A stretch of DNA of 64,000 nucleotides from Micromussa lordhowensis (lineage: Eukaryota; Cnidaria; Anthozoa; Scleractinia; Lobophylliidae), in NCBI GenBank assembly GCA_964020085.1, contig OZ026596.1, forward strand, positions 41,182,343-41,246,342. The letters run 5' to 3'. The position numbers and the translations under genes are program-made. Below the pieces are notes generated by a model. That model saw nothing but the letters and a program-made list of their open reading frames with translations, was not told the origin of the DNA and did not search any database. Positions 1-64,000 of the stretch are shown piece after piece (positions within the stretch are counted from its first letter, which is position 1; every line of letters starts with the position of its first letter).

Positions 1-1310
1 TTTAGCTGTTAGAGGATAAGCGATTGTTGGACGAGGTGAAGCGTAATAGTGTGATACGTAAGTGGCGAGAAATCAGTTAGGCCAAATGGAAAACACGACG
101 AGATTTAACAAGAGTTCAAACTCTGGCTCTTGTTTGGTATGAAACTCTGCTCTCTGCGCCATTTGAACCCTCTCAAATTCATCATGGCATTCTTCTGTTT
201 TTCCCCACTCCGACTGCGCCGAGACTTACAGAAAACTGTCATGCAACTATCATCGTTCACTCTTGATGATTCTGGTTCTTGTTTGGGCTGCGCTAAACAA
301 CAATGTTTTGTAGTTTTCAACATGAATATTCGCGTACAAATGGGCAAGTAAATCAAGTAATCTGCGAATTTGCTTGACAGAACTCTTTAACGCGCCTTGG
401 TCCCTGTTTCGTCTACTTCATCATGGGAAAATCCTCAAAATATATTAGTTCCGTGTAAATGAAGTGGTAAGTGAATTTAGCGTTGAGTGTCTCATCACAT
501 TGAAGGAAGAAAACAATTAAATGTCTCCGCCATGGTGTTATGGCTGCTGGGTATAAACTTTCACTGCTCTGAGGATAATGTTGACTTTCTCCTGAAAGAT
601 ATTTTAAAATCACTTTTTCAGTTTTTTACCCATTTGGGCAGTCTTTTGACATGCTGATGTCACTCAATTGCTTTCATAACATGCTTGATGTGAAAGGAAA
701 CTAGTGTTGTATCAACATTTCTTATTACGGATTTTTCGTTCGAGTTTTCTATCTAATCAGTTTTTCGAAGACACAGTGTTCTCTTGGAATATCGCACTTG
801 GATAGCTCGACCTGTTACAGGCTCCCCTGACCCTCGGGCGTGTCTGATTGCTATTACGTGCTCCATGACCTGGAAAACCTGCTTTCAGTAACTTCCTTTC
901 GCCAGACGAGAACACATTCAAAACAAACCGCGGTGATCGAACGTTCGACGCGGTCGATGATCGAAGGTTCCAATAGCGGTGTCATCACCGTCGAGTGTTC
1001 CACTTGAAGCAATCAACCTTCCACTTACGATCTTATTATAGAACAGTTCGCAACACGTGTACCTGTCCTTGAGAAACGCCCTGTCATGCGGGGAACAAAA
1101 CAAAAACGAACGAGTCCTCCATTGGTGGCGCTCTGACAAGCCGGTCAAGTAATCTCGAGATGCAGTCAAATTTCTAAGCTGGTGGGTTGACCCTGATACG
1201 CCCTTTCCTTCTGATGTAATATTTGCAAATCTCAAGTGGTCAAATTTTCGGCTTTTTTCATAAGGGTCGATTTTGTTCGACGCACTTACTCCAAGGGCGG
1301 GTTCTGAACC
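1..1310. other. Upstream region without recognised gene
   Basis: I see no convincing coding exon, RNA gene or repeat here. The reading frames on both strands are short and have ordinary intergenic character. The part just before 1311 should hold the promoter and 5' UTR of the lectin gene, but no clear TATA box decides a start site. Confidence 0.4.
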
Positions 1311-4300
1311 ATGAAGATGGCAAGACATGTTCTTGGTTGTTTTATTCTGAACTTGGTGTTTATTGTCCTGGTGCTTGCAGGTAAATCCTCGATTCTGTTT
1401 TAATTCTTATTTCACATCACGCTTTTATTTGTCATGTTAAACACCCCGTTCGCAACGGACTTGAAGGCCATAAGAAATGGGTGGCTTCTCATTAACACTG
1501 CTCAGTTACCAGAACAAATATCACTGTCCGTGCTTAGACATTTCTCATCTGTTACTAACGCCATATTTTAAAACATTTCCCCAATTTCTGACAGCTGATT
1601 TGTGTTTTTCATATTTTGCTTTCTGTCCAATAATTACATTTTTTCATTGTGAGAAAACACTGGAATACTCGATCAGACAGTTGTTTTTCCCTTTCTCTTG
1701 CATGGTCGACTTTGTGATGTCTCTGTAACTGTCACCTGTAAAATTGCCGGAAAACCTGCTTTGTTTCGGACTGCACTGATTCATTTTTTTTCGGCAATTT
1801 TATTTCAAGACGACAATAGTACTAGACGTTCACGTTCACAACCTCCGTTTCAATTTTTTCCTGGGAAGCCACTGTAAAGAACATACATTTTTCTGATTGT
1901 CGTTGGTACTCTTAATTAAATAAATGTTATTGGTGTCTTAATTATACCAGTAAAAAAACTGAAGATCACATTGACTCTGGAACGCCTTCCTTTCTCTGTT
2001 TTGGTTTGTTTTTTAACCTTGAACAAACATTTTATCCAGTTATATTCATTGAACGCTTTATAAGAACGATTACAAAAACCACACCTCAAGTTCAGTTATG
2101 AATATTAAAAGCCGCAATTTTTCTTTCCTACAATAATTAAAAGTGCAATGCCCTTAGGTCAAATTTTGGATGCAAGGAAGTTAGAAGATTATTTTTATTC
2201 GTCAAAGGCTGTAGGTTGACAGCCGAAAGCTCATTCTAACCTAAATTTTCAACCAGAGAATGTTTTAATTATTTCATTATTTTTATTTTGTTTCACCACA
2301 GAACAAGATGACGAAGCTCCAGAGAGTTCTGCGGATAACATTTTAAATGGACGGTCTACCGAATCCTCACCAGGGCCGTGGTTTGACCGCATCTTAGGTG
2401 CGTTTTTCTGTTTGTTTGTTTGTTTTGTTATCAAATACTGCTAATAATAACACGACATGTTAGACTCTGTGCTATGTCCTTGGACAAGACACTATCCCAA
2501 CGCCTTTGTCTATCGACAAGTGTATGTGCGTTTCGGACAAAATGTTAGGGCAACGAGTAGCCTGCTATAGACTACCATCCAGGGGAGAGAAGCAAAACTC
2601 CTAGCCGCGTCATGCTGAAGAAACCAGCAAGCCTTTTGAATTTTCTATCATTGCCTCCTCCTCCCCTCCATTTTTATCGTAAATCGCCACATTTGAGCTT
2701 TGAACAGCATGTTTACTTAAAGTGGTACTATGATCAAAAAATAATTTCCTTTTTTTCTTCCGATTTTGAAAGCGTGTTCGCTTAACACGCAACTGGCAAA
2801 ACTTTGAGCTTGAGTTTTATCCGAAGGCTGTTTATTTTGAGTCTAAGTTTTGGATTTGACGGTCCGCCATTACTCACGTTCAAAACTGACCGATAGGACA
2901 TCAGAGGGTTGGATCTAGAGAAAATGACGTCATTTACTCACTAGCTTAACATTTCAGTGTGTAAACGCAATTTATTAAATATGAAAAACACGGGATTAAA
3001 AGTCTGAAAGCCCGAAACTCCCGTGCTGCATATTAATTCAACCGCGTACACACGCATTGCATTCTTAAACTAGTGAGTCTTTGACGTCATTTTCTCCTCG
3101 ACCCAGCTCTCTCAAGATTTTAAAGTAATGGCGGACCAATAAACAAGAAATTTCCAGTTAAAATAAACAGGTGTCTTTGTAAAATCAGAACTTAAATGTT
3201 GGGTCAGTTAGTGTTTAGTTAACATAGTTTTGAAATCCAAAGAAAAAAAAGAATTGTTTTTTTGGTTGTAGTACCACTTTAAATATTCTAGAATTTTGTC
3301 AGTGTTAAAGAACACTTTTTAGCTTGGGCGTTTTGTTGCCCTACCATGTGAATTCTGGCTTTCAAATTTTTGAATAGTAGCTTGTATATAAATGACTAAT
3401 TTTTAAACAATTTTTTAGAAAATACCACGTGGTCTGTAATTGGAAAACAAACCAACCAAGCTAGAAAGGTCTATTGTAAGGAGCATAATCCAAATTTTGT
3501 TAAGCTAACATAATTATCAGAATTATGTTTCTTATTCAAAAATAGTAAATTACTCGATACTGCTATGGTAAATTATTCGATACGTACGTTTTCCTAGGTC
3601 TTATTCATTCCAAGAACTTCCGAGGTGTGTACCAGAAGTATCTGGACAACATGAATCAACAAGACTCCACTGACACAGCAACTGGTGAACTAGCGAGGCG
3701 CGACTTCGCCCCAGGCTCCGTGAGTAAGGTGTTTGTGAGAGACGCACCGCATAAACGCCATCATCGTCATCATCGTCATCATCACCATCAACGTCACCAT
3801 GATTCTAAGCCAAGTAAGGGAATCGATGACTTTTCAAGTTTTTTTTTCATGGACAATTGACATGTTTTGCAAAGACTGAATACAGCTTGGCTTGAAAGGT
3901 GCTGGAACATTGTCTCGTTCTGGTCATTCCCTAAAGCTTGCAAAATTCGATATCTTTGCAAGGACAAAGCGTGTGCATCAGCAGTTGAAGTTATGCCCTG
4001 ACAATTCTGCACACTCTCGCTTTTTCCTTTGATGACACGTGGCTGCAAATCGGTCGTTTTACAAGGAGTTAATTTGGTGCCTTTTCTGTGAATCTCTGAC
4101 TGAAATTAAGAGAAGTCAGCAAAAAGGAGAGACAAACTATACTAACTCGTGTTAAATAAGCCTCCATCTTGATTTGACTTTCTAGCAAATGTTTCTATAT
4201 ACACTTTATTCCAAAATAGCCACTATTTTAGTGGTCTTTTGTTTGCCTCCAAATTAGCCCTTGTTGCCTCGTTCTTAGACTCGAAATTCAAAAGAATATT

Positions 4301-7300
4301 TTCCCTTGAACGAGGCAAAAAGGGTTAATTTGCAAGCAAACAAAAGAACACTAAAATGGCAGCCATTTTGGAATAAGGTGTATACTAATGAAAACAAATA
4401 TGTTATGTAAAGAGGACACAACGATAATAGTATTGTGAACGGTAGCACACTATCAGCAGTTCTATAAACCGCCTAGTTCAGCAAGCAACTTGCAGAGGAA
4501 TATAGGAGACTGGTACCCAGGAAGAAGCCCCATGCCACTCGCTTGATTTGGCGCGAAATATTTTAATAATTACATACGTTTGTAAGTGATGCAAACCATC
4601 CTTAGGCCTTTTCGTGTACTTTACGCTTGTCTGCAAGAGGAAGAGAGCACCTAGAAACTAGGCTGGAAAGTTGTAAAAGCTTACCAAAGTGACGCCAACA
4701 TACCTTTCTTTATTCCAGAGGCAAAGAAATGGGTGAACTTGAAAGTTGTAAACCAAGTTGGAACACGAGTCAAGCTAAAAGCCGACAGGATCCTACCCAG
4801 TGCTGTACTAAGCAGCGGAGAAATCTTTGTGTACCATCAGCTCTTGAACGAAACTGACAGAAAGGCTAAGATCACTCTAAAAGCAGTGGACGAGTACACA
4901 GGCAAACCGCTGATCCTTAACGGTGACAGTAAGCTGATTGTCACGCCCACTACTTATGACGACACACAGGAGGCCTACGTGTCACGAGAAGGTGAGTCAT
5001 GAGTCATCCTCAGTCTCCTCCTTAGATCTTATGTCCGTAGAGACGTGGAACTAGCATTAGTTGTAAAATTCTCTCTTGATTTTTTCTGATAGAGTTTCAA
5101 TAGAATGAAGAACTCTCGATTTGCAGAGCCATAAGTTCTCGAATGTGGTGCAAAGTCTTGCTTCTTTACTTTGGGATAAACCCCTTACAGACCTCAACTT
5201 GGTTTATTTAATTTTAAAACGCTCTCCCAGTTTTGTGGTGTATATTGTTAACGTGAATTACTTTACTTTGGTGCCTTGATGGATACTCTAAGATGAGTGC
5301 CAAGTTAAAAAAAGAGTTGAGAGTTGAAAATTGCCGCACGAAAACACGGCTTCTTAACTTGGGTTCGAAAACGTGGGTTCTGGGTTTTTCTAGTTTTTTT
5401 TTCTCGATTTTTTCCAGTTCCTCTCGTCACCCTTGGTGAACTCAGGGAAAAGATACACTGGTCGAAGTCTATTCAATACAGGGCCATTCTATTATTGTCA
5501 CAAAAATTAAGATTATGGCAGTGCTTTTCTTTTCCTTTCAAGTGTTCTGTAACAGTCCATTCGTGGACTGAAACGATATTCAGACTCTTTATTTTGTACA
5601 TCCATGTTGTATAGTTTACACGTTTGATAGAGAGTTTCTCTGCTGATTCCGCTGTACATGTATTCTCGTTAACTGTAGACTCAAGAAGTGGTATCCTGCA
5701 TGCGAGACACGGACACATTGTCAAGAGTCTAGGCAAGTGCTTCATGTTTTTATCACTAAAATGTCTACCTAAACGGCACACGGAAAAGAGAGCTTGTACT
5801 GAACTGACGGATAAACGTTAACACAACAAACTGAACGCTTGTCTAACTGTGCACAATGTTTACCCTTTCTAAACTCAACAATGCTACATCATAGATTATT
5901 TATAAAACTGATGAGTATTTTGGGTGGCTATAACGAGTAACGGGGTAAGGGAAGGTTTAGCTCTTGCTCATCATGACTTATTTGCCCTTCCCACGACATC
6001 TAAATATCTCGAATTTTATTCCTCAGTTACGTTTTTGCCACTTATGATATAAAGTTTACGAACGAATCTTTCAGAAAAATTAAGTTTTCACAGAAATTAT
6101 CTGTCATTGAACTTGATATTCTCCTATGTGCAAGCACCCTTCATAAATTGGAGAAAGAACCACGGCTTATCCAAGGAGGGCTGAAGCTGGGTTACATAAC
6201 AATACATAAACTACTTTACCGAGCGCATTATGGGTACAAAAGACATCTGGGGACTATTTTGTACACCATCATTCCCTGCGAGCTGCAATAGAATCAAAGT
6301 GAGGATGCAAACTATCGCAGTTTAACGTTGCCAATGCAATTGTCTTTGCCTCTTTTTTTATTTATTTTTTCCTGTGTGATGTTTATTCCTCATTAGGACC
6401 CGGTAACAGATGGTTCTATGTCAAGCTTATCAACCATGCAGGAGGACATGTCAGGGTAAGTCCGGACCAGATCCTCCCGGCCACCACGCTCGACGTTGAC
6501 GAATCCCAAGTAGAGTATGCGCGCCTTGAGCCTGGTGACGAGTACAAGAGGATTGTCCTCAGAGCGGTAGATGTGAAGAATGACGAGCCACTGAAATTAA
6601 ACGGCGAGTTTACGCTGGCTCTAAGGCCTGATGACGCAGGCGATGTGGCAAGAGTGAAGATCACTCGAGGAGGTAAATGAAGGGAGGGGTGGGTGGGTGG
6701 GGGCGATATAAAGAGATTTCCTGTGATTGTTAATTGCGACTTCTCCCACTCTTTTCTAGATACAATTTATGCTAAATGCGACAACTTTGTCGCTATGGAG
6801 GGAGACGATGGCAAGTTTGAGTACCAGATAACAGCCGATGATACAAAGAGTTGGTTTGACTCTGTTAGGGCCTGCAAGGTAAATAACAGTCCAGTTCCTG
6901 ACCTTGATATTCTCACCTAGAAAAACAAACCGCTGTTAGGGTTAGGCACTGGCAAGTTGAAACACTAAGTACCATTGGTAAACAAACGAGCTATTAAATG
7001 ATTTTTCACACACTGAAATTGAAAGGCTCATGTTCAAAATTATCAGTCTTTCTTTACGTGAAACCGTAATTCTTTCGATTTGATTAATATTATCGTGAAA
7101 TTTTCCCAAAGGCACCAAGCGATTTCCCAGTTACTGATGCTAGAAAATGGCCATTTTTCTCGGACTGAATACTGCCCGAGAACAGTGATTATGTTTTTTT
7201 TAATTTACTATTTCTTTAAGCTCTGCGATGCGGAGCTACTCAGCGTTCACACGCACGAAGAAAATGACTTCATCACAAAACAGCTGCGCAAGTCGTCTGA

Positions 7301-10300
7301 TGTGAACAAACTGTGGATCGGTATGTCATACAAGGAGAAAGTCCGAATGTGGTCCTGGATTGACGGCTCACGATACAGGTAAATACAGCAGTTATTTCTC
7401 AGGTGTCATGAAACGCACGTGCGTGAGCTACTGCTCATTTCCAGTGCTGCTCCTCCAAGAGTAGAAACTTAGGCCTTGGGTTTAACCACAGTTTATTACA
7501 ATGGCAAATCAGTCAAATTTTTAAACTCACAGATCAAACTTGCTCAAGTTTGTCCCACTCATACAGAAAGGCCCCAAGTAGTGGCCGAGAGCGGCCATGA
7601 TAATTAAAAGGAAAACTTCGATCAAAACACGAGGCAAATTTTTTTAAAAATAACTTCTGATCTTTGAGTGGATAGTTGTGCTTGATTGTATACATGGCAC
7701 GGAAGGTGATTACAACTGATTTTCTAAATTCAACTTTACTCAATACGTAAAACTGAAAGTTCCCAACTCGGTCATGAAACATCTGTTGCTGATATCTCTC
7801 CAAACCAATAAAGAAAATCTCTCGAGTCGTGCGCATGTTTTTCTTCACCTTGCCTCTGTGTAAACTGGCAAAACGCATGCTCCGTTTGTGTTTGCTAGAT
7901 ACCAGAATTGGAAGGAAGGCCAACACTACGACGGAAAAGACGAACAGTGCGGTATAATGTACCAGCGGTATGACTGGGGAAGATGGGATGATGACAACTG
8001 TTATAAGCCTCTGGGATACATCTGCAAAAGACGTGAGTACTGCCTGTCTGTCTTTCTACCGACCAACCAACCAACCTGTCAACCAACCAGTCAGAGAGAC
8101 AGCTAGTCATTACTTGACCTAGTCAATCATCGAGTCAGTCAGTCATTTAAGAAATGACTCAGTCATTTAGTCAGTCACTTAGTCAGTCGTACTCAGTCAG
8201 TCACTCACTTGGTCAGTCAGTCAGTTACTCAGTCAGTCAGTCACTCACTTAGTCAGTCAGTCAGTTACTCAGTCAGTCAGTCAGTCAGTCAGTCAGTCAG
8301 TCACTGACCCAGTCATTCAGTCTGTCAATCCGTCCATCCGTCATTCTGTCAATAGTCAGTTAATCCCTCAGTCAGTCAGTCAGTCAGTCAGTCAGTCAGT
8401 CAGTCAGTCAGTCAGGCACTTAGTAAGTCACTCACTCACTCACTCACTCAAACAGTCAGTCAGGCAGGCAGGCAGTCAATCAGGTAGTCACTCAGTTCGT
8501 CTGGCAGGCAGGCAGTCAGGTAGTCAATTAGTCAGTAAATGAAGGAACCAACCAACCAATCAACCAGTCAGTCAATCAATCAAACAGTCATTCATTCAGT
8601 TAGTCAACAATCATTTATTAAACGTTATTCAAAACTATTTAAGTGTTATTCGAACAAGCAAGCAAGCATGAAATTTTCTTTGTTTCCATTTAAACAGATC
8701 GAACAAGGAGTGCAGATCAATCAAAGGGCAAAAACGATTCTTCGAAAAACAAGAGTGGTAAGGCGCAATAACTGGGAAAGAGAAATGCAGATAGACCGGC
8801 CACACTTTATGATCACTCAGTCCTCGACTAAATCTTCAAACGTAGCTGCTTTTCAGTTCTTGTTGTCAGCGTTGTAGTTTTTGCATCCTCTTTTACAATT
8901 TACTTCGTCAATAATAAAACTAAACCAAAACAGGCCAAAAGCAACATGTAACGCTTGTTCTGCATGACTCTTTGTTTCCGCCTAACAGCGTTGTAATAGC
9001 GTTTTTTTTTTCTTTTAAATAATTCCTGTGTTTTAACACCGAAGCTTTGAACTGTAATGCTTTCGAATGATCTGACTAATTTTTCGTATTAAGAAGTTAT
9101 CAAATTTACTAGTTGTGCGGCTGTCACAGGAAAATACTGATCACATTATTATGCACTTGATACTATGATGAAATAAACTAAACTAGTTGTGTCACAGTTC
9201 TAATGGTGTGTTGACTTTACTTTGCGAAAATACTAACACAAAAAGATTAGGGTATTTATATAATTTACTCCTTTCACTGCAGCCGTGTGGTTCATAATAA
9301 ATAATGGTAATGATAATAATATTATAAGTGTTAATTAAACTTTACTTATAGCTAACTATTATATGATAATAACGGAAGTAAATAGATAGTAATTTGAGTG
9401 AAAAGGTAAATAGAGTTCTCGTCAACAACCTTCGTCTTAAAGGAAATGTTTTAACGTATCAATATATATTTATTTCAAGCTCGCTCCTGTGTCGAGGAAA
9501 TTCGTAGTGGGATACAGGGAGCTCTCTAAAATAATACTGACTTAATACGTGCTAAGTATTATCTTTGCGATGCACGCAATCAACCAAGAATTAATGTGAA
9601 ACTCAAGAACGTAAGCTACTAAGGTAAAGAAACCTTAGGATGGTTAATTAAACTGAACAATAATTTTTCAAGGTGGCCCTTCTTAATTTAAATTGTAATT
9701 TAAGCTTATTATTCAGACACGACATCAAACTTAACGGAGGAAAGAGGAAAACTCTTGTCCTCCTCTAATCCAAAACATTGCTTATATTAAGAGAGCTTTG
9801 CGCAGTTGTAAGTTGTGTTACTCTACCTGTGCTGTCATGTTGCAGAGTGTCCAAATGTTTTACCAGAGTGCCCCTCCCTGTGTAGGATTGTTAAGGTTCC
9901 CGGATCTTGTCCTCAGTGCGACTGTGGGCCGCTTGTCAAAGGTTTGTTTCCTTGGAGACCCCAGCTGACGTAACAATTGTTGGATTCTTCTAGCTTTTTT
10001 TCCATTTGAATAACAAGAGGCAGGATTCTACAGCAGCGCGTGCGAGGATTTGTCTAAAAGAGTACTGTGTACGGGTTACATCATTTGTGTCTTGTTTTAC
10101 ATCAAATCGATGTAAAGTTCATTGTATTTTGCTTATTGTCTGTTATCGGTGGAGCTCTCACACGATTGCTGACATATATTTCAGCAAGTATCCACACCTG
10201 GGGCTAATTCCTTGTGCTGGCATACATATTATGTACTGCATAAACAGTCGGATGAGGGACAATTTAGAAGACGCGCTCGACAGCTTTCAACTCAGTCTCC

Positions 10301-11053
10301 AGTTGAAAAAAAAAACCTTCCAAGCACTTGCGAGAACTTCAGCGTGATGTCAGTATGAAGTCATAAGATTTTAGAATGTTTCCATCTCTGAAGAAAACCA
10401 CGGGCTCGATCTATCATCGGACAGAAGGGTTTTTTCAGTTTTATGACTGATCACCCGGCAACCGATGTATCTGTTTTCCGTTTGAAATAAAGCTGCACGA
10501 TGGTTTGGTTGAAATAAACGTTCGATGTCGATTAACTGTCGCTCAAAGATCTACTTCTTATCTATCGCTTTCCGTCTTTCGCTCTCCATCATTAAAAAGA
10601 CAGCTCCAGTCAGACGTATCGCGAGCTTCCCCCGCCTCCAGCTAACCCTTATAAACCAAGCTCGTTGACTAATTGTTTTCGCATTTTCTCCAAACAGGTT
10701 ATGACACAATGAGTGCAGCAGAACAAGCCAAAGTGCGGCGGATGTTCTCCCAAGCCAACCACCAAGTGCTGGAGGCCAGGCGGGCGCAGATTGAGGAGGC
10801 ACACGCCATACGCCGATCCAGGATCATGCAGGAGGCGGGCCGCTTAATGGCAGAGTCACGCAATCTTCAGCAGGTCGCCATGCTAGAAGGAATACCTCTG
10901 AATCTTCCGCTTCAACCAGTACATCGAAGGGAGATGATAATGAAGCCCAAAAAGAGCGAAACCGAAATAAGAAAAACCAAGAACTTGGCTCATGAGATAG
11001 CAAGCTTGATCAGCGATATCGAGAAGACAGAGAAAGAGGAAAAGAGTAGTTAA
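1311..11053 (+). CDS. Secreted C-type lectin domain protein, 11 exons
   Basis: Exons read from GT-AG junctions that keep phase: 1311-1380, 2302-2397, 3598-3813, 4719-4991, 6397-6672, 6760-6878, 7221-7378, 7899-8032, 8698-8757, 9846-9941 and 10698-11053. They total 1854 nt, or 617 residues plus TAA. Residues 1-23 form a hydrophobic signal peptide. Residues ~108-125 are His/Arg-rich. Exons 4 and 5 encode two similar ~90-aa modules (~128-218 and ~219-310, shared ILP and LKAVD/LRAVD) of a type I cannot name. Exons 6-8 form a C-type lectin fold (~311-447) with AELLSVHTHEENDF, LWIGM, WSWIDGSRY, WDDDNC and YICK. The usual EPN/QPD sugar motif is absent, so calcium-dependent sugar binding is uncertain. 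Exon 10 is a Cys-rich module resembling antistasin or VWC. Exon 11 is a charged, probably helical tail. Most junctions are phase 1, which suits module shuffling. The product is probably secreted or extracellular matrix; the biological role is unknown. Confidence 0.8.
1381..2301. other. Intron 1 of lectin gene
   Basis: A 921-bp AT-rich intron opening GTAAAT and closing CACCACAG. I see no gene or structured repeat inside it. The open frames in it are short and lack family features. Confidence 0.6.
2717..3282. mobile_element. Foldback MITE in intron 2 with TTAA ends
   Basis: The left arm, starting TTAAAGTGGTACTA at 2717, is matched in inverted orientation by TAGTACCACTTTAA ending at 3282. The pairing extends inward: GAGAAAATGACGTCA...ACTCACTAG near 2928-2943 matches an inverted copy near 3072-3096. 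The ~566-bp unit has no ORF of note. The outermost TTAA on each side could be a TTAA target duplication, as for piggyBac-type elements, or simply part of the inverted repeat. Confidence 0.75.
4198..4385. mobile_element. Short foldback MITE in intron 3
   Basis: A near-complete palindrome of ~188 bp. TATACACTTTATTCCAAAAT on the left is mirrored by an inverted copy ending GTGTATA on the right. Both arms contain the inverted block CTTTTGTTTGC and the block TTGCCTCGTTC. There is no coding capacity, which is typical of a non-autonomous DNA element. Flanks are too AT-rich to call a target duplication. Confidence 0.75.
8085..8600. repeat. CAGT/AGTC-rich microsatellite tract in intron 8
   Basis: About 500 bp of imperfect tetranucleotide repeats (CAGT in all registers) with interspersed CACT, CAGG and AACC variants. 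It lies between the donor at 8033 and the acceptor before 8698 of the lectin gene. The short open frames crossing it are low-complexity artefacts. Confidence 0.9.
8758..9845. other. Intron 9 of lectin gene
   Basis: A 1,088-bp AT-rich intron ending TGTTGCAG. I see no gene, RNA or clear mobile element in it. Around 9290-9390 it is rich in ATAATA but not organised. Confidence 0.55.
9942..10697. other. Intron 10 of lectin gene
   Basis: A 756-bp intron between GTTTGT and CCAAACAG. An open frame of 113 codons at 10006-10347 has no recognisable domain and is probably chance. Confidence 0.55.
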
Positions 11054-11927
11054 CTCAGTGTAACGAGGAACACTTGATCAAGTTTTGAGTAGAAAAATTG
11101 AATCGCATTTTCAGAAGAACTTGCTGGACGGCTTTGTTCAGAATGGGGTTATAGCGATCGATTACACGCGTATCTGTATATAAACCCCAAATTTCCTGAG
11201 CGTTGATTTAGGAAATACAAATAGCACATACTTGGTAGAAGGGGAATAAGATCAACATGAAACCCGTAGCTACACCCTCCCCCTCCCCACCCAATCCCGC
11301 ACCCCCCCACCACTTCCCCGTGTCTTCCCCTAAACAAGTCCTCTTGGCTATTTGCCGTCAACTCAATTTACCTTTCGTCCGGAGGAATCTATAATCTACC
11401 CGGTGAGCACAAAAACCGGAGAGCAAAAAGATATTCGAACATATGCCCCAGAAGAAAGGAGCACCCCTCCCACCTAGCCTGCACGGCAGGCGTTCGTAAT
11501 ACGCCTGCAACGTAGACTTAGACGTAGACCTTTCACCTTCTTTCGTCCGTTTTAATCTAAGATTTGGTATGGAATTTCCTTAAGATATGGTTGTTACTAA
11601 AATGAAAATTAGCAGTTTTAAAAAAAGGCAATTAGCATAATAGAGGGGAACAAATGTCGGCAAAGAAAAGATACTTCATATTTTGGAGTGAGAAACTGAA
11701 AAAGTAAAATTTATAACTGAAGTGAATAAACGTTGCAAATCTTTTATATTCCTCTTACGTGACTTGAAGAAGCGGAAGAGCTGGGAAAGCTGAGCGCGGA
11801 GCGAGAACATTTCTTCGGTGTTTGAAATCCGGGCTGGAAAAGCGTGAGAAAGAGGAGCGCATGCTAGTCCTTCGAGCCGGAACTACTAAAAACCGCGAAG
11901 GACTTTGTGAGAATACTATGATCGGTG
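11054..11927. other. Lectin gene 3' flank
   Basis: Probable 3' UTR and intergenic DNA. An AATAAA at 11725-11730 is a candidate polyadenylation signal, though it is 670 bp past the stop. C-rich stretches occur at 11275-11310. I see no gene here. The tRNA array starts at its right edge. Confidence 0.45.
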
Positions 11928-12359
11928 TCAATTCTTCCCTGAATAATTGCCTAGTACGTTTTAGTTTACATCACTTTTGAAAATATATTCAGTTTTTTTT
12001 AATAGGGTTTTTCTGGTTGTTTATGTATGTATGTATGTATGTTTTGGATGTAAAAAATAGTTGTCCTTGCAGCCGAGCAAAGAATTGGCGCTCTGTCTTC
12101 GTTTTTCATCAGATTAAAGAGAGTTGTTTCTGAACGTCAGATATGGCGGATATAAAGGAAGCTTAGCAATCTGCTCCCAGTAACAGAGGTTCAATTGCAT
12201 GCTCCACATCTCCCGACGTGTCCCTGGTAGGCGAGGCAAAAACACTTACGTGACTGTATGGAAAAAACAACCGCTGGGTCGCGCCCCAACGAAACCCTAC
12301 TTTTAAAGCGAGTGTGCCCTTGGAACGAAACACCTCCTGGCTTTAAAACAAAGAAAACT

Positions 12360-12431
12360 GGGCCTGTCCGGGAGTTGAACCCGGGATCTCTCGCACCCTA
12401 AGCGAAAATCATGCCACTAGACCAACAGGCC
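12360..12431 (-). tRNA. tRNA-Pro(AGG), unit 1
   Basis: A 72-nt cloverleaf on the minus strand with acceptor GGCCTGT/ACAGGCC, anticodon loop TTAGGGT and T-loop GGGTTCAACTC. It differs from the other copies by two bases in and beside the anticodon stem; one becomes a G-U pair. A T-run terminator follows on its strand. Confidence 0.9.
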
Positions 12432-12701
12432 AGACCTTATCTATGTTTTTGTTGGCAAAGGCGTTAATCTGTCACCTCACCCGATCATTGGCCTGCTTTG
12501 TTTTCTCTTGAAGGCAATGTTATTGCTGTCCAAGACGGCTAATTCTCCAATTCCCCACGTCATTAAAGCAATATACGGTTAGAAGGAACAACTGAATTAT
12601 TGCACATGTTTTAGCAACACAACAAAGTCTTGTTACGAGTAAATCAGAGAGTAAATCCTTAAGAGTGAATTCTGAAGCTAAGTGATCTTAAATTCAGGGA
12701 A

Positions 12702-12775
<74 letters not shown>
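12702..12775 (+). tRNA. tRNA-Asn(GTT), unit 1
   Basis: A 74-nt cloverleaf with acceptor GTCTCCG/CGGGGAC, anticodon loop CTGTTAA and T-arm GGTGGTTCAAGCCCACC. The D-loop G18-G19 is intact. In this copy no T-run follows immediately (GATACCTTTTGG), with TTTT 5 nt downstream. Confidence 0.93.
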
Positions 12776-12777
<2 letters not shown>

Positions 12778-13054
12778 ACCTTTTGGCATTGTTCAATAAA
12801 AATGATTGTTAGTTTTTTTCTATAATTTACCTCAAAAAAAATTCATGATTTGTTCATCCGCTGATTACTCGGCGTGAAATAGACCGCAAAATACCGCGTT
12901 TACAAAACCTTTTTCAGTCATTTCAGTCCATAAACTGACATACAGTAGCTTGGGCGGCAACATATAAATGTTTGGTTCACTACCCTCACCTTTCACAAAT
13001 TAAGTTAAACCCTCAACAGCGTCATAAAAGGCAAAAACAACGTTCACTTACCTT

Positions 13055-13383
13055 AGTTATATGGGCTCGACTAGGGCCTAAAACCTCGATCTGATGTTGA
13101 GGTCTGATGGCTAAGGGTTGCGCAAGAAAAGAGGTGTGAAGCGTCACGCGCAGCGTGACGCCCTCACTTGCTCAGGAGTCACGCAACGAAGGGTCGCGCA
13201 AGTAAAGTCACGTGATGTGTCACGCATACTTTCGCGCGCTCATTCGCTCACACTCACGAATCACACAACAACATGTTTTTTTAAAGAAAATTAACATTTA
13301 CTTTGTTTACTTAGCCACCTATTTACAAGTGGGAACGTGTGCTGCAATCTTATGACCAGCGTCCCTTTACAAATCACACAACA
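13055..13383. repeat. Polinton left terminal inverted repeat
   Basis: Matches 26025-26353 in inverted orientation with few mismatches. It contains the hairpin GCGTCACGC-GCA-GCGTGACGC (13141-13161) and several GTCACG/CACGTGA motifs. The PolB stop codon lies just inside it. Confidence 0.95.
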
Positions 13384-14353
13384 GCTCAGCCATTTCAATA
13401 TCATTTTCAATGCAGCGCTCATAGCCATAAGGGTAGGTCATGAAATCAGAGGGATCGATCACTCTCTTGTTGAACACCAACTGATACTTCTTGGTTTGTG
13501 GCACCGTCTCCAGAACGTAGTCTTTCTTGTGACGCACAATATGGTAAGGTTTGACTACATTGGTTTGCCTGACCCCAGTCTGCAATGGTTCTTGAATTTC
13601 ATCCAGAACATTCTGACGCAGAACTTCATAATTTAGCTGTTTAGACCCTTCGCTGTTGAGGGAGATGCCGCGTACTTTGCACTCTTGTTTACCTTTCTTG
13701 GTCATATAACCATAATTCTTCGGACCCCCGGAAGCGAAATCTGCAATGTAATCACCTTCACCTATTTCATCTTTGAAATCGCCAAGATAGTCACCGAGTG
13801 GTGGGTCTGGCATGTTAGGCTTATGTATGAACACCACACTGTCAGTGTCGAAGTACACCACACGCTCTTTCAACAAGTCGAGGGCTTCGTAGAGGCGAAG
13901 ACGGGCCCAACATGTAGTGAAACAAGCCACAAAGATGTTCAGATTGGGCGAGATAGGATCGTCTTCTTTCTCGTGTCGGTAGTGGATCTCCACGCGCTCT
14001 TTTGTTAACACACTCACGTACCGGATATCATATCGATCACTTTCGTGAAAGGCTGCAAACTTCTGAGGATCGTAAAATTCTTGGACCTGCGTCTTGTTTG
14101 TTCTCTGACCAAATTTACCCCACATCGAGTTGAGCATCATTTTGGCTAGGGTTCGTAGCCCGGGATTCTTTTTTATTTTGGCACGGTCAAGCTTGATACC
14201 CTCTTTGGCTTCGTAGGCCGTCAAATGTCGCTTTTGCTTGATAGGATTGTTTCCGACATGGCTTGGCCAACCGCTGGCCTCTTCCTTGATTTTCAGCCAG
14301 GTGTTTACGTACGGCTCAAACAACCCTTTTTTGGTCTGCGTAAAATGCCACAC
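13367..14353 (-). pseudogene. PolB: Protein-primed DNA polymerase B, C-terminal fragment
   Basis: This is the replicative polymerase of Polintons. About 329 residues of palm and C-terminus remain. Motif B is visible as MMLNSMWGKFGQR and catalytic motif C as YFDTDSV. The open frame continues upstream of the first possible start to ~14440 without a stop but loses resemblance above ~14360. The N-terminal exonuclease region and palm motif A, normally several hundred residues, are missing. It reads away from the structural genes, the usual Polinton arrangement at one end. The stop lies within the left inverted repeat. This remnant cannot be a working polymerase. Confidence 0.9.
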
Positions 14354-14507
14354 TTTGGTACCCCGGATGTTATGGTGACAATAAGAACATTGGACACTAA
14401 AAATTAGTATGTGATAAAACTATGACAGTTTTTGATCTATTGTGTAAATGATAAAATAAAATGAATGTAACACGACTTTGAGGTTCATTTGTGTCTGGAG
14501 TCTGAAA

Positions 14508-14852
14508 ATGGGTGGGTGGTTTTCAAGGGGGTTGAGCTCCGAGTCAATATTCCAATTCGCTAGTTTGCATGCCGTGTGTAGCAAAGTGTTGTCTTTGATC
14601 CCTGACGAAATTTACCTCCCGAGTGAGAGTGTGAGCCATCCAATTGCAGTGTGGGACAAGGCAAACGCTGTGAATAATCTTTGGACATTCATTGTCTACA
14701 TAGAGTGGTTGTGGCAACAGGAGCACGCATTTGAGTTTTATGACAGGTTAATGATTGAGCGAGGAGAAGAACTTCGTCACTGCATTCAAAACCTGCGTGA
14801 TGTCTCTGAAAAGCAGGGACGAGTCGAAACTTCCGCTGACAGCTCGGTATGA
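14508..14852 (+). CDS. Small Polinton protein with MGG start, function unknown
   Basis: A 114-residue open frame beginning MGGWFSRG; Gly at position 2 with Ser at 6 fits an N-myristoylation signal. The middle is hydrophobic and Trp-rich (NNLWTFIVYIEWLWQQ) and the C-terminus is charged. It lies just upstream of the integrase and overlaps the probable integrase start (ATG 14800) by about 53 bp. I do not recognise the family. The start at 14508 is preferred over an upstream alternative because of the MGG context. Confidence 0.45.
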   Translation: MGGWFSRGLSSESIFQFASLHAVCSKVLSLIPDEIYLPSESVSHPIAVWDKANAVNNLWTFIVYIEWLWQQEHAFEFYDRLMIERGEELRHCIQNLRDVSEKQGRVETSADSSV

Positions 14853-15845
14853 AGACCCTGAAGTCAGGGGTAGTTTGGGGGTGTCAGACGGTTTGCTCTC
14901 GCACACAGAGTTCCTCTGCAACGAGCGAAACGAGAGTTGGAAGGTTCGCTGGCATATACCTTACATAAACCTCGTCGAAAGCGATTCCCCACCGCTCCCG
15001 TGGTGGTCTACGGTATCGATGAGCAGTGGGCTGCAGATTTAGTAGAAGTACAAAAATTGGCCCGATACAACAAGGGTGTGCGTTATCTGCTGACGGTTAT
15101 TGATGTCTTCTCCAAGTATGCGTGGGTTAGACCGCTTCCTAATAAGACGGGTAAGGAGGTGCAAAAGGGGTTTGCAAGTATGCGAGTATCCAAACTGATG
15201 ATGGAAAAGAGTTTTACAACGCCGTTGTGTCGGAATTCTTCAAATGAAACAACGTTCATCATTTTTCTACATTGGGAGACACCAAAGCCAATGTGGCGGA
15301 AAGGTTCAATCGTACTCTCAAAGAACGTCTTTATCGTTTTTTTACGGCAAACAACACATTGGATTGTAAACACGCGTTGCCAGCTGTAGTGAGAGGGTAT
15401 AACGCTTCGCCGCACTCCAACATCGGAGTGGCTCCTGACAATGTCACGCTATCAAACAGCGCCAAGGTGTGGGAGACCTTATATGGTAAGAGATTGAAAC
15501 GGGCACAACCCGTGGTCTTCAAGGTGGGGGACAGAGTGAGACTCAATAAGAAATTCCGCGTTTTCAAGAAGAGTTACCTGCCTGGATGGACGGAAGAAGT
15601 GTTTATAGTATCCAGAGTCGTCCCTGGAAGTGTGGTCACTTACAGAATCAAAGAGATGGATGACACACCTTTGGAAGGAACCTTTTATTCTCAAGACTTA
15701 CAGAAAAGTCACTGTATCGGATGACGATTTGTATCGAGTGGAAAAAGTGTTGAAACGAAAAGGAAATAAATTACTTGTACGTTGGAAAGGTTGGCCAGAT
15801 AAATACGACAGTTGGATCGACAAGAAGGACGTGAAAAAGCTTTGA
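14800..15845 (+). pseudogene. INT: Retroviral-type integrase with chromodomain, broken
   Basis: This integrase inserts Polinton DNA into the host genome. The rve core shows the first catalytic Asp in QWAADLVEV, the second in QTDDGKEF and the Glu in VAERFNRTLKERL. An SH3-like tail follows, then a C-terminal chromodomain (YRVEKVL, RWKGWPDKYDSWI). Lesions: a frameshift at the G-run 14877-14881, another near 15170-15190, an in-frame TGA at 15245-15247, and a frameshift at the A-run 15704-15707. The start ATG at 14800 is chosen because the frame from there leads into the conserved N-terminal region. The stop is 2 bp before the penton start. Confidence 0.88.
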
Positions 15846-15847
15846 GA

Positions 15848-16872
15848 ATGACTGAAGAGTTTTACATCACCTTGCCTAGTCACAGCAATCGAACAGAGTT
15901 TCCGCAGAACCAAAGCAATGATTTCAAGATTCGATTACCCCACCCCATCAGGTTGCAAGGATCGAGTTGGAAAGTGGGATTAATTAGCATCACGTTACCA
16001 GATGTGAAAGTTCATCTCCCCAAGTTAGTCCAGGGTAACGAAATCATGTTTACCATGGATTGGATCATGAAATACCCTTCGGGGGGGGGGGGGGGGTGAA
16101 GTTTGGTAGAGCTCACTACGATCCGAACGATCTCCGCGCCGTGGTAGAGTACATTGATGGGATTGGTTTCATGAAAAGTATGGTGACATTTTTCGAGCAG
16201 CGGCGCATCTTGAATTACGGAGGACCCCATCTTGGTAGCAGCTATACAGCATCCGATGGAAAGAGAATGTATGTGAAATTTCGTTGGGATGGAGACGATC
16301 TCTTGACTGATAACAAAGCTACACATGTACGTTCCAATTACTCACCCGCATTGAAGATCAATAAGATGTTAGCCTTAAAGATGGGATGGTTGAAGGAGAG
16401 AAGCCCTAGAAATTATGACTTGGGGCCCAATTTACGTCAAGAGTTTTTTACTGACACGGTTCCCAATTTAGAAGCGATGACGCACGATCTGAAAAACGAC
16501 AGGGATGAGCCTTTGTTTTGGCTGCTAGGAGAGGACCTTTTTCATCTGAGTGTGACCTGCGATTGGCGCTTTACGAATCTCAACAAAGCCTTTCAAAACG
16601 TGGTGGGTTCGACATCACGTTCCCTGTTTGTCTATTCCGACGTGGGAGGAAGTTCAGTGGTTGGAAATCATGTCACGGATCTATTGCGAGAGGTCAATTA
16701 TCGACGGACAGGGGATGGAAGTCATTATTTTCAACCGCTCCACATTCAATATATTCCGTTGCGCAAGGACCTTGTGGACATTATTGAGACGCAAGTGTCG
16801 GAGACCACAGAGGAGCTGCCTCAATTTGGCAAGGGAAACACGATTCTCACCCTTCACTTCAAACGAGCATGA
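15848..16872 (+). pseudogene. mCP: Penton-like minor capsid protein, frameshifted
   Basis: The single jelly-roll vertex protein of Polinton particles. The N-terminal part (MTEEFYITLPS, RLPHPIRLQGSSWKVGL) resembles other Polinton minor capsid proteins as I know them. The frame changes at a run of 16 G (16081-16096), after which the rest reads in another frame to TGA at 16870-16872. Combined length is near 340 residues. The homopolymer could be a sequencing artefact, so the gene may be intact in the organism. Its stop overlaps the next ATG as ATGA. Confidence 0.8.
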
Positions 16873-17117
16873 AAGGTGGAAGTTTTACACGATTCAAACC
16901 TGACCCACAAGACGGAGGTGGCTTTGTCCAAGAACTGCTGAAAGCGAGTGTTAAGGGAGGTCTGAAAGGATTAAAAAGCGGTCGCGGTGTTCGAGATCGC
17001 ATTCGAAAGGCAAAAGAGGGTGTAACACGGAGTGCTAAGCGAGCTGTGAAACGTAAAGCTTACGAAGTCTTAGATAGAAACATCAAACGAAAATTCAACG
17101 ACATCTTCGACGACTAA
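16869..17117 (+). CDS. pVI-like small basic capsid protein
   Basis: 82 residues, Gly-rich at the N-terminus (MKGGSFTRF, DGGGFVQELL) then basic and helical. This is the size, position and composition of the adenovirus pVI-like membrane-active or cementing proteins in Polintons. A KGG near the start could be a protease maturation site. It overlaps the penton stop by ATGA and the next possible start by TAATG. Assignment rests on context and composition, not on a catalytic motif. Confidence 0.6.
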   Translation: MKGGSFTRFKPDPQDGGGFVQELLKASVKGGLKGLKSGRGVRDRIRKAKEGVTRSAKRAVKRKAYEVLDRNIKRKFNDIFDD

Positions 17118-17172
17118 TGAATCACATCTACTCCAGAAGCTCACGACTCGTCAAATCTAGAAAAGACTGTCA

Positions 17173-17547
17173 ATGTCATGCTTTGAAGGGTGCTCAAAAG
17201 CCTCGAAACGTCGCCGAAAGGTACAAAAAGGCGGATGGATTGGTCCTGGAGTCAGTAAACCCGTTGGCTACGATTGGGATCACATCTTAGCTAGAAGACA
17301 AAGGAGAAGAAGAAGAAGAAGAAGAAGAAGAAGAAGAAGAAGAAGAAGAAGAAGAAGAAGAAGAAGAAGAAGAAGAAGAAGAAGAAGAAGAAGAAGAAGA
17401 AGAAGAAGAAGAAGAAGAAGAAGAAGAAGAAGAAGAAGAAGAAGAAGAAGAAGAAGAAGAAGAAGAAGAAGAAGAAGAAGAAGAAGAAGAAGAAGAAGAA
17501 GAAGAAGAAGAAGAAGAAGAAGAAGAAGAAGAAGAAGAAGAAGATGA
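17173..17547 (+). CDS. Basic small protein ending in an 81-Arg run
   Basis: 124 residues. The first 43 are ordinary, including RKVQKGGWIGPG, a GG motif shared with other small proteins of this element. From there to the stop the protein is 81 consecutive Arg, all AGA codons of a microsatellite. The stop TGA overlaps the capsid ATG as ATGA, like neighbouring genes, which argues that this frame is the real one. An alternative 58-codon frame from 17117 to 17290 is possible but lacks the GG motif. Whether the Arg tract is translated is unknown. Confidence 0.5.
   Translation: MSCFEGCSKASKRRRKVQKGGWIGPGVSKPVGYDWDHILARRQRRRRRRRRRRRRRRRRRRRRRRRRRRRRRRRRRRRRRRRRRRRRRRRRRRRRRRRRRRRRRRRRRRRRRRRRRRRRRRRRR
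17301..17543. repeat. AGA/GAA trinucleotide microsatellite
   Basis: About 243 bp of uninterrupted AGA repeat lying inside a Polinton open frame. On the opposite strand it makes a poly-Ser frame, which I consider a shadow. Confidence 0.97.
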
Positions 17548-18900
17548 CCGATACCTTGATAGACGGTGGGCTATTACATCCGGGTTCAAAATCAGTTATG
17601 AATCCTCAACTGAATCTCTTCACGGTACCACCCACTGATCTTAGCATGTCGAGTTATCGCATCGTACCCATTCAGACCTATACGACAGGCATCAACCCCG
17701 TGGAATTCCAAGTGGATCCTCAAGAAGATTACGTGGACCTCAGTCGAAGTTTCTTTGAGGTTGAGTTGGCGCTAAAACTGGCCAATGGCGATAATGTGGT
17801 GGAAGCCACGAGACTCTGGCCCACAAACAATTTGGCCCACACTCTGTTCAAACAGATTAGTGTGCGACTCAATGGTACCTTGATTAGCCCTCAAACTGAT
17901 AACTATCATTATAAAGCATACCTGGAAACATTGCTCAACTACAACAGAGATGATGGAAAAACCGTGCTAAAAACCTCAAGGTTGGTACAATGCAGTGGAC
18001 TCTCCAATGCAAATGACTGTGAACAACACAAACACGGAAGGAGATGGACACGAAGCTTTCCAAGCATTGTCCTCTAACCAACAAGCTTCAGTGAAACTCA
18101 TGAAAGCAGAACAACGCAATTACACGGATGGAAAGCGACACGTGCTAAGGTTCACACCACACATTGAAGTGTTCCACTTGAACAAATTATTGGTACCAGG
18201 TGTGCAGATTGGAATCCAAATGTATTTCAATTCTCCCAATTTGTTCTTGAATGGTGTGAATGTAGCTGGAAGACTGACACATGAAAATGTCAAAGTGCGA
18301 ATGTACCTGTGTCAAGTAAGGCTCAACCCCAGCGTCTACCGAAAGCTGATGATGAACGTCAACAGAACCATGGTGGCTTACCCGACCGTGAGAAGTGAAA
18401 TTAGGACCTTCAACATGCAAGGCAACCAGCAAAGATACGAGTGCAACAATTTATTTCAAGGCCGAATTTCTAACAGAGTCATCGTGGGGCTTGTGCATTC
18501 AGATGCCTTCAATGGTAATGTGGCGCGTGACCCATTCTGTTTTCAAAAGTTTGGTGTGAGTAACATCAGGCAACTGGTCACAGGAGAAGAGTATCCTTAC
18601 AAGACCCTGGAACTAGTGCACAACGACAGTACTCAAGATTTGAGAGGTTACTATCGGTTCTTACAAGCCACAGGATGTTTGTGCAAGCATCAAGGAAACA
18701 TGGTGAGAAGTCAAGACTGGGGTCAAGGCAAGAATTGCACACTGTTTGTATTTGACAATGCAGCCAACGGTTGTTTGGACAGTCCAGTGCTGAATCCCAA
18801 ACAGTCAGGAGAGTTACAGATTGTGCTGAACTTCGGTGCACCACCAGGTAACAACATCACTGTCATCTTGTACGGAGAGTTGAGAACCTCTTGGAAATAG
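17544..18900 (+). pseudogene. MCP: Hexon-like major capsid protein, one frameshift
   Basis: The double jelly-roll major capsid protein of Polintons, about 450 residues. The N-terminal half (NLFTVPPTDLSMSSYRIVP, NPVEFQVDPQEDYVDLS) reads in one frame. At the A-run 17969-17973 the frame shifts by one, and the C-terminal half continues to TAG at 18900 (VLRFTPHIEVFHLNKLLVPG, LNFGAPPGNNITVILYGEL). One extra A explains the shift, so it may be a recent mutation or a base-call error. It lies directly upstream of the protease, in the usual capsid-protease-ATPase block. Confidence 0.9.
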
Positions 18901-18940
18901 ACAAGAACAAAGCCGTGTTGTACGACATTTACCAACGCTA

Positions 18941-19463
18941 ATGGAGAAAGTACCTCTGAATAACGTGCAACTGGATCATTTGGCGACAGCAGATGCCATC
19001 TTGAAACCCTACTTTTACGGCACGTTGGCTTGCGATCGATTACCAAGTCGACCAATCAAGAAAGAACCTCGTGGGTACATTGTGAACACAGATCCGCACT
19101 TTAGAGGGGGCCGACACTGGCTGGCACTTTGGACCCATAGTGGAAATGTATGCGAGGTAATGGACAGCTACGCCCTACCATTGGAGTCTTACTAGACAAC
19201 AGAGCCCCTGCAAGACTGGTCTGCGATCGATTTACAGTAAAAGTTGTGGCGATTACGCCTTCTTCTATTTAAAGGACAGAGCGAGAGGTCAAAGCATGAA
19301 CGAGTTCTTGAGACGTTTCTCGAAACATGATTATGTAAACAATGATCACAAAGTAGGCCAGATGTTAAAGAAGTTGATCGAGAAAGAGTTAGAATGGGGT
19401 CAAGTGTGTAAAATGAAACATAACCAAGAAACTTCTCGTTGCGGTGTAAGGCATTTAGTGTAA
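18941..19463 (+). pseudogene. PRO: Adenain-like cysteine protease, broken
   Basis: This protease matures capsid proteins. The catalytic His lies in GGRHWLALW, the acidic partner in VMDSYALP and the Cys in YSKSCGDYAFFYL, in the order expected for the adenain/Ulp1 group. An in-frame TAG at 19193-19195 follows the acidic residue. A frameshift near 19220-19232 then puts the Cys part in a different frame, which ends at TAA 19461-19463. Length over both parts is ~174 residues, near the family norm. Confidence 0.88.
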
Positions 19464-19506
19464 TGATTGCTGGTTTGACAATAAAATATGGTTCTGTGTA
19501 ATGATC

Positions 19507-19565
19507 TTGTAGTACAATGGTTCGTATCCTCTGGAGGTCAGGGATTGAACACCCACAACTCTAAT
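19507..19565 (+). other. tRNA-like fragment between protease and ATPase
   Basis: TAGTACAATGGTTCGTATCC closely resembles the D-arm and A-box stretch of the tRNA-Asp genes in this window. About 20 bp on, GGGATTGAACACCC is a degraded B-box. Acceptor strands do not pair, so it is at most a tRNA-derived relic or a chance match. Confidence 0.3.
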
Positions 19566-19626
19566 CTTTTTCTTTCCTTGTGGTTTCAAAAAGCGCATAC
19601 CTTTGCACCTTTGGTCATTTGGACTC

Positions 19627-20283
19627 ATGGAACGACGCGAGGCTTTTCGATTTCACACCCCTTCCAGTCTATTGGTGGTGGGTCCTTCAGGGTGTGGCAA
19701 GACGGTGTTTACCACCAACCTTTTACTGAACAATCTCGAATTATTTCATAACCCACCCTCCCAAATACATTATTGCTATGGGGTGTGGCAAGACGGGTTT
19801 CAACCCATGAAAGAACGGGGTGTCAAGTTTCACGAAGGCATTCCCGACACAGATCAATTGACAACGTGGTTTCCTAAAGGCGGTTTACTCGTGTTCGACG
19901 ATCTTATGGCTGAAGGAGGGAACGATAAGCGGATGCTAGATCTGTTCACTAAACATTCTCATCATCAGAACTAGACAGTGCTTTACTTATGCCAGGACAT
20001 GTTTCCGCCGGGGAAATATGCCAAAAGTATTTCCAGAAATGCTCACTACATCGTAGCCTTCAAGAATCCAAGAGATCAATTGGGCATGAGAAATTTACTG
20101 CTACAGGCGTTTCCCACTCAATGGCAAGTTTTACAAGACACGTTTCAATGTTTGACAGAACGTCCGTTTGGATACATGGTCTTGGATTTACATCCTGGCA
20201 GTTCAGACGATCAAAGGATTCTCAGCCACCTTTTAAAGGATGAAGGATGTATGCGATGTCACAAATTCATCGAGACACCATGA
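19627..20283 (+). pseudogene. ATP: FtsK/A32-type packaging ATPase with internal stop
   Basis: The genome-packaging ATPase. Walker A is GPSGCGKT and Walker B is GGLLVFDDLM. The later motif LYLCQDMFPPGKYAKSISRN and the segment VAFKNPRDQLG are typical of the Polinton branch. A single in-frame TAG at 19972-19974 splits it; both halves are in the same frame. Start ATG 19627 follows the tRNA-like spacer. The stop overlaps the next ATG as ATGA. Total length is ~218 codons. Confidence 0.9.
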
Positions 20284-20772
20284 TGAGCTCTTCCCAAGAT
20301 TCAATCACTACCGTATCTCTAATGAACGGATCCAAGAAAAGCGCTCAACTGTTAAACAAAGATTTGCTGTACCGATTGGATGGATTGTTTGCCTTTTACC
20401 ACCGTCAGCTTTGGCTTTGATCATCGTAGCAGCAGGCATCGTCGTAGGATCTGTCTTGGAAAACAGTCTCCTGATTTCCTGTTAAACGCCGCTGGAACTG
20501 TAATTAAAGGCTGGAACGACTTCAAAAAGTTTTCATTCAAAATCGACATGTGTCGCTTTGCCTACACCACTTATGACAAGACATTGATCGAATTGAGAAC
20601 CTACGTGCGAGGGCTTCCGATGGAGGAGTTTAAAGGATTTTTGATCAAGATGCAAACCTTGGATGACACAATCACTGACTTTACACCCCCGGTGTCTGAC
20701 AAATGCGTTCAAGAATACGAACAACGATTTCACTACGATCACGTCGATAAAAGCGGGAGCACTTTCGTATGA
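20280..20772 (+). pseudogene. Polinton protein of unknown function, frameshifted
   Basis: Starts at an ATG overlapping the ATPase stop. The first 46 codons end at TGA 20418-20420. The C-terminal ~110 codons read in another frame to TGA at 20772 (FKKFSFKIDMCRFAYTTYDK, VQEYEQRFHYDHVD). An Arg-rich stretch lies at the shift. I do not recognise a domain. Position after the ATPase and before the pX-like gene suggests a virion-associated role, which is inference. Confidence 0.55.
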
Positions 20773-20787
20773 GTGGTATTATGTGCC

Positions 20788-20985
20788 ATGAAGAGCAAGC
20801 GAACAGTTCGTAGAAAAACAAGGAGACGTAGGAAGACACAAAAAGGGGGGTTGTTTCCATTGGCAGCTCTCATTCCAGCTTTAGTCGCAGCTGGGAAGGC
20901 AGCGGCGCTAGGTGGAATCTCTGGTGCAGCGGGTTACGGTGTGAAAAAGGGTTTGCAAGCTGCTTCGCGAAAACGTCGAAGATGA
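20788..20985 (+). CDS. pX-like core peptide
   Basis: 65 residues: an Arg/Lys-rich N-terminus, then KTQKGG, then a hydrophobic Ala/Gly-rich segment (FPLAALIPALVAAGKAAALG) and a basic tail. This basic-GG-hydrophobic pattern resembles adenovirus pX and its Polinton counterparts, which are cleaved after GG by the adenain-like protease. ATG 20788 is chosen over upstream non-ATG starts. The stop overlaps the next gene as ATGA. Confidence 0.65.
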   Translation: MKSKRTVRRKTRRRRKTQKGGLFPLAALIPALVAAGKAAALGGISGAAGYGVKKGLQAASRKRRR

Positions 20986-21194
20986 AAAATAAACCAAAGA
21001 CCAAGAAAAGACGTAGACAGCGAGGTGGTGCACGAACTCGACGTAAGCATGATAAGAGACAACGCGGCGGTGCACTGTTGACTGTTCTCAAGAACGCGGC
21101 AAAGATCGGGTACAGGCTCGGAAAGGACAAGAGGTATAAGAGAATGGGTGCCACAGGCAGTTACAACAGACGTCCTGCACCGTGGGAAGTATGA
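20982..21194 (+). CDS. Small basic protein with two RGG sites
   Basis: 70 residues, highly basic, with two copies of QRGGA ~18 residues apart, each a plausible processing site for the element's protease. It may be a DNA-condensing core protein; no domain is recognisable. It overlaps both neighbours by ATGA. Confidence 0.55.
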   Translation: MKNKPKTKKRRRQRGGARTRRKHDKRQRGGALLTVLKNAAKIGYRLGKDKRYKRMGATGSYNRRPAPWEV

Positions 21195-21511
21195 TTCGGT
21201 TACGCAGACAACGCCCTTTCTTGGAGGCCATTCTAAAAGAGGCCAATCAAAACAGGAGACAGGAGATGTTAGAACATGCTAATGCAGATCAAATCAATGC
21301 CGTGAGCGAAATGGTTCTCAACCTACTACGAAACAGAATTCCCGTCCACCCGATCACCATGGCTAAACTGCATCGCTATAAGACAACACTGCGCGAGGTG
21401 GGGAAACGTAGAAACTCGGTCAAGAGGCGAAGAGAACATCTCCAAGAACAAAAAGGTAGCGGATTCTGGAGCGGATTGCAAGACTGTTTCAAAGCATGTT
21501 GCGTTCGATGA
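21191..21511 (+). CDS. Conserved Polinton helical protein, function unknown
   Basis: 106 residues, mostly helical and charged (FLEAILKEANQNRR, LLRNRIPVHPITMAKLHRYK, LREVGKRRNSVKRRREHL) with a Gly-rich then Cys-ending C-terminus. I recall similar proteins in cnidarian Polintons without assigned function. ATG 21191 overlaps the preceding stop. Confidence 0.55.
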   Translation: MIRLRRQRPFLEAILKEANQNRRQEMLEHANADQINAVSEMVLNLLRNRIPVHPITMAKLHRYKTTLREVGKRRNSVKRRREHLQEQKGSGFWSGLQDCFKACCVR

Positions 21512-21987
21512 AAGGACGTGATGAAAAGGGGTATCCCCTGGAAGGAGTGGACGTAGTACCGGAGCATAAAGGAAAACGGAAACCGTTATACAGTAAAGAA
21601 GAAGATTTTCATGCGGGCAAGATTGAATCCAACCTGTCTAGACTCGTTGAGCTATTGCAACAAGCCAACGAAAGAGTGGAAGAACTCAAAGACAATGTGC
21701 AATACTGGAGTCGTAAATACCATAGCTTATACCAAGAACACATGGCTTTAAAGTATGGGGACCTTTGCGAAAGGTGTCAGATTATCAAAGACACCACACC
21801 ACCCGGAGACACTATTACTGCGTGTACGAATTGCAGTCGAGATAGAGACACAGCAGCCAGTTTGAGGCTTAAACTCGAGAAGAAAGAGAGTGAACTCTGT
21901 TACTGGCAAGACTGCTACGAGACGTTACTCCAACAACATTTCGAGGATGACAGAAGAGGTTATGATGGTGCCCACGAAAGAGTTTGA
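21496..21987 (+). CDS. Coiled-coil protein with two CxxC pairs
   Basis: 163 residues. ESNLSRLVELLQQANERVEE and LRLKLEKKESELCYWQDCYE are coiled-coil-like. Between them CERCQ and CTNCS form two CxxC pairs about 23 residues apart, which could bind zinc. It overlaps both neighbours in other frames. Function is unknown. Confidence 0.5.
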   Translation: MLRSMKGRDEKGYPLEGVDVVPEHKGKRKPLYSKEEDFHAGKIESNLSRLVELLQQANERVEELKDNVQYWSRKYHSLYQEHMALKYGDLCERCQIIKDTTPPGDTITACTNCSRDRDTAASLRLKLEKKESELCYWQDCYETLLQQHFEDDRRGYDGAHERV

Positions 21988-22540
21988 CCAACTGGTTCAG
22001 TATTACAAAGGAGAAATCACCGACAATGCCTTGTTGAACAAAGCGGGACGATTGGCAGCAGAAAGTCACGTGATACTTCGCGATAAATCGATTCCAGATT
22101 CGATTGCCATCAAGAAAATTAAACCTTTAGCTCGTCAGAGAGGTCGTTTAACCAAACGTATCAGACATATTGGTCCTTTGTCGAGCAATGGTGCTGATGT
22201 CGGCGAAGAGGACGACGAGGAAGAAGGAGATTTGGTGAAGGGTCCGCTGGAGACCATGTTTAAACAATTGATTAAGCATTCTTCTCGAGGTACGAAGACA
22301 CCGAAGATCAAAGAAGAAGCTACACCGTCTACGTCAGGTGTTAAAAAGAAGTCACCCGCGAATAAAACACCCATTCCACCTGACTCGGAACTGGGAACGC
22401 TCCTAAGAAAAGCTGACATTCTCCTGGGTAAAGACAAACGTAAAGACAAGCGCAGACGTAAAAACGAGGCCGAACGGTTAAAGTGTTTCAAAGAAGCTTT
22501 TTATTTTCGGTTTCAAGAACTTTGCTCTTTGGTCACGTGA
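21947..22540 (+). CDS. Polinton protein with acidic centre and basic tail
   Basis: 197 residues beginning MTEEVMMVPTKEF. The N-terminal ~60 residues look folded (QLVQYYKGEITDNALLNKAGRL). The middle is acidic (EEDDEEEGD), then a Ser/Thr/Pro linker, then a KR-rich stretch. ATG 21947 was chosen since upstream codons overlap the previous gene. It is the last gene in the plus-strand structural cluster; no enzymatic motif is seen. Confidence 0.5.
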   Translation: MTEEVMMVPTKEFDQLVQYYKGEITDNALLNKAGRLAAESHVILRDKSIPDSIAIKKIKPLARQRGRLTKRIRHIGPLSSNGADVGEEDDEEEGDLVKGPLETMFKQLIKHSSRGTKTPKIKEEATPSTSGVKKKSPANKTPIPPDSELGTLLRKADILLGKDKRKDKRRRKNEAERLKCFKEAFYFRFQELCSLVT

Positions 22541-22558
22541 CCTGCCACGCTCAATTGC

Positions 22559-22570
22559 TTATATAAATTT
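22559..22570 (+). promoter_or_regulatory. TATA-like box
   Basis: TTATATAAATTT just after the structural gene cluster and ~240 bp before the small open frame at 22808. It could drive accessory genes. This is a motif match only. Confidence 0.3.
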
Positions 22571-22807
22571 GGAACCAAATTTACAATAGTTTGCAGTTGT
22601 AATCCTTGTTTATTTTTTTGTTTTATGCCAATGGCTGTAACCGTCAAGTTTACAGGGCTTGAGAAATTTATTTTGTTTCAATTACAACGTATATCCATTA
22701 GAAAGGGACTGGGACTAGGGAGAATTTGGAAATAATGACAATAGAATAAAACGTTTTCAGAATTCCCATTTAGAACGACATATAACCATCTTAAGGTAAG
22801 GTTTTAA

Positions 22808-23122
22808 ATGAAAACACGAGCGTTTGCTAGTACGTTTACAGCTTGTAACTTAAATGATCGTATTTCTTTCAATTTAAGGCCTGGTCAATCACGTGACCAC
22901 TTTAGTCGAGTAAATTGTCAGAATAGACTCATATTACATAAAAATAAACAATTAGATGCCAAGAGTTTAAGAAAAATACTAAATTTAGAAAAAAATGTCC
23001 AAAAGATCACACGACCAGTAATGATTTATGTACAAGACATTAAACGTTTAGCATTCAACATTGAGCATTCTCGGGTTGAAATAAATATTGTGTTACAAGC
23101 GAAGACAAGGTTTGAACTGTGA
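22808..23122 (+). CDS. Hypothetical 104-aa protein
   Basis: An intact, moderately basic frame with no recognised domain. It lies between the structural cluster and the minus-strand accessory gene and may be chance. Support is limited to its length and the upstream TATA-like box. Confidence 0.3.
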   Translation: MKTRAFASTFTACNLNDRISFNLRPGQSRDHFSRVNCQNRLILHKNKQLDAKSLRKILNLEKNVQKITRPVMIYVQDIKRLAFNIEHSRVEINIVLQAKTRFEL

Positions 23123-23258
23123 ATTGTTGTTTATTCTACAATTTGTAAGAAACGTGTAAGAAACGAGCATCTCCGTTTACTTTTCAAAAGCATCTGTCGC
23201 AAGTGTTTTTGTCATAACCCAGGTTTACAGAACACAAACTAATGGTTGCAAAACTGAA

Positions 23259-23780
23259 TCAGTCTAAAAAGAAATTGTTGTCTTCTAAAAGCGCGAGTTC
23301 AGCTTTCATATCAGCAATGTTGCTTTCCATACCTGGACAACTTTTTATCTCCGATGTAAGTACACTTTGCTTACAAGAATTGTCAATTATGTCCTCGACC
23401 CAGTCAAAAGTTTCGGGTATCTGGCTCGTTGATGAGACAAGCTCCGGTACTAAAGTTTGAGGTATGGTTGCATCCGGTAACGAAACAGACATTCCCTGAC
23501 TAAAACCAAAATCAATGGCGTCTATTACGTTTGACTGCTTAGACGGTCGCTCGCTGTGATTAATGACAAAGTCGTCTAGCGGGTCGAAAGTCTGAAACGC
23601 TTCCATGGCTTGCTGTATAATGTCTCCTTCGCCGACCATCATTTTTTTCTTCTTTGATCTGTACTTTTGCATGTACTTTCTGCCTTCTTCTCTGTGTGTT
23701 GCGCGATAATTTCGCCCATAAATGCGTAGTCTTTCCGCATTAGCCTGCCGCCATTTCTTCTTAGATTCCTTCCTATTCAT
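23259..23780 (-). CDS. Accessory protein, basic N-terminus and acidic C-terminus
   Basis: 173 residues from ATG 23780. Residues 1-50 are strongly basic with a repeated pattern (ERLRIYGRNYRATHREEGRK, YMQKYRSKKKK). The rest holds acidic-hydrophobic clusters (TFDPLDDFVI, ETFDWVEDIID) of the kind found in transactivation domains. The overall layout suggests a DNA-binding regulator, but no known fold is evident. It is transcribed towards the structural cluster and away from the palindrome-rich region. Confidence 0.5.
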   Translation of the reverse strand: MNRKESKKKWRQANAERLRIYGRNYRATHREEGRKYMQKYRSKKKKMMVGEGDIIQQAMEAFQTFDPLDDFVINHSERPSKQSNVIDAIDFGFSQGMSVSLPDATIPQTLVPELVSSTSQIPETFDWVEDIIDNSCKQSVLTSEIKSCPGMESNIADMKAELALLEDNNFFLD

Positions 23781-24210
23781 TTTCGTGCTAGCTGAATGAT
23801 TCTCCAAGTTGAACTTGTACCCGCGTAAAATAAGTCGTTATCAGAACATTTTTATTTTTAAAGAGAAGACAGTCATCTTAATATGAAAAGCATCTCCACT
23901 TACAGCTCATTCAATTAAATGACAATACATTTAACTATTGTAAGGTGCAATGAGAAACCGCGTTGAAATAAAACCTAATGCCGAGGAAACCAACTTTTAG
24001 ACTCGTAAAACTAATATTTCTTCCCCGCAATGTTGGCAAAACCGCTTTTTATCAACGCACTTCAAATATGACTCTTTCTAACCGAATTGTCTATCCATAT
24101 GGCCTACCTTTTTGTTGAGAAACACTTTTAGTCCGAGTTAATTTCGTTACGCCGCTACCTGGAGCATCGAGTTGTAGGTTCTATCACAAAGCGTCGGTAT
24201 TTCTTGACAA

Positions 24211-24238
24211 GTAAGTGGAGATCATTGTCTCCACTTAC
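24211..24238. promoter_or_regulatory. 28-bp palindrome, copy A
   Basis: GTAAGTGGAGA and TCTCCACTTAC arms around ATCATT or close to it. It could be an operator for a dimeric protein or an RNA hairpin. Confidence 0.65.
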
Positions 24239-24257
24239 ACAACTTCAATTGAACGCT

Positions 24258-24420
24258 ATTGTTCACTAGTCAACGTTGGTAAATGAAACTTTTCCAGATA
24301 ACTACAGAAAACTTTACAAAACTTAGGATCTGAAAAGAACTTACGCTCAAAATATATAAATATATTATATATACTCATTTCAAGAAAAGCAATGGTTAAA
24401 ATCTCAGAAAACATAGAAGT
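24258..24420 (+). pseudogene. Duplicated promoter and 5' end of RING-like gene
   Basis: Closely matches 24783-24930, including the TATA-like stretch, TCATTTCAAGAAAAGCAATGG and TCAGAAAACA. After the ATG at ~24391 the frame soon leaves resemblance and no RING cysteines follow. A relic of a tandem duplication. Confidence 0.6.
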
Positions 24421-24608
24421 CAGTTGGGAAAAAGACACTTTTTTATCAGGTTGTTGTAATTATATTATTGCCCATTCACATGTTCTATCTTTTGTTGGGA
24501 ACGTTGCTTAATCAAAACACAACACGTTTCAAAAAACATAGTGAAGCATCGAGTTTAATGTTGTTGTGGATTTTAATGACAAAGCGGCGGTAAACCTTGA
24601 GAAGGCTA

Positions 24609-24636
24609 GTAAGTGGAGACCGTTGTCTCCACTTAC
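24609..24636. promoter_or_regulatory. 28-bp palindrome, copy B
   Basis: Perfect 12-bp arms GTAAGTGGAGAC/GTCTCCACTTAC around CGTT. Followed by the same ACAACTTCAATTGAA text as copy A. Confidence 0.7.
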
Positions 24637-24717
24637 ACAACTTCAATTGAATGCTATCGTTTACTAGTCGAATACCTGGACCGTCGAATTAAATGTTATT
24701 GTAGGTCTTCTTCAGAA

Positions 24718-24745
24718 GTAAGTGGAGACCATTGTCTCCACTTAC
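24718..24745. promoter_or_regulatory. 28-bp palindrome, copy C
   Basis: Perfect 12-bp arms around CATT, ~150 bp before the RING-like start codon. Confidence 0.7.
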
Positions 24746-24896
24746 ATCCAATTGAACGCTATTGTTCACTATAGTCGAAGTTAGTAAATAAAACTTTTCC
24801 AGATAACTACAGGAAACTTTACAAAACTCAGTTAGGATCTGAAAAGAACTTACGTTCAAAATATATATCTTATATAAACTCATTTCAAGAAAAGCA

Positions 24897-25398
24897 ATGG
24901 CCGAAATGTCAGAAAACAAGTGCATCGTCTGTTTGTCAGAAGTCACAGAACCTTTCCTCCTTCAATGCTGTCGATAATGACTGTTTTTCTACATGGGTCG
25001 GTACGTGCCACAACCAAAACAATTCAGTAACTTGTCCTCACTGCAGGACTCAGTTAATAGAAACTGGAGAGATCGTAATGGATGAAGCAAATCTTGAAGG
25101 TGAGGACTTCTTTTCTCTGTTAGGTGAGGAGATAATGCAAGAAGAAACCCCTGCCCCGAGTCCTACAAACGAGTTTACGGAACAGTTTATGTCTAGAATA
25201 AGACATATTTGGCGTGAACGTCCTTTTTGGCGGGATGACAATGGAGAATGGATGGGCCAAATTCGAGACTGCATAGATGGTTATGTCATGACCGTATCGC
25301 TAGGAATCCAACCGACAACTATACAAGAAAACATGGATATTTATGTTTTTTATTTCGATCGCTATCAAATGTACTACGGATGGGAGCATTATCAATAA
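24897..25398 (+). pseudogene. RING-like protein with WRxRPFW module 1
   Basis: ATG 24897 follows TATATAAA at ~24871. CIVC then QCC in the first frame, and DCFSTW then CPHC in a second frame, give a RING-like zinc pattern; one base too many near 24975 (TAA 24975-24977) separates them. After an acidic linker comes the module IWRERPFWRDDNGEWMGQI and a stop at 25398. RING proteins are commonly ubiquitin ligases, which here would be a viral host-modulation gene by inference. Two GTGAGG donor-like sites at 25100 and 25124, both phase 1, lie between RING and module. Confidence 0.55.
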
Positions 25399-25418
25399 TA
25401 GTATTTATTTTTTCTCAG

Positions 25419-25640
25419 AAACAGTTTTAGAGTACCCAGCTGTGTGGTTCCTGTGGAGGGAGAGACCGCTTTGGCAAAGGGGGTCTACTTATTTTGGACA
25501 AATGATCGATGCCACGACAGGATTTTTATTAATAATTATGTTAGGTGATATCACCGAAATTGAAGCAATGTACACGATACGATCATGCAACACGATCCTC
25601 AGCAACGATTCAGTACTTATCATAATTATCAATTTTCATC
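25419..25640 (+). CDS. WRxRPxW module 2, possible alternative terminal exon
   Basis: Preceded by a pyrimidine tract and CAG (acceptor at 25418). It reads FLWRERPLWQRGSTYFGQMI, aligning with module 1. Joined to the phase-1 donor at 25124 it stays in frame. Its tail resembles that of module 3 only in another frame, suggesting a small indel near 25570-25590; in its own frame it runs on into module 3. Confidence 0.4.
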
Positions 25641-25733
25641 ATCTGCCTCCAATCAATAAGATTTCAAATTACGTTTCCACTCTAGGTCTGTTTGAAAACA
25701 TCTTTTTTTGTTTCTTCTCTATTCGTTTTGTAG

Positions 25734-25954
25734 CAGAGAAATTTAGAATGATATGGCGTCAACGTCCATTTTGGAGACTGCACAATGCGGAATATTACGG
25801 AGAAATCTTTAATGCTAACAATGGTCATTTAATAATTGTGGACGAAATACTGCATAATATGAGAAAGTCAATTGCAAACTTCGATCCTCATCAAAGGCAT
25901 TCCGAGGCGTCTGATTATAATTTATCTAATGTAGACACGATAAGACTTTTGTAA
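25734..25954 (+). CDS. WRxRPFW module 3, possible alternative terminal exon
   Basis: Preceded by a long T/C tract and TAG (acceptor at 25733), in frame with the same phase-1 donor. It reads MIWRQRPFWRLHNAEYYGEI, then a tail DPHQRHSEASDYN and a stop at 25954. The family is unknown to me. Confidence 0.45.
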
Positions 25955-26090
25955 AGGGATGCTGGTCATAGGATTGCAGCACACGTTCCCACTTGTAAAT
26001 GTGAATTTTATTTGAAAAACATGTTGTTGTATGATTTGTAAAGGGACGCTGGTCATAAGATTGCAGCACACGTTCCCACTTGTAAATAGG
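25951..26090. repeat. 87-bp subterminal tandem duplication
   Basis: GTAAAGGGATGCTGGTCATA at 25951 recurs as GTAAAGGGACGCTGGTCATA at 26038. The second copy lies in the right inverted repeat; the left end has only one. Confidence 0.85.
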
Positions 26091-26353
26091 TGGCTAAGTA
26101 GAAAAAGTAAATGTAAATTTTCTTTAAAAAAACATGTTGTTGTGTGATTCGTGAGTGTGAGCGAATGAGCGCGCGAAACTATGCGTGAAACATCACGTGA
26201 CTTTACTTGCGCGACCCTTCGTTGCGTGACTCCTGAACAAGAGAGGGCGTCACGCTGCGCGTGACGCTTCACACGTCTTTTCTTGCGCAACCCTTAGCCA
26301 TCAGACCTCAACATCAGATCGAGCTTTTAGGCCCTAGTCGCGCCCATATAACT
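26025..26353. repeat. Polinton right terminal inverted repeat
   Basis: Inverted copy of 13055-13383, with the hairpin at 26247-26267. Ends CCCATATAACT. Confidence 0.95.
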
Positions 26354-26870
26354 ACTTATCTTCACGTACCAAATAAGCCCCCATGCCTCTAGCTCCACTT
26401 AAACCCAATATATTGCTTGGATAACGTTATGGGTCATTTATAAAATTATTCTCAAAAATAGCAGATAGAAATGCCTAAGAGCTGCAAATACGCCATTAAT
26501 TTTTGCAAGTAATACCGCACAAGCGAATAGTGCTTTTTACGAGTTATGATTGGTTAACTCGGAAGTGTTCCACTACGGTGAATAATTAACAATAATTTAT
26601 TATTGGACAAGGTTGAGCAATATATATTGATCTGAGAGACACTGACAAATCACGTTATTTTGCGATAACCGAGTTTAATAATTGTTTTATCATTCGATCA
26701 CCAAGTTTGTTTTTATATTTAAATCACTCTCTGACAGCTCAGGGAAGCGATCTGCGATTTTTCACACAAGAGCGTGGTCTCAATTACGCATGAGCAGAAT
26801 ATTATTTGCAGCAAAGCACATTTAGACGGTACTTTCGCATGAGCAGACCATTATTTGTAGTCAGTTATTT

Positions 26871-26896
26871 GTAGCTCAAGTGGTAGGTTCTCGGCC
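26871..26896 (+). other. Orphan tRNA-Ala-like 5' half, repeated in each unit
   Basis: GTAGCTCAAGTGGTAGGTTC has the D-arm and A-box form of tRNA-Ala, but no anticodon arm or B-box follows. It recurs ~180-200 bp upstream of every tRNA-Asp. A direct repeat CGCATGAGCAGA (26787 and 26836) precedes it. Probably a tRNA relic. Confidence 0.4.
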
Positions 26897-27074
26897 AGTG
26901 AAAATGAAGGGAAAATGCATCGAATGATAAAATTAATTGTTTTTATCTTTAACTGGGATAAGCATTCAGGGTATTTATTAGCAGGGCTCCTCTGGAGATC
27001 ATTCACGCCTGATCCTTGCCTACTTATCCTACACAAAATAAGTACACAAAGAGCTTCTTCACTCTTTATCCTAA

Positions 27075-27146
27075 TCCTCGGTAGTATAGTGGTGAGTATC
27101 CCCGCCTGTCACGCGGGAGACCGGGGTTCGATTCCCCGCCGGGGAG
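27075..27146 (+). tRNA. tRNA-Asp(GTC), unit 1
   Basis: A 72-nt cloverleaf with acceptor TCCTCGG/CCGGGGA, anticodon loop CTGTCAC and T-arm CGGGGTTCGATTCCCCG. A TTTTT terminator lies ~15 nt downstream. Confidence 0.95.
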
Positions 27147-27870
27147 GAGTGAAAACATTTTTGACCGAACTACATCCACAGCCGTTTCTTTGGTTCCTTT
27201 TTTCTTAGTCATATTGTTTATTATATTTTAATTCTGCCTCAATAGGGAAGATATATTTTTTGCATGGCCCGAATAATACCAAAAATACTGTAATTCTAGA
27301 ATTTAAACAGTAGGCCATGCTTTGTGATCTTGGTGGTCGCTTCATATCTCCAGAAGCCCTTACTGCTAACAAAGTTCTTTATATTTTTTTTCCAAAATTT
27401 GAAAGATGTGACTTTTTTCCAGGCAAAGGGGATCTAGGGAAGGGAGGCTTCCCTCAATTCTTCACTGATCATGAATAATTGCCTAGTACATTTTAGTTTA
27501 CATCATTGTTGAAAATACGTTTTTTTTTTTAATATGGTTTTTTCTGGTTGTTTTTTGCATGTAACAAATAGTTGTCCTTGCAGCCGAGCAAAGAAATGAG
27601 GCTCTGTGTTCGCTTTTCATGAGATTGAAGAGAGTTGTTTCTGAACGTCAGATATGGCGGATATAAAGGAAGCTTAGCAATCTGCTCCCAGTAACAGAGG
27701 TTCAGTTGCATGCTCCACCTCTCCCGACGTGTCCCTGGTAGGCGAGGCAAAAACACTTACGTGACTGTCTGGAAAAAACAACCGCTGGGTCGCGCCCCAA
27801 CGAAACCCTACTTTTAAAGCGAGTGTGCCCTTGGAACGAAACACCTCCTGGCTGTGAAACAAAGAAAACT

Positions 27871-27942
27871 GGGCCTGTCCGGGAGTTGAACCCGGGACCT
27901 CTCGCACCCTAAGCGAGAATCATGCCACTAGACCAACAGGCC
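27871..27942 (-). tRNA. tRNA-Pro(AGG), unit 2
   Basis: Array-consensus 72-nt sequence with a fully paired anticodon stem and a T-run terminator on the minus strand. Confidence 0.95.
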
Positions 27943-28212
27943 AGACCTTATCTACGTTTTTGTTGGCAAAGGCGTTAATCTGTCACCTCACCCGATCATT
28001 GGCCTGCTTTTTTTCCTCTTGAAGGCAATGTTATTGCTGTCCAAGACGGCTAATTCTCCAATTCCCCACGTCATTAAAGCAATATACGGTTAGAAGGAAC
28101 AACTGAATTATTGCACATGTTTTAGCAACACAACAAAGTCTTGTTACGAGTAAATCAGAGAGTAAATCCTTAAGAGTGAATTCTGAAGCTAAGTGATATT
28201 AAATTCTGGGAA

Positions 28213-28213
28213 A

Positions 28214-28286
<73 letters not shown>
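28213..28286 (+). tRNA. tRNA-Asn(GTT), unit 2
   Basis: Like the consensus, but the first base is A instead of G, giving an A-C mismatch at the top of the acceptor stem. TTTTT follows. Confidence 0.88.
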
Positions 28287-28288
<2 letters not shown>

Positions 28289-29277
28289 ACATTTTTGCAT
28301 TGTTCAATAAAAAAAAATTGTTAGTTTTTTTCTACAATTTATCTCAAAAAAATTCATGATTTGTTCATCCGCTGATTACTCGGCGTGAAATAGACCGCAA
28401 AATACCGCGTTTACAAAACCTTTTTCAGTCATTTCAGTCCATAAACTGACATACAGTAGCTTGGGCGGCAACATATAAATGTTTGATTCACTACCCTCAC
28501 CTTTCACGAATTAAGTTAACCCCTCAACAGCGTCATAAAAGGCAAAAACAACGTTCACTTACCTTCACCTACCAAATAAGCCCCCATGCCTCTAGCTCCA
28601 CATAAACCCAATATATTGCTTGGATAACGTTATGGGTCATTTATAAAATTATTCTCAAAAATAGCAGATAGAAATGCCTAAGAGCTGCAAATACGCCATT
28701 AATTTTTGCTAGTAATACCGCACAAGCAAATAGTGCTTTTTACGAGTTATGATTGGTTAACTCGGAAGTGTTCCACTACGGTGAATAATTAACAATAATT
28801 TATTATTGGACAAGGTTGAGCAATATATATTGATCTGGGAGACACTGACAAATCACGTTATTTTGCGATAACCGAGTTTAATAATTGTTTTATCATTCGA
28901 TCACCAAGTTTGTTTTTATATTTAAATCACTCTCTGACAGCTCAGGGAAGCGATCTGCGATTTTTCACACAAGAGCGCGGTCTCAATTACGCATGAGCAG
29001 AATATTATTTGCAGCAAAGCACATTTAGACGGTACTTTCGCATGAGCAGACCATTATTTGTAGTCAGTTATTTGTAGCTCAAGTGGTAGGTTCTCGGCCA
29101 GTGAAAATGAAGGGAAAATGCATCGAATGATAAAATTAATTGTTTTTATCTTTAACTGGGATAAGCATTCAGGGTATTTATTAGCAGGGCTCCTCTGGAG
29201 ATCATTCACGCCTGATCCTTGCCTACTTATCCTACACAAAATAAGTACACAAAGAGCTTCTTCACTCTTTATCCTAA

Positions 29278-29349
29278 TCCTCGGTAGTATAGTGGTGAGT
29301 ATCCCCGCCTGTCACGCGGGAGACCGGGGTTCGATTCCCCGCCGGGGAG
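29278..29349 (+). tRNA. tRNA-Asp(GTC), unit 2
   Basis: Array-consensus sequence with TTTTT downstream. Confidence 0.95.
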
Positions 29350-29707
29350 GAGTGAAAACATTTTTGACCGAACTACATCCACAGCCGTTTCTTTGGTTCC
29401 TTTTTTCTTAGTCATATTGTTTATTATATTTTAATTCTGCCTCAATAGGGAAGACATATTTTTTGCATGGCCCGAATAATACCAAAAATACTGTAATTCT
29501 AGAATTTAAACAGTAGGCCATACTTTGTGATCTTGGTGGTCGCTTCATATCTCCAGAAGCCCTTACTGCTAACAAAGTTCTTTATATTTTTTTTCCAAAA
29601 TTTGAAAGATGTGACTTTTTTCCATTCAAAGGGGATCTAGGGGAGGGAGACTTCCCTCAATTCTTCACTGATCATGAATAATTGCCTAGTACATTTTTTT
29701 TTTTATT

Positions 29708-29997
29708 TTGGCGGAGTAGTGAGCGGGGAGTGCAATGCTCACCACCCATAGATAAGCACTAGTCAACAAGGAGGGGTGTGCAATCCAAGTGACTAGGCAG
29801 CCAAGGTGAGGGAGACCCCACTAAACGCAGCCATCTCGCCAACTTCGCCGGGGAATCGAACCCCGCCTCACCAAAACACTCAAAAATTAAAGACACGAAA
29901 CCAGCTTCAGACCGAACTCAACACCGAGCATGTACAACGGAACCAGGGTAACAACTTAGCAAAACGCCCCAGAATACAGCTAATATGGAGAAAAGGC
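29708..29997 (-). other. LINE 3' UTR
   Basis: About 290 bp between the ORF2 stop and the poly-A tail, without a coding frame or obvious tandem repeat. Confidence 0.6.
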
Positions 29998-32532
29998 TCA
30001 AAGATGGAAGACAAGCTCCCCACAAGTAGTAGAACAAACGACACCGGAGGCGCCCCAGTGGCGCAAAAAATAGCGCTTACGACGAGGCGAGACAAAACGC
30101 TTGAAAAACAAAGGAAGGTAGAAACGCAAGCGGGCTTTGAGAGCAGCGAGAAGGGCAACAGCCTCAGGACGAGAGGACCGAAAACGACAATCATTCCGCT
30201 GTGACCAGACCAAAAATTTGAGTGAGTGGAGCAGATAGACAAAAACCCGGGGAACGACAAGCAACTCATCCGGACTAAAACCAAAAAGAACGTGACGCAG
30301 CACAATAGAAGGGGAAAGAGGGGCAGCCCGAAAGAGGAGGGACTGGATCCAATCGATACCGCTCTTAGCAAGAGGGCAGTGGAAAAACAGGTGCTCAGCT
30401 GACTCGAGATGAAAGCCACAGAAACAAGCAGCGGGGAGGCTATAACCGAAGGAAAGGAGACGGTCCATGGTGAGAAGAGCACCATGGGACACTTTCCAGG
30501 CCAAATCAATCACCTTGCGGTCTAGTGGCATAAAGGATAGTTGGGTCCACGTAGAGGACCAGTACAAGTCACCAAAGACAGGACGAAACTTGCTAACACA
30601 GTGCGGAACAACATGTGTTAGGTCAAGAAGGCGCGCGTAAGTGGATTTACAAGTAACAGTGGAAACCAAAACCCTAACACCAGAGAGGCCACTAATGGAG
30701 GGAGTGCCAGAAGGGGCAACAGAGCCACCAATGGCACACCAGGCCCGGAGCACAGCAGCATAGAAGGGGGGAAGTCGGCGGAGAGCAAAATTAAAAGGGG
30801 TGGACAGCAGGGTGGTAGGGTCCACGCCAAACCGATCAAAACACCAGTAGGTCAACAGGGAGACCCAGGCACTGGGAGAAGCTGCAAAGCGCTTGACCCA
30901 CTGAATCAAAAGGGCTTGGACTTTGAGGTCGATGGCGACAACGGCAAAACCACCACAATCCCTAGGCTGAACAACAACTTTCCGACTAACTTTGTCCTTT
31001 TTACCAGCCCAGAAGAAGTTAAAAAGTAGAGTGTTAAGCTTTCGAAGTACCCAGTGCGGCATGTGAACGAGCGAGGCCACGTACCATATGCGCGAAAGCG
31101 CCAGGGCGTTGGCAACAAGCGCACGGCCAGAAAAAGACAAGGAACGGATGCTCCAGGAAGCCAGACATTTGGTAACCGAATCAATGCGGGGGCGCCAGTT
31201 GGCCGAGTCGAGATCGCCAAACCCGATAAAAACACCAAGGACCTTGATCATCAGCTCCGACCAGTCAATGTTGACTGGAGAGTCCGAGCGGGTACGCCAG
31301 GCGCCAAGCCAAAGACCTTTGCACTTCTCAAGATTTAATTTCGATCCAGAAGCCTTCTCAAAACGGCTGTAGACCTCAAAAACGGCCTTGATACCATTGT
31401 CTGAGTTCACGATGGCAGACGTATCGTCGGCATAAAGAGAAACAACAGGGAGAGGGTACGGGACGCCGGGCAACAAGATCCCACAAATATGAGGATGTCC
31501 CCTGAGGTTGACAGCAAGAACCTCCATAGTCAGAATGTACAAAAGGGGGGAGAGCGGACAGCCCTGCCTAACACCCCTAGAAGGGAAGAATACGGGCGTG
31601 CTATAGCCATTAAACAAAACGCTACTACGGACATTAGAGTACAGAAGACGCACCCATCTAATGAAAGAGGAGCCGAAACCCATGCGTTGAAGGGTGTGAA
31701 ACATAAACGCCCAATCGACTCGGTCAAACGCCTTCTCTTGATCCAAAGAGAGGATGGCAGCCGGAATGTTAGACTCACTGGTGTAGCTCACCAGATCACG
31801 AAGCAGCGAGACGTTCTCTCCAATAAAGCGGCCTGGAACCCCACAGGTCTGATTAACATCAACAACGTGATGAATTACTCGAAGCAATCTGCCAGCTAGG
31901 GATCTTGCGCAGAGCTTGTAGTCTGCATTGAGCAGAGTAATCGGTCTCCAGTTTTTGCGATCAAGCCTGTCCCCCTTCTTGAAGCTCAGGGAAATGAGAC
32001 CCTTGCGCAAAGAGGAGGGGAGGCACCCAGTTTTATAAGAAGCGTTGAGAACGGACACCAAATCCTCACCAAGAACATCCCAGAATGCCCAGTAGAATTC
32101 AGCAGGGAGGCCATCAGACCCAGGTGATTTGTTCTTGGCCATACCCTGAAGGGCCGTAAACACTTCGTTAGTCGAAAAAAGGCCTTCACATTGAGAAACC
32201 TCAGAGGATGGAAGGAAAGACCTGAGCATGTCGAGCATTTCGGCCTGAACCACACAGTCAGTGGGCTCCGCCGTAAAGAGGGCGGAGTAAAAAGAGAGCC
32301 AAGCAGCAGAAATACCATCTTTGTCAACAGCGATCACACCGTCATCAGCCCGGATGGCAGAGATCCAACCAGTAGAACCATTTTTCTTCTCTAAGCGGAA
32401 GAAAAAGGAGGAGGAGGTTTCTCCCTCCTCTGCCCAACGTACGCGGGAGCGCACCTTGGCCGAAAGGGCCTCGGTCTGCTCAAACTCAGCCAATTTAAGA
32501 AGCGTAGACTGGTAAACGTCAAAACAAGACAT
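29998..32532 (-). pseudogene. LINE ORF2, reverse transcriptase part
   Basis: 844 codons. RT motifs in order: NWRPITLLNADYKL, LSLDQEKAFDRVDW with the first catalytic Asp, GVRQGCPLSPLLY, and YADD with the other two, then the thumb. Near the C-terminus, ACFCGFHLESAEHLFFHC is the CCHC zinc segment found after RT in L1/Tx1 elements. The frame is open but detached from the endonuclease by a frameshift near 32605-32620. The ATG at 32532 is probably not a native start. Confidence 0.92.
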
Positions 32533-33518
32533 TAGGCCATCATCAATGCGATTTTTAAGATGAGTGGCAAGGGCAGTGAGAAGGGACCGGGAAGTCTCCC
32601 TGTCCCGCTTTTGATAGAGCCAAAATGAATTGCAATACGCTTAATTTTCCGCTTGCCAAAATCCCACCATTTTGAAAGGGAGGAAAAAAGCCCCTTCCTC
32701 CGCTGCCACGACCTCCAGAAGGTACGAACCTCAGCACAAAATAAGTTCTCCGCTAAAAGGGAAGTATTCAACTTCCAGCGTCCAGGGCCTCTAGGAATAA
32801 CCTCAGGAATCGAGAGCGAAAGGGAGACAATCGAGTGGTCCGAAAAGGGACAAGGACATATAAGGCAGGACGAGATAAACGGAGCCCAAGCAAAAGGCAC
32901 GCCAATAAGATCGATCCTGGACTTGATGGAACCATCAGGCTTTGACCAGGTGAAAGATTTAGCAGTCGGATGACTGAGGCGCCAAGCATCCAGGACACAG
33001 CAGTCACGGAAAAGCCCAGACAAAAGAGCAGAACTGTCTCTACTGTAGTCGAAAGGGCAAGAACCCCACCGATCCAAAGTGCGGTCAAAAACAGAGTTGA
33101 AGTCCCCGCACAAAAATGTGTGCACAGAGGGATCAATTTTGGCCAAGACAAAAGAGAAAAAATCATTCCGGTCCGGATTAACATTAGGGGCGTACAGAGA
33201 CGCAACACGGAAAAATTTGCCACGGAAAGAGAAATCACAGAGAACAAAGCGGCCCTCAGTGTCACAGAAAGACCCAGAAAGCAAAAAGATGGGCCTAAAA
33301 AGAATGACAGTCCCCCTAGCATGATTGGAGCCAGGAGAAACAAAGGAACGATACCCAAAAGAATCAAACCAAGAGGAACCCTCAGCCGAAGTCAAAACAT
33401 GAACCTCTTGGAGGCAAACTATGTCAAGAGAGAGATGGCTGAGCCAGTGCAAAAACCCCATCCTCTTGTTGCCATCACGTATCCCGTTAACATTGATTGT
33501 GGCTATAGACACAGCCAT
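32532..33518 (-). pseudogene. LINE ORF2, APE-type endonuclease part
   Basis: Residues ~1-235 form an AP-endonuclease-like domain: ATINVNGIRD, IVCLQEVH with the catalytic Glu, SLYAPN, LCGDFNSV and SDHSIVSLSL with the terminal His. It nicks target DNA to prime reverse transcription. After ~residue 300 the frame is wrong because of the ORF2 frameshift and ends at TAA overlapping the RT ATG. ATG 33518 lies 2 bp past the ORF1 stop. Confidence 0.92.
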
Positions 33519-33520
33519 AG

Positions 33521-34543
33521 TTAAGCATTGTTGGGCGAAACAAGACTCTCAACAGAATCCGAGATACTTCCATGGGAGACAGACCGAGAGCGCGAACGCT
33601 CGACATTCACAGCAGGAGTGATTCGCCTTCTCCGCTGAGAAGGGGGAGGCGAGATCTGGACCCTAACCACAGAGGCGTAGGAAACCGCCCCAGCACCATC
33701 CGGAAGGGCAGAGCCTGACGAGGACCCTTCAGAAAGCGAACGCTTCCGAGGGTTGACAGTGCCCATATCCACATCCACAAGGGAATCCGGAACGCTATCA
33801 CCATCATGGGCAACGCCCATACCACTCAAAATACTCTGCGACAGCTCACTAAACTCACTAAGCTCATTATCCCGAGTATCAAGGGAGTCGTCAGTGACAA
33901 CGGAATTTTGGGGATCAGCATTCAAAAGAACAGAGTCGGTAACAGAGGCAGAGCCCAGCTCAGCCGCAGGATCACAATTCTCGACCAGGTTAGGAATCGT
34001 ATCAGCATTATGGCCAACATTTTGGACATCTTGAACCACATTTTGGACCTCTTCTTGGACCCCTTTTTGAGCCTCATTGTGAACCACATTAATATTTTGG
34101 ACCTCATTTTGGACCTCATTTTGGACACCCTGCACAGGATCCTCACTCGGAGGAACGCCCACCGGGGGGTCCTGGGCATCAACAAAAGCACGATCACGAA
34201 TGGGGCAATTGCGAGCAATGTGCCCTTCTCCTTTACACCTTAAACATTTCCCTTTATAGGGACAAGAAGCCGCCTTATGCCCACCTTCGTTACAGATATT
34301 GCATCGTATGGTCTGACCTCTGTGCCAGAGGCGACAATAATAACCACTAATTGTGATATACCGAGGCAATTCATCAACTTCCTCATGTAAGGTCATGCGA
34401 ATGAGGCGCGACCCCGTGTAGATGTCCATATCCTCATAGGGATATTTTTGAAAGCGAAAGCTTTTAAAGTCGCCAAAATCACCCAAAGCTTCAATAACAG
34501 GCTCCATCGGGCCTTCAAAGGGATAAGCAAAAGCAACGTTCAC
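33521..34543 (-). pseudogene. LINE ORF1, Gag-like with two CCHC knuckles
   Basis: 340 codons open to the 5' junction. Two zinc knuckles, CNICNEGGHKAASC and CLRCKGEGHIARNC, suggest RNA binding as part of the retrotransposition RNP. A repetitive NEVQN/VQ-rich linker, an acidic Ser-rich stretch and an RRRR basic patch follow. The N-terminus is missing: its first codons are array DNA at the junction. CCHC-bearing ORF1 fits Tx1-clade elements. Confidence 0.88.
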
Positions 34544-35262
34544 TTACCTTCACCTACCAAATAAGCCCCCATGCCTCTAGCTCCACTTAAACCCAATATA
34601 TTGCTTGGATAACGTTATGGGTCATTTATAAAATTATTCTCAAAAATAGCAGATAGAAATGCCTAAGAGCTGCAAATACGCCATTAATTTTTGCTAGTAA
34701 TACCGCACAAGCGAATAGTGCTTTTTACGAGTTATGATTGGTTAACTCGGAAGTGTTCCACTACGGTGAATAATTAACAATAATTTATTATTGGACAAGG
34801 TTGAGCAATATATATTGATCTGGGAGACACTGACAAATCACGTTATTTTGCGATAACCGAGTTTAATAATTGTTTTATCATTCGATCACCAAGTTTGTTT
34901 TTATATTTAAATCAATCTCTGACAGCTCAGGGAAGCGATCTGCGATTTTTCACACAAGAGCGTGGTCTCAATTACGCATGAGCAGAATATTATTTGCAGC
35001 AAAGCACATTTAGACGGTACTTTCGCATGAGCAGACCATTATTTGTAGTCAGTTATTTGTAGCTCAAGTGGTAGGTTCTCGGCCAGTGAAAATGAAGGGA
35101 AAATGCATCGAATGATAAAATTAATTGTTTTTATCTTTAACTGGGATAAACATTCAGGGTATTTATTAGCAGGGCTCCTCTGGAGATCATTCACGCCTGA
35201 TCCTTGCCTACTTATCCTACACAAAATAAGTACACAAAGAGCTTCTTCACTCTTTATCCTAA

Positions 35263-35334
35263 TCCTCGGTAGTATAGTGGTGAGTATCCCCGCCTGTCAC
35301 GCGGGAGACCGGGGTTCGATTCCCCGCCGGGGAG
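35263..35334 (+). tRNA. tRNA-Asp(GTC), unit 3
   Basis: Consensus sequence; the only tRNA left in this unit. Confidence 0.95.
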
Positions 35335-36059
35335 GAGTGAAAACATTTTTGACCGAACTACATCCACAGCCGTTTCTTTGGTTCCTTTTTTCTTAGTCAT
35401 ATTGTTTATTATATTTTAATTCTGCCTCAATAGGGAAGATATATTTTTTGCATGGCCCGAATAATACCAAAAATACTGTAATTCTAGAATTTAAACAGTA
35501 GGCCATACTTTGTGATCTTGGTGGTCGCTTCATATCTCCAGAAGCCCTTACTGCTAACAAAGTTCTTTATATTTTTTTTCCAAAATTTGAAAGATGTGAC
35601 TTTTTTCCAGGCAAAGGGGATCTAGGGGAGGGAGGCTTCCCTCAATTCTTCACTGATCATGAATAATTGCCTAGTACATTTTAGTTTACATCATTGTTGA
35701 AAATACGTTTTTTTTTTTAATATGTTTTTTTTCTGGTTGTTTTTTGCATGTAAGAAATAGTTGTCCTTGCAGCCGAGCAAAGAAATGAGGCTCTGTGTTC
35801 GCTTTTCATGAGATTGAAGAGAGTTGTTTCTGAACGTCAGATATGGTGGATATAAAGGAAGCTTAGCAATCTGCTCCCAGTAACAGAGGTTCAGTTGCAT
35901 GCTCCACCTCTCCCGACGTGTCCCTGGTAGGCGAGGCAAAAACACTTACGTGACTGTATGGAAAAAACAACCGCTGGGTCGCGCCCCAACGAAACCCTAC
36001 TTTTAAAGCGAGTGTGCCCTTGGAACGAAACACCTCCTGGCTGTAAAACAAAGAAAACT

Positions 36060-36131
36060 GGGCCTGTCCGGGAGTTGAACCCGGGACCTCTCGCACCCTA
36101 AGCGAGAATCATGCCACTAGACCAACAGGCC
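36060..36131 (-). tRNA. tRNA-Pro(AGG), unit 4
   Basis: Array-consensus sequence and terminator. Confidence 0.95.
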
Positions 36132-36401
36132 AGACCTTATCTACGTTTTTGTTGGCAAAGGCGTTAATCTGTCACCTCACCCGATCATTGGCCTGCTTTT
36201 TTTCCTCTTGAAGGCAATGTTATTGCTGTCCAAGACGGCTAATTCTCCAATTCCCCACGTCATTAAAGCAATATACGATTAGAAGGAACAACTGAATTAT
36301 TGCACATGTTTTAGCAACACAACAAAGTCTTGTTACGAGTAAATCAGAGAGTAAATCCTTAAGAGTGAATTCTGAAGCTAAGTGATCTTAAATTCAGGGA
36401 A

Positions 36402-36475
<74 letters not shown>
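36402..36475 (+). tRNA. tRNA-Asn(GTT), unit 4
   Basis: Consensus with intact G18-G19; TTTTT follows. Confidence 0.95.
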
Positions 36476-36478
<3 letters not shown>

Positions 36479-37465
36479 CATTTTTGCATTGTTCAATAAA
36501 AATGATTATTAGTTTTTTTCTATAATTTATCTCAAAAAAATTCATGATTTGTTCATCCGCTGATTACTCGGCGTGAAATAGACCGCAAAATACCGCGTTT
36601 ACAAAACCTTTTTCAGTCATTTCAGTCCATAAACTGACATACAGTAGCTTGGGCGGCAACATATAAATGTTTGGTTCACTACCCTCACCTTTCACAAATT
36701 AAGTTAACCCCTCAACAGCGTCATAAAAGGCAAAAGCAACGTTCACTTACCTTCACCTACCAAATAAGCCCCCATGCCTCTAGCTCCACTTAAACCCAAT
36801 ATATTGCTTGGATAACGTTATGGGTCATTTATAAAATTATTCTCAAAAATAGCAGATAGAAATGCCTAAGAGCTGCAAATACGCCATTAATTTTTGCTAG
36901 TAATACCGCACAAGCGAATAGTGCTTTTTACGAGTTATGATTGGTTAACTCGGAAGTGTTCCACTACGGTGAATAATTAACAATAATTTATTATTGGACA
37001 AGGTTGAGCAATATATATTGATCTGGGAGACACTGACAAATCACGTTATTTTGCGATAACCGAGTTTAATAATTGTTTTATCATTCGATCACCAAGTTTG
37101 TTTTTATATTTAAATCAATCTCTGACAGCTCAGGGAAGCGATCTGCGATTTTTCACACAAGAGCGTGGTCTCAATTACGCATGAGCAGAATATTATTTGC
37201 AGCAAAGCACATTTAGACGGTACTTTCGCATGAGCAGACCATTATTTGTAGTCAGTTATTTGTAGCTCAAGTGGTAGGTTCTCGGCCAGTGAAAATGAAG
37301 GGAAAATGCATCGAATGATAAAATTAATTGTTTTTATCTTTAACTGGGATAAACATTCAGGGTATTTATTAGCAGGGCTCCTCTGGAGATCATTCACGCC
37401 TGATCCTTGCCTACTTATCCTACACAAAATAAGTACACAAAGAGCTTCTTCGCTCTTTATCCTAA

Positions 37466-37537
37466 TCCTCGGTAGTATAGTGGTGAGTATCCCCGCCTGT
37501 CACGCGGGAGACCGGGGTTCGATTCCCCGCCGGGGAG
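37466..37537 (+). tRNA. tRNA-Asp(GTC), unit 4
   Basis: Consensus sequence and TTTTT terminator. Confidence 0.95.
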
Positions 37538-38262
37538 GAGTGAAAACATTTTTGACCGAACTACATCCACAGCCGTTTCTTTGGTTCCTTTTTTCTTAGT
37601 CATATTGTTTATTATATTTTAATTCTGCCTCAATAGGGAAGATATATTTTTTGCATGGCCCGAATAATACCAAAAATACTGTAATTCTAGAATTTAAACA
37701 GTAGGCCATACTTTGTGATCTTGGTGGTCGCTTCATATCTCCAGAAGCCCTTACTGCTAACAAAGTTCTTTATATTTTTTTTCCAAAATTTGAAAGATGT
37801 GACTTTTTTCCAGGCAAAGGGGATCTAGGGGAGGGAGGCTTCCCTCAATTCTTCACTGATCATGAATAATTGCCTAGTACATTTTAGTTTACATCATTGT
37901 TGAAAATACGTTTTTTTTTTTAATATGTTTTTTTTCTGGTTGTTTTTTGCATGTAAGAAATAGTTGTCCTTGCAGCCGAGCAAAGAAATGAGGCTCTGTG
38001 TTCGCTTTTCATGAGATTGAAGAGAGTTGTTTCTGAACGTCAGATATGGTGGATATAAAGGAAGCTTAGCAATCTGCTCCCAGTAACAGAGGTTCAGTTG
38101 CATGCTCCACCTCTCCCGACGTGTCCCTGGTAGGCGAGGCAAAAACACTTACGTGACTGTATGGAAAAAACAACCGCTGGGTCGCGCCCCAACGAAACCC
38201 TACTTTTAAAGCGAGTGTGCCCTTGGAACGAAACACCTCCTGGCTGTAAAACAAAGAAAACT

Positions 38263-38334
38263 GGGCCTGTCCGGGAGTTGAACCCGGGACCTCTCGCACC
38301 CTAAGCGAGAATCATGCCACTAGACCAACAGGCC
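38263..38334 (-). tRNA. tRNA-Pro(AGG), unit 5
   Basis: Array-consensus sequence. Confidence 0.95.
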
Positions 38335-38604
38335 AGACCTTATCTACGTTTTTGTTGGCAAAGGCGTTAATCTGTCACCTCACCCGATCATTGGCCTGCT
38401 TTTTTTCCTCTTGAAGGCAATGTTATTGCTGTCCAAGACGGCTAATTCTCCAATTCCCCACGTCATTAAAGCAATATACGATTAGAAGGAACAACTGAAT
38501 TATTGCACATGTTTTAGCAACACAACAAAGTCTTGTTACGAGTAAATCAGAGAGTAAATCCTTAAGAGTGAATTCTGAAGCTAAGTGATCTTAAATTCAG
38601 GGAA

Positions 38605-38678
<74 letters not shown>
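38605..38678 (+). tRNA. tRNA-Asn(GTT), unit 5
   Basis: Consensus with intact G18-G19. Confidence 0.95.
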
Positions 38679-38681
<3 letters not shown>

Positions 38682-39668
38682 CATTTTTGCATTGTTCAAT
38701 AAAAATGATTATTAGTTTTTTTCTATAATTTATCTCAAAAAAATTCATGATTTGTTCATCCGCTGATTACTCGGCGTGAAATAGACCGCAAAATACCGCG
38801 TTTACAAAACCTTTTTCAGTCATTTCAGTCCATAAACTGACATACAGTAGCTTGGGCGGCAACATATAAATGTTTGGTTCACTACCCTCACCTTTCACAA
38901 ATTAAGTTAACCCCTCAACAGCGTCATAAAAGGCAAAAGCAACGTTCACTTACCTTCACCTACCAAGTAAGCCCCCATGCCTCTAGCTCCACTTAAACCC
39001 AATATATTGCTTGGATAACGTTATGGGTCATTTATAAAATTATTCTCAAAAATAGCAGATAGAAATGCCTAAGAGCTGCAAATACGCCATTAATTTTTGC
39101 TAGTAATACCGCACAAGCGAATAGTGCTTTTTACGAGTTATGATTGGTTAACTCGGAAGTGTTCCACTACGGTGAATAATTAACAATAATTTATTATTGG
39201 ACAAGGTTGAGCAATATATATTGATCTGGGAGACACTGACAAATCACGTTATTTTGCGATAACCGAGTTTAATAATTGTTTTATCATTCGATCACCAAGT
39301 TTGTTTTTATATTTAAATCAATCTCTGACAGCTCAGGGAAGCGATCTGCGATTTTTCACACAAGAGCGTGGTCTCAATTACGCATGAGCAGAATATTATT
39401 TGCAGCAAAGCACATTTAGACGGTACTTTCGCATGAGCAGACCATTATTTGTAGTCAGTTATTTGTAGCTCAAGTGGTAGGTTCTCGGCCAGTGAAAATG
39501 AAGGGAAAATGCATCGAATGATAAAATTAATTGTTTTTATCTTTAACTGGGATAAACATTCAGGGTATTTATTAGCAGGGCTCCTCTGGAGATCATTCAC
39601 GCCTGATCCTTGCCTACTTATCCTACACAAAATAAGTACACAAAGAGCTTCTTCGCTCTTTATCCTAA

Positions 39669-39740
39669 TCCTCGGTAGTATAGTGGTGAGTATCCCCGCC
39701 TGTCACGCGGGAGACCGGGGTTCGATTCCCCGCCGGGGAG
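39669..39740 (+). tRNA. tRNA-Asp(GTC), unit 5
   Basis: Consensus sequence and terminator. Confidence 0.95.
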
Positions 39741-40465
39741 GAGTGAAAACATTTTTGACCGAACTACATCCACAGCCGTTTCTTTGGTTCCTTTTTTCTT
39801 AGTCATATTGTTTATTATATTTTAATTCTGCCTCAATAGGGAAGATATATTTTTTGCATGGCCCGAATAATACCAAAAATACTGTAATTCTAGAATTTAA
39901 ACAGTAGGCCATACTTTGTGATCTTGGTGGTCGCTTCATATCTCCAGAAGCCCTTACTGCTAACAAAGTTCTTTATATTTTTTTTCCAAAATTTGAAAGA
40001 TGTGACTTTTTTCCAGGCAAAGGGGATCTAGGGGAGGGAGGCTTCCCTCAATTCTTCACTGATCATGAATAATTGCCTAGTACATTTTAGTTTACATCAT
40101 TGTTGAAAATACGTTTTTTTTTTTAATATGTTTTTTTTCTGGTTGTTTTTTGCATGTAAGAAATAGTTGTCCTTGCAGCCGAGCAAAGAAATGAGGCTCT
40201 GTGTTCGCTTTTCATGAGATTGAAGAGAGTTGTTTCTGAACGTCAGATATGGTGGATATAAAGGAAGCTTAGCAATCTGCTCCCAGTAACAGAGGTTCAG
40301 TTGCATGCTCCACCTCTCCCGACGTGTCCCTGGTAGGCGAGGCAAAAACACTTACGTGACTGTATGGAAAAAACAACCGCTGGGTCGCGCCCCAACGAAA
40401 CCCTACTTTTAAAGCGAGTGTGCCCTTGGAACGAAACACCTCCTGGCTGTAAAACAAAGAAAACT

Positions 40466-40537
40466 GGGCCTGTCCGGGAGTTGAACCCGGGACCTCTCGC
40501 ACCCTAAGCGAGAATCATGCCACTAGACCAACAGGCC
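40466..40537 (-). tRNA. tRNA-Pro(AGG), unit 6
   Basis: Array-consensus sequence. Confidence 0.95.
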
Positions 40538-40807
40538 AGACCTTATCTACGTTTTTGTTGGCAAAGGCGTTAATCTGTCACCTCACCCGATCATTGGCCT
40601 GCTTTTTTTCCTCTTGAAGGCAATGTTATTGCTGTCCAAGACGGCTAATTCTCCAATTCCCCACGTCATTAAAGCAATATACGATTAGAAGGAACAACTG
40701 AATTATTGCACATGTTTTAGCAACACAACAAAGTCTTGTTACGAGTAAATCAGAGAGTAAATCCTTAAGAGTGAATTCTGAAGCTAAGTGATCTTAAATT
40801 CAGAGAA

Positions 40808-40826
40808 GTCTCCGTGGCGCAATCGT

Positions 40827-40881
<55 letters not shown>
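40808..40881 (+). tRNA. tRNA-Asn(GTT), unit 6, G19T variant
   Basis: D-loop reads AATCGTTTAG instead of AATCGGTTAG. G19 normally pairs with C56 of the T-loop, so this copy may fold poorly. Confidence 0.85.
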
Positions 40882-40884
<3 letters not shown>

Positions 40885-41871
40885 CATTTTTGCATTGTTC
40901 AATAAAAATGATTGTTAGTTTTTTTCTATAATTTATCTCAAAAAAATTCATGATTTGTTCATCCGCTGATTACTCGGCGTGAAATAGACCGCAAAATACC
41001 GCGTTTACAAAACCTTTTTCAGTCATTTCAGTCCATAAACTGACATACAGTAGCTTGGGCGGCAACATATAAATGTTTGGTTCACTACCCTCACCTTTCA
41101 CCAATTAAGTTAACCCCTCAACAGCGTCATAAAAGGCAAAAACAACGTTCACTTACCTTCACCTACCAAATAAGCCCCCATGCCTCTAGCTCCACTTAAA
41201 CCCAATATATTGCTTGGATAACGTTATGGGTCATTTATAAAATTATTCTCAAAAATAGCAGATAGAAATGCCTAAGAGCTGCAAATACGCCATTAATTTT
41301 TGCTAGTAATACCGCACAAGCGAATAGTGCTTTTTACGAGTTATGATTGGTTAACTCGGAAGTGTTCCACTACGGTGAATAATTAACAATAATTTATTAT
41401 TGGACAAGGTTGAGCAATATATATTGATCTGGGAGACACTGACAAATCACGTTATTTTGCGATAACCGAGTTTAATAATTGTTTTATCATTCGATCACCA
41501 AGTTTGTTTTTATATTTAAATCACTCTCTGACAGCTCAGGGAAGCGATCTGCGATTTTTCACACAAGAGCGTGGTCTCAATTACGCATGAGCAGAATATT
41601 ATTTGCAGCAAAGCACATTTAGACGGTACTTTCGCATGAGCAGACCATTATTTGTAGTCAGTTATTTGTAGCTCAAGTGGTAGGTTCTCGGCCAGTGAAA
41701 ATGAAGGGAAAATGCATCGAATGATAAAATTAATTGTTTTTATCTTTAACTGGGATAAGCATTCAGGGTATTTATTAGCAGGGCTCCTCTGGAGATCATT
41801 CACGCCTGATCCTTGCCTACTTATCCTACACAAAATAAGTACACAAAGAGCTTCTTCACTCTTTATCCTAA

Positions 41872-41943
41872 TCCTCGGTAGTATAGTGGTGAGTATCCCC
41901 GCCTGTCACGCGGGAGACCGGGGTTCGATTCCCCGCCGGGGAG
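41872..41943 (+). tRNA. tRNA-Asp(GTC), unit 6
   Basis: Consensus sequence and terminator. Confidence 0.95.
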
Positions 41944-42668
41944 GAGTGAAAACATTTTTGACCGAACTACATCCACAGCCGTTTCTTTGGTTCCTTTTTT
42001 CTTAGTCATATTGTTTATTATATTTTAATTCTGCCTCAATAGGGAAGATATATTTTTTGCATGGCCCGAATAATACCAAAAATACTGTAATTCTAGAATT
42101 TAAACAGTAGGCCATACTTTGTGATCTTGGTGGTCGCTTCATATCTCCAGAAGCCCTTACTGCTAACAAAGTTCTTTATATTTTTTTTCCAAAATTTGAA
42201 AGATGTGACTTTTTTCCAGGCAAAGGGGATCTAGGGGAGGGAGGCTTCCCTCAATTCTTCACTGATCATGAATAATTGCCTAGTACATTTTAGTTTACAT
42301 CATTGTTGAAAATACGTTTTTTTTTTTAATATGTTTTTTTTCTGGTTGTTTTTTGCATGTAAGAAATAGTTGTCCTTGCAGCCGAGCAAAGAAATGAGGC
42401 TCTGTGTTCGCTTTTCATGAGATTGAAGAGAGTTGTTTCTGAACGTCAGATATGGTGGATATAAAGGAAGCTTAGCAATCTGCTCCCAGTAACAGAGGTT
42501 CAGTTGCATGCTCCACCTCTCCCGACGTGTCCCTGGTAGGCGAGGCAAAAACACTTACGTGACTGTATGGAAAAAACAACCGCTGGGTCGCGCCCCAACG
42601 AAACCCTACTTTTAAAGCGAGTGTGCCCTTGGAACGAAACACCTCCTGGCTGTAAAACAAAGAAAACT

Positions 42669-42740
42669 GGGCCTGTCCGGGAGTTGAACCCGGGACCTCT
42701 CGCACCCTAAGCGAGAATCATGCCACTAGACCAACAGGCC
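42669..42740 (-). tRNA. tRNA-Pro(AGG), unit 7
   Basis: Array-consensus sequence. Confidence 0.95.
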
Positions 42741-43010
42741 AGACCTTATCTACGTTTTTGTTGGCAAAGGCGTTAATCTGTCACCTCACCCGATCATTGG
42801 CCTGCTTTTTTTCCTCTTGAAGGCAATGTTATTGCTGTCCAAGACGGCTAATTCTCCAATTCCCCACGTCATTAAAGCAATATACGATTAGAAGGAACAA
42901 CTGAATTATTGCACATGTTTTAGCAACACAACAAAGTCTTGTTACGAGTAAATCAGAGAGTAAATCCTTAAGAGTGAATTCTGAAGCTAAGTGATCTTAA
43001 ATTCAGAGAA

Positions 43011-43029
43011 GTCTCCGTGGCGCAATCGT

Positions 43030-43084
<55 letters not shown>
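43011..43084 (+). tRNA. tRNA-Asn(GTT), unit 7, G19T variant
   Basis: Same D-loop G19T change as unit 6. Confidence 0.85.
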
Positions 43085-43087
<3 letters not shown>

Positions 43088-44074
43088 CATTTTTGCATTG
43101 TTCAATAAAAATGATTGTTAGTTTTTTTCTATAATTTATCTCAAAAAAATTCATGATTTGTTCATCCGCTGATTACTCGGCGTGAAATAGACCGCAAAAT
43201 ACCGCGTTTACAAAACCTTTTTCAGTCATTTCAGTCCATAAACTGACATACAGTAGCTTGGGCGGCAACATATAAATGTTTGGTTCACTACCCTCACCTT
43301 TCACCAATTAAGTTAACCCCTCAACAGCGTCATAAAAGGCAAAAACAACGTTCACTTACCTTCACCTACCAAATAAGCCCCCATGCCTCTAGCTCCACTT
43401 AAACCCAATATATTGCTTGGATAACGTTATGGGTCATTTATAAAATTATTCTCAAAAATAGCAGATAGAAATGCCTAAGAGCTGCAAATACGCCATTAAT
43501 TTTTGCTAGTAATACCGCACAAGCGAATAGTGCTTTTTACGAGTTATGATTGGTTAACTCGGAAGTGTTCCACTACGGTGAATAATTAACAATAATTTAT
43601 TATTGGACAAGGTTGAGCAATATATATTGATCTGGGAGACACTGACAAATCACGTTATTTTGCGATAACCGAGTTTAATAATTGTTTTATCATTCGATCA
43701 CCAAGTTTGTTTTTATATTTAAATCACTCTCTGACAGCTCAGGGAAGCGATCTGCGATTTTTCACACAAGAGCGTGGTCTCAATTACGCATGAGCAGAAT
43801 ATTATTTGCAGCAAAGCACATTTAGACGGTACTTTCGCATGAGCAGACCATTATTTGTAGTCAGTTATTTGTAGCTCAAGTGGTAGGTTCTCGGACAGTG
43901 AAAATGAAGGGAAAATGCATCGAATGATAAAATTAATTGTTTTTATCTTTAACTGGGATAAGCATTCAGGGTATTTATTAGCAGGGCTCCTCTGGAGATC
44001 ATTCACGCCTGATCCTTGCCTACTTATCCTACACAAAATAAGTACACAAAGAGCTTCTTCACTCTTTATCCTAA

Positions 44075-44146
44075 TCCTCGGTAGTATAGTGGTGAGTATC
44101 CCCGCCTGTCACGCGGGAGACCGGGGTTCGATTCCCCGCCGGGGAG
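44075..44146 (+). tRNA. tRNA-Asp(GTC), unit 7
   Basis: Consensus sequence and terminator. Confidence 0.95.
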
Positions 44147-44470
44147 GAGTGAAAACATTTTTGACCGAACTACATCCACAGCCGTTTCTTTGGTTCCTTT
44201 TTTCTTAGTCATATTGTTTATATTTTAATTCTGCCTCAATAGGGAAGATATATTTTTTGCATGGCCCGAATAATACCAAAAATACTGTAATTCTAGAATT
44301 TAAACAGTAGGCCATACTTTGTGATCTTGGTGGTCGCTTCATATCTCCAGAAGCCCTTACTGCTAACAAAGTTCTTTATGTTTTTTTTTCCAAAATTTGA
44401 AAGATGTGACTTTTTTCCATTCAAAGGGGATCTAGGGGAGGGAGGCTTCCCTCAATTCTTCACTGATCAT

Positions 44471-45426
44471 GAATAATTGCCTAGTACATTTTAGTTTACA
44501 TCATTGTTGAAAATACGTTTTTTTTTAATATGTTTTTTTAATATGTATGTGTTCCACTACGGTGAATAATTAACAATAATTTATTATTGGACAAGGTTGA
44601 GCAATATATATTGATCTGGGAGACACTGACAAATCACGTTATTTTGCGATAACCGAGTTTAATAATTGTTTTATCATTCGATCACCAAGTTTGTTTTTAT
44701 ATTTAAATCACTCTCTGACAGCTCAGGGAAGCGATCTGCGATTTTTCACACAAGAGCGTGGTCTCAATTACGCATGAGCAGAATATTATTTGCAGCAAAG
44801 CACATTTAGACGGTACTTTCGCATGAGCAGACCATTATTTGTAGTCAGTTATTTGTAGCTCAAGTGGTAGGTTCTCGGCCAGTGAAAATGAAGGGAAAAT
44901 GCATCGAATGATAAAATTAATTGTTTTTATCTTTAACTGGGATAAGCATTCAGGGTATTTATTAGCAGGGCTCCTCTGGAGATCATTCACGCCTGATCCT
45001 TGCCTACTTATCCTACACAAAATAAGTACACAAAGAGCTTCTTCACTCTTTATCCTAATCCTCGGTAGTATAGTGGTGAGTATCCCCGCCTGTCACGCGG
45101 GAGACCGGGGTTCGATTCCCCGCCGGGGAGGAGTGAAAACATTTTTGACCGAACTACATCCACAGCCGTTTCTTTGGTTCCTTTTTTCTTAGTCATATTG
45201 TTTATTATATTTTAATTCTGGCCCGAATAATACCAAAAATACTGTAATTCTAGAATTTAAACAGTAGGCCATACTTTGTGATCTTGGTGGTCGCTTCATA
45301 TCTCCAGAAGCCCTTACTGCTAACAAAGTTCTTTATGTTTTTTTTCCAAAATTTGAAAGATGTGACTTTTTTCCATTCAAAGGGGATCTAGGGGAGGGAG
45401 GCTTCCCTCAATTCTTCACTGATCAT
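44471..45426. repeat. Array unit 8, truncated to 956 bp
   Basis: Runs normally to ~44540, then jumps at a T-rich/ATGTATG junction to GTTCCACTACGG in the second half. About 1.2 kb with the Pro and Asn genes is missing. First short-type unit (30-bp segment absent). Confidence 0.92.
45059..45130 (+). tRNA. tRNA-Asp(GTC), unit 8
   Basis: Consensus sequence; sole tRNA in this unit. Confidence 0.95.
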
Positions 45427-45824
45427 GAATAATTGCCTAGTACATTTTAGTTTACATCATTGTTGAAAATACGTTTTTTTTTAATATGTTTTTTTTTCTG
45501 GTTGTGTTTTGCATGTAACAAATAGTTGTCCTTGCAGCCGAGCAAAGAAATGAGGCTCTGTGTTCGCTTTTCATGAGATTGAAGAGAGTTGTTTCTGAAC
45601 GTCAGATATGGCGGATATAAAGGAAGCTTAGCAATCTGCTCCCAGTAACAGAGGTTCAGTTGCATGCTCCACCTCTCCCGACGTGTCCCTGGTAGGCGAG
45701 GCAAAAACACTTACGTGACTGTATGGAAAAAACAACCGCTGGGTCGCGCCCCAACGAAACCCTACTTTTAAAGCGAGTGTGCCCTTGGAACGAAACACCT
45801 CCTGGCTGTAAAACAAAGAAAACT

Positions 45825-45896
45825 GGGCCTGTCCGGGAGTTGAACCCGGGACCTCTCGCACCCTAAGCGAGAATCATGCCACTAGACCAACAGGCC
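45825..45896 (-). tRNA. tRNA-Pro(AGG), unit 9
   Basis: Array-consensus sequence. Confidence 0.95.
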
Positions 45897-46166
45897 AGAC
45901 CTTATCTACGTTTTTGTTGGCAAAGGCGTTAATCTGTCACCTCACCCGATCATTGGCCTGCTTTTTTTCCTCTTGAAGGCAATGTTATTGCTGTCCAAGA
46001 CGGCTAATTCTCCAATTCCCCACGTCATTAAAGCAATATACGATTAGAAGGAACAACTGAATTATTGCACATGTTTTAGCAACACAACAAAGTCTTGTTA
46101 CGAGTAAATCAGAGAGTAAATCCTTAAGAGTGAATTCTGAAGCTAAGTGATCTTAAATTCAGAGAA

Positions 46167-46240
<74 letters not shown>
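46167..46240 (+). tRNA. tRNA-Asn(GTT), unit 9
   Basis: Consensus with intact G18-G19. Confidence 0.95.
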
Positions 46241-46243
<3 letters not shown>

Positions 46244-47230
46244 CATTTTTGCATTGTTCAATAAAAATGATTGTTAGTTTTTTTCTATAATTTATGTCAA
46301 AAAAATTCATGATTTGTTCATCCGCTGATTACTCGGCGTGAAATAGACCGCAAAATACCGCGTTTACAAAACCTTTTTCAGTCATTTCAGTCCATAAACT
46401 GACATACAGTAGCTTGGGCGGCAACATATAAATGTTTGGTTCACTACCCTCACCTTTCACCAATTAAGTTAACCCCTCAACAGCGTCATAAAAGGCAAAA
46501 GCAACGTTCACTTACCTTCACCTACCAAATAAGCCCCCATGCCTCTAGCTCCACTTAAACCCAATATATTGCTTGGATAACGTTATGGGTCATTTATAAA
46601 ATTATTCTCAAAAATAGCAGATAGAAATGCCTAAGAGCTGCAAATACGCCATTAATTTTTGCTAGTAATACCGCACAAGCGAATAGTGCTTTTTACGAGT
46701 TATGATTGGTTAACTCGGAAGTGTTCCACTACGGTGAATAATTAACAATAATTTATTATTGGACAAGGTTGAGCAATATATATTGATCTGGGAGACACTG
46801 ACAAATCACGTTATTTTGCGATAACCGAGTTTAATAATTGTTTTATCATTCGATCACCAAGTTTGTTTTTATATTTAAATCACTCTCTGACAGCTCAGGG
46901 AAGCGATCTGCGATTTTTCACACAAGAGCGTGGTCTCAATTACGCATGAGCAGAATATTATTTGCAGCAAAGCACATTTAGACGGTACTTTCGCATGAGC
47001 AGACCATTATTTGTAGTCAGTTATTTGTAGCTCAAGTGGTAGGTTCTCGGCCAGTGAAAATGAAGGGAAAATGCATCGAATGATAAAATTAATTGTTTTT
47101 ATCTTTAACTGGGATAAGCATTCAGGGTATTTATTAGCAGGGCTCCTCTGGAGATCATTCACGCCTGATCCTTGCCTACTTATCCTACACAAAATAAGTA
47201 CACAAAGAGCTTCTTCACTCTTTATCCTAA

Positions 47231-47302
47231 TCCTCGGTAGTATAGTGGTGAGTATCCCCGCCTGTCACGCGGGAGACCGGGGTTCGATTCCCCGCCGGGG
47301 AG
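47231..47302 (+). tRNA. tRNA-Asp(GTC), unit 9
   Basis: Consensus sequence and terminator. Confidence 0.95.
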
Positions 47303-47996
47303 GAGTGAAAACATTTTTGACCGAACTACATCCACAGCCGTTTCTTTGGTTCCTTTTTTCTTAGTCATATTGTTTATTATATTTTAATTCTGGCCCGAAT
47401 AATACCAAAAATACTGTAATTCTAGAATTTAAACAGTAGGCCATACTTTGTGATCTTGGTGGTCGCTTCATATCTCCAGAAGCCCTTACTGCTAACAAAG
47501 TTCTTTATGTTTTTTTTCCAAAATTTGAAAGATGTGACTTTTTTCCATTCAAAGGGGATCTAGGGGAGGGAGGCTTCCCTCAATTCTTCACTGATCATGA
47601 ATAATTGCCTAGTACATTTTAGTTTACATCATTGTTGAAAATACGTTTTTTTTTAATATGTTTTTTTTTCTGGTTGTGTTTTGCATGTAACAAATAGTTG
47701 TCCTTGCAGCCGAGCAAAGAAATGAGGCTCTGTGTTCGCTTTTCATGAGATTGAAGAGAGTTGTTTCTGAACGTCAGATATGGCGGATATAAAGGAAGCT
47801 TAGCAATCTGCTCCCAGTAACAGAGGTTCAGTTGCATGCTCCACCTCTCCCGACGTGTCCCTGGTAGGCGAGGCAAAAACACTTACGTGACTGTATGGAA
47901 AAAACAACCGCTGGGTCGCGCCCCAACGAAACCCTACTTTTAAAGCGAGTGTGCCCTTGGAACGAAACACCTCCTGGCTGTAAAACAAAGAAAACT

Positions 47997-48068
47997 GGGC
48001 CTGTCCGGGAGTTGAACCCGGGACCTCTCGCACCCTAAGCGAGAATCATGCCACTAGACCAACAGGCC
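47997..48068 (-). tRNA. tRNA-Pro(AGG), unit 10
   Basis: Array-consensus sequence. Confidence 0.95.
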
Positions 48069-48338
48069 AGACCTTATCTACGTTTTTGTTGGCAAAGGCG
48101 TTAATCTGTCACCTCACCCGATCATTGGCCTGCTTTTTTTCCTCTTGAAGGCAATGTTATTGCTGTCCAAGACGGCTAATTCTCCAATTCCCCACGTCAT
48201 TAAAGCAATATACGATTAGAAGGAACAACTGAATTATTGCACATGTTTTAGCAACACAACAAAGTCTTGTTACGAGTAAATCAGAGAGTAAATCCTTAAG
48301 AGTGAATTCTGAAGCTAAGTGATCTTAAATTCAGAGAA

Positions 48339-48412
<74 letters not shown>
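48339..48412 (+). tRNA. tRNA-Asn(GTT), unit 10
   Basis: Consensus with intact G18-G19. Confidence 0.95.
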
Positions 48413-48415
<3 letters not shown>

Positions 48416-49402
48416 CATTTTTGCATTGTTCAATAAAAATGATTGTTAGTTTTTTTCTATAATTTATGTCAAAAAAATTCATGATTTGTTCATCCGCTGA
48501 TTACTCGGCGTGAAATAGACCGCAAAATACCGCGTTTACAAAACCTTTTTCAGTCATTTCAGTCCATAAACTGACATACAGTAGCTTGGGCGGCAACATA
48601 TAAATGTTTGGTTCACTACCCTCACCTTTCACCAATTAAGTTAACCCCTCAACAGCGTCATAAAAGGCAAAAACAACGTTCACTTACCTTCACCTACCAA
48701 ATAAGCCCCCATGCCTCTAGCTCCACTTAAACCCAATATATTGCTTGGATAACGTTATGGGTCATTTATAAAATTATTCTCAAAAATAGCAGATAGAAAT
48801 GCCTAAGAGCTGCAAATACGCCATTAATTTTTGCTAGTAATACCGCACAAGCGAATAGTGCTTTTTACGAGTTATGATTGGTTAACTCGGAAGTGTTCCA
48901 CTACGGTGAATAATTAACAATAATTTATTATTGGACAAGGTTGAGCAATATATATTGATCTGGGAGACACTGACAAATCACGTTATTTTGCGATAACCGA
49001 GTTTAATAATTGTTTTATCATTCGATCACCAAGTTTGTTTTTATATTTAAATCACTCTCTGACAGCTCAGGGAAGCGATCTGCGATTTTTCACACAAGAG
49101 CGTGGTCTCAATTACGCATGAGCAGAATATTATTTGCAGCAAAGCACATTTAGACGGTACTTTCGCATGAGCAGACCATTATTTGTAGTCAGTTATTTGT
49201 AGCTCAAGTGGTAGGTTCTCGGCCAGTGAAAATGAAGGGAAAATGCATCGAATGATAAAATTAATTGTTTTTATCTTTAACTGGGATAAGCATTCAGGGT
49301 ATTTATTAGCAGGGCTCCTCTGGAGATCATTCACGCCTGATCCTTGCCTACTTATCCTACACAAAATAAGTACACAAAGAGCTTCTTCACTCTTTATCCT
49401 AA

Positions 49403-49473
49403 TCCTCGGTAGTCTAGTGGTGAGTATCCCCGCCTGTCACGCGGGAGACCGGGGTTCGATTCCCCGCGGGGAG
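49403..49473 (+). tRNA. tRNA-Asp(GTC)-like, unit 10, acceptor deletion
   Basis: One base is lost where CCGCCGGGGA becomes CCGCGGGGA, leaving 6 acceptor pairs and 71 nt. The A-box reads TAGTCTAGTGG. The downstream TTTTT has become TTTCT. Possibly a pseudogene. Confidence 0.8.
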
Positions 49474-50167
49474 GAGTGAAAACATTTCTGACCGAACTTC
49501 ATCCACAGCCGTTTCTTTGGTTCCTTTTTTCTTAGTCATATTGTTTATTATATTTTAATTCTGGCCCGAATAATACCAAAAATACTGTAATTCTAGAATT
49601 TAAACAGTAGGCCATACTTTGTGTACTTGGTGGTCGCTTCATATCTCCAGAAGCCCTTACTGCTAACAAAGTTCTTTATATTTTTTTTCCAAAATTTGAA
49701 AGATGTGACTTTTTTCCAGGCAAAGGGGATCTAGGGGAGGGAGGCTTCCCTCAATTCTTCACTGATCATGAATAATTGCCTAGTACATTTTAGTTTACAT
49801 CATTGTTGAAAATACGTTTTTTTTTAATATGTTTTTTTTTCTGGTTGTGTTTTGCATGTAACAAATAGTTGTCCTTGCAGCCGAGCAAAGAAATGAGGCT
49901 CTGTGTTCGCTTTTCATGAGATTGAAGAGAGTTGTTTCTGAACGTCAGATATGGCGGATATAAAGGAAGCTTAGCAATCTGCTCCCAGTAACAGAGGTTC
50001 AGTTGCATGCTCCACCTCTCCCGACATGTCCCTGGTAGGCGAGGCAAAAACACTTACGTGACTGTATGGAAAAAACAACCGCTGGGTCGCGCCCCAACGA
50101 AACCCTACTTTTAAAGCGAGTGTGCCCTTGGAACGAAACACCTCCTGGCTGTAAAACAAAGAAAACT

Positions 50168-50239
50168 GGGCCTGTCCGGGAGTTGAACCCGGGACCTCTC
50201 GCACCCTAAGCGAGAATCATGCCACTAGACCAACAGGCC
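50168..50239 (-). tRNA. tRNA-Pro(AGG), unit 11
   Basis: Array-consensus sequence. Confidence 0.95.
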
Positions 50240-50509
50240 AGACCTTATCTACGTTTTTGTTGGCAAAGGCGTTAATCTGTCACCTCACCCGATCATTGGC
50301 CTGCTTTTTTTCCTCTTGAAGGCAATGTTATTGCTGTCCAAGACGGCTAATTCTCCAATTCCCCACGTCATTAAAGCAATATACGATTAGAAGGAACAAC
50401 TGAATTATTGCACATGTTTTAGCAACACAACAAAGTCTTGTTACGAGTAAATCAGAGAGTAAATCCTTAAGAGTGAATTCTGAAGCTAAGTGATCTTAAA
50501 TTCAGAGAA

Positions 50510-50583
<74 letters not shown>
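50510..50583 (+). tRNA. tRNA-Asn(GTT), unit 11
   Basis: Consensus with intact G18-G19. Confidence 0.95.
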
Positions 50584-50586
<3 letters not shown>

Positions 50587-51573
50587 CATTTTTGCATTGT
50601 TCAATAAAAATGATTGTTAGTTTTTTTCTATAATTTATGTCAAAAAAATTCATGATTTGTTCATCCGCTGATTACTCGGCGTGAAATAGACCGCAAAATA
50701 CCGCGTTTACAAAACCTTTTTCAGTCATTTCAGTCCATAAACTGACATACAGTAGCTTGGGCGGCAACATATAAATGTTTGGTTCACTACCCTCACCTTT
50801 CACCAATTAAGTTAACCCCTCAACAGCGTCATAAAAGGCAAAAACAACGTTCACTTACCTTCACCTACCAAATAAGCCCCCATGCCTCTAGCTCCACTTA
50901 AACCCAATATATTGCTTGGATAACGTTATGGGTCATTTATAAAATTATTCTCAAAAATAGCAGATAGAAATGCCTAAGAGCTGCAAATACGCCATTAATT
51001 TTTGCTAGTAATACCGCACAAGCGAATAGTGCTTTTTACGAGTTATGATTGGTTAACTCGGAAGTGTTCCACTACGGTGAATAATTAACAATAATTTATT
51101 ATTGGACAAGGTTGAGCAATATATATTGATCTGGGAGACACTGACAAATCACGTTATTTTGCGATAACCGAGTTTAATAATTGTTTTATCATTCGATCAC
51201 CAAGTTTGTTTTTATATTTAAATCACTCTCTGACAGCTCAGGGAAGCGATCTGCGATTTTTCACACAAGAGCGTGGTCTCAATTACGCATGAGCAGAATA
51301 TTATTTGCAGCAAAGCACATTTAGACGGTACTTTCGCATGAGCAGACCATTATTTGTAGTCAGTTATTTGTAGCTCAAGTGGTAGGTTCTCGGCCAGTGA
51401 AAATGAAGGGAAAATGCATCGAATGATAAAATTAATTGTTTTTATCTTTAACTGGGATAAGCATTCAGGGTATTTATTAGCAGGGCTCCTCTGGAGATCA
51501 TTCACGCCTGATCCTTGCCTACTTATCCTACACAAAATAAGTACACAAAGAGCTTCTTCACTCTTTATCCTAA

Positions 51574-51644
51574 TCCTCGGTAGTCTAGTGGTGAGTATCC
51601 CCGCCTGTCACGCGGGAGACCGGGGTTCGATTCCCCGCGGGGAG
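51574..51644 (+). tRNA. tRNA-Asp(GTC)-like, unit 11, acceptor deletion
   Basis: Same one-base acceptor deletion and TTTCT terminator change as unit 10. Confidence 0.8.
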
Positions 51645-52338
51645 GAGTGAAAACATTTCTGACCGAACTTCATCCACAGCCGTTTCTTTGGTTCCTTTTT
51701 TCTTAGTCATATTGTTTATTATATTTTAATTCTGGCCCGAATAATACCAAAAATACTGTAATTCTAGAATTTAAACAGTAGGCCATACTTTGTGTACTTG
51801 GTGGTCGCTTCATATCTCCAGAAGCCCTTACTGCTAACAAAGTTCTTTATATTTTTTTTCCAAAATTTGAAAGATGTGACTTTTTTCCAGGCAAAGGGGA
51901 TCTAGGGGAGGGAGGCTTCCCTCAATTCTTCACTGATCATGAATAATTGCCTAGTACATTTTAGTTTACATCATTGTTGAAAATACGTTTTTTTTTAATA
52001 TGTTTTTTTTTCTGGTTGTGTTTTGCATGTAACAAATAGTTGTCCTTGCAGCCGAGCAAAGAAATGAGGCTCTGTGTTCGCTTTTCATGAGATTGAAGAG
52101 AGTTGTTTCTGAACGTCAGATATGGCGGATATAAAGGAAGCTTAGCAATCTGCTCCCAGTAACAGAGGTTCAGTTGCATGCTCCACCTCTCCCGACATGT
52201 CCCTGGTAGGCGAGGCAAAAACACTTACGTGACTGTATGGAAAAAACAACCGCTGGGTCGCGCCCCAACGAAACCCTACTTTTAAAGCGAGTGTGCCCTT
52301 GGAACGAAACACCTCCTGGCTGTAAAACAAAGAAAACT

Positions 52339-52410
52339 GGGCCTGTCCGGGAGTTGAACCCGGGACCTCTCGCACCCTAAGCGAGAATCATGCCACTAGA
52401 CCAACAGGCC
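52339..52410 (-). tRNA. tRNA-Pro(AGG), unit 12
   Basis: Array-consensus sequence. Confidence 0.95.
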
Positions 52411-52680
52411 AGACCTTATCTACGTTTTTGTTGGCAAAGGCGTTAATCTGTCACCTCACCCGATCATTGGCCTGCTTTTTTTCCTCTTGAAGGCAATGTT
52501 ATTGCTGTCCAAGACGGCTAATTCTCCAATTCCCCACGTCATTAAAGCAATATACGATTAGAAGGAACAACTGAATTATTGCACATGTTTTAGCAACACA
52601 ACAAAGTCTTGTTACGAGTAAATCAGAGAGTAAATCCTTAAGAGTGAATTCTGAAGCTAAGTGATCTTAAATTCAGAGAA

Positions 52681-52754
<74 letters not shown>
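52681..52754 (+). tRNA. tRNA-Asn(GTT), unit 12
   Basis: Consensus with intact G18-G19. Confidence 0.95.
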
Positions 52755-52757
<3 letters not shown>

Positions 52758-53744
52758 CATTTTTGCATTGTTCAATAAAAATGATTGTTAGTTTTTTTCT
52801 ATAATTTATCTCAAAAAAAATCATGATTTGTTCATCCGCTGATTACTCGGCGTGAAATAGACCGCAAAATACCGCGTTTACAAAACCTTTTTCAGTCATT
52901 TCAGTCCATAAACTGACATACAGTAGCTTGGGCGGCAACATATAAATGTTTGGTTCACTACCCTCACCTTTCACAAATTAAGTTAACCCCTCAACAGCGT
53001 CATAAAAGGCAAAAACAACGTTCACTTACCTTCACCTACCAAATAAGCCCCCATGCCTCTAGCTCCACTTAAACCCAATATATTGCTTGGATAACGTTAT
53101 GGGTCATTTATAAAATTATTCTCAAAAATAGCAGATAGAAATGCCTAAGAGCTGCAAATACGCCATTAATTTTTGCTAGTAATACCGCACAAGCGAATAG
53201 TGCTTTTTACGAGTTATGATTGGTTAACTCGGAAGTGTTCCACTACGGTGAATAATTAACAATAATTTATTATTGGACAAGGTTGAGCAATATATATTGA
53301 TCTGGGAGACACTGACAAATCACGTTATTTTGCGATAACCGAGTTTAATAATTGTTTTATCATTCGATCACCAAGTTTGTTTTTATATTTAAATCACTCT
53401 CTGACAGCTCAGGGAAGCGATCTGCGATTTTTCACACAAGAGCGTGGTCTCAATTACGCATGAGCAGAATATTATTTGCAGCAAAGCACATTTAGACGGT
53501 ACTTTCGCATGAGCAGACCATTATTTGTAGTCAGTTATTTGTAGCTCAAGTGGTAGGTTCTCGGCCAGTGAAAATGAAGGGAAAATGCATCGAATGATAA
53601 AATTAATTGTTTTTATCTTTAACTGGGATAAGCATTCAGGGTATTTATTAGCAGGGCTCCTCTGGAGATCATTCACGCCTGATCCTTGCCTACTTATCCT
53701 ACACAAAATAAGTACACAAAGAGCTTCTTCACTCTTTATCCTAA

Positions 53745-53815
53745 TCCTCGGTAGTCTAGTGGTGAGTATCCCCGCCTGTCACGCGGGAGACCGGGGTTCG
53801 ATTCCCCGCGGGGAG
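53745..53815 (+). tRNA. tRNA-Asp(GTC)-like, unit 12, acceptor deletion
   Basis: Same deletion and terminator change as units 10 and 11. Confidence 0.8.
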
Positions 53816-54509
53816 GAGTGAAAACATTTCTGACCGAACTTCATCCACAGCCGTTTCTTTGGTTCCTTTTTTCTTAGTCATATTGTTTATTATATTTTAA
53901 TTCTGGCCCGAATAATACCAAAAATACTGTAATTCTAGAATTTAAACAGTAGGCCATACTTTGTGTACTTGGTGGTCGCTTCATATCTCCAGAAGCCCTT
54001 ACTGCTAACAAAGTTCTTTATATTTTTTTTCCAAAATTTGAAAGATGTGACTTTTTTCCAGGCAAAGGGGATCTAGGGGAGGGAGGCTTCCCTCAATTCT
54101 TCACTGATCATGAATAATTGCCTAGTACATTTTAGTTTACATCATTGTTGAAAATACGTTTTTTTTTTAATATGTTTCTTTTCTGGTTGTTTTTTGCATG
54201 TAACAAATAGTTGTCCTTGCAGCCGAGCAAAGAAATGAGGCTCTGTGTTCGCTTTTCATGAGATTGAAGAGAGTTGTTTCTGAACGTCAGATATGGCGGA
54301 TATAAAGGAAGCTTAGCAATCTGCTCCCAGTAACAGAGGTTCAGTTGCATGCTCCACCTCTCCCGACGTGTCCCTGGTAGGCGAGGCAAAAACACTTACG
54401 TGACTGTATGGAAAAAACAACCGCTGAGTCGCGCCCCAACGAAACCCTACTTTTAAAGCGAGTGTGCCCTTGGAACGAAACACCTCCTGGCTGTAAAACA
54501 AAGAAAACT

Positions 54510-54581
54510 GGGCCTGTCCGGGAGTTGAACCCGGGACCTCTCGCACCCTAAGCGAGAATCATGCCACTAGACCAACAGGCC
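54510..54581 (-). tRNA. tRNA-Pro(AGG), unit 13
   Basis: Array-consensus sequence. Confidence 0.95.
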
Positions 54582-54851
54582 AGACCTTATCTACGTTTTT
54601 GTTGGCAAAGGCGTTAATCTGTCACCTCACCCGATCATTGGCCTGCTTTTTTTCCTCTTGAAGGCAATGTTATTGCTGTCCAAGACGGCTAATTCTCCAA
54701 TTCCCCACGTCATTAAAGCAATATACGATTAGAAGGAACAACTGAATTATTGCACATGTTTTAGCAACACAACAAAGTCTTGTTACGAGTAAATCAGAGA
54801 GTAAATCCTTAAGAGTGAATTCTGAAGCTAAGTGATCTTAAATTCAGGGAA

Positions 54852-54870
54852 GTCTCCGTGGCGCAATCGT

Positions 54871-54925
<55 letters not shown>
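54852..54925 (+). tRNA. tRNA-Asn(GTT), unit 13, G19T variant
   Basis: D-loop G19T; the base after the discriminator region also differs (GACGGTTC). Confidence 0.85.
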
Positions 54926-55915
54926 GTTCATTTTTGCATTGTTCAATAAAAATGATTGTTAGTTTTTTTCTATAATTTATCTAAAAAAAAATCATGATTT
55001 GTTCATCCGCTGATTACTCGGCGTGAAATAGACCGCAAAATACCGCGTTTACAAAACCTTTTTCAGTCATTTCAGTCCATAAACTGACATACAGTAGCTT
55101 GGGCGGCAACATATAAATGTTTGGTTCACTACCCTCACCTTTCACAAATTAAGTTAACCCCTCAACAGCGTCATAAAAGGCAAAAACAACGTTCACTTAC
55201 CTTCACCTACCAAATAAGCCCCCATGCCTCTAGCTCCACTTAAACCCAATATATTGCTTGGATAACGTTATGGGTCATTTATAAAATTATTCTCAAAAAT
55301 AGCAGATAGAAATGCCTAAGAGCTGCAAATACGCCATTAATTTTTGCTAGTAATACCGCACAAGCGAATAGTGCTTTTTACGAGTTATGATTGGTTAACT
55401 CGGAAGTGTTCCACTACGGTGAATAATTAACAATAATTTATTATTGGACAAGGTTGAGCAATATATATTGATCTGGGAGACACTGACAAATCACGTTATT
55501 TTGCGATAACCGAGTTTAATAATTGTTTTATCATTCGATCACCAAGTTTGTTTTTATATTTAAATCACTCTCTGACAGCTCAGGGAAGCGATCTGCGATT
55601 TTTCACACAAGAGCGTGGTCTCAATTACGCATGAGCAGAATATTATTTGCAGCAAAGCACATTTAGACGGTACTTTCGCATGAGCAGACCATTATTTGTA
55701 GTCAGTTATTTGTAGCTCAAGTGGTAGGTTCTCGGCCAGTGAAAATGAAGGGAAAATGCATCGAATGATAAAATTAATTGTTTTTATCTTTAACTGGGAT
55801 AAGCATTCAGGGTATTTATTAGCAGGGCTCCTCTGGAGATCATTCACGCCTGATCCTTGCCTACTTATCCTACACAAAATAAGTACACAAAGAGCTTCTT
55901 CACTCTTTATCCTAA

Positions 55916-55986
55916 TCCTCGGTAGTCTAGTGGTGAGTATCCCCGCCTGTCACGCGGGAGACCGGGGTTCGATTCCCCGCGGGGAG
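55916..55986 (+). tRNA. tRNA-Asp(GTC)-like, unit 13, acceptor deletion
   Basis: Last of four consecutive copies with the acceptor deletion and TTTCT. Confidence 0.8.
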
Positions 55987-56680
55987 GAGTGAAAACATTT
56001 CTGACCGAACTTCATCCACAGCCGTTTCTTTGGTTCCTTTTTTCTTAGTCATATTGTTTATTATATTTTAATTCTGGCCCGAATAATACCAAAAATACTG
56101 TAATTCTAGAATTTAAACAGTAGGCCATACTTTGTGTACTTGGTGGTCGCTTCATATCTCCAGAAGCCCTTACTGCTAACAAAGTTCTTTATATTTTTTT
56201 TCCAAAATTTGAAAGATGTGACTTTTTTCCAGGCAAAGGGGATCTAGGGGAGGGAGGCTTCCCTCAATTCTTCACTGATCATGAATAATTGCCTAGTACA
56301 TTTTAGTTTACATCATTGTTGAAAATACGTTTTTTTTTTAATATGTTTCTTTTCTGGTTGTTTTTTGCATGTAACAAATAGTTGTCCTTGCAGCCGAGCA
56401 AAGAAGTGAGGCTCTGTGTTCGCTTTTCATGAGATTGAAGAGAGTTGTTTCTGAACGTCAGATATGGCGGATATAAAGGAAGCTTAGCAATCTGCTCCCA
56501 GTAACAGAGGTTCAGTTGCATGCTCCACCTCTCCCGACGTGTCCCTGGTAGGCGAGGCAAAAACACTTACGTGACTGTATGGAAAAAACAACCGCTGAGT
56601 CGCGCCCCAACGAAACCCTACTTTTAAAGCGAGTGTGCCCTTGGAACGAAACACCTCCTGGCTGTAAAACAAAGAAAACT

Positions 56681-56752
56681 GGGCCTGTCCGGGAGTTGAA
56701 CCCGGGACCTCTCGCACCCTAAGCGAGAATCATGCCACTAGACCAACAGGCC
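56681..56752 (-). tRNA. tRNA-Pro(AGG), unit 14
   Basis: Array-consensus sequence. Confidence 0.95.
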
Positions 56753-57022
56753 AGACCTTATCTACGTTTTTGTTGGCAAAGGCGTTAATCTGTCACCTCA
56801 CCCGATCATTGGCCTGCTTTTTTTCCTCTTGAAGGCAATGTTATTGCTGTCCAAGACGGCTAATTCTCCAATTCCCCACGTCATTAAAGCAATATACGAT
56901 TAGAAGGAACAACTGAATTATTGCACATGTTTTAGCAACACAACAAAGTCTTGTTACGAGTAAATCAGAGAGTAAATCCTTAAGAGTGAATTCTGAAGCT
57001 AAGTGATCTTAAATTCAGGGAA

Positions 57023-57041
57023 GTCTCCGTGGCGCAATCGT

Positions 57042-57096
<55 letters not shown>
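57023..57096 (+). tRNA. tRNA-Asn(GTT), unit 14, G19T variant
   Basis: D-loop G19T. Confidence 0.85.
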
Positions 57097-57099
<3 letters not shown>

Positions 57100-58086
57100 C
57101 ATTTTTGCATTGTTCAATAAAAATGATTGTTAGTTTTTTTCTATAATTTATCTCAAAAAAATTCATGATTTGTTCATCCGCTGATTACTCGGCGTGAAAT
57201 AGACCGCAAAATACCGCGTTTACAAAACCTTTTTCAGTCATTTCAGTCCATAAACTGACATACAGTAGCTTGGGCGGCAACATATAAATGTTTGGTTCAC
57301 TACCCTCACCTTTCACAAATTAAGTTAACCCCTCAACAGCGTCATAAAAGGCAAAAACAACGTTCACTTACCTTCACCTACCAAATAAGCCCCCATGCCT
57401 CTAGCTCCACTTAAACCCAATATATTGCTTGGATAACGTTATGGGTCATTTATAAAATTATTCTCAAAAATAGCAGATAGAAATGCCTAAGAGCTGCAAA
57501 TACGCCATTAATTTTTGCTAGTAATACCGCACAAGCGAATAGTGCTTTTTACGAGTTATGATTGGTTAACTCGGAAGTGTTCCACTACGGTGAATAATTA
57601 ACAATAATTTATTATTGGACAAGGTTGAGCAATATATATTGATCTGGGAGACACTGACAAATCACGTTATTTTGCGATAATCGAGTTTAATAATTGTTTT
57701 ATCATTCGATCACCAAGTTTGTTTTTATATTTAAATCACTCTCTGACAGCTCAGGGAAGCGATCTGCGATTTTTCACACAAGAGGGTGGTCTCAATTACG
57801 CATGAGCAGAATATTATTTGCAGCAAAGCACATTTAGACGGTACTTTCGCATGAGCAGACCATTATTTGTAGTCAGTTATTTGTAGCTCAAGTGGTAGGT
57901 TCTCGGCCAGTGAAAATGAAGGGAAAATGCATCGAATGGTAAAATTAATTGTTTTTATCTTTAACTGGGATAAGCATTCAGGGTATTTATTAGCAGGGCT
58001 CCTCTGGAGATCATTCACGCCTGATCCTTGCCTACTTATCCTACACAAAATAAGTACACAAAGAGCTTCTTCACTCTTTATCCTAA

Positions 58087-58158
58087 TCCTCGGTAGTATA
58101 GTGGTGAGTATCCCCGCCTGTCACGCGGGAGACCGGGGTTCGATTCCCCGCCGGGGAG
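58087..58158 (+). tRNA. tRNA-Asp(GTC), unit 14
   Basis: Consensus sequence with TTTTT restored. Confidence 0.95.
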
Positions 58159-58882
58159 GAGTGAAAACATTTTTGACCGAACTACATCCACAGCCGTTTC
58201 TTTGGTTCCTTTTTTCTTAGTCATATTGTTTATTATATTTTAATTCTGCCTCAATAGGGAAGATATATTTTTTGCATGGCCCGAATAATACCAAAAATAC
58301 TGTAATTCTAGAATTTAAACAGTAGGCCATACTTTGTGATCTTGGTGATCGCTTCATATCTCCAGAAGCCCTTACTGCTAACAAAGTTCTTTATGTTTTT
58401 TTTCCAAAATTTGAAAGATGTGACTTTTTTCCATTCAAAGGGGATCTAGGGGAGGGAGGCTTCCCTCAATTCTTCACTGATCATGAATAATTGCCTAGTA
58501 CATTTTAGTTTACATCATTGTTGAAAATACGTTTTTTTTTAATATGTTTTTTTTTCTGGTTGTGTTTTGCATGTAACAAATAGTTGTCCTTGCAGCCGAG
58601 CAAAGAAATGAGGCTCTGTGTTCGCTTTTCATGAGATTGAAGAGAGTTGTTTCTGAACGTCAGATATGGCGGATATAAAGGAAGCTTAGCAATCTGCTCC
58701 CAGTAACAGAGGTTCAGTTGCATGCTCCACCTCTCCCGACGTGTCCCTTGTAGGCGAGGCAAAAACACTTACGTGACTGTATGGAAAAAACAACCGCTGG
58801 GTCGCGCCCCAACGAAACCCTACTTTTAAAGCGAGTGTGCCCTTGGAACGAAACACCTCCTGGCTGTAAAACAAAGAAAACT

Positions 58883-58954
58883 GGGCCTGTCCGGGAGTTG
58901 AACCCGGGACCTCTCGCACCCTAAGCGAGAATCATGCCACTAGACCAACAGGCC
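58883..58954 (-). tRNA. tRNA-Pro(AGG), unit 15
   Basis: Array-consensus sequence. Confidence 0.95.
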
Positions 58955-59224
58955 AGACCTTATCTACGTTTTTGTTGGCAAAGGCGTTAATCTGTCACCT
59001 CACCCGATCATTGGCCTGCTTTTTTTCCTCTTAAAGGCAATGTTATTGCTGTCCAAGACGGCTAATTCTCCAATTCCCCACGTCATTAAAGCAATATACG
59101 ATTAGAAGGAACAACTGAATTATTGCACATGTTTTAGCAACACAACAAAGTCTTGTTACGAGTAAATCAGAGAGTAAATCCTTAAGAGTGAATTCTGAAG
59201 CTAAGTGATCTTAAATTCAGAGAA

Positions 59225-59243
59225 GTCTCCGTGGCGCAATCGT

Positions 59244-59298
<55 letters not shown>
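59225..59298 (+). tRNA. tRNA-Asn(GTT), unit 15, G19T variant
   Basis: D-loop G19T. Confidence 0.85.
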
Positions 59299-59301
<3 letters not shown>

Positions 59302-60288
59302 CATTTTTGCATTGTTCAATAAAAATGATTGTTAGTTTTTTTCTATAATTTATCTCAAAAAAAATCATGATTTGTTCATCCGCTGATTACTCGGCGTGAA
59401 ATAGACCGCAAAATACCGCGTTTACAAAACCTTTTTCAGTCATTTCAGTCCATAAACTGACATACAGTAGCTTGGGCGGCAACATATAAATGTTTGGTTC
59501 ACTACCCTCACCTTTCACAAATTAAGTTAACCCCTCAACAGCGTCATAAAAGGCAAAAACAACGTTCACTTACCTTCACCTACCAAATAAGCCCCCATGC
59601 CTCTAGCTCCACTTAAACCCAATATATTGCTTGGATAACGTTATGGGTCATTTATAAAATTATTCTCAAAAATAGCAGATAGAAATGCCTAAGAGCTGCA
59701 AATACGCCATTAATTTTTGCTAGTAATACCGCACAAGCGAATAGTGCTTTTTACGAGTTATGATTGGTTAACTCGGAAGTGTTCCACTACGGTGAATAAT
59801 TAACAATAATTTATTATTGGACAAGGTTGAGCAATATATATTGATCTGGGAGACACTGACAAATCACGTTATTTTGCGATAACCGAGTTTAATAATTGTT
59901 TTATCATTCGATCACCAAGTTTGTTTTTATATTTAAATCACTCTCTGACAGCTCAGGGAAGCGATCTGCGATTTTTCACACAAGAGCGTGGTCTCAATTA
60001 CGCATGAGCAGAATATTATTTGCAGCAAAGCACATTTAGACGGTACTTTCGCATGAGCAGACCATTATTTGTAGTCAGTTATTTGTAGCTCAAGTGGTAG
60101 GTTCTCGGCCAGTGAAAATGAAGGGAAAATGCATCGAATGATAAAATTAATTGTTTTTATCTTTAACTGGGATAAGCATTCAGGGTATTTATTAGCAGGG
60201 CTCCTCTGGAGATCATTCACGCCTGATCCTTGCCTACTTATCCTACACAAAATAAGTACACAAAGAGCTTCTTCACTCTTTATCCTAA

Positions 60289-60360
60289 TCCTCGGTAGTC
60301 TAGTGGTGAGTATCCCCGCCTGTCACGCGGGAGACCGGGGTTCGATTCCCCGCCGGGGAG
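60289..60360 (+). tRNA. tRNA-Asp(GTC), unit 15
   Basis: Has the TAGTCTAGTGG A-box of units 10-13 but an intact acceptor stem and TTTTT, so it is intermediate between the two types. Confidence 0.93.
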
Positions 60361-61051
60361 GAGTGAAAACATTTTTGACCGAACTACATCCACAGCCGTT
60401 TCTTTGGTTCCTTTTTTCTTAGTCATATTGTTTATTATATTTTAATTCTGGCCCGAATAATACCAAAAATACTGTAATTCTAGAATTTAAACAGTAGGCC
60501 ATACTTTGTGATCTTGGTGGTCGCTTCATATCTCCAGAAGCCCTTACTGCTAACAAAGTTCTTTATATTTTTTTTTCAAAAATTTGAAAGATGTGACTTT
60601 TTTCCAGGCAAAGGGGATCTAGGGGAGGGAGGCTTCCCTCAATTCTTCACTGATCATGAATAATTGCCTAGTACATTTTAGTTTACATCATTGTTGAAAA
60701 TACGTTTTTTTTAATATGTTTTTTTCTAGTTGTTTTTGCATGTAACAAATAGTTGTCCTTGCAGCCGAGCAAAGAAATGAGGCTCTGTGTTCGCTTTTCA
60801 TGAGATTGAAGAGAGTTGTTTCTGAACGTCAGATATGGCGGATATAAAGGAAGCTTAGCAATCTGCTCCCAGTAACAGAGGTTCAGTTGCATGCTCCACC
60901 TCTCCCGACGTGTCCCTGGTAGGCGAGGCAAAAACACTTACGTGACTGTATGGAAAAAACAACCGCTTGGTCGCGCCCCAACGAAACCTTACTTTTAAAG
61001 CGAGTGTGCCCTTGGAACGAAACACCTCCTGGCTGTAAAACAAAGAAAACT

Positions 61052-61123
61052 GGGCCTGTCCGGGAGTTGAACCCGGGACCTCTCGCACCCTAAGCGAGAA
61101 TCATGCCACTAGACCAACAGGCC
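61052..61123 (-). tRNA. tRNA-Pro(AGG), unit 16
   Basis: Array-consensus sequence. Confidence 0.95.
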
Positions 61124-61393
61124 AGACCTTATCTACGTTTTTGTTGGCAAAGGCGTTAATCTGTCACCTCACCCGATCATTGGCCTGCTTTTTTTCCTCT
61201 TGAAGGCAATGTTATTGCTGTCCAAGACGGCTAATTCTCCAATTCCCCACGTCATTAAAGCAATATACGATTAGAAGGAACAACTGAATTATTGCACATG
61301 TTTTAGCAACACAACAAAGTCTTGTTACGAGTAAATCAGAGAGTAAATCCTTAAGAGTGCATTCTGAAGCTAAGTGATCTTAAATTCAGGGAA

Positions 61394-61467
<74 letters not shown>
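61394..61467 (+). tRNA. tRNA-Asn(GTT), unit 16
   Basis: Consensus with intact G18-G19. Confidence 0.95.
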
Positions 61468-61470
<3 letters not shown>

Positions 61471-62332
61471 CATTTTTGCATTGTTCAGTAAAAATGATTG
61501 TTAGTTTTTTTCTATAATTTATCTCAAAAAAATTCATGATTTGTTCATCCGCTGATTACTCGGCGTGAAATAGACCGCAAAATACCGCGTTTACAAAACC
61601 TTTTTCAGTCATTTCAGTCCATAAACTGACATACAGTAGCTTGGGCGGCAACATATAAATGTTTGGTTCACTACCCTCACCTTTCACAAATTAAGTTAAC
61701 CCCTCAACAGCGTCATAAAAGGCAAAAACAACGTTCACTTACCTTCACCTACCAAATAAGCCCCCATGCCTCTAGCTCCACTTAAACCCAATATATTGCT
61801 TGGATAACGTTATGGGTCATTTATAAAATTATTCTCAAAAATAGCAGATAGAAATGCCTAAGAGCTGCAAATACGCCATTAATTTTTGCTAGTAATACCG
61901 CACAAGCGAATAGTGCTTTTTACGAGTTATGATTGGTTAACTCGGAAGTGTTCCACTACGGTGAATAATTAACAATAATTTATTATTGGACAAGGTTGAG
62001 CAATATATATTGATCTGGGAGACACTGACAAATCACGTTATTTTGCGATAACCGAGTTTAATAATTGTTTTATCATTCGATCACCAAGTTTGTTTTTATA
62101 TTTAAATCACTCTCTGACAGCTCAGGGAAGCGATCTGCGATTTTTCACACAAGAGCGTGGTCTCAATTACGCATGAGCAGAATATTATTTGCAGCAAAGC
62201 ACATTTAGACGGTACTTTCGCATGAGCAGACCATTATTTGTAGTCAGTTATTTGTAGCTCAAGTGGTAGGTTCTCGGCCAGTGAAAATGAAGGGAAAATG
62301 CATCGAATGATAAAATTAATTGTTTTTATCTT

Positions 62333-62579
62333 AGTAGTGTAGGAAATGGGGGAACTAGGACATTTCTGGATTTTACGCATCTCAGCGTAGTTAGTGTAAA
62401 AATCTGAGTCTAAAATATATGATATAATACACTGAAACAGCGTGGTTATGCGTAGGTAGTGTAAGTAGCGTAGATATCGTAAAAATTAGACATACTATTT
62501 TACGCACAAAAATGCCTGAAATGCGTAGGATAGTGTAGGATATAGTAAAATTTAGATTGTTCTCACGATGCGTAATTTT
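62333..62579. repeat. Subterminal repeat region of second element
   Basis: Repeated GCGTAG-based motifs: GCGTAGTTAGTGTA, GCGTAGGTAGTGTA, GCGTAGATATCGTA and GCGTAGGATAGTGTA. No gene. Probably part of a terminal inverted repeat. Confidence 0.6.
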
Positions 62580-63569
62580 TTAAGACTTGATAAATTTCCA
62601 ACCAGCGTTCTCACCACCTAGATGTTCACAGATTTTTTTCCAAATTTTATCATGTTCATAGAGTTTTAAACGATCTTTATACAATTTTAGCTTTGGTAAA
62701 AATTCATTATATCCAAGTATTTGACAAAATTTATAAATGATATATGAATAGGAAAAGAAATTTCTTCTATTTTTACCTTTAAATAATTCAAATGGCTCCT
62801 GAATTTGTAAAAACCTCATTTTCATTTTTTCTTCCATTATAGAAGTCATTTGTAATGGAGGTATTTTTGTTATTCTATACAATATTTGGGTGGTATGATT
62901 ATAATAATTTAATTTACGATGTTTTTTAAGATGTCTTTTGATATCTGATTCAGTTAACTTTTCCAAAGAATTTTCCATCCTTTCACGAATGATTTCTTTG
63001 AAAATATTATTAATAACATCTTCTGAGACTTTAAAACTTTCTTTGCCTTGGATATTGGCTAAACAGTCACAAAAATGATTATATCTTTTGTAATCATTTT
63101 CTGCGGTTTTTATAGATGATTTTTCTGGATTTGTTGAGACATTTATGCTTATTCCACAACTTAGACAAGTACTTATCCCTTCATCGACGTTCAATACTCG
63201 AAATTTTTCACATGTATAACAATAGTTATCTTCATTTATATTATTTTCACTGTATTGTAGTTCATCAGGGAAGATATTATATTTATACCTTTTATAATAA
63301 GAATTATCAACAACAAAATGTTTTGCTCTATTTTCTGTATGTAAAAAAAGTAAAATAGCATTCTTTAATAAATAACTAGTACGAAGATTTTTGATATCAT
63401 TTATTTCATTTTCTAACCTTATTTGTTCAATTTGATCAATTCTAGAATAATCTTTTTTGATGGATAAATTTAGAATTTTTTTTTTTAAATCTGGTATTTT
63501 TTTTTCTTTGAGAACAATTTCTGAAATTTTTTTACGATGTAGATTGCCAATGGTCTCTTTGTTCATCAT
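62580..63569 (-). CDS. VLTF3-like late transcription factor
   Basis: 329 residues. A coiled-coil-like N-terminus is followed by a zinc ribbon, CYTCEKF...STCLSCG (~120-145). Then come conserved stretches of the poxvirus-type late transcription factor 3 family: KRYNHFCDCLANIQGKES, IKRHLKKHRKLNYYNH, FFSYSYIIYKFCQILG and DKIWKKICEHLGG, ending at the C-terminus as usual. In large DNA viruses this protein activates late genes. The family is a hallmark of Nucleocytoviricota and I do not regard it as part of the standard Polinton set. The frame is intact, which suggests a recent or active element. Confidence 0.85.
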   Translation of the reverse strand: MMNKETIGNLHRKKISEIVLKEKKIPDLKKKILNLSIKKDYSRIDQIEQIRLENEINDIKNLRTSYLLKNAILLFLHTENRAKHFVVDNSYYKRYKYNIFPDELQYSENNINEDNYCYTCEKFRVLNVDEGISTCLSCGISINVSTNPEKSSIKTAENDYKRYNHFCDCLANIQGKESFKVSEDVINNIFKEIIRERMENSLEKLTESDIKRHLKKHRKLNYYNHTTQILYRITKIPPLQMTSIMEEKMKMRFLQIQEPFELFKGKNRRNFFSYSYIIYKFCQILGYNEFLPKLKLYKDRLKLYEHDKIWKKICEHLGGENAGWKFIKS

Positions 63570-63574
63570 AATAA

Positions 63575-63760
63575 TTAATATACTTTATTCTTTAAAGTAG
63601 AGTAATCTTCACTCTCACTGCTCGTTGATTCCTCACTGCTCGTTGATTCCTCACTGCTCGTCGATTCCTCATCTGAATCAGGATTATAATCACTGTCACT
63701 ACTATCAGTATCATGAAGTGGGTCTTCAGTTAAAAATTTTTTAAAATTAGGGACAGGCAT
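63575..63760 (-). CDS. Small acidic Ser/Glu repeat protein
   Basis: 61 residues with three tandem STSSEE repeats from an 18-bp DNA repeat (~63617-63670). The sequence is acidic and probably disordered. It lies 5 bp upstream of the VLTF3-like start, so the two may share a transcript. Function is unknown. Confidence 0.55.
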   Translation of the reverse strand: MPVPNFKKFLTEDPLHDTDSSDSDYNPDSDEESTSSEESTSSEESTSSESEDYSTLKNKVY

Positions 63761-63765
63761 ATATA

Positions 63766-64000
63766 TTATGAAATATTAAAATTTCCATATGCATAACTAC
63801 TGATACCATCATCTAAAATATATCTTTTATCATCAAAAGGTGATAATGATACTTTATTAATTTGGTAACTAGATATCTGATGATACTCTGACCGGATAGT
63901 TCGCATCTTATGCCTCATAGTATTACATTTTTGTAAGGTATCACGATAATCAGAGAGAGATAATTCACTCTTAATGACATTCTTCTTGACACCTTTAGCA
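63766..64000 (-). CDS. PolB: Probable protein-primed PolB, C-terminal end, partial
   Basis: 77 codons open to the window edge. GVKKNVIKSELSLSDY, IRSEYHQI and LSPFDDKRYILDDGISSYAY match in order the C-terminal signature I know from Polinton/adintovirus-type DNA polymerases. The catalytic motifs lie outside the window, so the call rests on this tail alone. It ends ~5 bp before the acidic gene. Confidence 0.6.
   Translation of the reverse strand, partial: AKGVKKNVIKSELSLSDYRDTLQKCNTMRHKMRTIRSEYHQISSYQINKVSLSPFDDKRYILDDGISSYAYGNFNIS

What the first reader, a model, noticed from the sequence alone, without database searches (positions are those of the whole stretch)
62333..64000. Intact VLTF3-like gene beside a Polinton-type PolB tail in a second element
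VLTF3 is a hallmark of large nucleocytoplasmic DNA viruses. The adjacent PolB end looks like the protein-primed type of Polintons and adintoviruses, and the element starts with AG as Polintons do. The combination, with undamaged frames, may represent an endogenous virus lineage bridging these groups in an animal genome.
Basis: partly seen in the sequence, partly recalled or inferred. Interest (0 to 1): 0.78.

Follow-up and report, generated by a model that had tools for sequence, protein, structure and literature searches.

The report
Coral Polinton carrying giant-virus transcription gene
A complete virus-like jumping element, present in many near-identical copies in a stony coral genome, carries an intact gene for a transcription factor otherwise treated as a trademark of giant viruses and poxviruses.

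Summary
Window 62333 is the exact left end of a complete Polinton/Maverick in a stony-coral genome: perfect 245-bp terminal inverted repeats starting AG, a 6-bp target duplication, 23.8 kb long (12 of the 14 copies with both ends found are 20.1-20.3 kb). Past the window lie the rest of a 1340-aa PolB, integrase with chromodomain, PLA2-like and protease-like proteins, a double-jelly-roll capsid protein, an A32-type ATPase and fibre-like proteins. VLTF3 is flush against the terminal repeat, matches Pfam PF04947 (2.8e-40), keeps four zinc cysteines, and is open in 122 of 122 copies scored in the main search; mean dN/dS between subfamilies is about 0.29.

VLTF3 is a fixed part of this lineage: 60 of 62 of its scored capsid genes have it at the expected place (two untestable), against 0 of 38 of a sister Polinton lineage in the same genome. 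So it was most likely gained, probably from a giant virus. A predicted zinc ribbon plus cyclin-like domain suggests a TFIIB-like late factor working with host RNA polymerase; this is inferred. Polinton-type viruses of corals, and VLTF3-bearing 'adintoviruses' of Amoebidium, are already in print, hence a new variant of a known kind.

The parts
62327..62332 (.). left copy of the 6-bp target-site duplication TATCTT
   Evidence: same 6 bp follow the far terminus; the 13 other copies with both ends found also have identical 6-bp flanks
62333..62577 (.). left terminal inverted repeat, 245 bp, begins AGTAGTGTAGG
   Evidence: all 12-mers of its 245 bases are found in register, inverted, at L011:3897-4141
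62580..63569 (-). VLTF3-like gene (328-329 aa): N-terminal helices, CxxC...CxxC zinc ribbon, C-terminal helical domain
   Evidence: Pfam PF04947 2.8e-40; AlphaFold2 pLDDT 85.9; 39 viral-library fold hits at E<=1e-3; no internal stop in 122 of 122 scored copies
63575..63760 (-). small acidic serine-rich ORF (61 aa) between VLTF3 and PolB; repeat number varies between copies
   Evidence: no Pfam match
63766..64000 (-). C-terminal end of PolB (1340 aa in all; the rest lies beyond the window, L009:1766-5788)
   Evidence: exonuclease and polymerase motifs found by pattern

Best explanation
It is the left end of a complete, recently mobile Polinton/Maverick (endogenous polintovirus) of a stony coral, whose lineage gained a VLTF3 gene at its extreme end, most likely from a nucleocytoplasmic large DNA virus (NCLDV). 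Shown: Polinton gene set, perfect terminal repeats, 6-bp target duplications, many near-identical copies, VLTF3 with a dN/dS well below 1 and fixed in this lineage but not linked to the capsid genes of a sister lineage. Inferred: the element is copied by its own PolB and inserted by its integrase; VLTF3, a zinc ribbon plus cyclin-like domain resembling TFIIB, acts at the start region of late (capsid) genes and recruits the host's nuclear RNA polymerase, since no RNA polymerase gene was recognised among the element's scanned ORFs.
Confidence: 0.6

Rival explanations
1. VLTF3 is ancestral to Polintons and giant viruses and was kept by this lineage but lost in its sisters.
For: It sits beside PolB and has a low dN/dS. 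Amoebidium elements with adintovirus-type PolB also carry VLTF3 (PMC11244446, passages).
Against: 0 of 38 sister MCPs have VLTF3 downstream on the same strand. Protein hits: 79 for VLTF3 against 2589 for MCP (1510 and 5159 candidates scored). The eight closest rows are one clade nested among environmental VLTF3s.
Confidence: 0.15
2. VLTF3 serves a virophage-like life: the element's late genes are expressed in, or it interferes with, the factory of a coral-infecting giant virus, whose late transcription VLTF3 mimics or competes with.
For: VLTF3 in NCLDVs is a late factor (established knowledge). Integrated virophages and Polinton-like viruses acting on giant viruses are described in protists (abstract beginnings in listings).
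Against: No coral giant virus or shared late promoter was identified here; none was specifically sought in the host genome. The element has its own PolB and capsid genes.
Confidence: 0.2
3. VLTF3 is a passenger without function, amplified with the element.
For: Copies are young, so decay would be slight; some copies are broken.
Against: Mean dN/dS about 0.29 between subfamilies; 122 of 122 copies scored in the main search without internal stop; the 14 columns invariant over 34 sequences are kept, zinc cysteines included.
Confidence: 0.05

Closest known systems
Polintons of stony corals (polintoviruses; Stephens et al. 2024, Virus Evol. veae039: seen only as a citation with its title; paper not held)
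   Same: host group (title); hallmark gene set and high copy number (recalled)
   Different: whether VLTF3 is noted there could not be checked
Amoebidium 'adintovirus' insertions (PMC11244446, passages)
   Same: VLTF3 together with adintovirus-type PolB and major and minor capsid proteins; some insertions complete (~30 kb) with long terminal repeats
   Different: protist host, Dam methyltransferase present; the passages seen give no fold, selection or lineage-linkage test of VLTF3
Mriyaviruses (PMC11253617, passages)
   Same: small genome with VLTF3, capsid protein and ATPase but no RNA polymerase
   Different: lack DNA polymerase and use a HUH endonuclease; here PolB and integrase are present
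VLTF3 in the sea anemone Exaiptasia (PMC5294986, passages)
   Same: VLTF3 in a cnidarian genome
   Different: reported as a single core gene amid metazoan genes, grouped with Asfarviridae; no Polinton link stated in the passages seen

Membership tests
Polinton/Maverick | long terminal inverted repeats starting AG | tested here: met
   245 bp, identical
Polinton/Maverick | 6-bp target-site duplication | tested here: met
   14 of 14 copies with both ends among the 40 scored ends
Polinton/Maverick | retroviral-type (RVE) integrase | tested here: met
   rve 3e-7 (31.1 bits, just under the cut-off of 32.6), Chromo 5e-7, above its cut-off; NCBIfam IS481 1.1e-11 and IS3 4.4e-9, partial and far below their cut-offs
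Polinton/Maverick | protein-primed PolB | tested here: inconclusive
   exonuclease and polymerase motifs by pattern (motif meanings recalled); no PF03175 match; terminal protein not tested
Polinton/Maverick | adenovirus-type cysteine protease | tested here: inconclusive
   PF00770 E 0.014, below cut-off
Polinton/Maverick | A32/FtsK-type packaging ATPase | tested here: met
   PF04665 6.8e-14
Polinton/Maverick | double-jelly-roll major capsid protein | tested here: met
   [not shown]
Polinton/Maverick | minor capsid (penton) protein | tested here: inconclusive
   255-aa ORF near the capsid gene, no Pfam match; no fold made
VLTF3 family | Pox_VLTF3 domain and zinc-binding cysteines | tested here: met
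   PF04947 2.8e-40; C116, C119, C134, C137 invariant in 34 aligned sequences
VLTF3 family | acts in late transcription | not testable with these tools
   needs experiment
Nucleocytoviricota | large genome with D5 primase and, in cytoplasmic members, RNA polymerase genes (recalled) | tested here: not met
   20-24 kb element of Polinton structure; no such Pfam hit among the ORFs scanned
Mriyaviruses | HUH endonuclease and no DNA polymerase | tested here: not met
   PolB present
TFIIB-like factors | zinc ribbon followed by cyclin folds | tested here: inconclusive
   [not shown]

The most novel reading that the evidence does not exclude
A Polinton lineage of animals captured a giant-virus late initiation factor (and also carries an eIF1/SUI1-like translation factor), giving it NCLDV-style control of its late genes through host RNA polymerase: a living case of the step by which small Polinton-type viruses are thought to have become giant-virus-like. 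VLTF3 would then no longer be diagnostic of Nucleocytoviricota.
Probability: 0.35. Interest if true: 0.78.

Novelty: new variant of a known kind. Interest (0 to 1): 0.6.

Why it matters
[quoted passage not shown] Here VLTF3 is a fixed gene of a complete Polinton with many intact copies, so VLTF3 alone cannot be taken as proof of a giant virus. It also gives a testable system in an animal for how a small virus without its own RNA polymerase might use a TFIIB-like viral factor.

Tried and rejected
Chance or chimera: rejected. VLTF3 lies beside the PolB tail in 20 of 20 divergent copies read, chosen from the 122.

Ancestral VLTF3: disfavoured by the sister lineage. Three of the 38 sister MCPs do have a VLTF3 within 20 kb, but upstream or on the other strand; for two of them, neighbours on C2, that gene lies at the usual distance from a VLTF3-lineage MCP. 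I fetched 9 of the 38 sister places. Five could be read 2.3 kb or more past PolB and show no VLTF3 (one of them with a masked part), a sixth shows none within 0.56 kb, and three were uninformative: one mostly masked, one without a PolB match, one not reaching the place.

A VLTF3-specific promoter: a TATA/ATAT word in -8..-1 occurs at 12 of 15 gene starts (shuffle mean 4.5, 0 of 5000 as high), but I chose the word, and the sister has it at 4 of 7. Two of the 17 starts listed (integrase, protease) were dropped because their start codons are unsure. K-mer counts over 80 bases: best 6-mer 10 against a shuffle 95th percentile of 11, best 7-mer 8 against 7, best 8-mer 5 against 5.

Free viral relatives: six scans of viral contigs found none. 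Genome context of the environmental VLTF3s could not be fetched. A PDB sequence search with PolB gave nothing below E 0.7. PHROGs and NCBIfam added integrase and ATPase support but nothing for VLTF3. A second VLTF3 protein search gave unnamed sequences only. BLAST of our PolB against the other window Polinton's PolB fragment was weak (E 0.005).

Papers. In their listings I recognised no paper on a VLTF3-bearing coral Polinton; Starrett 2021 and Stephens 2024 are not held.

Full report
What is there. The stretch 62333-64000 is the left end of a complete integrated element. The VLTF3-like ORF (62580-63569, minus strand) matches Pox_VLTF3 at 2.8e-40. The neighbouring open frame is the end of a 1340-aa PolB. 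The window lies in a 580.8-Mb genome, contig C2. Its 68 GFP-family matches, and an exon closest to Dronpa and Azami-Green among PDB chains, place the host among stony corals; that these two proteins come from corals is recalled.

Anatomy. The 245 bases from 62333 recur, inverted and identical, at the far end of the 23.8-kb element, and TATCTT flanks both ends. It is inserted in a tandem array of tRNA genes. From left to right: VLTF3, a 61-aa acidic ORF, PolB, integrase with chromodomain (rve 3e-7, Chromo 5e-7), PLA2-like protein (1.1e-10), a protease-like ORF (0.014), two 237-aa ORFs of unknown type, capsid protein, a 129-aa ORF, a 255-aa and a 341-aa ORF, then on the other strand a packaging ATPase (PF04665, 6.8e-14), fibre-like proteins (T7 tail-fibre N-terminal domain 1.2e-10, YadA stalk 4.9e-5), an eIF1/SUI1-like protein (3.6e-10) and a 159-aa ORF. 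VLTF3's stop codon is 2 bases from the inner end of the terminal repeat. Our copy holds a perfect internal duplication, at least 2975 bp, with its second copy about 3.6 kb further on, which accounts for its extra length.

Copies and mobility. A search with 228 bases of the terminal repeat scored 40 of 431 candidates, all 40 identical to the query. Fourteen copies have both ends among these; 12 are 20,110-20,279 bp, the others 23,809 (ours) and 28,839 bp (for 13, ours). All 14 have identical 6-bp flanks that differ from site to site. VLTF3: 122 of 387 candidates scored, all 122 without internal stop, 95-100% identical. A search with a distant, longer relative (P0057) scored 114 of 333; the two lists share 36 places and give 200 distinct ones. 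In that second list 104 rows count one stop, 8 two or more and 2 none; for the 36 shared places one search counts none, so the single stop is there the terminal codon, while rows with two or more are probably broken.

Selection. Of 29 VLTF3 copies (ours, L001-L008, L018-L037), 27 were read and two dropped by my start pattern. They gave 24 distinct sequences and 276 pairs; the 162 pairs with dS above 0.03 have mean dN/dS 0.29. The pairs are not independent.

VLTF3 belongs to this lineage. A capsid search with a 61%-identical relative (P0216) scored 100 of 785 candidates: 62 of the VLTF3 lineage (62% identical to that query) and 38 of a sister lineage (68-79%). Forty-four of the 62 have a listed VLTF3 downstream on the same strand, 9.7-15.4 kb away; none of the 38 has, though 3 of the 38 have one within 20 kb upstream or on the other strand. 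Of the remaining 18, 16 showed VLTF3 next to PolB when read directly (six of these stretches partly masked, and several genes matched only in part), one was masked, and in one the stretch ended inside PolB. So 60 of 62 against 0 of 38. Sister PolB is 52% identical over 1366 aligned positions in the copy on C14. Of 9 sister places fetched, five could be read 2.3 kb or more past PolB and a sixth 0.56 kb; none shows VLTF3; three were uninformative.

Origin. The protein search gave 79 VLTF3 relatives from 1510 candidates against 2589 of 5159 for the capsid protein. A tree of 47 rows (ours and 46 of the 99 VLTF3 proteins found) puts ours with seven proteins from long ENA contigs, 79-99% identical (hosts not named), in one clade (100/100, stem 0.75) inside a clade of 19 rows otherwise environmental (98/99); its nearest sister is not resolved (a 69-row quick tree agrees). 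Two relatives in that clade lie on contigs of 52 and 146 kb, too long for a free Polinton. That hints at a giant-virus or protist donor, but their context was not readable here.

Mechanism. Best reading: a self-copying Polinton whose late genes are switched on by a TFIIB-like viral factor with the host's nuclear polymerase. Mriyaviruses, which also carry VLTF3 and no RNA polymerase genes, are thought by their authors to replicate in the nucleus (PMC11253617, passages). A TATA/ATAT word directly before the start codon marks 12 of 15 genes but also 4 of 7 sister genes, and was chosen after looking; it may be a core promoter used with or without VLTF3, or mere AT-richness (95% A+T in those 8 bases).

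Literature. VLTF2 and VLTF3 were called not detectable outside Nucleocytoviricota (PMC11253617, passage). Against that, Amoebidium insertions with VLTF3 and adintovirus-type PolB are reported (PMC11244446, passage), a lone VLTF3 in Exaiptasia (PMC5294986, passages), and endogenous Polinton-type viruses in stony corals (cited in PMC12220804, passage). Cnidarian capsid genes were noted to fall outside the main Maverick-Polinton cluster (PMC10120064, passages). I could not check whether the coral paper mentions VLTF3.

Verdict. A real, complete and well-supported element; a new variant of a known kind, with an inferred but testable mechanism.

Noticed in passing
L011:3031-3291 (own element) and L069:2658-2984 (sister): eIF1/SUI1-like translation factor genes inside or at the end of Polintons (Pfam SUI1 3.6e-10 and 9.2e-13). 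A search for Polinton with SUI1 listed three papers, none obviously on this (listing only).
   Followed up: partly
window 13367-22540: A second, different Polinton with broken frames: PolB fragment (PF03175 2.1e-8), integrase pieces 38-54% identical to ours; no VLTF3 hit in 12001-27000.
   Followed up: partly
window 12360-61467: tRNA-Asp, tRNA-Pro and tRNA-Asn genes, mostly in tandem units of about 2.2 kb; ARAGORN finds 43 tRNA genes in the window.
   Followed up: no
window 29998-34543: Retrotransposon with long open frames (reverse transcriptase, endonuclease, zinc-knuckle ORFs) within the tRNA array.
   Followed up: no
L009:7026-10000 and L010:635-3609: Perfect internal duplication of at least 2975 bp in this copy, covering the PLA2-like, protease-like and a 237-aa gene; a recent event or an assembly artefact.
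   Followed up: partly
L010:8541 to L011:2675: Fibre-like proteins with a T7 tail-fibre N-terminal domain and YadA-type stalk, in an element otherwise of Polinton type.
   Followed up: no
[not shown]
   Followed up: no
G000:C8:5291528-5320366: One copy with intact ends is 28.8 kb, about 8.6 kb longer than usual, suggesting an insert.
   Followed up: no
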